Assembly: GCA_035544215.1 (NCBI GenBank)
Contig: DATKHY010000002.1
Span: 1-40,210 of the forward strand
Direction of reading: 5' to 3'
Length of the DNA stretch: 40,210 nucleotides
DNA from: Candidatus Binatia bacterium
GTDB taxonomy: Bacteria; Vulcanimicrobiota; Vulcanimicrobiia; Vulcanimicrobiales; Vulcanimicrobiaceae
Both the position numbers and the translations under genes were made by a program. The notes below the pieces were generated by a model that ran no database searches, had not been told where the DNA came from, and saw only the letters and a list, made by a program, of their open reading frames with translations. Positions 1 through 40,210 of this stretch are shown here, piece by piece; position 1 is the first letter of the stretch; each line of letters begins with the position of its first letter.

Positions 1-1
1 G

Positions 2-1243
2 CCGTTCCACCCGATTCCGGGTATCTCGTCGGCGCAGTACGACCTGTCGCTGGAGCACCACTTCCGTGGGACGGACGTGAGCATGAAGCTGACGCCGTTC
101 TACACGTGGGTCAACCAGTGGCAGCAGCAGACGTTCATCGGAGCCGCCTTCGTCACGCAAGTGCCGGTCGGAGTGAACCGCAACTACGGCGTGGAGTTCC
201 AGTTGAACAAGGGTGACTTCACCCGCAACGGACTCTCCGGCCAGCTGGCCTTCACGTACACCAACTCGAAGGTCCAGTTCCAGAACGAGGGCTTGTCGAC
301 GGGCGGCATCGTTCCCAACGAGATCGGCACCCTCAACCAAGCCATCGCGGCGTATAACACGCTGACCAAGGCGGGCGGCGGCAGCCTGTGCTACCAAAAC
401 GCGCAGCCGGCTCCGTGCACCGCCAAGCCGATCCAGTGCGGAACGAGTTCCCATCCGGTCACCTGCGATCCGATCCTCAATCCGTACTACAACAAGCCGT
501 CGCAAGGACTGCTCGATCCCAACGGCTGGTACAATCCGTGGACCACCGCGATCGCTCCCAACTTGAACTCGGCGCTCGCGAGCTACATCTCGCCGTACGT
601 GGCGTCGCTGATCCTCAACTACCGACAGAACAAGCTGGCGATCACGCCCAGCTTCGTGTTCCAGTCCGGCGGCTACTACGGTGGACCGCTCGACATCACG
701 GGTCAGGATCCGCGTGCGTGCGCGATGAACTCGGGCGCTACCGGGATCACCAAGGTCTCGCCCAAGACCAATCCGTTGCAGTGTAACTACCTCACTTCAA
801 CCTCGATCGGGACGGGCGTCCTCGGATATCTCTACATCCCCAATCCGCAGACCGGGTCCTTCGCGGGGCCGGGCCAGTTCCAGAACCCGTCGATCATCGT
901 AGGCAACCTCCAGGTTTCCTACGACGTGAGCCCGCGGATCAAGCTGACCGTGCTCGGCGCGAACCTGTTCCACGCCTGCTTCGGCGGCTCGTCGGAGCCG
1001 TGGACCCAGGCGAACCAGCCGGGATTTGCGGTGTGCGGATACTCCGCGGCGGGTGGACCGTTCAACACGACGATCTACCCGAGCAACTTCTACAACGGCA
1101 CCAGCATCTACGACTTCGCAGCCAACAAGGTGCACCCGCTCTACACGCAAAGCTACTATCCGGCCGGGGCCGGCAACAACGGAGCTCTCGGCGGTTTGCC
1201 GCCTCCGTTGAACGTCTACTTCAACGCAAGCGTGAAGATCTAA
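2..1243 (+). CDS. TonB-dependent receptor, C-terminal barrel (5' end outside window)
   Basis: The reading frame is open from the first bases of the window, so this is the last 413 residues of a longer protein. It looks like the C-terminal half of a TonB-dependent receptor-type outer-membrane beta barrel: alternating aromatic and polar strands, long Asn/Gly/Pro-rich loops, and a closing strand NVYFNASVKI. The segment around MKLTPFYTWVNQ matches the MKITPFYRRGYN segment of the complete receptor at 26107-29319, and the downstream order of strands is also similar. Several cysteine pairs in the loops (for example CYQNAQPAPC) may form disulfides. Its plug, any N-terminal carboxypeptidase-like domain and the TonB box lie upstream and cannot be judged. 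The substrate is unknown. The class is well supported, the specific role is not. Confidence 0.82.
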   Translation, partial: PFHPIPGISSAQYDLSLEHHFRGTDVSMKLTPFYTWVNQWQQQTFIGAAFVTQVPVGVNRNYGVEFQLNKGDFTRNGLSGQLAFTYTNSKVQFQNEGLSTGGIVPNEIGTLNQAIAAYNTLTKAGGGSLCYQNAQPAPCTAKPIQCGTSSHPVTCDPILNPYYNKPSQGLLDPNGWYNPWTTAIAPNLNSALASYISPYVASLILNYRQNKLAITPSFVFQSGGYYGGPLDITGQDPRACAMNSGATGITKVSPKTNPLQCNYLTSTSIGTGVLGYLYIPNPQTGSFAGPGQFQNPSIIVGNLQVSYDVSPRIKLTVLGANLFHACFGGSSEPWTQANQPGFAVCGYSAAGGPFNTTIYPSNFYNGTSIYDFAANKVHPLYTQSYYPAGAGNNGALGGLPPPLNVYFNASVKI

Positions 1244-1272
1244 GCAGAACGTCTTGGCTTAGCTAGGGAAAC

Positions 1273-1305
1273 AGGGACGCGGCCTCTGAACGGGGTCGCG
1301 TCCCT
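1273..1305 (+). terminator. Candidate terminator after the partial receptor gene
   Basis: A perfect 8-bp stem GGGACGCG / CGCGTCCC (1274-1281 with 1297-1304) closes a 15-nt loop, 30 bases after the receptor stop codon. The run that follows (TTCATCAAT) is only weakly U-rich, so this is a probable but imperfect intrinsic terminator. Confidence 0.5.
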
Positions 1306-1325
1306 TCATCAATATGGAGAGCCGC

Positions 1326-2366
1326 ATGAGAAAGCAGCATCGTTTACACTTCGCCGCAGCGGCTTCGCTGTTGCTCGCGGCGTGCTCGCCGATCGGAGGT
1401 TCTCCGCTGACCGCGGGACCAGGCAGCGCGTTGCGCGCATCGAGCGCTTCGAGTCCGGCGATTTACGCGTACTCTCCCGATAAGGCGTTGGTGGCCTCGT
1501 ATTCTGCGGGCGCCCAAGGGCGCACGCGGCCGAACTCGCTGCTCGAGGGATCGGCTACGCAGCTTTCGACCGGCAACGGCATGGCGATCGGTAGCGATGG
1601 CACGATCTACGTCGTGGTATATGATGCCGGGTCGAGCCACGGTCCGCTGAAGTTGCTCGTCTTCCCGCCGAACGCGCACGGGAATGCGGCGCCTGAGCGT
1701 ACCGCGGTGTTGCGCGGACCGGTCTTGCCCGGCCACGCTACCGGACTGGCGCTGGACGGGCATGGAAACTTTTGGCTGTCGGCGATCGGAAAACTCTTGC
1801 GCTATCCTACGTCCGCGCAAGGTCGCGTGCGGCCAAACGCCTCGATTGCGCTGGAGCTCGATACGCCCGACGGCTACATGCCGGCGCACTCCGACAACGT
1901 CGCACTCGACACCGCCGGGAACGTTTATTGCTCCTGCACCGTCGTGTATCGAGGAGCCCAGGCTATCGGCGTGTCCGAATACGCGCTCACCTCCGGGAGG
2001 GCGACGCTGGTTCGCAGCTTCTATGACTTCACTCTTCCGGAGGTGCCGCCCAGCAGCATCGCGATCGACGCCGCAGGGACGATCTATCTCGCCTCGTCGC
2101 TGCCGAATACCGGCGTGTTCGCATACGGCCCGAAGACCGGTTCCGGTCACGTAACACCCACGCGCAGATTCGCCTGGGGGTCGGGCGTCAGCATCCATTC
2201 GATCGCGACCGACGCCGCCGGCGACGTTTACGCCGGAGCGGGCTCGCGAATCACGGTGCTCGGCCCGAGGTCAAACGGACACGTGCGACCGCTGCGGACG
2301 ATCGCCGACCCGCGTCATCTCGAATACGTCAGCGATACCTATGGCACGCTGCTGAACGTTCGCTAG
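1326..2366 (+). CDS. NHL-type beta-propeller lipoprotein
   Basis: This encodes a 346-residue secreted lipoprotein. MRKQHRLH is followed by a hydrophobic stretch and the lipobox LAAC, with the lipidated cysteine at residue 20. The mature part carries repeated blade motifs of the DGHGNFWLS, DTAGNVYCS, DAAGTIYLA and DAAGDVYAG type, each about 45-60 residues apart, typical of NHL/SMP-30-like propellers. I chose ATG 1326 because GGAGAG lies 5 nt before it. ATG 1314 is an in-frame alternative with no good ribosome site. No catalytic residues can be named, so a binding or scaffold role on the cell surface or periplasmic membrane is inferred. It follows the receptor gene after a probable terminator and ends 8 bp from a convergent regulator gene. 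Confidence 0.75.
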   Translation: MRKQHRLHFAAAASLLLAACSPIGGSPLTAGPGSALRASSASSPAIYAYSPDKALVASYSAGAQGRTRPNSLLEGSATQLSTGNGMAIGSDGTIYVVVYDAGSSHGPLKLLVFPPNAHGNAAPERTAVLRGPVLPGHATGLALDGHGNFWLSAIGKLLRYPTSAQGRVRPNASIALELDTPDGYMPAHSDNVALDTAGNVYCSCTVVYRGAQAIGVSEYALTSGRATLVRSFYDFTLPEVPPSSIAIDAAGTIYLASSLPNTGVFAYGPKTGSGHVTPTRRFAWGSGVSIHSIATDAAGDVYAGAGSRITVLGPRSNGHVRPLRTIADPRHLEYVSDTYGTLLNVR

Positions 2367-2374
2367 TAGGGGAG

Positions 2375-3709
2375 CTAGCCGATCTTCTTGTGCGGGCGGC
2401 AGAGCTGGTTTCGCACGTCGCCGAACGTCTGTCGCAGGCGGCGGTTTCGCATCGGCGGCTGGAGCAGCGGAGACGCCAGCATCGCCGGAAACGCGAGGTC
2501 GTTCAACGCGATCGCACGCTCCGTCAAACGCAGTGCTTCGTCGGGCCGGCCCAGCGCGATGTGCACTTGGGCGATGCAGTGCGGCTCGACGATCTCACGA
2601 GCGGACCGGTCCTGCAGCTCCTTGAGGAGCCGGGACGCGCCCAAACGATCGCCCATGTAAGCGTAGATGCACGCGCGGCGGCTGAGGTTCGCGGGCGTGT
2701 CGGGAAGATGTTCGAGGTCCTGCAATGCCAGGTCGAAGCGGCCGTCGGCGGCATAGACTTCGCACCTTCCCTGGCGCGCTATCCGGCACGCCGGCTCGAT
2801 CTCGAGAATTTCGGAATACGACGCTATGGCGTTCGCGAGATCGCCCTGAAGCGCCAACGCGTTGGCGAAGATGCCGTGCGCCGCGACGTCCGTTGGGGCG
2901 AGCGCGACGGCCCGCTTCGCGTTTGCTAGGGCGGATTCGGGCTCGCCGCGCCACGCTTGGATGAACGAGCTGAGCTGATAGACCCCCGCCTCGCCCGCAT
3001 CGAGAGATGCGGCGCGGTCCAGCGTGCGTTCCGCCGCGCCGACGTCCCACTGCGCCAGTTGAATCTCGGCGAGCACGCACTGCGCGAGCGCGGACGAACG
3101 ATCGAAATCGATGGCCTTAGCGATCGCCGCGCGAGCACGCGGGAGCACCCGATCCCAAGTGGCAAACGCGTAGAACGCCAAGTTCGCGTATACGCCGGCC
3201 AATCCCAACCAGGCGGGTGCAAACGTGGGATCCGAACGTAAGGCTGCGTTGAAGTGTCGCAGCGCGAGCTTGAGGCTGGCGCGGTCACGTTTGTCCGCGT
3301 ATGCAATGCCGATGAGGTAATTCCGCCACACGCGCGGTTCGCCGCGCTGCGAGGGCTCGCCGAGCGCGATTGCCGTCGGCGCTTGCTCCGTCTCCGGATC
3401 GCGCGTGACCGGCGCGACGAAGCGGTAGCCCTGGCGCGGAATCGTGAGGATGTACTCGTGACTCTTCGCCCTCTCGCGGAGAGCTCTTCGCAGCATCCAA
3501 ACGTGCTGCACGATCGTTGCATCCGAGACGTCCTCGTGCTGCCACACCTCGGAAATGAGCTCTTCCTTCGAAACCGTCGCGCCGGCGGCGCGCACCATGC
3601 ACTGCAGCACGCCGAACGCCTTCGCCGAGAGCGGGATGATGCGTTCTGAGTCGATCAACAAACGCCGATCGACGTCGAGACGATAGTTTGCGAACCGAAA
3701 AACCGCCAT
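2375..3709 (-). CDS. Winged-helix DNA-binding protein with TPR repeats (regulator A)
   Basis: The 444-residue protein has an OmpR/PhoB-type winged helix at residues 1-100 (FANYRLDVDRRLL, LIDSERIIPLSAKAFGVLQ, the recognition-helix region SDATIVQHVWMLRRALRE, and the wing ending IPRQGYRFVAPV). From about residue 125 to 430 it is helical with TPR-like repeats (ALRHFNAALRSDPTFAPAWLGLAGVYANL, FANALALQGDLANAIASYSEILEIEP). There is no receiver domain and no membrane segment, so it is a cytosolic one-component regulator resembling CadC/ToxR in its DNA-binding half. The TPR part probably senses a protein or ligand partner. It is a paralogue of the gene just upstream (3753-5078), separated by 43 bp that hold a strong hairpin. 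The start codon lies directly after a TAAGAA/GCAGG stretch. Its target is unknown. Confidence 0.8.
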   Translation of the reverse strand: MAVFRFANYRLDVDRRLLIDSERIIPLSAKAFGVLQCMVRAAGATVSKEELISEVWQHEDVSDATIVQHVWMLRRALRERAKSHEYILTIPRQGYRFVAPVTRDPETEQAPTAIALGEPSQRGEPRVWRNYLIGIAYADKRDRASLKLALRHFNAALRSDPTFAPAWLGLAGVYANLAFYAFATWDRVLPRARAAIAKAIDFDRSSALAQCVLAEIQLAQWDVGAAERTLDRAASLDAGEAGVYQLSSFIQAWRGEPESALANAKRAVALAPTDVAAHGIFANALALQGDLANAIASYSEILEIEPACRIARQGRCEVYAADGRFDLALQDLEHLPDTPANLSRRACIYAYMGDRLGASRLLKELQDRSAREIVEPHCIAQVHIALGRPDEALRLTERAIALNDLAFPAMLASPLLQPPMRNRRLRQTFGDVRNQLCRPHKKIG

Positions 3710-3719
3710 CCTGCGTTCT

Positions 3720-3755
3720 TAGCGCGCAGACGCTGCCTAGCGTGACGGCGCGCTA
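3720..3755 (-). promoter_or_regulatory. Strong hairpin between the two winged-helix/TPR genes
   Basis: The outer arms TAGCGCGC (3720-3727) and GCGCGCTA (3748-3755) are perfectly complementary. Inside them ACGCT (3730-3734) and AGCGT (3739-3743) form a second stem with a 4-nt loop. The hairpin overlaps the stop codon of the upstream regulator gene and ends 10 nt before the start codon of the downstream one. No U-tract follows on the minus strand, so a transcript-stability, coupling or attenuation role is more likely than simple termination. This is inference. Confidence 0.5.
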
Positions 3756-5078
3756 CGGTCCGACGGCATGCGAGATCTCCTCGAAGCGCGGCCGGTCGGC
3801 GATGCTCTCGAACCAGGGCAGGCTCTTGAGGAACAGCAGCGCGGGCTCCCGTCGCTCGAAGGCCTGGCCGAGATGACGCAGCGCGTCGTCGCTGCGACCA
3901 AGACCCGATGCTACGATTGCGAGGTTCCAGGGCACGATGTACTCGGTGCCCGCGATGCTCTGCAGGTTGACATAGATCTGTTCCGCGAGGAGCGTCTCGC
4001 CGCAGTCGGCGTATGCCCGCGCCAAGAGCGGGAGTCTGAAGCGCGGCTCTTCGGAGCGCTCCCGGTGCAGCACGAGGAGGTCGGAAAGCGCCTCCTGGGG
4101 CTGGCGATCGAGGAGAAGAGCTTGAGCGCGGTAGCGCCTCGCGAGCTGGAGGTCGCCGTCGGTCTCCAAGAGCTTCGACAGGCAAGCGATGGCGGCCGCG
4201 TACTCGCATGCGTGAGTCAGCGCGACGCCCAGCGACAGCCGGCGCGACAGCGACGACGGCTCTGCCATCAGCGCGCGCTTCGCCTCGTAGACGGCCCGAT
4301 CGTATTCGCCCGCGCAGATCGCGTGCTCCGTGACGGTGGCGCGAACGACCGATGAGTTCGGATTGAGGCGCAGCGCTAAGTCTAACTCGGCTTTGGAGCC
4401 GCTCCAATCCCAGTCCGCGTACATCAATATGTTCGAAAGCACCGCGTGCGCGGGCGCCGATGCCGGGGCGATGGCCAAGGCCTTCCGCACCGCATCCTTG
4501 GCTATCGCGAACGCCAAGCCCGGCGGCACGTGCCAGTCTTGCGCCAGAAGCGCGTAGCCGCGGGCGAGCCCGACCAACGACGGAACATAAGGCGCAGACG
4601 GCTGCAGCGATGCCTCGAAGAGATCGATTGCGCGCTTGAGCGTCGGGGCGGTCCGTCGCTCCAGCAGATAGCTCGCTTCGCAGTAGTCAGGAAACGGCTC
4701 GAGCGCGGCGTCTTCGCAGAGGTCGGGCGAGGCCTCCGGTTCGACGACCACCGGCGCCGCAAGCCGATAGCCCTGGCGGCTAACCGCCATCACGATACCA
4801 CGATCGCGCGCGTGCTCGCCGAGGATCCGCCGCAAGAGGTAGACGTGTTGAGCGATGTTTCCATCCGCTACCGCGGCGTCCGGCCACACTTGCAGTGCGA
4901 TCGACTCACGGTGCACGACACCGCCGTTTGCCTCGACGAGCATAAGAAGAATTTGAAAGATCCGCTCGGGCAGCGGAAGCGCGCGCGACCGCTTGAAAAG
5001 CAAGCGGCGCGCCACGTCGAGCCTGAACTCGCCGAAACGGTAGATTGGCGAACCGGCGATCGATCGTGCATCAAGCAT
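3753..5078 (-). CDS. Winged-helix DNA-binding protein with TPR repeats (regulator B)
   Basis: This is a 441-residue paralogue of the neighbouring regulator. The OmpR/PhoB-type winged helix spans about residues 10-110 (YRFGEFRLDVARRLLFKRS, the recognition-helix region DGNIAQHVYLLRRILGE, wing VSRQGYRLAAPVVV). A TPR-like helical domain follows to the C terminus. The shared blocks IxQHVxxLRRxL and RQGYRxxAPV show common descent with regulator A. There is no phospho-acceptor domain or membrane anchor, so a cytosolic one-component regulator is the best reading. I chose ATG 5078 with GAGAG 9 nt upstream. A TTG two codons earlier (5084) is also possible. It lies upstream of regulator A on the same strand, probably co-transcribed. 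Ligand and targets are unknown. Confidence 0.8.
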   Translation of the reverse strand: MLDARSIAGSPIYRFGEFRLDVARRLLFKRSRALPLPERIFQILLMLVEANGGVVHRESIALQVWPDAAVADGNIAQHVYLLRRILGEHARDRGIVMAVSRQGYRLAAPVVVEPEASPDLCEDAALEPFPDYCEASYLLERRTAPTLKRAIDLFEASLQPSAPYVPSLVGLARGYALLAQDWHVPPGLAFAIAKDAVRKALAIAPASAPAHAVLSNILMYADWDWSGSKAELDLALRLNPNSSVVRATVTEHAICAGEYDRAVYEAKRALMAEPSSLSRRLSLGVALTHACEYAAAIACLSKLLETDGDLQLARRYRAQALLLDRQPQEALSDLLVLHRERSEEPRFRLPLLARAYADCGETLLAEQIYVNLQSIAGTEYIVPWNLAIVASGLGRSDDALRHLGQAFERREPALLFLKSLPWFESIADRPRFEEISHAVGP

Positions 5079-5127
5079 TTTCAAAATCTCTCGTTGACCT
5101 TAGCACCCGCGTGCCGAGAAGTCATAA

Positions 5128-5152
5128 AGAAATCTAAAACGCCGGCGCGTTT
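5128..5152 (-). terminator. Intrinsic terminator downstream of the DUF5069 gene
   Basis: Read on the minus strand, AAACGC pairs with GCGTTT round a GCCG loop (5137-5152) and is followed by a U-rich tail (TTTTAGATTTCTTTAT). It lies 35 bases past the stop of the DUF5069 gene and upstream of regulator B, so it probably separates the two transcripts. Confidence 0.6.
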
Positions 5153-5186
5153 AACTCGGGGTGCTTATCAAGCAGGCCGGCAGAGT

Positions 5187-5621
5187 TTATTCGAACCGGC
5201 GGCGGTCGTCCGCGTCGACGATATCCAGGATGTACTCTAGCTCCGGATGCTGCTGCAGCGTTTGAGCGTACTCGTCGCGGAAGAACGCTTCGTCCTGGGA
5301 GTGTTTCGGCCGAATGCGGCGCAGCGTCGCGTTGACGGTTGCGTACTGCGACGGATCCGTTCGCTCGCGCAGCCACGCTGCAACATCGTCGTCGCTCGCC
5401 GCGCGCGCGACGATCCCGAGAAGGTCCGCTTCAGAGACGCCGAGCCGCTCGAGCAGATACCCGGAGATGCCCTTGATCCGGCCGTCGATGAAGTACCCGC
5501 CCGGATCGCCGCCGGGCAGCTGTCCCCGGAGCTTGTCGATCGTTCGCGGCATCAGCATGAGGCCGTCGAGCTCCGCATAACAGCTGCGCGGCGGCCTCGT
5601 GCGTAAGTCCAGCGGTTCCAC
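5187..5621 (-). CDS. DUF5069 family protein
   Basis: This encodes a 144-residue protein that opens LDLRTRPPRSCYAELDGL and continues with MLMPRTIDKLRGQLPGG, the conserved N-terminal signature of the DUF5069 family. It also has the GYFIDGRIKGISGYLLERLG segment. The biochemical function of the family is not established. There is no signal peptide, so the protein is cytosolic. The start is GTG at 5621. No Shine-Dalgarno sequence precedes it, but TATAGT ends 6 nt upstream, which suggests a leaderless message (see the promoter entry). The upstream gene on the same strand ends at 5629, so the -10 element overlaps that gene's stop codon. Confidence 0.82.
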   Translation of the reverse strand: MEPLDLRTRPPRSCYAELDGLMLMPRTIDKLRGQLPGGDPGGYFIDGRIKGISGYLLERLGVSEADLLGIVARAASDDDVAAWLRERTDPSQYATVNATLRRIRPKHSQDEAFFRDEYAQTLQQHPELEYILDIVDADDRRRFE

Positions 5622-5633
5622 GTTTTTACTATA
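5622..5633 (-). promoter_or_regulatory. Candidate leaderless promoter for the DUF5069 gene
   Basis: On the minus strand TATAGT (5633-5628) is followed by AAAAAC and then the GTG start. A gap of 6 nt between a -10 hexamer and the start codon puts the expected transcription start on or beside the first codon. A weak -35-like TCGACG lies 18 nt further upstream. No ribosome-binding site is present. Confidence 0.5.
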
Positions 5634-6051
5634 TCGAGAACGTGCCGTAGACGTCGACGGGCCAGACCTTAGTAGACGTACCGTTGTAGTTAACGTGTTG
5701 GATCGTCATGTTTTTCCATTGGAAGTCATAGCAGTGAGGCCGGCCATTGCATCTCGGCGCCGGATGCCAGGGTTGCCCGTTTCGCGGCGCGAGCACGTAG
5801 TTGATGGCGATTTCATGCTTCGCGAGCCAGCTCAGGTATTTGTCGATCTGGGGGGGCGCGGCGAGGTTTTTGGGCGGGTTTAGCTGGTGCCCGACCGGAT
5901 TGCCGTCGGGCGGCGGGGGTGTGACGATCGGGTGTGAGCTCTTAGCCTCCGCCACGCGAATCGCGCTAGCGCAGTAGCCCGCGAAGAAAAACCCAATAGC
6001 GATGGCGACCACTAGTGCGAGCGTCGCCCCGCGAGATCGGAACGTGCGCAT
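5629..6051 (-). CDS. Small membrane-anchored or secreted protein of unknown function
   Basis: The 140-residue product has a basic N terminus (MRTFRSRG) and one hydrophobic segment (about residues 9-30), so it is either exported or anchored by an uncleaved signal. Next come a Pro-rich linker (TPPPPDGNPVGHQLNPP) and a compact C-terminal part with two cysteines in RCNGRPHCYDFQ that could form a disulfide. I recognise no family. A good Shine-Dalgarno sequence (GGAGAG) lies just before ATG 6051. The gene is divergent from the acylase gene at 6168 and ends 8 bp before the DUF5069 start. Its role is unknown. Confidence 0.65.
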   Translation of the reverse strand: MRTFRSRGATLALVVAIAIGFFFAGYCASAIRVAEAKSSHPIVTPPPPDGNPVGHQLNPPKNLAAPPQIDKYLSWLAKHEIAINYVLAPRNGQPWHPAPRCNGRPHCYDFQWKNMTIQHVNYNGTSTKVWPVDVYGTFSI

Positions 6052-6151
6052 TCGTTCTCTCCTTTCGTAAGAAGGGCTCGGTGAGAACTAATACGAGCGA
6101 GGCTTCGCTTGCCCTCCCTAGTATTGGTCACGCAACGGCGCGGCGAGGCGC

Positions 6152-6157
6152 TACAAT
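6152..6157 (+). promoter_or_regulatory. Candidate -10 element of the acylase gene
   Basis: TACAAT lies in the 116-bp divergent intergenic region, 10 nt before GTG 6168. A GAGG sequence (6159-6162) between them could instead act as the ribosome site if transcription starts further upstream. The two readings exclude each other. I see no convincing -35 at 16-18 nt. Confidence 0.35.
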
Positions 6158-6167
6158 CGAGGCAGAC

Positions 6168-8384
6168 GTGAGCTTCTTCGAGCGTCCCGATCCGCGGCTG
6201 ATCCAGAGTGCCGATCCGACGCCGGCCGGTGCCGTCATGGCCACGCTGCGGCGCCACGCTATCGCGCTTTCGATCTGCGTGGCTGCGGCCGCGGCTGCAT
6301 ACGCTGCCAACATCGCGATCGGGCTGCGCGCGGCGGCGCCGGCGCGCGGCAGCGTCGTCGTGTCGGGATTGTCGGCGCCGGCGACGATCGTCCGCGACCG
6401 CCGCGACGTGCCGCACATCAGCGCCGCCGACGATCGCGATCTCTATTTTGCGGAGGGCTACGCTCAGGGTTCGGACCGGTTGTTCCAGCTCGACTTCACG
6501 CGTCGCTATGCCTACGGCCGCCTCGCCGAGGTGCTCGGCGCGCGCGCACTTCCGCTCGACAAGACCCAGCGCGCCGTGGACATCGACGGCATCGCGCGAC
6601 GCCAGTTGCGGATGCTGCCGCCGAGCGATCGCGACGCGCTCGATGCGTTTAGCGCCGGCGTCAACGCGGCCGCCGCGCACCAGCCGCTTCCCGTCGAGTT
6701 CCGCATGCTGCTCTACCGTCCGGCGCCGTGGACGCCGAAAGACTCACTGGCGGTCGCGGTCGTCGCCTCCCTCGAGCTCGCGGACTCCTGGCACGACGTC
6801 TTCGCGCGCGACGCCGTTTGGCGCGGCGATCGGCACTGCTACGACGACTGGTTTCCGCTGTCCGACGCGCGCTACGACGTGACGGTCGACGGCATAGCGC
6901 GAACTGCCGCATCGCCTGCGCCGGCGCGCGACTGTAACGCATCGGTGACCGTCGCGGAGGCGCCGCGCCGGGCCGCCGGCAGCAACGCCTGGGCCGCGGG
7001 CGCGCTGCGCGCTCGAGATAGGCACGCGCTGATCGCCAACGATCCGCATCTCGACCTCACGATCCCCGGGATTTGGTACCTCGTAGACATCCGGTCGCCC
7101 GGCGTGCACGCCGCCGGCGCGACGATCCCCGGAATCCCGGGCGTCGTGCTCGGCCACAACGAGCGGGTCGCGTGGGCATCGACGAACGCCGACATGGCGA
7201 CGACCAGCGTATTCGACGCGGGACGGCTCGACCGGCGATCCTGGGTGACCGAAACGTTTCGCGTGCGTTTCTCGCGCGACGCGACGGCGGCGTACTATCG
7301 CACGCCGCGTGACTTCTCGGTACGCGACGACAACGATCCTGCGCGCATCGCGGTCGTGCGCTGGCCGGTCTACGCGCAGACCCGCTCGACGATTTCGACG
7401 GTGTTCGCGCTCGATCGCGCGCGCGACGTCGGCGAAGCGTTGCGGACTCTAGCCCGCTACCCGGGATCGCCTCAGAACTTTCTACTCGCCGATCGCAACG
7501 GCGACGTCGCGTATCACGTGGCGGGGCTCGTTCCCGACGATCCGGCGTGGGGCCGCTACGTGCATTCCGCGCGCGAACTGCGCGACGCCATACCACCGAT
7601 CCCGTTCGACCGGCTTCCGCACCGGGATCCGGCGCGGAACGCGATCCTGGTCTCCGCCAACAACAAGTCCTACAAACCGGGATATCCGTATCGGCTCTCG
7701 GCGCAGTTCGAGCCGCCCTACCGCGCCTACCGTATCGCCGCGCTGCTGCGCTCGCGCAGCAAGTACGACGTCGCGTATTTCGCGGGGATGCAGCTCGACA
7801 CGCTCTCGCCCATCGACCTGCGGGTCGCTCGCGGCATCGCCCGGGCTGCGCGAGAGCACGGTGTAAGCGACTACGCCGGCTCGCTGGTCGCGCTCGGCAG
7901 GTGGGACGGCCGCTACGCACCCGACTCGCGAGCGGCGGCGCTCGAGCACGCGTTGCGCACCGCGCTGTACGGAGAAGCGCAGGTGTTGGGCGCGCCGCGC
8001 GACGATCGCGATGTCGGCGGGGCGCTGGCGTTTGCGGGACGGGAGCGCCGCAGCTGGCGCGACGCCGGTGCGACGCGCATCGAACATCCGCTCGCGCCGA
8101 TGAACTTCTCGTTCCTGAACGGCGCGCTGCTTCCGGGCGCGGGCGACGAGTATACGATCCACCTGCAAGAGCCGGGGTTCGCGCAGGGGTTCCGCGCGGT
8201 GTGGGATGCCGGCGATTGGGACAGCGGCGGAATCGCGATACCGAGTGGCGAGTCGGGAGAGCCGGGCTCCGGTCACTACACCGATCTGACGCGCGACTGG
8301 ATCGCGGGCGCACTGGCACCGCTTCCGTTCTCGCGTGCGGCGGTCGAGCGAAACGCGTCGACGGTGCTCGTGCTGCATCCGTAG
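6168..8384 (+). CDS. Penicillin acylase family (S45) Ntn hydrolase
   Basis: The family makes secreted or periplasmic amidases that hydrolyse the side-chain amide of penicillins, acyl-homoserine lactones or related acyl amides after self-cleavage into alpha and beta chains. Read from GTG 6168 (738 residues), a hydrophobic export segment lies near residues 30-50 (IALSICVAAAAAAYAANIAIG). The alpha region includes VRDRRDVPHISAADDRDLYFAEGYAQGSDRLFQLD-type conserved text near residues 72-108. The processing site is AAGSNAWA, with the nucleophile Ser at residue 272. The beta chain has the typical NDPHL, IPGIPGVVLGHNERVAW and SANNK-to-PPYRAYRI blocks. ATG 6237 is an alternative start (715 residues) that keeps the signal segment. 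The amine oxidase gene begins 31 bp downstream. The true substrate cannot be read from sequence. Confidence 0.88.
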   Translation: MSFFERPDPRLIQSADPTPAGAVMATLRRHAIALSICVAAAAAAYAANIAIGLRAAAPARGSVVVSGLSAPATIVRDRRDVPHISAADDRDLYFAEGYAQGSDRLFQLDFTRRYAYGRLAEVLGARALPLDKTQRAVDIDGIARRQLRMLPPSDRDALDAFSAGVNAAAAHQPLPVEFRMLLYRPAPWTPKDSLAVAVVASLELADSWHDVFARDAVWRGDRHCYDDWFPLSDARYDVTVDGIARTAASPAPARDCNASVTVAEAPRRAAGSNAWAAGALRARDRHALIANDPHLDLTIPGIWYLVDIRSPGVHAAGATIPGIPGVVLGHNERVAWASTNADMATTSVFDAGRLDRRSWVTETFRVRFSRDATAAYYRTPRDFSVRDDNDPARIAVVRWPVYAQTRSTISTVFALDRARDVGEALRTLARYPGSPQNFLLADRNGDVAYHVAGLVPDDPAWGRYVHSARELRDAIPPIPFDRLPHRDPARNAILVSANNKSYKPGYPYRLSAQFEPPYRAYRIAALLRSRSKYDVAYFAGMQLDTLSPIDLRVARGIARAAREHGVSDYAGSLVALGRWDGRYAPDSRAAALEHALRTALYGEAQVLGAPRDDRDVGGALAFAGRERRSWRDAGATRIEHPLAPMNFSFLNGALLPGAGDEYTIHLQEPGFAQGFRAVWDAGDWDSGGIAIPSGESGEPGSGHYTDLTRDWIAGALAPLPFSRAAVERNASTVLVLHP

Positions 8385-8401
8385 GAAGCCGCCGCCTGCG
8401 T

Positions 8402-8415
8402 TATAACTACGTTGC
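8402..8415 (+). promoter_or_regulatory. Candidate leaderless promoter for the amine oxidase gene
   Basis: TATAAC (8402-8407) lies in the 31-bp gap after the acylase gene, with 8 nt between it and ATG 8416. No Shine-Dalgarno sequence is present. This suggests an independent leaderless transcript beside any read-through from the acylase gene. Confidence 0.45.
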
Positions 8416-9696
8416 ATGGACGCTGACGCGATCGTGATCGGCGGCGGCGCGGCCGGCCTCGCGGCCGCGCGCCGGCTTGCCGAACGATCGCTTCGCGTGA
8501 TCCTCCTCGAGGCGCGCGAACGCCTCGGCGGCCGCGTCTGGTCGCGGCCGGCCGCTCGTGCCGCGATACCGGCCGAGCTCGGAGCGGAGTTCATCCACGG
8601 CCGTGCACACGAAACGATGGCGCTGCTGCGCGAGGCCGGCACCAGTACGATTCCCACGACCGGCGACAGTCCGTTCAAATCGGCGCCCAACATCTTCGAG
8701 GTGGCGCAGTCGCTGCGCGAGGACGAGAGCGTGGAGCGCTTTTTGCAGCGCTTCGAGGGCGACGAAGGGATGCGGCAAATCGCGGCCTTGGCGCGCGCGT
8801 TCGTCGAAGGATTCGATGCCGCGGATCCTGCTATCGCGAGCGTGCGTGGCATTGCGGACGAGTGGAAGTCCGGCGTCGATTCGAGCAGCGCCCGGCCGCG
8901 CGGCGGATACGGACCGATGTTCGATCACCTGATCGACGCGTGCATCGCCGCCGGCGCGGAGCTCCGCCGCTCGAGCGTGGTACGAAAAATAGCTTGGCGC
9001 CGCGGGTCGGTCGCGGTCGACGTGGAGGACGGCGGCGAGGCGAAGACGCTGCGCGCGCGCGCGGCGATCGTGACGCTTCCCATCAGCATTCTGCGCCGGG
9101 CCGGCGACGATCTCGACATCGTGTTCGATCCGGCCTTGCCGCCGGCGAAGCGTGCCGCCATCGCCGGGATCGAGATGGGTCACGTCGTCAAGGTCGCGCT
9201 GTGGTTCAAAACGGCGTTCTGGGAGCGCGTCGACGAGGGCCGCTACCGCGACGCGTCGTTTATGCATCGCGAAGACCACGCGTTTCCGGCGTATTGGACG
9301 CAGTTTCCGGTGCGCAGCACGCTGGTGGTCGCCTGGGCCGGCGGCCCGAAGGCGATCGCGCTGCAGGGCTTGTCGCAGCCGGACATCCTTGACCGTGCGC
9401 TCGGCGGATTCGGGGCGCTGCTGGAACAGCCGGAGCTGGTTCACAGGGAGTTCGAGCGCGGCCTGATGCACGATTGGAATCGCGATCCGTTCTCGCGCGG
9501 TGCCTACAGCTACGTGGCCGTCGGCGCGACCGGCGCGCGCGCGGCGCTTGCCAAGCCGCTGAACAAGACGCTGTTCTTTGCGGGCGAGGCGACCTCGACC
9601 GACGGCCAAGGCGGAACCGTGAACGGCGCGCTGCACACGGGCGAACGCGCAGCGGCGGAAGCCGCGGCCGCGCTGCGTACGAAGGCGAATGTCTGA
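8416..9696 (+). CDS. FAD-dependent amine oxidase (flavin monoamine oxidase family)
   Basis: The 426-residue protein starts with the Rossmann motif IVIGGGAAGLAAARRLAE and ends that fold at ILLEARERLGGRVWS (residues 5-42), the hallmark of flavin-containing amine oxidoreductases. GAEFIHG follows. The C-terminal FAD-binding block is LFFAGEATSTDGQGGTVNGA (about residues 392-411). No signal peptide is visible, so it is probably cytosolic. The family oxidises amines to imines with release of hydrogen peroxide, or in some members acts as a protoporphyrinogen or carotenoid oxidoreductase. The length and motifs favour an amine oxidase. It follows the acylase gene and overlaps the next membrane-protein gene by 8 nt, which suggests coupled translation with that gene. 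Confidence 0.87.
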   Translation: MDADAIVIGGGAAGLAAARRLAERSLRVILLEARERLGGRVWSRPAARAAIPAELGAEFIHGRAHETMALLREAGTSTIPTTGDSPFKSAPNIFEVAQSLREDESVERFLQRFEGDEGMRQIAALARAFVEGFDAADPAIASVRGIADEWKSGVDSSSARPRGGYGPMFDHLIDACIAAGAELRRSSVVRKIAWRRGSVAVDVEDGGEAKTLRARAAIVTLPISILRRAGDDLDIVFDPALPPAKRAAIAGIEMGHVVKVALWFKTAFWERVDEGRYRDASFMHREDHAFPAYWTQFPVRSTLVVAWAGGPKAIALQGLSQPDILDRALGGFGALLEQPELVHREFERGLMHDWNRDPFSRGAYSYVAVGATGARAALAKPLNKTLFFAGEATSTDGQGGTVNGALHTGERAAAEAAAALRTKANV

Positions 9697-10231
9697 GCAC
9701 ACCGCGCCGTTTCTCACGGCTTGGCTGACCTTCTACGTGATGATAGGATCCTCGGCCGCCGCGCTAACGGGGCTGATGTTCGTCGTGATCACGCTGATCA
9801 CGCGGGCCGACGTGGCCGCACGAAGAGATGGGCTCGCGACGTTCAGCACGCCGACGGTATTCCACTTCTCGTTCGCACTGCTCGTGTCGGCAATACTCTG
9901 TGTGCCGTGGCCTTCGCTGGGTCCGCCGGCCGCGCTGGTAGCGCTTGCCGGTTTGTACGGCGTCGTTTACGTCCTGCGCATCGCGCTGCTGACTCGAAGG
10001 TTGACGCTGTACGTCCCCGACGCGGAGGACTGGGCATGGTTCGCGGTGCTCCCGCTGGTCGCGTTCAGCGCGACGCTCGGCGGCGCGGTCGCGCTGGCGT
10101 GGGCGCCGGCGCAAGCGCTCTATGCTATCGCCGCCGGCGCGCTGCTCCTGATCTTCATCGGAATCCGCAACGCATGGGACGTCGTCACGTTCCTCGCGAC
10201 CCAAGGTCCACCGCCGCCCCCGCCGGCCTAA
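9689..10231 (+). CDS. Multi-pass membrane protein of unknown function
   Basis: This is a 180-residue hydrophobic protein with about five transmembrane segments: WLTFYVMIGSSAAALTGLMF, then segments near residues 55-70, 75-95, 110-130 and 135-155. The N-terminal pattern (AALTGLMFVVITLI) resembles small inner-membrane proteins annotated only as hypothetical. I recognise no catalytic motif. The gene overlaps the amine oxidase gene by 8 nt and has GAAGG just upstream of ATG 9689. Its stop TAA overlaps the stop of the convergent aminotransferase gene (shared bases 10228-10231). It ends in a run of seven prolines before the final Ala. Confidence 0.7.
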   Translation: MSEHTAPFLTAWLTFYVMIGSSAAALTGLMFVVITLITRADVAARRDGLATFSTPTVFHFSFALLVSAILCVPWPSLGPPAALVALAGLYGVVYVLRIALLTRRLTLYVPDAEDWAWFAVLPLVAFSATLGGAVALAWAPAQALYAIAAGALLLIFIGIRNAWDVVTFLATQGPPPPPPA

Positions 10232-11340
10232 GGACCATCCCGATCGAGAAATTCTTCGAATGCGCCCAACGCTTCGGGCAAATTCGAGCGGCCGTAGCCG
10301 ATGCGGAAGCGTTGGTCGCCGGCGTCGAAGGCAGTGCTCGGCAAAAGCAGGACGCCGGCGTCGTCCACAAGGCGCGCACAGAACGCCTCGCTGCTGCCGT
10401 CGAGATAGCGCGGAAACGCCGTCGTTCCGGCGCGTGGCCGCGTCCAATCGAAGAGCGCGCGCCGGCGTGTGAAGAACGCATCGAGCCGATCGAGATTTGC
10501 GACGGCGATGCGGCGAACGCGCTCGATCAGCGCTTCGCCGTGGCGCAGCGCCACCGCGGCGAGGAACTCGCTCGGCGCGCTGCTGCAGATCGTCGAGTAG
10601 TCTTTGGCGCTCGCCATGGCGTCGTAGAGCGCTCGGTCTTGCGTCGAGACCCAGCCGATGCGCAGGCCCGCCAGCCCATATGCCTTGGCGAGCGCCCCGA
10701 GCGACACGCCGCGCTCGTACAGGTCGGATGCGGCTGGAAGCCGTTGCGCCTCGCGCTCGGAGCCCCGATACACTTCGTCGGAGAAGAGCCACAGGCCGCG
10801 GCGCCGCGCCAGCGCGACGGCGCCATCCATCTGCGCGCAATCGAGCGCATACCCCGTCGGATTATTCGGAGTCGTCAGCACGATCGCGCGCGTCGTAGGC
10901 CGGATCAACGCTTCGAGCTCGTCGACGTCCGGCGCGCCCTCGCGTTCTAGGTCGCAGTGCCAGCGCGTGACCTCCGCTCCGAGCGACTGCGCGATCGAGT
11001 AGTGGGACTGATAGCACGGGAACTGCACCACGACGTGATCGCCGGCGCTCAGCGCAGCGTGCATGAAGGTGAAGATCGCCTCTTCGGCGCCGCTGTGCAC
11101 GAGGATGCGAGCCGGATCGCCGCCTTCGTAGAGCGCCCCGATGGTGCGTCGTAACTCCTCGCCTCCGCGCGAATCGGTGTACCCGAGACGCAGATCCGCG
11201 AGGCGTTCCGCGGAGCCGGGCTCGAGGTCGAGCAGCTCACGCAGGCTCAGGGTCTCGGGATCGCTTGCGCACAAGAGATAGCGCACGGTGAACTCGTGCC
11301 GCGCGAAAAACCGCTCTAGGGCGAAGGGAAGAAGGTTCAT
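10228..11340 (-). CDS. PLP-dependent aminotransferase, class I/II (fold type I)
   Basis: The 370-residue enzyme has the complete signature of fold type I aminotransferases: TTPNNPTGY near residue 160, SDEVYRG with the pyridine-nitrogen Asp at 188, and SLGALAKAYGLAGLRIGW with the Schiff-base Lys at 219 and a conserved Arg at 227. The FPCYQSHY block near residue 110 stacks on the cofactor. It is cytosolic. The substrate is not clear. The sequence SHYSIAQSLGAEVTRW is like capreomycidine-synthase or aspartate/aromatic-type members, so I keep a general call. The start ATG 11340 has no clear Shine-Dalgarno sequence. It is divergent from a small membrane protein gene at 11425 and convergent, with a 4-nt overlap, with the membrane protein gene at 9689. 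Confidence 0.87.
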   Translation of the reverse strand: MNLLPFALERFFARHEFTVRYLLCASDPETLSLRELLDLEPGSAERLADLRLGYTDSRGGEELRRTIGALYEGGDPARILVHSGAEEAIFTFMHAALSAGDHVVVQFPCYQSHYSIAQSLGAEVTRWHCDLEREGAPDVDELEALIRPTTRAIVLTTPNNPTGYALDCAQMDGAVALARRRGLWLFSDEVYRGSEREAQRLPAASDLYERGVSLGALAKAYGLAGLRIGWVSTQDRALYDAMASAKDYSTICSSAPSEFLAAVALRHGEALIERVRRIAVANLDRLDAFFTRRRALFDWTRPRAGTTAFPRYLDGSSEAFCARLVDDAGVLLLPSTAFDAGDQRFRIGYGRSNLPEALGAFEEFLDRDGP

Positions 11341-11424
11341 GAAGAAACGATGAGATTGGTGTTAGTGCACGCCGGGACCTGGGGAACAGAAAGGATTGGG
11401 ACTTGCTGAGAGTTGGAGTTGATG

Positions 11425-11688
11425 ATGCAATATAGGGCTGCCTGGTACGCGCTGATTGCGATCGCAGTCGTCGTGATTGTGTTCGAGCTGTTCTTCCGCT
11501 ATCGCTACGTGCGCGCCGGAGATCAGCTCTGGCGGATCGATCGCGTCACGGAACAGGCCTGCCTCGTGCGCGTCGGAAACGCCGATTGCGCCTCGGATGC
11601 AGGCGGCGCGCCGGCGCCGCGCGCCGCGCCCCGAACGACGGCGAACCCCTACCTGGCCTCGCCGACGCCCGAGCCGAATCCGCGTTAG
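11425..11688 (+). CDS. Small single-pass membrane protein
   Basis: The 87-residue protein has one transmembrane helix (about residues 6-27, YALIAIAVVVIVFELFF). A short basic segment (RYRYVRAGDQLWRIDRVTEQ) follows, then a Pro/Ala-rich tail. Two cysteines (CLVRVGNADC) may be paired. I recognise no family. I chose ATG 11425 because GGAG lies 6 nt upstream. ATG 11422 and TTG 11413 are alternatives. It is divergent from the aminotransferase gene, and its stop TAG shares bases with the stop of the convergent VOC gene (11685-11688). Confidence 0.55.
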   Translation: MQYRAAWYALIAIAVVVIVFELFFRYRYVRAGDQLWRIDRVTEQACLVRVGNADCASDAGGAPAPRAAPRTTANPYLASPTPEPNPR

Positions 11689-12089
11689 CCGGAGATGAGC
11701 TCGATCGTGTTGCCGGACGGGTCGCGTACGTATAGCGAGAGTGTTCCGTCGTCCTCGATGCGCTCTTCCGCGATCGCGATTCCGTGCTCCGCCAAATGAT
11801 CTCGCAGCGCCCGCTCATCGACGCGCCCCAAACGCAGCGCGACGTGGTCGACGTTGCGGCCGCCCGCGACGGCCGGCCTCGCCCACGCGCCTTGCGGGAC
11901 CGCCGTGTCGACGAGATCGAGGTGCGAAGATCCCGCGCGCAGCTCGACCATTCCGTAGTCCGGGAGCCGCGACTCCACGTCGCAGCCGAGGACGTCCCCG
12001 TAGAAGTGCAGCGATTCCGCCATTCCGTTCACGATCACCAGAACGTGGTCGAGACGGTCGATCGTAAACGGCGCTCGGTGCCCCGGCAT
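11685..12089 (-). CDS. VOC family (glyoxalase/dioxygenase superfamily) protein
   Basis: The 134-residue single-module protein has two beta-alpha-beta-beta-beta units. FTIDRLDHVLVIV carries the first metal-type His and is followed by ESLHFYGDVLGCDV. VDHVALRL carries the second His, and YVRDPSGNTIELIS carries the terminal Glu. These are the usual metal-ligand positions of the vicinal oxygen chelate superfamily. The motif YVRDPSGNTIEL is very typical. The superfamily includes glyoxalase I, extradiol dioxygenases and fosfomycin/bleomycin resistance proteins, and this length does not separate them. TAGAAT ends 7 nt before the ATG and no ribosome site is visible, so a leaderless transcript is likely. 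Confidence 0.85.
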   Translation of the reverse strand: MPGHRAPFTIDRLDHVLVIVNGMAESLHFYGDVLGCDVESRLPDYGMVELRAGSSHLDLVDTAVPQGAWARPAVAGGRNVDHVALRLGRVDERALRDHLAEHGIAIAEERIEDDGTLSLYVRDPSGNTIELISG

Positions 12090-12102
12090 GGCGCCTATTC
12101 TA
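12090..12102 (-). promoter_or_regulatory. Candidate leaderless promoter for the VOC gene
   Basis: On the minus strand TAGAAT (12102-12097) is followed by seven bases (AGGCGCC) and the ATG at 12089. The spacing places the transcription start at or next to the start codon. There is no purine-rich ribosome site at the normal distance and no obvious -35 element. Confidence 0.45.
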
Positions 12103-12177
12103 ACATGGGCTCGGCATGGGGGAGGGTGCCGTCGTCGAACGGTTGGTTACTCGACCCGATCCACAAAAGGGGGCGCC

Positions 12178-12369
12178 ATGGCTAGGAAGTTTATCGACTG
12201 TCGCGAGCATCCCAGTGAAGCGAACTGCACGGTCGCCATTTTCGCCGATACCGAAGATGAGGTGGTCGAAGCCGCGACGCAGCATGCCGTCGCGGTCCAC
12301 CGGCATGCCGACTCGCCGGAGCTGAGACAGTGGGTGCGTTCCGCCGTGCGGGAAGGAACGCCGGTCTAA
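12178..12369 (+). CDS. DUF1059 family small protein
   Basis: The 63-residue protein matches the DUF1059 pattern closely: FIDCREHPSEANCTVAIFAD, then TEDEVVEAATQHAVAVH, and a C-terminal SPELRQWVRSAVREG. Two cysteines near the start (residues 8 and 17) and the AxxHAxxxH block are conserved in the family. The function of DUF1059 proteins is not established. I chose ATG 12178 because an AGGGGG tract lies 4 nt upstream. Earlier in-frame starts would only add an unrelated extension. The gene is divergent from the VOC gene and ends 3 bp from the convergent DUF5916 gene. Confidence 0.82.
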   Translation: MARKFIDCREHPSEANCTVAIFADTEDEVVEAATQHAVAVHRHADSPELRQWVRSAVREGTPV

Positions 12370-12372
12370 AGC

Positions 12373-14610
12373 TTACGTGCCCTCGTCGGCGCCCGCGTGG
12401 AGCACGAACTTCACGATCAAGCGGTTCAGCGTGGCCCCGGCCGCCGGGCTACCGAAGTTCACGTAGAGCTCGTTGCCTTTCGCGAATCGCTCGTGGAAAC
12501 CGATCGCGAGGTTATTGCCGATCTGCGTCGCGAATCCGCCGCGCCCGTTGATGTCGCGCAGCTCGAGCGACAGCGAGCTCTCGCTGCTGAGGTTATAGCC
12601 GAGCGAGATGCGGCGCAGCCACTGCGAGTCGAGCGCGCCGTCGGAGAACGCGCGCTCGTACGTGCCGTCGTACTCGAGGCCCAGGCTCATCCGCCGGCCG
12701 AGCGGGCGACTCGTGACGATCGAAAACAGGTGCACGTAGTTGTCGCCGAACGGACCCCACGAATAGCTCACGTCAATGGGAGACGGCGTTCCGTCGCGGT
12801 AGCCGATCGGGATTTGGTACAGGTTGAACGGCTGCGTCACGCCGTCGAGATAGCACGGATAGCCCGTGAAGCTCGACGTAAACAGGATAGGGCCGGAGCA
12901 CCCGGGTCCGGCCGGAATCGCGTACGAGCGGAGCTGACCCACCTGTTCGCCGATGCCGTCGAGCGAGAAGAGATTCGGGAACGTAGCGTTCACGAAGAGT
13001 TGCGTGTCCGCCTGATGGACCGCGCCGGAACCGTCGAGAAAACGATCCATCGTGAAGAACACAGAATAGTTCTTGATCGCCGGGGTCCTGCCCTGAAAGT
13101 CGGTTTCGAACTGAGGCCCGCGTATGTCGGAGTTGGGCGTAAAGCCGTCGATCGGGTTGTAGTTGGGTGAGATGTCCAGGTAACCTAGGGCGGTCTCGAA
13201 ATTGTTCTTGTGCCTGTCGACGAAGAATTCGGTAAGGTCCGCGTGACCCTGCGGAACCCAAGTGCCGCTCTCGAAGGAGTGATCGAAGAAGTAGATCATG
13301 CCGTTGCTGTAATCGCGCGCCTCGGCGCCCGCCTCGATCGTGTCGTCCGTTCCGGCGATGCTGTGGTTGGCGAAGACGCCGTCGCTCCAGTAGATGAAGG
13401 ATCCCCCGGGCACCATGTGCTCGTAGCCGTAAGCCTGGTCGCTAAACGTGTTGTTGCTCGTCTCGTCGTATCCGTGGAACGTCAGCGCTCCGAAGCTTTG
13501 ATCGCCGAAGGTTCCTTCGACCTTGGCGCCGCTATCGAACGGGCCGACCGAGGGCGAGTAGAAGACGAGAAACGGCGGCTGCACGTTGGTTCCGACCGCC
13601 GTGCGCGGGCCCGACGCGGCGTTGATGAAGGCGGCGCCCTGAGCGAAGAACGGCCGGTACTCGACGAGCTGGCGCTGGAACTCCTGCGGCACGATCGTTT
13701 GCTGATCGATCTCTACGTTGGAGAAGTCCGGGTTGAGCGTGCCGACGAATCGGATGGTCGGCGTCAGCGGATAGCTCACGTCGCCGCCGTACATGCGTAC
13801 GTTCTCCGGCAGAAACGTTCCATTCGGTTGCTGTGCGAGGTTACGATCGTTGCCGACGCTCGCGAGCGCGTAGACGTCCGCCCGCGGCTTCGGCCGCGTC
13901 GCGGCCGACGCCGCAAGCTGCAGGCTTCCGGCGGCCCAGAAGCGCGTGTCCAAAAACGTCGGCCAGGTTCCCGCCGCCGCGTCCGCCATGATCGGATCCC
14001 ACACCCAGGAGATGTGCTCGCCCCGGGCCGCCACGCCGCGCACGAACTCGAAACGCCAGGTCTGCTTTCCGCCGCGCGGCACACGAAGGACGTCGAGCGG
14101 AATGATCATCACCGCGCTCCACGAGCCCTGTGCGACGCTGCCTGCGGCGCTCCAGCGCGCGCGGAAGCGAACGTTCTCGTTTGCCTGTTCGTAGCGAACG
14201 CCGCGCGGCGTCGTCTCGAAAAAGTAGGCGTCGCTCCCGGTTCCGCTCGTGTCGAGGCCGACGCCAACGAAGTCGTCGAGCCCAAATCCGACGTCGTTTG
14301 TCGTTTGCGCGGCGACGATCGGAACGCCCGTTTGCTCTGCTTTGAATCCAACGTAGAGGTTTTTGTCATCGTAGAGCAGATAGGCCGTCGTCGCCAGCGT
14401 CGCCGGCGACCGAGTCGTTACGTTGATCCAGGGTCCGGCGCCGTCCGGAATCTTGCCCGCCGCCCACGCGGGGTCCGTCAACGTCGGGTCGAGGGCGAGC
14501 GGATGCGGCGCCCGGGCGACCGTGAAGGCAAAGTTTCCGTTCACGGCGGCCCTGACGGGCGCTCCGAGAAGTACGAATGCGACGGCCGTCCAAATGCAGG
14601 CGCGGAGCAC
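12373..14610 (-). CDS. Outer-membrane protein with CBM9-like and DUF5916 barrel domains
   Basis: The 745-residue protein starts at GTG 14610. A signal peptide covers about residues 1-21 (AVAFVLLGAPVRA). A carbohydrate-binding family 9-like domain spans about residues 35-225 (LDPTLTDPAWAAGKIPD, then YLLYDDKNLYVGFKAEQ, the classic CBM9/DUF5916 opening). The long C-terminal part has the DUF5916 hallmark LNPDFSNVEIDQQTI followed by VEYRPFFAQGAAFI and then many barrel-type strands ending at NRLIVKFVLHAGAD. The family is predicted to sit in the outer membrane; its substrate is unknown, although the CBM9 part suggests a carbohydrate. TAGACT lies 9 nt before the start codon, a weak leaderless signal. 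It is convergent with the DUF1059 gene. Confidence 0.85.
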   Translation of the reverse strand: MLRACIWTAVAFVLLGAPVRAAVNGNFAFTVARAPHPLALDPTLTDPAWAAGKIPDGAGPWINVTTRSPATLATTAYLLYDDKNLYVGFKAEQTGVPIVAAQTTNDVGFGLDDFVGVGLDTSGTGSDAYFFETTPRGVRYEQANENVRFRARWSAAGSVAQGSWSAVMIIPLDVLRVPRGGKQTWRFEFVRGVAARGEHISWVWDPIMADAAAGTWPTFLDTRFWAAGSLQLAASAATRPKPRADVYALASVGNDRNLAQQPNGTFLPENVRMYGGDVSYPLTPTIRFVGTLNPDFSNVEIDQQTIVPQEFQRQLVEYRPFFAQGAAFINAASGPRTAVGTNVQPPFLVFYSPSVGPFDSGAKVEGTFGDQSFGALTFHGYDETSNNTFSDQAYGYEHMVPGGSFIYWSDGVFANHSIAGTDDTIEAGAEARDYSNGMIYFFDHSFESGTWVPQGHADLTEFFVDRHKNNFETALGYLDISPNYNPIDGFTPNSDIRGPQFETDFQGRTPAIKNYSVFFTMDRFLDGSGAVHQADTQLFVNATFPNLFSLDGIGEQVGQLRSYAIPAGPGCSGPILFTSSFTGYPCYLDGVTQPFNLYQIPIGYRDGTPSPIDVSYSWGPFGDNYVHLFSIVTSRPLGRRMSLGLEYDGTYERAFSDGALDSQWLRRISLGYNLSSESSLSLELRDINGRGGFATQIGNNLAIGFHERFAKGNELYVNFGSPAAGATLNRLIVKFVLHAGADEGT

Positions 14611-14677
14611 AGCGCAACAAGTCTAACATCACGCTCCCCCGGGCGCCTTCAATTCGTCGCGATTTGATGATTCGTTG

Positions 14678-15208
14678 ATGCGAAACGGCACGACTCTTTA
14701 TACGTTCGGACACGGCACCGCGGGCGAGATCGAGCTGGCGGCATTGATCCGCGCGGCCGGCGTGGAGAAGGTCATCGACGTGCGAAGCGTGCCGAAGAGC
14801 CGAGCGCATCCGCACGTCTGGGCGGAGCGCATGGCGCTATGGGTGCCGGATCTCTCGGGCGCGAGCTACGAGTGGCGCCCCGCGCTCGGCGGTTTTCGCA
14901 AGGCTCGCGCAGACAGCCCGAACGTGGGCCTGCGCCATCCGTCGTTTCGCGGATACGCCGACTACATGCAGACGCCCGAATTCGCCGCGGCGCTGGCGCA
15001 GCTGGTCGAGGATGCGCGGGGCGGCGGTACGGCGATCATGTGCTCCGAGACGCTCTGGTGGCGCTGCCATCGCCGCCTGATCGCGGACGCACTCCTCCTC
15101 GTCTATCGGGTCGACGTGCAGCATCTCATGCACGCCGGCGCGGCACAGCCGCACCGAGTGACGCCCGGGGTACGGCTGCTCCCCGCGGGCTACCTGCAAT
15201 ACGACTAG
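14678..15208 (+). CDS. DUF488 family protein
   Basis: The 176-residue cytosolic protein has the DUF488 layout: LYTFGHGTAGEIELAALI at the N terminus, KVIDVRSVPKSR, and near the C terminus the signature IMCSETLWWRCHRRLIAD with its paired Cys and His. DUF488 is widespread and biochemically uncharacterised, although the conserved Cys/His/Arg cluster looks catalytic or metal-binding. ATG 14678 is preferred over the TTG one codon earlier. No strong ribosome site is present, and GATGAT lies 6 nt upstream. Its TAG stop is formed by the same CTAG that ends the convergent creatininase gene. Confidence 0.85.
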   Translation: MRNGTTLYTFGHGTAGEIELAALIRAAGVEKVIDVRSVPKSRAHPHVWAERMALWVPDLSGASYEWRPALGGFRKARADSPNVGLRHPSFRGYADYMQTPEFAAALAQLVEDARGGGTAIMCSETLWWRCHRRLIADALLLVYRVDVQHLMHAGAAQPHRVTPGVRLLPAGYLQYD

Positions 15209-16011
15209 TGGTGATCGACGCGCGGAGGCGACTGCCGCGCGAGCATCTCGTCGACGAGCTCGACGATGCCGTTTGCGGCCGCATCTAGCAGCACGCGGCC
15301 CTTTTCGGCCGACGCTTTGGTGGGATCGCCCATCACGCCGCTGCGGGAGAGCCGGCTCCAGTGTTCCATCATCATCAGCGGGCCGTCGCCGGCAATCAAG
15401 TCGGTCCAATAATTTTTCGACGGCCGGTGCGAGAGCTCGGCGGCGGCCTTCGTCATGTCGACCAGCTCCGGGCGAAGCGCCAAATAAAGCGACGTCTCGA
15501 ACTCGCACGCGTGGTTCATGCCGCCGATAGGCTCCGACTCGCGCAGTGCGTCGGCGGCATCGCGCACGCCCGGCGCGGCCCAGTAGTTGACGGCGCCCGC
15601 CAGCGCACCCGTATTGACCACGCACTCTCGCGCGATGATGTCGGCGAACGGCGTGTTGCTCCCATGGCCGTTTACGATGAGGATGCGCTCGAATCCGTGA
15701 TGCGCGAGGCTCTTGCACACGTCCAAGCCGTAGTCGATGAGCGTGTGCGGTCCGATCGTGAGCGCGCCGGGAAAATCCATGTGGTGCGGGCTGTACCCGT
15801 GATTGATCGCCGGCACGAGCACGACGCGATCCGCCGCACGCGAAGCCGCGACCTCACAGACGCTCGTGCACAGCAACAGGTCGGTGTCGATGGGAAGGTG
15901 CAGGCCGTGGTCCTCGAGCGTCGCGATCGGCAGGATGGCGACGCACGGACGCCTTGCGGCCTCGCGGACTTCCGGCCAGGTCATCTCGCCGTAGCGATAC
16001 TTGTGCGGCAT
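15205..16011 (-). CDS. Creatininase family amidohydrolase
   Basis: The 268-residue metallo-amidohydrolase shows the creatininase superfamily pattern. LPIATLEDHGLHLPIDTD contains Glu33, His35 and Asp44 as likely metal ligands. ILIVNGHGSN and GMNHACEFETSLYL carry the further His and Glu ligands. Members hydrolyse creatinine or formamidopyrimidines, or process a peptide (mycofactocin MftE). No mycofactocin genes are nearby, so the substrate is open. I placed the start at ATG 16011. The frame stays open 70 codons further upstream, but that extension overlaps the divergent glycosidase gene and lacks family features. The stop codon is shared with the DUF488 gene through CTAG. Confidence 0.85.
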   Translation of the reverse strand: MPHKYRYGEMTWPEVREAARRPCVAILPIATLEDHGLHLPIDTDLLLCTSVCEVAASRAADRVVLVPAINHGYSPHHMDFPGALTIGPHTLIDYGLDVCKSLAHHGFERILIVNGHGSNTPFADIIARECVVNTGALAGAVNYWAAPGVRDAADALRESEPIGGMNHACEFETSLYLALRPELVDMTKAAAELSHRPSKNYWTDLIAGDGPLMMMEHWSRLSRSGVMGDPTKASAEKGRVLLDAAANGIVELVDEMLARQSPPRVDHH

Positions 16012-16075
16012 TCGCGCGTGTTTCTTGGCAGCCGTGGAAAGTAACTTTCGCACGGCCTCCAGAATACCGGCGTTC

Positions 16076-17206
16076 ATGGACGCCAAGGCGGCGGCGATCC
16101 TGGCAGGGGCGCTCCTCGCGGCGGCGTGCGCGGGCGGCGCCGGCACCTCGCCGGTGCCCAACGCGGGTCGTGCGGCGCGCGCGTTCGCGCCGGGTCTCAC
16201 CGGCTTGCGCGTCTCGGGCAACCAGCTCGTGGACGGTAATCACAACGTCGTTCGCTTACAGGGTGTGAACCGCTCGGGCACCGAGTACGCGTGCGTTCAG
16301 GGATGGGGCATCTTCGACGGTCCCAACGACGCCGCGTCGATCGACGCGATCGCCTCGTGGCACGTCAACGTCGTGCGGGTTCTGCTCAACGAAGATTGCT
16401 GGCTCGACATCAACGGGATGAATCCGGCGTATGCCGGCAAGAACTACCGCGACGCCATCGTCGACTTCGTGAACCTGCTGCATCGTCACGGGATGTATGT
16501 CGAGGTATCGTTGATCTGGGGCGCGCCCGGAAAGTACAAGGCGACGTACCAGCCCGACGCCCCCGACGAGGATCATTCGCCGAAGATGTGGTCCAGCATG
16601 GCGGCGACGTTCAAGAACGATCCCAACGTGATATTGGCTCCGTGGGGAGAGACGACGGTAGGCTGGAAGTGCTTTATGCGCAAGGGCTGCGACAACGAAG
16701 CCACCTACGGGCCGAGCAATCAATTCTATCTGACCGCCGCGATGCAGCAGGCGGTGAACCTGATGCGCAAGGCCGGCTATCAGGGCGTGATCTCGATTCC
16801 GTGCATCGATTACGCGAACGCGTGCGGCAAGATCAACGGGTCCGACTACAACGGATCGACGTGGCTACGGTCGCGCCCGAGCGACCCCGCCGGACAGCTC
16901 ATCGCCGAGGCGCACGTCTACGGCAAGAACCTCTGCGACACGGCGAGGTGCTTCGATTCCAGTATGAAGCCCATCACCAAGGTCGTGCCGATGATCTTCG
17001 GTGAGACGGGCGAAACGTACGACGCCTCGGATTGCGGATCCAGCTACATCTCGACCTTCATGGATTGGGCCGACGCGCACGGCGTCGGCTACGAGGCTTG
17101 GACGTGGGATACTTGGGGAGGCTGCGGCGTGCTGATCAAGAGTTACGGTGGCGCGCCGTCTTGCGCGTGGGCGCGTTGGGTTAAGCACCACTATCTCTCT
17201 CGCTGA
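16076..17206 (+). CDS. GH5-like (cellulase family) glycoside hydrolase lipoprotein
   Basis: The 376-residue exported protein begins MDAKAAAILAGALLAAAC, a signal peptide with a lipobox-like end (Cys18). The mature part is a clan-A (beta/alpha)8 barrel of GH5 type. VVRLQGVNRSG opens strand 1, and WHVNVVRVLLNEDCW holds the conserved Arg. ILAPWGETTVG places the likely acid/base Glu at 192, AEAHVYG holds the conserved His and Tyr, and VPMIFGETGE carries the likely nucleophile Glu310. The Asn that normally precedes the acid/base Glu (NE motif) is a Gly here, which is unusual. Ten or more cysteines suggest disulfides. It would act on beta-glucan-type polysaccharide, but the subfamily is not clear. 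It is divergent from the creatininase gene and 31 bp upstream of an MFS gene. Confidence 0.82.
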   Translation: MDAKAAAILAGALLAAACAGGAGTSPVPNAGRAARAFAPGLTGLRVSGNQLVDGNHNVVRLQGVNRSGTEYACVQGWGIFDGPNDAASIDAIASWHVNVVRVLLNEDCWLDINGMNPAYAGKNYRDAIVDFVNLLHRHGMYVEVSLIWGAPGKYKATYQPDAPDEDHSPKMWSSMAATFKNDPNVILAPWGETTVGWKCFMRKGCDNEATYGPSNQFYLTAAMQQAVNLMRKAGYQGVISIPCIDYANACGKINGSDYNGSTWLRSRPSDPAGQLIAEAHVYGKNLCDTARCFDSSMKPITKVVPMIFGETGETYDASDCGSSYISTFMDWADAHGVGYEAWTWDTWGGCGVLIKSYGGAPSCAWARWVKHHYLSR

Positions 17207-17237
17207 CCGTACGCCCGTAAATATTGACGCGAAGCGC

Positions 17238-18347
17238 GTGCTGCGCTTCGTCGCGATCATGGGCGTCGTCAACTTGTTCGCCGATATGACGTACGAGGGG
17301 GCGCGCGGCGTAGCCGGCGCGTTTCTCGGTCACCTCGGCGCGAGCGGGGCCGCGATCGGAGCGATCGCGGGGGGCGGCGAACTGGCCGGCTACGCGATCC
17401 GTTTGGTCTCGGGCGCGATCGCCGACCGCACCGGGCGCTACTGGCTGGAGGCCTGGGTGGGATACGCGATCAACGTGCTCTGCGTTCCCGCGCTCGCACT
17501 GGCCGGAAGCTGGCCCGCCGCAGCGGGCCTCATGATCGGTGAGCGCGTCGGCCGAGGAATCCGCAAACCCGCCATGTCCGCAGTGCTCTCGGAGGCCGGT
17601 CACACCGCCGGGACGGGGCGCGTGTTCGGCCTGAATCAGGCTCTCGATCAGATCGGCGCTACCGCCGGCCCGCTGCTCGTCGCGTTCGCGATTGCGCGCG
17701 CCGGATACAGCTTGGGTTTCGGAATCTTGATCGTTCCGGCGCTGTTGACGCTCGCGTTTCTGCTGGCGGCTACGGTGGCGGGGCGCGCCGTCGCGCCGCC
17801 CGCGGAACCGGACGGCGCTACCGTTGCCGATCCGCGCGCGTTTCGACGCTACGCGATAGGAGGGGCGCTCATCGCAGCCGGCTACGTGGACTTCGCGTTA
17901 ATTGCGTTTCGTTTCGCGCGCGATCACGTCGCCAGCGTCCCCGCGATCTCGCTGTGGTTTGCCGTAGCGATGGCTGTCGGCGCGATTACCGCGCCGATCC
18001 TCGGCCGGCTCTTCGATCGATCCGGCAAGATCGTCGTCGCACCCGCAATCCTCCTAACGTCGGCGGCGACGCCGCTCGCGTTTCTGGGGACGGGCGCGAT
18101 CGCGCAGGCCGGCGCGGCGCTGTGGGGCGTCGGCACCGCGGTACAGGACGCGCTCTTGCTCGCACTGATTTCCGGCGTCATTGCGCGAGGAAGACGAGCG
18201 ACGGCGTTCGGCCTTTACGATTTGGTCTTCGGAGTCGCGTGGTTTGCCGGGAGTGCGATCGCCGGCATACTCCTCGACCAGTCGATCCTCGCCCTGGTTA
18301 TCTTCTCCATGCTCGCGCAGCTGGCGGCGATACCGTTCTTCCTGTAG
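17238..18347 (+). CDS. MFS transporter
   Basis: This is a major facilitator protein of about 369 residues with twelve predicted helices. The first loop segment NLFADMTYEGARGVAGAFLG, the GELAGYAIRLVSGAIADRTGRYW block (helices 2-3, the MFS signature loop), and ERVGRGIRKPAMSAVLSEA followed by FGLNQALDQIGATAGP are strongly reminiscent of a group of MFS proteins without assigned substrates. I chose GTG 17238. GTG 17148 would overlap the glycosidase gene by 59 nt, and ATG 17259 is a shorter option. Neither has a good ribosome site. It probably shares a transcript with the glycosidase, which allows but does not prove a sugar substrate. Confidence 0.85.
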   Translation: MLRFVAIMGVVNLFADMTYEGARGVAGAFLGHLGASGAAIGAIAGGGELAGYAIRLVSGAIADRTGRYWLEAWVGYAINVLCVPALALAGSWPAAAGLMIGERVGRGIRKPAMSAVLSEAGHTAGTGRVFGLNQALDQIGATAGPLLVAFAIARAGYSLGFGILIVPALLTLAFLLAATVAGRAVAPPAEPDGATVADPRAFRRYAIGGALIAAGYVDFALIAFRFARDHVASVPAISLWFAVAMAVGAITAPILGRLFDRSGKIVVAPAILLTSAATPLAFLGTGAIAQAGAALWGVGTAVQDALLLALISGVIARGRRATAFGLYDLVFGVAWFAGSAIAGILLDQSILALVIFSMLAQLAAIPFFL

Positions 18348-18422
18348 GCGCGGCGCGCGTCGCAAATGCGAGCCGGCGTTTGCCTCCGCTTGAGCTCCCG
18401 CCCGTTGGGAATCATGGGAGCC

Positions 18423-18815
18423 ATGAGAGCATTAGTTATGATCGTCAGCGGCCTCGCCGGGGTGGCGGCCTCAGCCGCGATCGCCGCGGCGCAGGGTGCT
18501 CCGCCGCCGCCAGCGCCGCCGCCATACGTGGACACGAACTGCGGCGCGTGGCAGGGCGACGCCTGGGTACCGAACGGCAACTGCCCGACGGTGACCTATC
18601 GCCATCAGGTCGTCACCGGGACGATCGTCTCCGTCAAGGGACACCTCGTCACCTTGCAGCAGACGAAGGGCCAGGTCGTCATTGACGATAGCGCGGCGTT
18701 GAATAACCAAACGACCGGCAGAGTCGCAGTGGGCCGGCAGATCGTCGCGCACGGCTACTGGCAGGGCGATAACTTTTACGCGACCGCAATCACGGGCGGT
18801 CAGCCGCCTCCGTAA
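18423..18815 (+). CDS. Small secreted protein with OB-fold-like (DUF5666-type) domain
   Basis: This encodes about 130 residues. A signal peptide (MRALVMIVSGLAGVAASA, then AIAAAQ) is followed by a Pro/Ala-rich linker. The C-terminal domain reads VVTGTIVSVKGHLVTLQQ, VVIDDSAALNN, VAVGRQIVAHGYWQGDNFYATAI, which has the strand order and GxI/HGYW features of DUF5666-like OB folds. There are two cysteines (NCGAW and NCPTV). The function of the domain is unknown. ATG 18423 gives the cleanest signal peptide. ATG 18414 is nearly as good and shares the same GGGAG region. A strong terminator follows. Confidence 0.65.
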   Translation: MRALVMIVSGLAGVAASAAIAAAQGAPPPPAPPPYVDTNCGAWQGDAWVPNGNCPTVTYRHQVVTGTIVSVKGHLVTLQQTKGQVVIDDSAALNNQTTGRVAVGRQIVAHGYWQGDNFYATAITGGQPPP

Positions 18816-18843
18816 GATCCTCCGGCGGACCGATCGTGAATGA

Positions 18844-18880
18844 CCGGACCGGCACGAGAGCGTGCCGGTCCGGCTGTTTT
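18844..18880 (+). terminator. Strong intrinsic terminator between convergent genes
   Basis: A perfect 13-bp stem CCGGACCGGCACG (18844-18856) pairs with 18861-18873 round an AGAG tetraloop and is followed by CTGTTTT. It ends the plus-strand transcript of the small secreted protein gene. Because the convergent Kelch gene stops at 18883, the same stem may serve both directions, although its minus-strand tail is not U-rich. Confidence 0.9.
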
Positions 18881-18882
18881 AT

Positions 18883-20409
18883 CTACTTGACCGTGACGTT
18901 GACCGGGGTCGACGCGATGCCGTTCGCCACGACGACGAGCGTGCTCGCTCCGGTGTCCATCGTCTTTGGTACGTCGAAGTTCGTCGAGACGACCTTCGTT
19001 CCGGTAGCGACGCCCATCGTGCTGTGATCGTGCGTCCGCGCGTAGAACACGTGCTTGGTTTTGTTGTTCGTGATCCGTACGAGCGGGTAGTTCGTCGAGT
19101 TTTCGTACTCGTCGCCGAACGCCATCGCCATCGACAGGCCGTTGAACTGCGTACCCGAGATCTTATAGGTCTGCCCGCGGGTGACGCTGCTCGGCGCGGT
19201 CTTGATCGCCGGCGCCCAGCTGGGTTTCGGCGAACCCGAGGGGTTGAAGAGCACGGCGCTGCCGTAGTTCATCATCAGCACCTGACCCGTTGGCAACAGC
19301 AGCGGCGGGCCGGACGCGCCGCCGTCTTGCGCCCACGACGTTCCGTTGAACTCGTACATCTCGCCGCTGACGCCGAACACCAGCACGTTGCCGCTCGGCA
19401 GCAGCACCGCCCAGCTGTCGCCCGCGTTATCGCCGTTGGGGAAGTCCGGACCGACGGCCCACTTGCCGGACGAAATCGTGTACACAGCCGTGTGCCCGGT
19501 GCCCGTGCCGTTGGGCGCCGAACCGGTTGCGAAGACCGTCCCGTCGGGACGCAGCATCGCGGGGCCGATTTCGCCCGGCGGATAGTAGCATAGTTTGGGG
19601 CCGTAGAGCAGGCACCCGTACGGCGAGGGCGAGTGCAGATCCACGATCGTGGAGCCCGCACTCTTCCACCTGTGCGTAGCGGGGTGATAGATCTCCGAGT
19701 TCGGGGCGTTCTTGACGTCCGCGGTCAGCACGTCGCCGTTGGGGAGCAGCGTCCAGCCCTCCTCGGCGTCGAAGTCCGATTTGCCCTTGTCGCGGATCTT
19801 CGTCCACTTGAGCGTGTGCGGGTCGAGGAAGGCGTCGCGCTTCGTCAGCTTTTGCCCGACGAGGTATTCGCCGTCGGGAAGAACGGCCGACGGCGAATCG
19901 CCAATCGTGGTCCAGCCGTTGGGATGGCCGATCGCCGTCCAGGTGTTGGCGACCGGATCGTAGACGGCGCCGAGGTTCGTCAGCTGCAGCTGGTAACCGT
20001 TCCCCGGATAGTTGTACTCACCGCCGGTGATGACGAAGCGCCCGTCGATTTGCACCGCGGACGCGAAAGCTGAGGGCCCGTACGGGGGATCCTGCAACGA
20101 CGCTGCCTGCGCCCACGTCCCGTTGGCGTAGTTGCCCGACGAGTCAGGCGTTAAGCGATACCACGAGGCGTTGTTGTAGCCTTGTCCGAGCACCGTTCCG
20201 TCCGTCATCAGGAACTCTATCTGGATTCCGGCTACGGGCGGCTGATGCCGCAACGGCACGAACCGGTGCATTCGGCCAGGCCGCAAGTCGTTGGCTATCT
20301 GCGGTCCGACGCCCGGCAGTAGCGAATGGCTCCCGGAGCATCCTGCCGCTACGACGGCGAGCGCGGATGCGGCCGCGAGACACGCTGATCTAAGGGTGAA
20401 GCGAAACAC
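18883..20409 (-). CDS. Kelch/galactose-oxidase-like beta-propeller lipoprotein
   Basis: The 508-residue lipoprotein starts at GTG 20409 with GGAGG 6 nt upstream. Its signal ends VVAAGC (Cys24). Blades of Kelch type repeat through residues 65-385 (AVQIDGRFVITGGEYN, AVYDPVANTWTAIG, TLLPNGDVLTADVKN, AVLLPSGNVLVFGVSG, LLLPTGQVLMMNYG). A C-terminal Ig/IPT-like domain covers about residues 390-508 (SSVTRGQTYKISGTQFNG). The text YPLVRITNNK and YARTHDHSTMGVATGT resembles the C-terminal module of galactose-oxidase-like proteins (DUF1929 region). The copper Tyr-Cys cofactor residues of galactose oxidase are not identifiable, so enzyme activity is doubtful. It is divergent from the copper-amine-oxidase-N-domain gene. 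Confidence 0.8.
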   Translation of the reverse strand: MFRFTLRSACLAAASALAVVAAGCSGSHSLLPGVGPQIANDLRPGRMHRFVPLRHQPPVAGIQIEFLMTDGTVLGQGYNNASWYRLTPDSSGNYANGTWAQAASLQDPPYGPSAFASAVQIDGRFVITGGEYNYPGNGYQLQLTNLGAVYDPVANTWTAIGHPNGWTTIGDSPSAVLPDGEYLVGQKLTKRDAFLDPHTLKWTKIRDKGKSDFDAEEGWTLLPNGDVLTADVKNAPNSEIYHPATHRWKSAGSTIVDLHSPSPYGCLLYGPKLCYYPPGEIGPAMLRPDGTVFATGSAPNGTGTGHTAVYTISSGKWAVGPDFPNGDNAGDSWAVLLPSGNVLVFGVSGEMYEFNGTSWAQDGGASGPPLLLPTGQVLMMNYGSAVLFNPSGSPKPSWAPAIKTAPSSVTRGQTYKISGTQFNGLSMAMAFGDEYENSTNYPLVRITNNKTKHVFYARTHDHSTMGVATGTKVVSTNFDVPKTMDTGASTLVVVANGIASTPVNVTVK

Positions 20410-20508
20410 TAATGACCTCCAAGCTTGGGAGCTACGAGCAAGACCCGCTACCTTTTGAGGTCCGGAAAAGGTTTCCCGCTAACCTTGCCCGTTGCTGCGC
20501 TCGCGTTG

Positions 20509-20534
20509 GATGTGTTGGATAGATGTGTTGGATA
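20509..20534. repeat. Perfect tandem 13-bp repeat in a divergent promoter region
   Basis: GATGTGTTGGATA occurs twice head to tail (20509-20521 and 20522-20534), preceded by a partial copy (GTTG at 20505-20508). It lies 100 bp upstream of the Kelch gene start and 52 bp upstream of GTG 20586 on the other strand. The position and spacing suit an operator bound by a direct-repeat-recognising regulator, or a shared promoter. The binding factor is unknown. Confidence 0.6.
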
Positions 20535-20585
20535 AAGGGGAACGAGCAAGCTATCGGGCAAAAATCGAGCGAGGAGGTTTCCGCC

Positions 20586-21668
20586 GTGCTTACACTGGGA
20601 TCTCGGATTTTGGGCGGCGCGCTGCTCGCAGCGCTCGCCGTCGCGAGCCTGCCGCGCATCGCCGCGGCTCAAACGGTCACCGTCACGATCAACGGACAGC
20701 CGCTCTACCTTAGTCCGGGGCCGATCGAGCGCGCCGGCCGTGTCTTTGTACCGTTGCGCGGAATCTTCGAGCGGCTCGGAGCCACCGTTGTGTACGCGTC
20801 GGGAACGATCAATGCGACCAAGGGCCCAACGACGGTTTCACTGCAAATTGGCTCGACCCAGGCCACCGTAAGCGGCCAGCCGCAGGCGCTCGACGTCGCG
20901 CCGTTCATCGTCGGTGCGACGACGTACGTTCCGCTGCGATTCATTGCGCAATCGCTTGGAGCGCAGGTGGGCTACGACGGGAACACGCGCGTGGTGGCGA
21001 TCAACATGGCGCAGCCGGTCCCGCCGCCCCCGCCGCGACCTCCGCGTCCTCCGGTACCTCCGCCGTATCCGCCGCCGTCGGCCGTAGTGCGACTGCGGTT
21101 ACAACATCCCGACCCGGGAGCGAACGTCCGTGACCGCTTCACCGTGATCTCATCCGAATTTACCGCGCGCGTCGACGCGGGGAGCGTCCGCGTCTATCTG
21201 GACGGCAATAACATCACGTACCGTAGCGGCACGTCCTCGACGGGCTTCTCGTATAAACCGCCCGCGCCGCTCGACTTCGGCTCGCACACGGTTCGCGTGA
21301 CCGGCCGCGGTCCGGGCGGCACGCCCTTCGACCGGTCGTGGTCGTTTGCGGTGATTCGCTCGGGGCCGCCGCCGACGATGCGCCTGACGATCACGCAGCC
21401 GGCGCCCAACTCCGCTGTAGCGCGTACGTTCACGATCGCCGGCAACACGGTGCCGAACGGACACATCCGGGTGACCGCGGGGCCGCGGCCGTCGACGACG
21501 GGGCAGTTCAGCGGCGAGACAGACGCCGGTCCGAAGGGCAACTTCCGGATGACCGTCACGCTCACGACGATGCCGGGCCAACAGGCGGTCTCGGTACGCG
21601 TCGTGGCGACCGATCCGGTGTCCGGACAGAGCACGGAGACGACGCTGCAATTGCGGCTGAACCAGTAG
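20586..21668 (+). CDS. Secreted protein with copper-amine-oxidase N-terminal domain and Ig-like domains
   Basis: The 360-residue protein starts at GTG 20586, with GAGGAGG 8 nt upstream deciding the start. A signal peptide covers about residues 1-28 (ending IAAA). Residues 29-138 form a copper amine oxidase N1-type domain (INGQPLYLSPGPIERAGRVF, VPLRGIFERLGATVVY, then YVPLRFIAQSLGAQVGYDG). A proline-rich linker follows (about residues 139-162, PVPPPPPRPPRPPVPPPYPP). Two Ig-like beta-sandwich modules end the protein. This N1-type domain is common in secreted wall or stalk proteins without amine oxidase activity, and no oxidase catalytic domain is present. A periplasmic or surface structural role is inferred. 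The cupredoxin gene follows on the same strand 45 bp downstream. Confidence 0.8.
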   Translation: MLTLGSRILGGALLAALAVASLPRIAAAQTVTVTINGQPLYLSPGPIERAGRVFVPLRGIFERLGATVVYASGTINATKGPTTVSLQIGSTQATVSGQPQALDVAPFIVGATTYVPLRFIAQSLGAQVGYDGNTRVVAINMAQPVPPPPPRPPRPPVPPPYPPPSAVVRLRLQHPDPGANVRDRFTVISSEFTARVDAGSVRVYLDGNNITYRSGTSSTGFSYKPPAPLDFGSHTVRVTGRGPGGTPFDRSWSFAVIRSGPPPTMRLTITQPAPNSAVARTFTIAGNTVPNGHIRVTAGPRPSTTGQFSGETDAGPKGNFRMTVTLTTMPGQQAVSVRVVATDPVSGQSTETTLQLRLNQ

Positions 21669-21713
21669 CGGGCGGTTTATACTTTCTTAACCCCCCGCTC
21701 CTAGGCTGGACCG

Positions 21714-22346
21714 ATGGGCAGAAAACTAATGGCAATCGCCATCGCGCTCGTCGGAATCGTCGTAAGCGCGTGCGCCGGGCATATTGCCGGCGGCAATGCT
21801 GGGGCGCCCGGCGGAACCTACGCGCTGCCGCCGATCGACTCCGACCTCGTTATGACCGCGGTGCTCCCCAAGAACACGATCGGCGAAGAGAAGCCGGCCG
21901 AGGGCCTCGGCATGGTCAAATCGACGAAGTGGCTGGCCGAGGTCGGCGGATACACGCAGCAACGCTATTCGCAGGTGCTCGGCTTCCCGCCCGGCACGAA
22001 GATCACCGTCCGCAATCTTTCGAAGACCACGGAGCATACGCTGGACGTCGTTAAGGTGATCTCCAAACCGCCCGCGGTCTTTCCGAAGAATCCGAACCTA
22101 TCGGTCAAGGCGCGCGGCAACGGCAAATTCGAGGCCGGATACGCGAGCGGTCCGATCAAACCCGGCAAGTCCGTCACGATCAGGCTGGTGAAGGACGGCG
22201 TCTACTTGATCGGCTGCGCGTTCCACTACCACGAGGGCATGCATGACGTGTTCGTCGTCAGCCCACATGCCGCTCCGGGTAAACAGGCCACGCCGCCGCC
22301 GACGTCGCGTCCGACCCCGACACCTCGCTCGAGCTACGACCCGTAG
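21714..22346 (+). CDS. Cupredoxin (plastocyanin/azurin-like) lipoprotein
   Basis: The 210-residue lipoprotein has Cys20 in the lipobox VSAC. A linker and a cupredoxin fold occupy about residues 75-185: GTKITVRNLSKTTEHTLDVV supplies the first copper His (108), and LIGCAFHYHEGMHDVF supplies Cys168, His171 and Met176. The spacing C-x2-H-x4-M equals that of plastocyanin, so a complete type 1 blue copper site is predicted, with electron transfer in the periplasm as the family role. A Pro/Thr-rich tail ends the protein. TAGGCT lies 6 nt before ATG 21714, and TATACT (21678-21683) is an alternative -10 that would leave a short leader. It is convergent with the disrupted phosphatase gene, whose open frame runs into it. 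Confidence 0.85.
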   Translation: MGRKLMAIAIALVGIVVSACAGHIAGGNAGAPGGTYALPPIDSDLVMTAVLPKNTIGEEKPAEGLGMVKSTKWLAEVGGYTQQRYSQVLGFPPGTKITVRNLSKTTEHTLDVVKVISKPPAVFPKNPNLSVKARGNGKFEAGYASGPIKPGKSVTIRLVKDGVYLIGCAFHYHEGMHDVFVVSPHAAPGKQATPPPTSRPTPTPRSSYDP

Positions 22347-22357
22347 TATTACGAAAA

Positions 22358-23324
22358 CTACCTTGGTCTTGAGTACGATCTTCGTGGATTGCCGCGTGGA
22401 AAGAATTTGAACGCTGTCCATGAACGCGTGCATGAGCTCGAAGCCGCGACCCCGCTCTTCGCACCGAATGAGCGGCCTCCAGCGCCCGAAGTCTTCGACG
22501 GTCATCATCAAGACTTTCGGATGACGTTCGATCGCTAGGCGGATCAAACCGGGATTGCCTCCGCGGTAGGCGTGCTCGATGGCGTTGGCGATTGCTTCTC
22601 CCAACGCCACGAGCACGCCGAAGCGTCGCTCGGCATCAATATCGAGCTCGGCCATCTCGTGTTCGACGATCGCTCGCGCGATCGGCGCGACGACCGGCAC
22701 TGCGGAAAACACGTACGAGTCCCGGGATCGCTGCGCGACAAGAGCAACGCGGCTGCATCGTCGCGATTTGACGCGCCGCCGTCGGTATAAAAGGCGGCGG
22801 AGCTGCCCGCGGGCAGCGTGACCGTCCAATCAATCGCCTCGAGCGCGTCCGCGCATCCCAGTGGGAGACCTCCGGCGGCGAGGCGGCGGACGAAGCCGCT
22901 CGCGAGCGATAAGAGCGGCGGCGGATGACCGGCGACCGCATACGAAAGTGCGCTCGATTCGGGATCGTAGAAACCGAAGATTGCGGTCACCCATGCCGAT
23001 AGATTCGCGCAGCGCGACGATGCGGTTGACGCAGTCGAGCACGGCGGCCGGGCCGTACGCCCCCACGGCCGCCTTACGGATCGCTTGACGCACCTCTCCC
23101 ATAATGATGGCGGCTTCGAGGCCGTGTCCCGCGACGTCGCCCACCGAGATCGCCACGCGGCGGTCGGGCAGGTTGAACGCGTCGTACCAATCGCCCCCGA
23201 TTTTCGCTTCATCGCTCGCGGGACGACACGCGGCCACAAATGCGACGCCGGGCAGAATCGGTAGACGTTCGCGATTCAGCCGCTCGGCCGAGCGATCAAG
23301 CGAGCGCACCTCGTTCTTTTCCAT
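22358..23324 (-). pseudogene. Frameshifted SpoIIE-type phosphatase fused to an anti-sigma HATPase domain
   Basis: Two reading frames must be joined to give one protein. From ATG 23324 the first frame holds the PP2C/SpoIIE opening (PGVAFVAACRPASDEAKIGG, then DWYDAF and ISVGDVAGHGLEAA). It then leaves the family at an extra base in the C3 run 22990-22992. The second frame continues VTAIFGFYDPESSALSYAVA, GHPPPLL and FYTDGGASN. At CCCGGG 22721-22726 a missing base returns to the first frame, which holds an HATPase_c_2 domain (ALGEAIANAIEHAYRG, GRGFELMHAFMD). A third single-base change near 22361-22364 would create a stop at 22358. As it stands the frame runs on to 22098, antisense to the cupredoxin gene. 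All sites are homopolymers, so sequencing error and true decay are both possible. Intact relatives dephosphorylate an anti-anti-sigma factor and phosphorylate or bind partners in stress-sigma partner switching. Confidence 0.8.
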
Positions 23325-23388
23325 CTTGCAGTCACGTTAAACGGGCGTGTTTCACGTCATCGTCGCGCGCAGCAGGCGATGGTGCGAT

Positions 23389-23407
23389 CTATCGCCGCGT
23401 GCGATAG
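23389..23407. promoter_or_regulatory. Inverted repeat upstream of the GloVer lipoprotein gene
   Basis: CTATCGC (23389-23395) and GCGATAG (23401-23407) are perfect inverted copies separated by five bases. The site lies in the 131-bp divergent region between the disrupted phosphatase gene and ATG 23456. Arms of 7 bp with a 5-bp centre suit a dimeric repressor operator. The factor is unknown. Confidence 0.45.
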
Positions 23408-23455
23408 GATGGGAGCGGCAGAAAAGGAAACTCAAACCAGGCGGAGGTTCGCACT

Positions 23456-24685
23456 ATGCGTATCGGCACGCTGTTTATTCTCGCCGCGGTGTTGGCCGGC
23501 TGCTCGAGCGCCGCGGGGACTCAGGCAGTGCCGGGGAGTTCGGCCGGCACCGAGCCGGCGGCCTCGCGCGCGTTTGGGCGCGAAGCGCCGCTCTACAGTT
23601 TCGAGGGGCGCGCGAGTGGGGGCGCGCCGATGTCGGGACTGCTCCTGCACAATGGTCTGCTCTACGGCACTACGTCGGCATACGGCAAGGGCTACGGCAC
23701 GGTCTTCGATATCGACGCGTTCGGGAAGCTGCACGTGCTGTACGCGTTTACCGGTTATCCGGATGCCCAATACCCGCAGGCCGGCCTGGTCTTCTTCAAC
23801 GGCGCGTTCTACGGCACGAGCTCCGCGGGCGGCGTGTACGCCGGCGGAACGATCTTCTCGGTGTCGCCCGACGGCGCCGAGCACGTCGTCCACAGTTTCG
23901 GAAACCGGAGGGACGGCGCGCTCCCACTGGCCGGCCTGCTCGACGTCAACGGTGTGCTCTACGGTACGACGCAGGATGGCGGCAATTCCACCAAGGGGAC
24001 CGTCTTCGAGCTCGACGCATCCGGCGAGCGAGTGTTGCACAGCTTCGCGGGCGCGCCGGCCGACGGGGGACATCCGACGGCCGGGCTCATCCGCTACAAG
24101 GATACGCTGTTCGGGACGACGCGCGCCGGCGGGCAGCTCGCCGCAGGCGGTACCGTTTATAGGATTTCGCCGTTTGGACAGGAGAGAGTGCTGCACAGCT
24201 TCGGCGTCAACCACGGCGACGGCATGAACCCCGCCGGCCCGCTGGTCGTGGTCAACGGAGAGTTCTACGGTACGACGCTGCGTGGCGGAGACCGCATCAG
24301 CGCGGGCACCGTCTTTGCGATGAGTCCGTCGGGTTCGGAGCAAGTGCTCCACTCTTTCGACGCCGGAGCCGACGGCTCGAGTCCGCTCGCGGGCCTGGTC
24401 CTTGTGGGCGGCGAGCTGTACGGAACGACGATGAACGGCGGCCTGACCGAGAGGAGATCCGGCGACTGCCTCAGCGGGCCCGACTCGACCGGCAGCCCGA
24501 CGTGCGGCACGATCTTCAAGATCGACGCGTTCGGCCGAGAGCAAGTCGTCTATCGCTTTCGCGGTTATTCCGACGGAGCCAATCCGGAGGCCGGCTTGAC
24601 GAATATCTCGGGGACCCTTTACGGCACGACCACTTGGGGCGGCCAGCACGTCGATTTCGGGACCGTTTTTCGCTTGCTACCGTAA
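23456..24685 (+). CDS. GloVer-type tandem repeat lipoprotein
   Basis: The 409-residue lipoprotein has Cys16 in the lipobox VLAGC. The mature chain is built of about seven repeats of 45-60 residues, each with a core LYGTT-x-x-GG and a following GTVF or GTIF plus VLHSF: for example LLYGTTSAYGKGYGTVFDID, FYGTSSAGGVYAGGTIF, LYGTTQDGGNSTKGTVFELD and LYGTTTWGGQHVDFGTVFRL. This is the TIGR03803 choice-of-anchor GloVer repeat family, probably a beta-propeller. No catalytic site is known and function is unassigned. GGAGG lies 8 nt before the ATG. The gene is monocistronic, divergent from the disrupted phosphatase gene. Confidence 0.85.
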   Translation: MRIGTLFILAAVLAGCSSAAGTQAVPGSSAGTEPAASRAFGREAPLYSFEGRASGGAPMSGLLLHNGLLYGTTSAYGKGYGTVFDIDAFGKLHVLYAFTGYPDAQYPQAGLVFFNGAFYGTSSAGGVYAGGTIFSVSPDGAEHVVHSFGNRRDGALPLAGLLDVNGVLYGTTQDGGNSTKGTVFELDASGERVLHSFAGAPADGGHPTAGLIRYKDTLFGTTRAGGQLAAGGTVYRISPFGQERVLHSFGVNHGDGMNPAGPLVVVNGEFYGTTLRGGDRISAGTVFAMSPSGSEQVLHSFDAGADGSSPLAGLVLVGGELYGTTMNGGLTERRSGDCLSGPDSTGSPTCGTIFKIDAFGREQVVYRFRGYSDGANPEAGLTNISGTLYGTTTWGGQHVDFGTVFRLLP

Positions 24686-24773
24686 GGCGAACGCGCGCCG
24701 TGGCGAGGGTGTGCAACGGAGCTTAGCACTTTCGTAATCGTCGCTTAAGAGTCGCTTGTTAGCATGGCTGCGC

Positions 24774-25985
24774 ATGCTAGTTGCGGACGACGCGGCGGCG
24801 GTAGCGCTGAGCGGCGACGATCGCGCGCTCGCGAGAATCGCGGATCCGGAGCTGCTCGCCTGCCGCACCGCCGGCGACGTAACGGCGTACTATGCGCGCG
24901 CCGGCGCCGGTTCCGAGGACCCGCTGATCGCCGGGATCGTGCTGACGTGGTCGGGCGACGCTCCCGGCGCGTACGCGCTGCTGCGGCAAGCCCACGACCG
25001 CGCGGTGTCGGAAGGGCGCTATGCTTTTGCTGTCGCGGCGCTCGAACGGCTGGCGCACGAGGCGCTGCTCTTCGGCGACGTCGACACCGCCCGCACCGCG
25101 GCCGACGACGGGGTGCGACTCGCAGCGGCGCACAGCCTGGCGCCGTGGCTGCTGCGGTGCCTGATCGTCGCCGCGCGGCTTGCGCTCGATGCCGGCGACC
25201 TCGCCTCCGGCGCGCATCTGCTGGAGCGCGCCGTCGCGCAGACGCGCCCGCCCGGGATGCTGGCTGCTTGCGCGGCCATCGGCGCCCAGCTCGCCCTCGA
25301 AAAGGGCGATGCCTCGGCGCTGGCAATCTGGACGGGACCGGATATCGTCGCGGCGGCGCTGCGCTCGGACGATCCCGAGCTCGCCCGCGCGGCGACGACC
25401 GCGCTGCTGACCGCGGCCGAGAGCATAAAGAACCATCTTCAAGTTCGGCTGGCGCTGCGCCGCGCGTTGCTGGGGACGGGCAATCCGTCGCACTCCCCCG
25501 AGTTGTTCTCGATGGCCGCGCGGTACGGCGATCTCGACGAGGCGCGGCTCGCGTCGCGCGCGCTCGCCGCCGTCCCGGCGGCGAATCGCCGCTACCTCCG
25601 CGCGCACCGGCTCTTGGCCCGCGCCTACCTGGCCTTTCGGTTCGGCGGGCGCACCGCGTGGGCCGACCACGCCAGTGACGCGGCGCGGGCGTTCAACGCG
25701 ATGGGTCTGCGGCGCTGGACGAACGAGGCGATGCTGCTGCTCGTGCGCCAGCCCGGCGGCGGCGGACGCCACCCGGGGCAGGGCCGCCCCCCGAACTCGA
25801 TGCTCACCGAACGCGAACAACAAGTGGCCGATCTGATTCGGCGCGGCGCGCGCAACCGCGAGGTTGCGCTCGCGCTGCAGATCAGCGAGCACACCGTGGA
25901 GCGTCACGTCAGCTCGATTCTCGGCCGGCTTGGATTGCGATCGCGCTGGCAGATCGCCGACACGCGGAAAAAGAACGAAGATTAA
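24774..25985 (+). CDS. LuxR-type transcriptional regulator with helical repeat domain
   Basis: The 403-residue protein has a C-terminal GerE/LuxR helix-turn-helix at about residues 342-395 (MLTEREQQVADLIRRGARNR, then EVALALQISEHTVERHVSSI). The long N-terminal part is Ala/Leu/Arg-rich and helical, like the TPR-like repeats of MalT/LAL regulators, but no P-loop NTPase domain is present. It is cytosolic. ATG 24774 has no ribosome site, and TAGCAT lies 8 nt upstream (leaderless candidate). TTG 24756 is an in-frame alternative. It precedes the receptor operon by 121 bp on the same strand and may control it, but that is inference from position only. Confidence 0.82.
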   Translation: MLVADDAAAVALSGDDRALARIADPELLACRTAGDVTAYYARAGAGSEDPLIAGIVLTWSGDAPGAYALLRQAHDRAVSEGRYAFAVAALERLAHEALLFGDVDTARTAADDGVRLAAAHSLAPWLLRCLIVAARLALDAGDLASGAHLLERAVAQTRPPGMLAACAAIGAQLALEKGDASALAIWTGPDIVAAALRSDDPELARAATTALLTAAESIKNHLQVRLALRRALLGTGNPSHSPELFSMAARYGDLDEARLASRALAAVPAANRRYLRAHRLLARAYLAFRFGGRTAWADHASDAARAFNAMGLRRWTNEAMLLLVRQPGGGGRHPGQGRPPNSMLTEREQQVADLIRRGARNREVALALQISEHTVERHVSSILGRLGLRSRWQIADTRKKNED

Positions 25986-26004
25986 GCCTGGTTCAAATTT
26001 CTTA

Positions 26005-26079
26005 GCATAGCGTAATTCTCTATGCCGGTACGTTAACCGCCGGCTGGAAACCGGGGATGCAGCGCCGGTCGCCATCCCC
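26005..26079 (+). promoter_or_regulatory. Run of hairpins in the leader of the TonB receptor operon
   Basis: GCATAG (26005-26010) pairs with CTATGC (26020-26025). GGGGATG (26053-26059) pairs with CATCCCC (26073-26079) round a 13-nt loop. Between them a short CGGT/ACCG pairing is possible. No U-tract follows, so a structured leader or processing site is as likely as termination of the LuxR gene. I could not match it to the conserved cores of cobalamin, TPP or fluoride riboswitches. Confidence 0.4.
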
Positions 26080-26106
26080 TAGCATCGGTTTGAAGAATCG
26101 GCCAGT

Positions 26107-29100
26107 ATGCCGGCTCTTTGTTGCTGCTGGGAGTTGAAGTTGCTCGACAGTCTCCTTCGATTCAGGAAGCTTGTGGCATTCGCCGGCTTCTGTTGCATGG
26201 TACTGCCGCAGGTTGCGGCCCGCGCGGAGACCGCGGGCATCGTTTCGGGAACGGTCACGGACGATCGGACGCATCGGCCGATCGCCGGCGTCGCGGTCGT
26301 CGCGAAGTCGCCCAGCGCGAGCTATCGCACCGTCACCGACGCGCAGGGGCGCTTTCGCTTCTTGAGCGTGCTCCCCGACACGTATTCGATCTCCTTCGCC
26401 TACGCGGGCTACGCGCCGTACTCGACGTCGCTGGTCGTGCTCAATGGCTCGCAGCAGACCGTCAACGTTCCGCTCTCGCACACCCTCAAGACGATCGCCT
26501 CGACGCGCGCGCGCTCGACGGGCAGCGCCTTTCAGCGCGGGATGACCATCGACACGTACACGGTGACCGGCGCGCAGATCGAGACGGTCACAGGGAAGGC
26601 GTTCAACGCCAACGAGAACGACCTGCTGCGCAGCATCCCGAGCGTCACGATCGACAAGACCGGCACCGTCTCGATCCGCGGCGGCTTTGCGTTCGAAGCG
26701 GCGTACGAGTTCGAGGGCATCGACTACACGACGCCGTCGGCCAACCTGCAGAACACGCTGCAGAACGTCGCCAACTTCAACCTCCTCAACGGCGTCGGCA
26801 GCGTACAGCTGATTCCCGGCGGTGGCGACGCCACGCACGGCGACACGGGGACCGGGCTGGTGCTGTTCACGGCCAAGCACGGCACGTATCCCTCGTACCT
26901 GCACGTCGACACGGAGGCGCTCGCTTTTCCCTACCTTCACCAGTTGGGGCTGGAGTGGGGCTGGGCCGACCCGTCGCAACGACTCTCCAACTACGCGGGC
27001 TTCATCGGGATCCGGCGCGCCTATCAGTACGGGATTCCCGGCACCGCGGCCAACACGCTCGGCACGCTGGGGACCAACGCCGCGACGTTGGGCAGCACGA
27101 TCGATCCGAACCTCGTCTATTACGCGCCGTCGTTTCTGAAGTCGAATGACTTCGTCGACAACCTGATCTACCGTTTCGGGCGCAACAACAACCAGCGGCT
27201 GCAGTTCTTCATTCAGGATCAGTCGATCACGCAGACGCTCGACTACGGCGGCTTTCAGTTCCTGCCCTACATCTCCGGCGGCACGACGTCGGGCAAGTGC
27301 GCGCCCTACCTCGTGATCGGACCCAACGGTCCGGTCAACTCGGCGACACAAAACTACGCCTGCGACTCGCTGATCCCGCTCTTCCCGGGCCAGCCCAACA
27401 CCTACGCCTTCGTCTCGTCGCCCGATACGCTCAAAAGTCCCTTTCTGGCGTACAAGGCGGAGTACGGCGTGAACCTGGGCACGTCGTCACTGCTGACGGC
27501 GCGCTATTTCCGGACTTTTACCGAGCAATCGCAGGACATGCCGGCGCAGGGAATCTTCGCCGAACCCTACGGCGGCACGCGCACGGGCGGGCAGATCGAC
27601 GTCACGACGCAGATCGGCAGCAAGAATCTCTTCAAGTACGGCGGCATCTATCAGTTCGTCGTTCCGTACGGCAACCGCTACGACTTCACGTCGTACACGG
27701 CGTTCACCACGCCTCCCTACATCATCACGTACGCGATCACGCATCCGCTGCAGCCGCTCCCGCTGCCCTACACCTACAGCGGACTGCTGCCCAACAACAA
27801 CCCGTTCGCGTCTGCGGGGCTGGAAAAGGACTTCTTGTCGCCGGGTTTCTGCGCGCAACAGGGTATCACGGGCTGCGGCTACTTGATCTCGTACTTTCCC
27901 GGCGGCGTGCGCTTCCCGTTCGAGGAAGACGTCGCGACCGTCGGGCAGCAGCAGTACGGCGCGTACCTGCAGGACACGATCGACATGTCGCCCCGCTGGA
28001 AGACCGAGTTGGGTCTGCGCTTAGACGGATACAACTTCCAGATTCCGCAGCAGGCCGGAGCGCCGGCATCCATCCCGGCGGCGGAGCATCAGCGGTTGTA
28101 CGAGCCGCACTTCGATCAGTCGTTTTCGCCGGATCCGCGCGACACGTTCCGCGTCGGCTTCGGCCACACACTGGCGATGCCGCTGCCCAGCCAGCTGGGC
28201 GCTGACGTCAGCCGCGCGCCGTACGCGGCGTTCGATAATATCCCGTCGTACGACAACTCGACCCTGCAGCCGGCGCAGTACTGCGGCCCGCGCGCCAACC
28301 AGCGGTGCGCCACCTACGCCGATCAGCTGTATTGGCTGACGCGAGATTATCGCTACGGGAGCTCGACGCTCGAAGCACCGCTCGTGGGAGCGACGTTCAC
28401 CAACGTCGACCTGTCGTGGGCGCACGAGTTCCGCGACGGCTCGGCGATGAAGATCACGCCGTTCTACCGGCGCGGCTACAACGTCATCGAGCAGACGGCG
28501 CAGATCCTGGGCTTCAACTTTCAGACGGGGTCGCCGGTCTTCGGCGACGTCGCATACTCGAATCTTGGCATCCAGCGCGCCAAAGGCATCGAGGTGCTGT
28601 ACAACAAGGAAGTCCAGCTGGGCCTCTCGATGCAGGTCGGCGCGACGTACATCAACCAGTTCGGCAACGAGCCGCCCGGGGCGTTTTTGCAGCCGGCGGC
28701 GCTAGCGCTGGGCACGCAGTATCGCTCGCCCGATCTCTCGCCCTTCCAGATGAACGCCGCGTTCAATTGGAAGAACAGTCATGGCTGGCGCATCAATCCG
28801 GTCGTCTCGTTCAACGTGGGTTACCCTTACGGGGCCGGATACTACACCGCGGTCTACTGCAACGGAATCCCCGTCGTCGTGCCGAGCACGAGTCTGTCGC
28901 TGATCTACTCGCAGACGCCGGGCTACATCGATCCGTTGGACCCCGGAACGTGCACCAAGCCGAACATCGCGGCGACGCGCGGCATTCACGAGCCGAACTT
29001 GGCAGGGGGCTTCTTGACCACGCCCCGCGTCGACGCCGATCTCACCGTCGAGTACCGGCCGCCGATCAAGTCGCTGGCGCAATCGGTCTTCGGACTGCAG

Positions 29101-29319
29101 GTCCAAAACTTGTTCAATCAGCTCTACAACGTGCCGATCGTCAACGGCTGCTACGGCGCGCCGGTGACCAGCGGCCTGCAGAGCGGCAACGCTCCCTGCA
29201 CGTTCTCGACGGCGCCGTACGCGCCCCCGGACGTCGCTTCGCACAGCTCCTCGCCGTATCTCACCTTCCCCAACGAGCCCCCGATCTCGTTCCGCCTTTA
29301 CTACCAGGTGACTATATGA
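26107..29319 (+). CDS. TonB-dependent receptor with carboxypeptidase-regulatory-like domain
   Basis: The 1070-residue outer-membrane receptor has a signal peptide ending near residue 40 (PQVAARA). A carboxypeptidase-regulatory-like Ig domain covers about residues 45-125 (GIVSGTVTDDRTHRPIAGV, then DAQGRFRFLSVLPDTYSI). A plug domain covers about 145-260 (IETVTGKAF, LLRSIPSVTID, VSIRGGFAFEAAYEFEGIDY, SVQLIPGGGDATHGDTGTG). A 22-strand-type barrel continues to the terminal FRLYYQVTI. I see no certain TonB box. ATG 26107 lacks a ribosome site. TTG 26140, with GGGAG 6 nt upstream, would also leave a signal peptide. The next gene overlaps the stop codon (ATGA at 29316), so the receptor heads a tightly coupled operon with four or five lipoprotein genes. 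Such receptors import large or scarce ligands. The ligand here is unknown, though the PstS-like partner makes a phosphate-containing one possible. Confidence 0.9.
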   Translation: MPALCCCWELKLLDSLLRFRKLVAFAGFCCMVLPQVAARAETAGIVSGTVTDDRTHRPIAGVAVVAKSPSASYRTVTDAQGRFRFLSVLPDTYSISFAYAGYAPYSTSLVVLNGSQQTVNVPLSHTLKTIASTRARSTGSAFQRGMTIDTYTVTGAQIETVTGKAFNANENDLLRSIPSVTIDKTGTVSIRGGFAFEAAYEFEGIDYTTPSANLQNTLQNVANFNLLNGVGSVQLIPGGGDATHGDTGTGLVLFTAKHGTYPSYLHVDTEALAFPYLHQLGLEWGWADPSQRLSNYAGFIGIRRAYQYGIPGTAANTLGTLGTNAATLGSTIDPNLVYYAPSFLKSNDFVDNLIYRFGRNNNQRLQFFIQDQSITQTLDYGGFQFLPYISGGTTSGKCAPYLVIGPNGPVNSATQNYACDSLIPLFPGQPNTYAFVSSPDTLKSPFLAYKAEYGVNLGTSSLLTARYFRTFTEQSQDMPAQGIFAEPYGGTRTGGQIDVTTQIGSKNLFKYGGIYQFVVPYGNRYDFTSYTAFTTPPYIITYAITHPLQPLPLPYTYSGLLPNNNPFASAGLEKDFLSPGFCAQQGITGCGYLISYFPGGVRFPFEEDVATVGQQQYGAYLQDTIDMSPRWKTELGLRLDGYNFQIPQQAGAPASIPAAEHQRLYEPHFDQSFSPDPRDTFRVGFGHTLAMPLPSQLGADVSRAPYAAFDNIPSYDNSTLQPAQYCGPRANQRCATYADQLYWLTRDYRYGSSTLEAPLVGATFTNVDLSWAHEFRDGSAMKITPFYRRGYNVIEQTAQILGFNFQTGSPVFGDVAYSNLGIQRAKGIEVLYNKEVQLGLSMQVGATYINQFGNEPPGAFLQPAALALGTQYRSPDLSPFQMNAAFNWKNSHGWRINPVVSFNVGYPYGAGYYTAVYCNGIPVVVPSTSLSLIYSQTPGYIDPLDPGTCTKPNIAATRGIHEPNLAGGFLTTPRVDADLTVEYRPPIKSLAQSVFGLQVQNLFNQLYNVPIVNGCYGAPVTSGLQSGNAPCTFSTAPYAPPDVASHSSSPYLTFPNEPPISFRLYYQVTI

Positions 29320-30530
29320 TCGTCCGCATCTACGGCGCCACCGCCGCCCTCGCTCTCTGTTTGGCCGCGCTAAACGCGTGCGGGAACGGGGGCGCCTCGG
29401 AGCCGCCGGTGACGTCGTTCGATCCAGCGGCGACCAGCAAGCTGCAGTTCGCGGTCGGCATCGCGACGATCGCGTTCAACAAGGGCGCAAGCGTCGCGTA
29501 TGGGCTCAACACCGTCGAGACGCTGCGCCAGCAGAACGGGCTGTCGGGGACACTTTTCAATCAGCCGATGATCATCGGCCCGTCGAGCTTCGACGTGCTC
29601 ATCTCGACGCTGACCGGCAATCAGGTGCAGGGAGCCGGCGCGGATCTGGGCACCAATCACATCACCTGGTCGACGCTCAATCAATCGCTCTGGACCGGGC
29701 CGCCGCGCGGGCCGAAACAGTCCAGCACCGGCGCCTTCGGATACGGGCTCTGTCCGTGTAACTCCGACTCCGGCCCCGGCAACGGCTTCACGCCGCTCTA
29801 TCAGGCGTACAACCTGCCGATCTATGGCCAAAACGTCTATGGGCCCGGGGCCGAGCTGTGGTACGGCGGCGCACCCGCGTTCCCCGCAGCCGGGCCGTCG
29901 CTGATAGCGTTGGGCTGGGAGGGTTATTCGCTGGGATTCAGCGACTTCGCGGTGCAACCGGTGCTGGGCGTCTATCATCTGTATGCGGCGGTGCCGCCGG
30001 CCTACGACACGCCGCAGAACCCGACGCCCAGCCCGAATCCGAACGGAACGCCGACCCCGCCGCCCGGCATCCTTGCCGCGGCCGCGCAGCTGACCAGCCT
30101 CTCCGCGCTGCCCGCGTTCACAACGCCAGCGTTCAAGCCGGACCGCAAGGGCGGCGGCACGATCAGCCTAACGGTGCCCGCGGGCGCGACCGAGGCGATG
30201 GCGGTCGTGCGCGCCAACGGCGGCAGCGGCATCTCGGGCAGCAGCTGCGTGCTCGCGCACACCATCGACAGTTATTACACGATCGTCGCGCGGGGCGCGG
30301 GGCCGGCGAAGTTGATGCTCGCCGACGACCTCGGGCCGCTGACGCAATCCGGCAAGAAAACGCCGACGATCTGCTCCAAGGGGACCTATGAGATCTATGC
30401 CGTGGGCGCAGACTACCCGGCGTACGAGGCATCGTATCCCAAGAACCTCTCGCAGCTGCCCGTGATACGAGGCCCGAGCGGTCAGGCCGACGTCACGACG
30501 TCCGATCTGCTCACCGCGGCGTATCCATGA
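29316..30530 (+). CDS. Lipoprotein of unknown family in the TonB receptor operon
   Basis: The 404-residue lipoprotein has Cys22 in LNAC. Residues 40-240 form one domain (LQFAVGIATIAFNKGASVAY, GFGYGLCPCNSDSG-like cysteine cluster, LGFSDFAVQPVLGVYHLYAA). A Pro/Thr/Asn-rich linker near residues 233-250 (NPTPSPNPNGTPTPPPG) is followed by a second part (ISLTVPAGATEAMAVVRANG, CVLAHTIDSYYTIVARG) that looks like an Ig/beta-sandwich fold. I recognise no named family. The start ATG 29316 overlaps the receptor stop by 4 nt, and its own stop overlaps the next gene in the same way, which argues for translational coupling. An extension of the open frame upstream to 28305 lies inside the receptor gene and is not real. 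Confidence 0.7.
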   Translation: MIVRIYGATAALALCLAALNACGNGGASEPPVTSFDPAATSKLQFAVGIATIAFNKGASVAYGLNTVETLRQQNGLSGTLFNQPMIIGPSSFDVLISTLTGNQVQGAGADLGTNHITWSTLNQSLWTGPPRGPKQSSTGAFGYGLCPCNSDSGPGNGFTPLYQAYNLPIYGQNVYGPGAELWYGGAPAFPAAGPSLIALGWEGYSLGFSDFAVQPVLGVYHLYAAVPPAYDTPQNPTPSPNPNGTPTPPPGILAAAAQLTSLSALPAFTTPAFKPDRKGGGTISLTVPAGATEAMAVVRANGGSGISGSSCVLAHTIDSYYTIVARGAGPAKLMLADDLGPLTQSGKKTPTICSKGTYEIYAVGADYPAYEASYPKNLSQLPVIRGPSGQADVTTSDLLTAAYP

Positions 30531-32509
30531 CGAACCTGCGCGCGCGAGCGATTCTGACAATCGCGGCGCTCGCTACCGCGGCATGCGGCGGCGGCTTCGG
30601 CACGCCCAACGGCCCAGTCGTGAACTCCCCGGGTGGCCCGACGCCGCCACCGCTTCCGCTCGTGACCGTGCACGTGCACGTCACGATTCCGGGACGGGAG
30701 CGCGGCATGCGCGTCCGGCCCGACTACGTCTCGCCCAACACCGAGTCGCTCGTGATCCAGCTCGCGTCGGTGGACGGCCAGGGCGTGAGCGGCGTCAACG
30801 CGACGACGATCGAGACGCGCTTACACTCGCGCGGCTGCGCGGCGCAGGGAGGCCAAACGGTCTGCACCGCAACGGCGCTCGGCTCGCCCGGCGAGGACGT
30901 CTTCTCTGTCACGACCTATGCGGGCTCGAATGCCACCGGCGCCGTCTTATCGGTTGGAACCGTGGCGGCGAAGATCGGATCGGGCGACGGCAACGTGCAG
31001 ATCGACAACCTCACGCTCACCCTCGACGGCGTGATCGCGTCGCTGCATCTGTCGCTTTCGCCCAACGCGGGCAAGCGCGGAAAGTCGATGACGGCGGCGG
31101 TCGCGCTCGCGGCCTTCGACGCCACCGATGCGCAGATCGTCGGCGCTAGTCCTTTTCTTTCGCCGATCGCGCTGACCATCCAAGGCGACACGGTGCACGC
31201 GTTTCGACTGCACTCGGGCCGTGAGTCGGGCGCCTCGCTCTCGATCGTGAAGCCGACATCGGGCATCACGCTCACCTACGACGGCAACCGCCAGGCGTCG
31301 CCGGTAACGGTGCAGGCCGCCGTCGACGGGCCGAGCTCGATCGGTGCGCACGCGCACTTCGCGCTGCACGGAAAACAGCCGCCGCCGCCGGTCGGCACGA
31401 TCTACGCGCTCAATCTTGGCAGTCATAACGGACTCGGCGCCACGGTGACGGAGTATGACGGCAAGGAGAAGGGCGATGCCACGCCCGAGCGCACGCTGCA
31501 GCTCAGCTCGAAGCTGTACGCACGCAGCATCGCGCTCGATGCGAGCGGCAACCTCTATGTCGGCTTCTTCGACAATCAGTTCGGCTTCTCGTCGCAGACG
31601 GGTGCGCCGGACACCGGCAACGTCGTCGCGATCTATGCGCCGGGTGCGAGCGGCAAGACGCCGCCGACCGCGCTGCTGACCGCGGACGGCAAGACCGGCA
31701 CCGCCGTCTTCCCGCTCTACATGAGCTTCGATCCGTCCGGCGACCTCGTGACGTACGGCGCGACGACGGTGGACGGCAACACCGGTGACGCAGTGCTCAC
31801 CTACGCGCCGGGCAGCAAGGGCGCCGCGAAGCCGCTGCATGGCTTCGACTTCGCGAACCCGGTGATTCGCTACGGTGGTCCCGCCGGCTTGACGCTCGAC
31901 GCGTCGGGCAACTTCTACGTGAACGGCGCGCTCCACACATCGCTCGGACCAAGCTATGGACTGTTCACGGCGCTGGCATCCGACGCCGGCAATCCACAGA
32001 CGAATCCGGCGCGCACGATTCCGTGGAACCCCTCGACGACCCAGTTGACGCCCGGCATCACGACCAACGTCGCGCTCGACTCCAGCGGCGAAATCTTCAT
32101 CGCGAACACGCTGTTGGGCGGCGGAAGCAGCTCGACGACGTGCCAGGGTCGCGCCAACGTCTTTGCCTCCGGCGCGTCCGGCGGCGTTACCAACGTCCCG
32201 CCGTTGCGGATCCTGTCGTTGGACGGCGTCTTCTCGAGTGATCCGCTGTGCGACTCGCCGCGCGACCCGCGGCCGCCGTTCTTCCCGACGATTGCCATGT
32301 ACGGGACGACACTCTTCGTCGCCGACGACTTCAACAACGCGATCGACGCGTATCCCGCCAATGCGAGCGGCAACGTCAAATCGACGCTGACGATCTCGGG
32401 CTCGGCGACGCAGCTCAAGGCTCCGATCGCGCTCGCGATCACGAAACTTTCCGGTCGGGCCATGGCTCGGCCGGCTCATCACCAGTCTGACGCACTCAAC
32501 GCCCAATGA
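30527..32509 (+). CDS. Large NHL-type beta-propeller lipoprotein
   Basis: The 660-residue lipoprotein has Cys20 in TAAC and a Pro-rich spacer (PGGPTPPPLP). Residues 45-280 are beta-rich with unclear identity (VTVHVHVTIPGRERGM, SLVIQLASVDGQGVSGV). Residues 290-640 form a propeller with DASGNLYVG, DPSGDLVTY, DASGNFYVN, DSSGEIFIA and LFVADDFNNAIDAY blade motifs, the usual NHL/SMP-30-like signature. Repeats are separated by 40-70 residues. The start overlaps the previous stop by 4 nt (ATGA). It sits inside the receptor operon, upstream of the PstS-like gene, so a surface or periplasmic binding or scaffold role in that system is inferred. Confidence 0.78.
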   Translation: MTNLRARAILTIAALATAACGGGFGTPNGPVVNSPGGPTPPPLPLVTVHVHVTIPGRERGMRVRPDYVSPNTESLVIQLASVDGQGVSGVNATTIETRLHSRGCAAQGGQTVCTATALGSPGEDVFSVTTYAGSNATGAVLSVGTVAAKIGSGDGNVQIDNLTLTLDGVIASLHLSLSPNAGKRGKSMTAAVALAAFDATDAQIVGASPFLSPIALTIQGDTVHAFRLHSGRESGASLSIVKPTSGITLTYDGNRQASPVTVQAAVDGPSSIGAHAHFALHGKQPPPPVGTIYALNLGSHNGLGATVTEYDGKEKGDATPERTLQLSSKLYARSIALDASGNLYVGFFDNQFGFSSQTGAPDTGNVVAIYAPGASGKTPPTALLTADGKTGTAVFPLYMSFDPSGDLVTYGATTVDGNTGDAVLTYAPGSKGAAKPLHGFDFANPVIRYGGPAGLTLDASGNFYVNGALHTSLGPSYGLFTALASDAGNPQTNPARTIPWNPSTTQLTPGITTNVALDSSGEIFIANTLLGGGSSSTTCQGRANVFASGASGGVTNVPPLRILSLDGVFSSDPLCDSPRDPRPPFFPTIAMYGTTLFVADDFNNAIDAYPANASGNVKSTLTISGSATQLKAPIALAITKLSGRAMARPAHHQSDALNAQ

Positions 32510-32520
32510 GGAAACTTCAC

Positions 32521-33966
32521 ATGAACAAAACCTTGGCCACTGTGGCCTTGGCAGCCGTGCCGGCGCTGCTGCTGAGCGCCTGCAACGGCAGCGCGGGCGG
32601 AGGCAACTCCGCAATCGCGCCGCTTCCGAACTCCTCGCAGGCTTCGCACGCAACGCGCGTTCGCGGTCTCGACAACGGTCCCAACGATCTCCACGCGGGC
32701 GGCGCGACGTTCCCAGCGTACGCGTACAACCTCGCGAGCCAACCCGCCGGCCTCTACAATCAGCCGCAGGCGCCTCCGGGACAGGGTTCGCTCTTCTATT
32801 CCGTGCCGACGAAGGGCACGATCTTCTACTGTCTGACCGGCAGCGGCTACGGCCGAGCCGAGTTCACCACGAACAACGGCACCGCGACGACGGCTTGCGC
32901 GCCGCTGGGCGCGTCGCCGACGGGATTCGGCGGACGTCAGGATCCGCTCGACTTCGTGGGCAGCGACGTCGCGCTCAAGTCGAGCGAGTACACGACGTAT
33001 AAAGCGAATCGCGAGTCGGGCACCAAGACCTGGGGCGAGCCCTTCGAGTTTCCGACCATCGGCGGTCCGATCGTGTTCGGCTTCCGTCCGCAAGACTTCG
33101 CGGTCTCGCAGATCAAGCTGTCGCAATGGACCTACTGCGCGATCGTCAACGGCACGATCAGCGACTGGAACGACGGCGCGATCACGCAGGACAACGGCGG
33201 CTCGGTGACCGGCGGCTCGTCGCAGACGATCACGTTCTACTTCCGCTCGGACAGCAGCGGAACGAGCTTCCTGTTTACCAACCATCTGAACACGGCGTGC
33301 AACATCACGTTCAAGCCGCCGTACAACAAGGCCCCGTACGGCGGTCCGAGCCGCAGCGCCGCGTGGACCTTCGGCGTCAACAGCGTCTGGCCGGGCCCCG
33401 GATCGTCGGGCGACCCGAACCCGCGCTTCATCGGCGAGAGCGGTAACCCGGGCGTGCTCGCGGCCATCCAGACGACGCCGTTTGGCACCGGTTACGTCGA
33501 GGGCGCGTACGCGGCCTCGGCCAATCCGGCGGTCGGCCAGGCGCTTCTGCAGAACGGCTTCGCGAACGGTCAGGCGATCTTCACGAATCCTACCAACAAG
33601 AAGCAGGTGAAGAACGCGCTGAAGAAGGTCAACGCTCGCTCGATCACCTACGGTGAGGGCAGCGACGGCCAGCCGCTCGGCACGAGCGCCCCGTGGTGCG
33701 TCCTGTACATCGATCCGAAGAACTTCGTTAGCCCGCCATCGAACACGTACCCCATCGTCGGCGTGAGCTACTGGCTGTTCTACGGTCAGAACAACGGCAT
33801 CCACGTCTCGGACAAGAAGAAACTCATCAACTGGCTCGCAACATCGAGCGCGGCCAACCGCATCACCAACAGGCTCGAGTACATTCCGCTGCCGCTCAGC
33901 GTCCATACAGCGATCGTAAACGCGCTGAATGGAAACGGCGGCAGCCAACCCGCGTGTCTGCAGTAG
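32521..33966 (+). CDS. PstS-like phosphate-binding lipoprotein (orphan)
   Basis: The 481-residue lipoprotein has Cys21 in LLSAC. It follows the PstS/SBP type II pattern: LHAGGATFPAYAY (Thr63 in the phosphate-contact GATFP loop), LDFVGSDVALK (Ser148-Asp149, equivalent to the GASD loop), and FYFRSDSSGTSFLFTNHL (Arg242 to Thr248, the phosphate-gripping RSDGSGT motif). It is longer than usual PstS (about 340 residues), with extra Cys/Asn-rich insertions (FYCLTGSGYG, CAPLGAS, CLQ end). In the family the protein binds phosphate in the periplasm and passes it to PstCAB, but none of those genes is present here. I chose ATG 32521 with GAGG 9 nt upstream. ATG 32506 would overlap the previous stop by 4 nt like its neighbours. 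Confidence 0.82.
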   Translation: MNKTLATVALAAVPALLLSACNGSAGGGNSAIAPLPNSSQASHATRVRGLDNGPNDLHAGGATFPAYAYNLASQPAGLYNQPQAPPGQGSLFYSVPTKGTIFYCLTGSGYGRAEFTTNNGTATTACAPLGASPTGFGGRQDPLDFVGSDVALKSSEYTTYKANRESGTKTWGEPFEFPTIGGPIVFGFRPQDFAVSQIKLSQWTYCAIVNGTISDWNDGAITQDNGGSVTGGSSQTITFYFRSDSSGTSFLFTNHLNTACNITFKPPYNKAPYGGPSRSAAWTFGVNSVWPGPGSSGDPNPRFIGESGNPGVLAAIQTTPFGTGYVEGAYAASANPAVGQALLQNGFANGQAIFTNPTNKKQVKNALKKVNARSITYGEGSDGQPLGTSAPWCVLYIDPKNFVSPPSNTYPIVGVSYWLFYGQNNGIHVSDKKKLINWLATSSAANRITNRLEYIPLPLSVHTAIVNALNGNGGSQPACLQ

Positions 33967-34739
33967 ACGCTCCGAAGGCCAACACGCGCGCCGCATTCGT
34001 GCGGCGCGCGTGCGCCCTTCTCTGTATCGCCGCGGGCGGCGGGTGCGGCGGCTCGAGCTCCTCGTCCTCGACGATGCCGTCGGTCTCGAGCAATATCTTG
34101 GTGCGGTTCGCCGACGGGGCGCCGTCGCTCAAGACGCTCATCAACGGCTATCCGACCGACATCGGCGCCGCGTATCTGCAAGCCAACGGAAAGACCGTCG
34201 CATCATCGTTCGTCTACGGCACGCTGACCACGTTCGTGATGCTGCCCGCGGGCACGCTGTCGCTCAAGGCGCTCGATACGACCGGCTACTTCGTGGGCCC
34301 GCTCAAGACGCCGGCGTTGACGGCCGGGAACCGCTACACGCTCGTCGTGGCCGGAGCGTACCCCAACTACGGCGTGCTGGTATTTACGGAGCCGAAAGCG
34401 TCGAGCGGCGCGCAGCTGTCGCTTTACGAGGCGTCTCCGACGGTTCCGTCGGCGGACTTCGGGAGTTTCAGCGCGTCGACGCACACGAACTTCAAGAAGC
34501 TCGGCAGCGCGCAGTTCGGCAGCGTCGCGACGGTTTCGCTCGGAAGCGCCGCATCGAACCTCGGGGGGTATGCCGGGAAGGCGAGCGCGCCGCTCGGGAC
34601 GCTCACGCTGCGCCAAATCAATCCCTTCGATCGGCGCAACGTCTTGCCGTATCACCGCGCCGCGCGGCTGTCGCTCTTCTTGTTCGATCCGAAGTCCGGC
34701 AGCACCGTCGGCCCCGTCTTTGGGAGCCTCGATCGATGA
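33954..34739 (+). CDS. DUF4397-like lipoprotein in the receptor operon
   Basis: The 261-residue exported protein has a signal segment with Cys31 (RRACALLCIAAGGGC) and a Ser-rich linker. The mature domain (about residues 46-185) reads ILVRFADGAPSLKTLINGYP, then SFVYGTLTTFVMLPAGTLSL and RYTLVVAGAYPNYGVLVFTE, a beta-sandwich layout like DUF4397, a domain of unknown function in secreted and anti-sigma-like proteins. GTG 33954 overlaps the PstS-like stop by 13 nt. GTG 33999 (MRRACALL) is an equally plausible start giving a shorter, more typical signal. It sits between the PstS-like gene and a propeller lipoprotein gene in the same transcript. Function unknown. Confidence 0.65.
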   Translation: MSAVDAPKANTRAAFVRRACALLCIAAGGGCGGSSSSSSTMPSVSSNILVRFADGAPSLKTLINGYPTDIGAAYLQANGKTVASSFVYGTLTTFVMLPAGTLSLKALDTTGYFVGPLKTPALTAGNRYTLVVAGAYPNYGVLVFTEPKASSGAQLSLYEASPTVPSADFGSFSASTHTNFKKLGSAQFGSVATVSLGSAASNLGGYAGKASAPLGTLTLRQINPFDRRNVLPYHRAARLSLFLFDPKSGSTVGPVFGSLDR

Positions 34740-35815
34740 AAGCCTCCTCGTATTTTGTACTGCTGGTCGCGCTGGCCGGCGCCGTCGCGGCGATCTCTGG
34801 GTGCGGGACGACGGGTCCGGCGCCGATCGGCGTCTCGAACCCGCCGCAGCCCACATCCACGCCCGCCGCGCACTGGCTGTACGTCGACCACAACGGCACG
34901 TTTTTTGCATACACGCTTCCGCTGACGGCGCAGTCGCGGCCGGTGCGCACGCTGCAAGAATGGCCGGGCCTCGGCTTTGCGCCGCAGATCGCCGTGGATC
35001 CGTACGGCAGCGTCGCGCTCACGAGCCCCAAGACGATCCGCGTGTTTCATCCGCCTATTCTCTCGTTCGCGCGCTCGCACGCGCGGCTCAGCATACCGCT
35101 CACGCCGGCGATAACCGAGATCGGCCTGTCCGGCGCGGACCTCGTCGACATCGAGTACGACCCGAATCAAAACCTGTGGCTCCTCAACAACCTGGGCGGA
35201 GAGGTCTCCGAACTGCAGGCGCCGCTCCGGAAGAATAGCGTGGCCGCCGTCACGATACAGTTCGGCGCGCCGGGCTCGAAGACGGCCGGTTTCTCAACGC
35301 TGTTCCAGGCGCGCTTCGACGTCAACGCCGCGCTGTACGTCTACGCGAGCAACGGGCAGCGAGCGCGCCTGTTCAAGGTCGGCTTCCCGTATGCCAAGCC
35401 GCCCGGATCGATCGGGTTGAACATCCTTCAGTCCGACTTCGTGGACTCGAGCCAATGGCCGCCGACGGCGCCGGTGCAGCCGTCGCTGCTCTTGGGTCAG
35501 TATTTTGGTCCGCTGCGGTCGCCGCATCCCGGCTCGCCTCCGTCTCCCCCGGTCGACGTGATGAGCCAGTTTCAGGAGCCGCTCAACCAGCAGAACCGCG
35601 GTCTCTTTCCGGACGAGCACGCCGACACCATCGTCGGAGCGCTGATCGCGGATCCCCCGCGCGGCGCCTTCTACACGCTGGATGCCGCCGATGGCCGCCT
35701 CAACGTCTACGGTTTGCCGATGCGCAGCCATGCGACGCCGGCGATATCCCTGCGCTGCCTCGCAACAGGCGGAAACTGCAGCCAGAAGATCGAGCACCTG
35801 TTCTTGGCGCCCTAG
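34736..35815 (+). CDS. Beta-propeller-like lipoprotein, last gene of the receptor operon
   Basis: The 359-residue lipoprotein has Cys23 in AISGC. The mature part has loose propeller motifs: HWLYVDHNGTFFAYTLPLTA, IAVDPYGSVALTS, IEYDPNQNLWLLNNLGGEVSE, VNAALYVYASNGQRARLFKV and AFYTLDAADGRLNVYG. These resemble NHL-type blades but with weaker conservation than in the neighbouring 30527 protein. A long Pro-rich segment near residue 262 (LRSPHPGSPPSPP) interrupts the repeats. The start ATG 34736 overlaps the previous stop by 4 nt (ATGA). The frame remains open upstream to 33929, but that part lies over the DUF4397-like gene and is not coding. Confidence 0.72.
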   Translation: MKASSYFVLLVALAGAVAAISGCGTTGPAPIGVSNPPQPTSTPAAHWLYVDHNGTFFAYTLPLTAQSRPVRTLQEWPGLGFAPQIAVDPYGSVALTSPKTIRVFHPPILSFARSHARLSIPLTPAITEIGLSGADLVDIEYDPNQNLWLLNNLGGEVSELQAPLRKNSVAAVTIQFGAPGSKTAGFSTLFQARFDVNAALYVYASNGQRARLFKVGFPYAKPPGSIGLNILQSDFVDSSQWPPTAPVQPSLLLGQYFGPLRSPHPGSPPSPPVDVMSQFQEPLNQQNRGLFPDEHADTIVGALIADPPRGAFYTLDAADGRLNVYGLPMRSHATPAISLRCLATGGNCSQKIEHLFLAP

Positions 35816-35861
35816 AGAACCCAGACCGGCGGCGCGGGCGGCCGCGTCGAAGCAGTTCGGC

Positions 35862-36860
35862 GTGCGCGCCATGACGCTCGAGCGGCCCGCGCCGATCGAA
35901 ACGAATCCGCTGCGACTGACGGATAGGCCGAAGCCGGCGCCGGCGCCCGGCGAGATTTGCGTGCGCGTCCGCGCGTGCGGCGTTTGCCGGACGGATCTGC
36001 ACGTCGCCGAGGGCGACCTCGCGCCGAAGCACCGCGGCATCGTTCCCGGCCACGAGATCGTCGGCGTCGTCGAGCAGGCCGGTGCGGGCAGCGAGCGATT
36101 CGCCGTCGGATCGCGCGTCGGCATCGCATGGCTGCGCCAGACCGACGGGACGTGCGAGTACTGCCGTAGCGGACGCGAGAATCTCTGCCCCAACGCGCTC
36201 TTCACCGGTTGGGATCGCGACGGCGGGTACGCCGAATACGCGGTCGTGCGCGAAGATTTCGCGTATCGTCTTCCCGACGAGATCGACGACGAGCACGCCG
36301 CGCCGCTCCTGTGCGCCGGCATCATCGGGTTTCGCGCCATCAAACGCGCCGGGGTCGCACCGGGCGCCACGGTGGGGCTGTACGGGTTCGGCGGCTCGGC
36401 GCATCTGGCGCTGCAGGTGCTGCGGCATTGGAACTGTCGCGTGTTCGTCATGAGCCGCGGCGGAATCCATCGCGACCTCGCGCAGGAGCTCGGAGCAGAT
36501 TGGATCGGCGACGCCTCCGAGGCTCCGCCGGCGCCGCTAGACGCGGCCATTTTATTCGCGCCGGCCGGCGAGCTCGTGCCAACGATCATGTCGGCGTTGC
36601 GGCGCGGCGGCGTGCTGGCGATCGCCGGAATTTATGTCACGCAGATTCCACCGCTCGACTACGCCGCGCAACTGTTCGAGGAGAGAGAGATCCGCAGCGT
36701 CACCGCCAACACCCGCGCGGACGGCGAGGAGTTCCTCGCCATCGCCGGCGCGATACCGATACGATCTATGACGGTGGGAATGCACCTGGAAGACGCGAAC
36801 CGCGCACTCAACATGCTCAAGCACGACGAGCTTCGCGGCGCTGCGGTGTTGCACGTATGA
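35862..36860 (+). CDS. Zinc-dependent alcohol dehydrogenase (MDR superfamily)
   Basis: The 332-residue enzyme has a GroES-like catalytic domain and a Rossmann NAD(P) domain. The catalytic zinc ligands are Cys42 (RACGVCRTDLH), His64 and Glu65 (VPGHEIVG), with Cys in LLCAGIIGFRAI completing the site. The structural-zinc loop reads DGTCEYCRSGRENLC: Cys98, Cys101 and Cys109 are present, but the first position (95) is Asp, not Cys. The nucleotide-binding turn is GLYGFGGSAH. I chose GTG 35862 because MRAMTLE is the usual start in this group. ATG 35871 is the alternative. The gene begins 46 bp after the propeller gene and overlaps the next gene by 4 nt. It oxidises alcohols or reduces aldehydes. Substrate not readable. 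Confidence 0.87.
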   Translation: MRAMTLERPAPIETNPLRLTDRPKPAPAPGEICVRVRACGVCRTDLHVAEGDLAPKHRGIVPGHEIVGVVEQAGAGSERFAVGSRVGIAWLRQTDGTCEYCRSGRENLCPNALFTGWDRDGGYAEYAVVREDFAYRLPDEIDDEHAAPLLCAGIIGFRAIKRAGVAPGATVGLYGFGGSAHLALQVLRHWNCRVFVMSRGGIHRDLAQELGADWIGDASEAPPAPLDAAILFAPAGELVPTIMSALRRGGVLAIAGIYVTQIPPLDYAAQLFEEREIRSVTANTRADGEEFLAIAGAIPIRSMTVGMHLEDANRALNMLKHDELRGAAVLHV

Positions 36861-37537
36861 TTCGATTCGTTTGCGGCGCCGCGATCGTGGCGCTCGCGGC
36901 CTGCAGCGGCGCGTTCGGCGAGCGTGCGCGCGAAGATTTTCATCAGGCGCTCGACGTTAGTGCGGGCGCGACGGTGCACGTGGACAACATCGCGGGCAGC
37001 GTCAAGATCGCCGCGTGGTCGAAGCCGATCGTAGACGTTCGCGCGACGAAATACGGCAACGACGCGCCGGAGCTGCGCTCGGTGACGATCGAGGTTCGCA
37101 GTGCGGGCAAAGACGTGTTCGTCAAGACGAACTACCAGGGGCTGCACCACGGCACGGTGCGCTACCGAATCGCGGTTCCGGCGGATGCATCTTTGGATAT
37201 CTCGAACGTCGCCGGCACCGTCGACCTCGCCGGTACCGGCGGCGACGTCACGGTGGAGACGCAGGCCGGGGCGATTACGGCGGACGTCGGGCGCGTGGCC
37301 GGAAACCGCGCGATCGACCTGCGCGCCACTACCGGCGCCGTCGAACTCTCGATCGCCCCGAACAGCGACGCCTCGATCGCGGCGTCCAGCGCCGTCGGAG
37401 ACATCACCAGCCGCATCCCGGGCGTCGCGGCGAGCCGCGAGAACCTCATCGGCGCCCGCGCGAGCGGGATGATCGGAACGGGGAGCGGCCGGATCCGCGT
37501 CGGCACCACGACCGGCGCGATCACCTTGCAATTCTAA
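36857..37537 (+). CDS. DUF4097-family (putative adhesin-like) lipoprotein
   Basis: The 226-residue lipoprotein has Cys16 in LAAC. The mature chain is a ladder of short beta strands: VHVDNIAGSVKIAAWSKPIV, LDISNVAGTVDLAGTGGDVT, VETQAGAITADVGRVAG, DLRATTGAVELSIAPNSDAS, SSAVGDITSR, GRIRVGTTTGAITLQF. That repeating xxGxVxVxT pattern is the mark of the DUF4097 beta-helix-like family, whose molecular role is not known. ATG 36857 overlaps the alcohol dehydrogenase stop by 4 nt, so the two are probably translated together. An open frame upstream to 36209 lies inside the dehydrogenase gene and is discounted. Confidence 0.78.
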   Translation: MIRFVCGAAIVALAACSGAFGERAREDFHQALDVSAGATVHVDNIAGSVKIAAWSKPIVDVRATKYGNDAPELRSVTIEVRSAGKDVFVKTNYQGLHHGTVRYRIAVPADASLDISNVAGTVDLAGTGGDVTVETQAGAITADVGRVAGNRAIDLRATTGAVELSIAPNSDASIAASSAVGDITSRIPGVAASRENLIGARASGMIGTGSGRIRVGTTTGAITLQF

Positions 37538-37582
37538 TTCAACGTATGTACGGCGTTGACGCGTTAACGCCGCAATCTTTGC

Positions 37583-37594
37583 CATAATGGCGGG
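37583..37594 (+). promoter_or_regulatory. Candidate leaderless promoter of the first tandem lipoprotein gene
   Basis: CATAAT (37583-37588) is followed by six bases and ATG 37595. TTGACG (37556-37561) lies upstream but with a 21-nt spacer, longer than usual. The short gap to the ATG suggests transcription starting at the start codon. Confidence 0.45.
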
Positions 37595-38641
37595 ATGAAG
37601 GCTTCCACCGTCTTAACCACGGCTGCCGTCGCGTTTCTCGCGGCGTGTTCCGGCAGCGCGAGATCCCCCCAGGCGCTCTACGCCCTCCCCGCCGTCAACC
37701 AAGCCCCGCAGCGGTCGGACTATGCGACCGTCGTACCGCCGCAACTGCGCCCCATCGGCGGCGCGGCGGCGTTGCCGTTGACGCTCGAGCCGAGCGCGCT
37801 GAGCGCCGGGGGAATCTACGCCAGCGAGTTCTACGCGACCGACATCTGGGGATTTCCGATTGCGAACAAGCACAATCGCAAGGCGATGTGCGTCGTCACG
37901 CACGTCCTAGGCGCCAACGGCATCGCGGTCGACGCTAGCGGCAACCTGATCGATCCCGACGGCGGTACGGACACGGTCATCGTCTTCAAGGGTGGAAAGA
38001 TGTGCGGACCCAAGCTGGGCGAGGTCAAGGATCCGTATGGGCAGCCTTCAGACGCGGCGAGCGCGGACGCCGCTAACGGAACGATCGTCGTCGCGAACAT
38101 CACCGACAAGAACAAGACGCCCGGCAGCGTCACGCGTTGCACGCTCGCGCACGGGTGCAAGACAAACCTCAAAAGCTCCAACATGGATGAAGTCGCCGGC
38201 GTCGCGCTTGCCAAAAACGGCGACTGCTGGGCGTCGGCAAGCAATTCGAACGGTACGGCGACGCTGACGTACTTCAAGGGTTGTCTCGCTCCCGGCAAAA
38301 GGGCGACCGGCTACCGCAACGCCTACTACGGCGGTCTCGACATCGACAACCAGGGGAACCTCGTTTCGCTGAGCTACTCGGATGCGAAGCTCTACGTCTA
38401 CAAGGGATGCAATCCCAAGTGCACGCTGGTTGGCGGACCCTTCGCGATGAAGGGCGAGGCCACGTTCGGCCACTTGAACGCCGCCTCCACCAAGCTGGTC
38501 ACCGGCGACTATCAGTACGGCCAAATCGACGTCTACAACTACAGCCCCCACAAGGTCCGGTTCGCGTACAGCTTCAACCGGGGCTTCAGCCCCAGCGAGC
38601 TCGTCGAGGGGGCCGCGTTCAACCCGCGATCGACCGAATAG
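37595..38641 (+). CDS. Cysteine-containing propeller lipoprotein, tandem copy 1
   Basis: The 348-residue lipoprotein has Cys18 in LAAC. It shares with the next two genes a common plan: an anchor and spacer, GIYASEFYATDIWGFPI, a VDASGNLIDPD-type blade, GGKMCGP, DPYGQPSDAASAD, DEVAGVALAKNGDCWAS, FKGCLAPGK, YYGGLDIDNQGNLVSLS, YVYKGCNPKC, and a terminal YSFNRGFSPSELVEGAAFNP. About nine cysteines follow the lipid Cys, and several match the positions in copy 2, so disulfides are likely. The blade spacing fits a six- or seven-bladed NHL-like propeller. Function unknown. This copy is the most divergent of the three, mainly in its N-terminal spacer. Confidence 0.75.
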   Translation: MKASTVLTTAAVAFLAACSGSARSPQALYALPAVNQAPQRSDYATVVPPQLRPIGGAAALPLTLEPSALSAGGIYASEFYATDIWGFPIANKHNRKAMCVVTHVLGANGIAVDASGNLIDPDGGTDTVIVFKGGKMCGPKLGEVKDPYGQPSDAASADAANGTIVVANITDKNKTPGSVTRCTLAHGCKTNLKSSNMDEVAGVALAKNGDCWASASNSNGTATLTYFKGCLAPGKRATGYRNAYYGGLDIDNQGNLVSLSYSDAKLYVYKGCNPKCTLVGGPFAMKGEATFGHLNAASTKLVTGDYQYGQIDVYNYSPHKVRFAYSFNRGFSPSELVEGAAFNPRSTE

Positions 38642-38854
38642 GGCCCCAAAAGGGTCAGAAAAATTGACGAGGATGCAGGATTCCGGCACCTTGGACCAAA
38701 GGACAGGCCTCCCTAGGTCTCAGACGGAGTTTTGCGGATGCCCCAACCACTGGAGTGCACCTCGGTTCAATTACCGGCCATCCGCTTAACCGCCGCGGCG
38801 GAAGCTCTCGAAGGCCTAGCACTTCCCTAACTACAAATAAGGAGAATTCTCCCT
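38642..38854 (+). promoter_or_regulatory. Structured 5' leader of tandem lipoprotein copy 2
   Basis: The 213-bp gap holds several predicted hairpins in order. AGGCCT (38705-38710) pairs with AGGTCT (38715-38720). GCGGATG (38734-38740) pairs with CATCCGC (38779-38785), enclosing CACT/AGTG (38748-38757). GCTT plus CCGCC pair with GGCGG plus AAGC (38784-38805). The ribosome site AAGGAG (38839-38844) lies in the palindrome GGAGAATTCTCC (38841-38852), so GGAG can pair with CTCC and hide it. No match to a known riboswitch core was recognised. A promoter is not evident. Confidence 0.45.
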
Positions 38855-39913
38855 ATGCGTTTGTTATCAGCAGCGGTCTGTACATCAGTCGCTGCAGCGC
38901 TTCTCGCCAGCTGCTCGGGCGGCAACCTGGGGTCGATGACCTCATCGGTTCCGGGCACCGGCAGCAGCGCATCTAAGTACCAGGCGCTGCACAAGGCTGG
39001 TGCTGTCAGCATCATCCCGAAGTCGGCGCTGCCCAAGGGGCCGGTGAAGCTCAAGGGACGCCAGGCTCCGCCTCAAGAGATGAAGGGCATCTACGTCGCC
39101 CAGTTCTTCGGATCGACCGTTAACGGTTACACGAAGAACAACAGCGGCAACGGCGCAGCCATCTGCACCGTGCCGGGCGGCAGTGTCAACAACGTCGCCA
39201 CGGACACCGCGGGCAACCTGATCGTTCCCGATGCGTTCAGCGGCGTAGTCGTCTACCCCGGCCCGACGATGTGCGGATCGGGATCACCGACGACCATCAC
39301 CGACAGCTATGGTCAGGCCTCTGACGCAGCGGCGGTCAACGCCCTCACCGGCACGACCGTCGTCGGCAACATCCTCGGCCCTGGCTACGTGATTGCCTGC
39401 ACCAGCGGCGTCTGCAGCCAGCTCACGCCGAGCTCGCAAGGCATCGGCGAAGTCGCCGGTGTCGCCATGGACGCAGCCGGCGATTGCTGGGCTGACTCCT
39501 ACAACGCCGCGTTCACGGCCGTCGTGCTCACGTACTGGGCCGGCTGCTCGGGAACGGGTCAGAACGCCACCGGCTGGTCGAACACCGGCTACGGCGGTAT
39601 CGACGTCGACAACTCGGGCAACATCGTGTCCTTCAACTGGCACGGCTCGGCCGGCACGGACCTCTGGGTCTACTCGGGATGCAACCCGGCCTGCACCGGC
39701 GTCAGCGACAACACGCTCACGAACAACACGGCGATCTTCGGCCACATCGGCAAGCATGGCCAGCGCCTCGTTGCCGGTGCGTACCTGAAGGGTCAGGCTG
39801 ACATCTATCAGTACAGCCCGAGCACGCTCACATACTACTACAGCTTCAACAACGGTCTGTCTGTTACGGGCGACACCGAAGGCGCCGCCTACAGCCCGTC
39901 CTCGAAGAAGTAG
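38855..39913 (+). CDS. Cysteine-containing propeller lipoprotein, tandem copy 2
   Basis: The 352-residue lipoprotein has Cys20 in LLASC. A spacer (GSMTSSVPGTGS, then KAGAVSIIPKSALPKGP) is nearly identical to that of copy 3 at 40016. The propeller part parallels copy 1: GIYVAQFFGSTVNGYTK, TDTAGNLIVPDAFSGVVVY, PTMCGS, DSYGQASDAAAVN, GEVAGVAMDAAGDCWADS, YWAGCSGTGQ, GYGGIDVDNSGNIVSFNW, VYSGCNPACTG, YYYSFNNGLSVTGDTEGAAY. The paired cysteines in MCG, DCW, GCS and GCNPAC are conserved with copy 1. Function unknown; a surface-exposed or periplasmic binding propeller is likely. The leader and ribosome site suggest post-transcriptional control. A strong terminator follows. Confidence 0.78.
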   Translation: MRLLSAAVCTSVAAALLASCSGGNLGSMTSSVPGTGSSASKYQALHKAGAVSIIPKSALPKGPVKLKGRQAPPQEMKGIYVAQFFGSTVNGYTKNNSGNGAAICTVPGGSVNNVATDTAGNLIVPDAFSGVVVYPGPTMCGSGSPTTITDSYGQASDAAAVNALTGTTVVGNILGPGYVIACTSGVCSQLTPSSQGIGEVAGVAMDAAGDCWADSYNAAFTAVVLTYWAGCSGTGQNATGWSNTGYGGIDVDNSGNIVSFNWHGSAGTDLWVYSGCNPACTGVSDNTLTNNTAIFGHIGKHGQRLVAGAYLKGQADIYQYSPSTLTYYYSFNNGLSVTGDTEGAAYSPSSKK

Positions 39914-39950
39914 AAGTAAACTAAACAACTCGATACGCGAGTATGCAAAT

Positions 39951-39986
39951 GGGGTGGCCGGCGGATGCTGGCCACCCTCTTTGTTT
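39951..39986 (+). terminator. Intrinsic terminator after tandem lipoprotein copy 2
   Basis: GGGTGGCCGGC (39952-39962) pairs with GCTGGCCACCC (39967-39977), one G-U pair included, round a GGAT loop, and is followed by TCTTTGTTT. It lies 38 bases after the stop codon and separates copy 2 from copy 3. Confidence 0.85.
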
Positions 39987-40015
39987 CTCGGACGTCATGT
40001 GAAGGAGCAACGATC

Positions 40016-40210
40016 ATGCGCGCGTTTACACTTTCGTTGGCGGCAGGCGTCGCAGCGGCGCTGCTGGCGAGTTGCTCGGGCGGCAACCCGGGATCGATGA
40101 CCTCGTCCGTTCCCGGCACCGGCAGCGCAGCGAAGGTCCAGGCGCTCAAACGCGCGGGCGCGGTGAGCATCATTCCGCGATCGGCGCTGCCGAAGGGACC
40201 GCAGAGACTC
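40016..40210 (+). CDS. Propeller lipoprotein, tandem copy 3 (cut by window end)
   Basis: The first 65 codons are visible. ATG 40016 has AAGGAG 8 nt upstream. The signal peptide MRAFTLSLAAGVAAALLASC places the lipidated Cys at residue 20. The following spacer (SGGNPGSMTSSVPGTGS, then AGAVSIIPRSALPKGP) matches copy 2 almost residue for residue, while the third codon positions differ in many places, so the duplication is not very recent or the spacer is under selection. The propeller part lies beyond the window. Confidence 0.8.
   Translation, partial: MRAFTLSLAAGVAAALLASCSGGNPGSMTSSVPGTGSAAKVQALKRAGAVSIIPRSALPKGPQRL

Follow-up and report, generated by a model that had tools for sequence, protein, structure and literature searches.

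A TonB-receptor-like gene cluster encoding a PstS/DING-like lipoprotein: a candidate outer-membrane system for phosphate scavenging

We show that one clade of TonB-receptor-like outer-membrane proteins is linked, in two bacterial families and independently of pstSCAB, with a lipoprotein of the PstS/DING fold that retains an intact phosphate pocket. The window analysed, a stretch of 40,210 nucleotides, is one entire contig of a 3.23-Mb genome in nine contigs, and carries at positions 26107-35815 a tightly packed group of six open reading frames on the + strand, encoding a TonB-receptor-like protein (A), a PstS-like protein (D), and four further lipoproteins (B, C, E, and F). On balance, this locus probably serves to scavenge phosphate or small phosphate esters at the outer membrane, and D would work with the TonB-dependent receptor A.

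The six genes were described in the preliminary description as running nearly without gaps, and the open reading frame calls on the same strand bear out the overlaps given there, which are 4 nt (ATGA) in length at A/B, B/C, and E/F, and 13 nt at D/E. Between C and D, a gap of 11 nt is the most likely arrangement, because the orthologue alignment of D begins at the methionine at 32521 (alternative start, 32506). A lipobox cysteine was read by eye in each of B to F. A gene for a LuxR-type regulator (24756-25985, + strand; Pfam GerE in the C-terminal part, 48.8 bits; exact start uncertain) is located 121 nt upstream of the receptor gene. This gene had been left out at first, and since it stands beside the cluster in most of the relatives with a known upstream flank, it is counted here as a member of the locus, the boundary of which is corrected to include 24756-25985. 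The gene just upstream of the LuxR-type gene (23456-24685) encodes a lipoprotein that matches the GloVer choice-of-anchor repeats (234.6 bits for TIGR03803). On the other side, an alcohol-dehydrogenase-like gene (approximately 35871-36860) closely follows F, as it also does in genomes G005 and G001, and may be a further member of the transcription unit in this lineage.

The set LuxR-A-B-C-D-E-F recurs in genomes of the same genus and the same family, and the arrangement was found in more than 10 relatives, the orthologues being 73-92% (A), 65-82% (B), and 53-82% (D) identical to the window proteins. The gene order varies: D is placed between the LuxR-type gene and A in three genomes (G001, G026, and G086), and one copy in G011 is ordered C-D-E-F-A-B. 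In more distant genomes, some of them from a second family (f3), D is transcribed divergently from A-B, precedes A, or belongs to a neighbouring operon. A scan of genome contigs yielded one close locus (L034, from a Candidatus Eremiobacterota metagenome-assembled genome; its matches are those of L045) and a single weak match, in Calothrix, and plasmids gave only partial matches of 25-28% identity among the matches listed.

In a maximum-likelihood tree of 41 A homologues, all the D-linked receptors fell into one clade of 26 with support of 100/100, so that the counts given here are not independent events. With a broader D profile, D was detected near 21 of the 21 clade receptors that are not cut by a contig end, and these belong to two families. 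The remaining five (in G004, G009, G016, G052, and G007) are on contigs that break off close by; in G007, the contig begins at A, and D is found where a different contig ends. For G051, a genuine loss of D was considered and rejected, as a D-like gene was found there by both Pfam scan and the broader profile. For the 15 receptors that fall outside the clade, nine of which have at least 5 kb on both sides, D was absent from the fetched flank in every case; these receptors still have B downstream. Since B follows the outside receptors too and D does not, the receptor and B look to be the general unit, to one lineage of which D was added. B-family lipoproteins were seen to follow A-type receptors across the class even without D (L094, L098, L099, L101, L102, L182, L186, L189, and others). 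The recurrence in relatives and the specificity for one receptor clade far exceed a chance arrangement, and a chance neighbourhood is thus rejected; the A-D pairing is real and old.

Protein D (32521-33966, + strand) passes the PBP_like_2 family (PF12849) with 65.1 bits against a gathering cutoff of 27, and falls below the PstS equivalog TIGR00975 with 102.9 bits against a cutoff of 205. Its predicted model is of modest confidence (mean pLDDT, 56), and its best fold match is the DING protein 4m1v (Z, 19.3; rmsd, 3.8 over 327 residues), with the score for E. coli PstS 9k3x (Z, 17.9) lying near it. The preliminary description had pointed to a phosphate grip in D, and a PstS-like pocket is indeed found: by alignment with an E. 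coli PstS sequence that is consistent with the alignments obtained in this analysis, all eight phosphate contacts (T10, F11, S38, D56, R135, S139, G140, and T141) are present in the window D. All eight are kept in most of the close cluster D proteins, and six to eight in most of the divergent ones of about 28% identity to the window D. This retention argues that binding of the phosphate type has been under selection.

Seven close paralogues of D (L038, L039, L042, L043, L044, L045, and L046), referred to here as type II, differ in the pocket alignment: position 10 (PstS numbering) is Asp and position 56 is Ser or Ala, in place of the usual Thr10 and Asp56. The two positions covary among 25 close family members, of which 17 carry Thr or Ser at 10 together with Asp56, seven carry Asp10 without Asp56, and one carries both (Fisher, 1.7e-5, a value not corrected for kinship). 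By the D tree, type II arose once or twice. Both types are present in six genomes (G001, G002, G005, G006, G011, and G016), and in G009 the sole D found is of type II. The ligand of type II proteins may differ, as judged from these pocket residues, and the shift of Asp from position 56 to 10 favours an alternative in which D binds another oxyanion or a phosphorylated signal or siderophore through its PstS fold, the receptor importing that compound. Consistent with this alternative, D exceeds PstS in length and contains a number of conserved cysteines, those at 104, 126, 206, 260, 393, and 479 being invariant in the orthologue alignment. DING proteins have two disulfide bridges that PstS lacks. 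Across deep divergence, however, the full phosphate set is retained in the type I proteins, the window D among them, and the alternative is regarded as distinctly unlikely.

The genome contains two PF12849 genes, one for D and the other for a canonical PstS (372 bits against a cutoff of 205). Behind the latter come PstC, PstA, and an ATPase resembling PstB that scores slightly below its model cutoff (331.8 against 343.2). The absence of pstC, pstA, and pstB from the locus, stated earlier from the window, is thereby matched by a complete canonical pstSCAB on another contig (L036), and because the genome has this operon of its own, D is not a displaced PstS. The neighbours of D in relatives were compared as had been proposed, and the close cluster relatives adjoin the receptor and not pstCAB. 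One distant D-like gene only (28% identical to the window D, in G031) is located directly downstream of pstSCAB (L091, 10331-11959, with the PstS-like gene at 6231-7292); G031 also has another D-like gene adjoining its receptor. The gene beside the pst operon is possibly a clue to the origin of the family. Four solo close paralogues of D (L038, L039, L054, and L179) are without receptor or pst genes nearby. Three of these (L038, L039, and L179) lie between a gene of FAD/NAD(P) type, or one resembling cysteine dioxygenase, and scpA/scpB-like genes, the names being assigned by eye. In G007 (compare L103), it is a receptor-B pair that immediately precedes this scpA-like gene, which suggests that the solo copies may be what is left of a second cluster.

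These genes bear on a second explanation, that D is an additional periplasmic phosphate-binding protein feeding PstCAB, its proximity to the receptor reflecting shared control by phosphate starvation, and that the receptor carries another compound such as an organophosphate or a metal complex. The intact pocket, the gene downstream of pstSCAB in G031, the existence of solo paralogues, and the divergent transcription of D and A in several relatives all agree with it. D is a lipoprotein, however, in contrast to the canonical PstS with its ordinary signal peptide (both read by eye), and D tracks one receptor clade and not pst; this explanation is considered unlikely.

Among the other proteins, A (26107-29319, + strand), identified as a TonB-receptor-like outer-membrane protein from Pfam, its orthologues, and the receptor tree, carries an N-terminal CarboxypepD_reg domain above the Pfam cutoff. 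The TonB barrel gave a sub-threshold 22 bits in the window A (cutoff, 27), and was matched in nine of nine orthologues with a best E of 8.9e-14; no TonB plug domain was detected in A by Pfam, and in a profile search of the PDB no entry matched A at E 0.01. The start of A may lie slightly downstream of 26107, as the profile match begins at 26140. B (29316-30530, + strand) is a conserved lipoprotein directly downstream of this type of receptor, has no match in Pfam, NCBIfam, or PDB, and gave an AlphaFold model with a mean pLDDT of 37. C (30527-32509, + strand) and F (34736-35815, + strand) had both been called propeller lipoproteins; for C, the call can be kept as propeller-like on weak SBBP and NHL matches only, and for F, which matched no Pfam or NCBIfam family, it found no profile match behind it. 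E (33954-34739, + strand; GTG start) scores above the Pfam cutoff for DUF4397 (35.7 against 30.6 bits), in agreement with its earlier designation as DUF4397-like. C, E, and F are kept in the clusters, and SusD was not matched by any of the six proteins.

The propeller and DUF4397 lipoproteins would also fit a surface layer or adhesion complex formed by the lipoproteins, in which the PstS fold of D serves as scaffold or attachment and not for nutrient capture. The altered pocket in some D paralogues is compatible with such a complex, and PstS on the surface of Pseudomonas has been linked to adherence (PMC7922408). A scaffold is, however, not expected to preserve a pocket as strongly as the type I D proteins have done, and this role is very unlikely.

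Elsewhere in the window, an open reading frame at 2-1243, within which the contig starts, resembles the end of an outer-membrane barrel and is followed by a lipoprotein-like gene at 1314-2366; the two may form another pair of receptor and lipoprotein. The lipoproteins encoded side by side at 37595-38641 and 38855-39913, which belong to no known family, look like paralogues, because both match the same genes in relatives (L037 and L052).

The upstream regions of pstS in 17 genomes contain a CTTAA...TTAAT site that resembles a direct repeat and is conserved best among members of the genus; a site matrix was built from these regions. Its best match in the 40-kb window is located between the LuxR-type gene and A (26000-26019, + strand; TCTTAGCATAGCGTAATTCT), with a score of 15.8 against 9.9 for the next, and this candidate PHO-box resembles the element upstream of pstS. 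As a group, the receptor upstream regions outscore 336 other intergenic regions (Mann-Whitney, 4e-6), being individually below 0.05 in 5 of 21. An exact pattern matched genome-wide only upstream of pstS and of A; since it was drawn with both sites in view, the absence of other matches is no proof. A relaxed pattern gave 23 matches in 18 genomes of the genus against 8 for a control pattern, 13 being upstream of pstS and two upstream of the cluster (in the window, used in the design, and in G001); the others are elsewhere, some in or beside unrelated coding sequence. The PHO-box-like site sought upstream of 26107 thus has a counterpart at 26000-26019, but it is not kept in all orthologues, being weak in the nearest and degenerate in several. 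The pstS-like site upstream of A is suggestive of a link with Pho control. An inverted repeat GATGC...GCATC at 26056-26086, conserved among orthologues in the upstream alignment, is a candidate operator or promoter element, possibly the operator for the adjacent LuxR-type protein. A scan for sigma-70 promoters gave nothing in this region.

In the favoured reading of a scavenging system, D would be lipid-anchored, probably in the outer membrane, and would bind phosphate or a phosphoryl group, and A would act as a TonB-dependent barrel importing what D captures. B would accompany such barrels as their constant partner, C, E, and F would be accessory lipoproteins in this assembly, and phosphate in the periplasm would then be taken up by the ordinary PstSCAB. 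Expression of the cluster would probably rise upon phosphate shortage. The division of labour between A and D is inferred by analogy with TonB barrels that have lipoprotein partners, SusCD and PusCD. That D captures phosphate for the receptor had been suggested in the preliminary description; the intact pocket, the linkage with the receptor, and the PHO-box-like site support this suggestion in part. The type II pockets, the modest D model, the degenerate site, and the lack of a solved relative of A or B weigh against the scavenging reading.

The usual view is that phosphate passes the outer membrane via porins and that Venus-flytrap binding proteins work together with ABC transporters. If the scavenging reading is true, TonB-dependent import would be extended to phosphate, such barrels would gain a binding partner other than SusD, and an uncharacterised gene set in two families would be given a testable function. 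Eremiobacterota are an oligotrophic, almost uncultured phylum of little-studied soil bacteria. A bolder proposal, put forward tentatively and with less than even confidence, is that Eremiobacterota possess, in this locus, a hitherto undescribed kind of phosphate transporter of the outer membrane: the Venus-flytrap protein D would be the capture protein of a TonB barrel for energised phosphate uptake, and the paralogues with Asp moved from 56 to 10 would have an altered choice of oxyanion.

In a limited set of open-access papers, no described TonB receptor with a PstS-like partner was found. TonB/ExbD operons containing a PstS-like gene occur in some Bacteroidetes. In Caulobacter, the lipoprotein ElpS is made upon phosphate starvation and its gene co-occurs with the TonB receptor gene Cc0171, but ElpS is tied to type II secretion and no PstS-like gene is described in that pair (PMC2996285). 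The PusCD/SusCD systems of Bacteroidetes are similar to the present locus in that a TonB-dependent barrel is encoded with binding lipoproteins, some being induced on phosphate depletion, and in Flavobacterium PusCD complexes and TonB transporters are induced by phosphate starvation (PMC8115612). The locus differs from these in having a binding protein of the PstS/DING fold with no SusD detected and no phosphatase genes in the cluster, and in belonging to another phylum with its own pst operon. PstS of PstSCAB shares with D the fold and all eight phosphate contacts, whereas D is below the equivalog cutoff, longer, lipidated, without linkage to pstCAB, and linked to a TonB-type receptor. To our knowledge, DING proteins have no linkage to a TonB receptor. 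Extracellular phosphate scavenging has been proposed for them in Pseudomonas (PMC7922408), and DING proteins such as HPBP and PfluDING resemble D in the best fold match, the GGAT motif at the pocket, and the phosphate pocket itself, but D is only about 22-25% identical in structural alignment and carries DLHAGG at the aligned place of the DINGGG signature.
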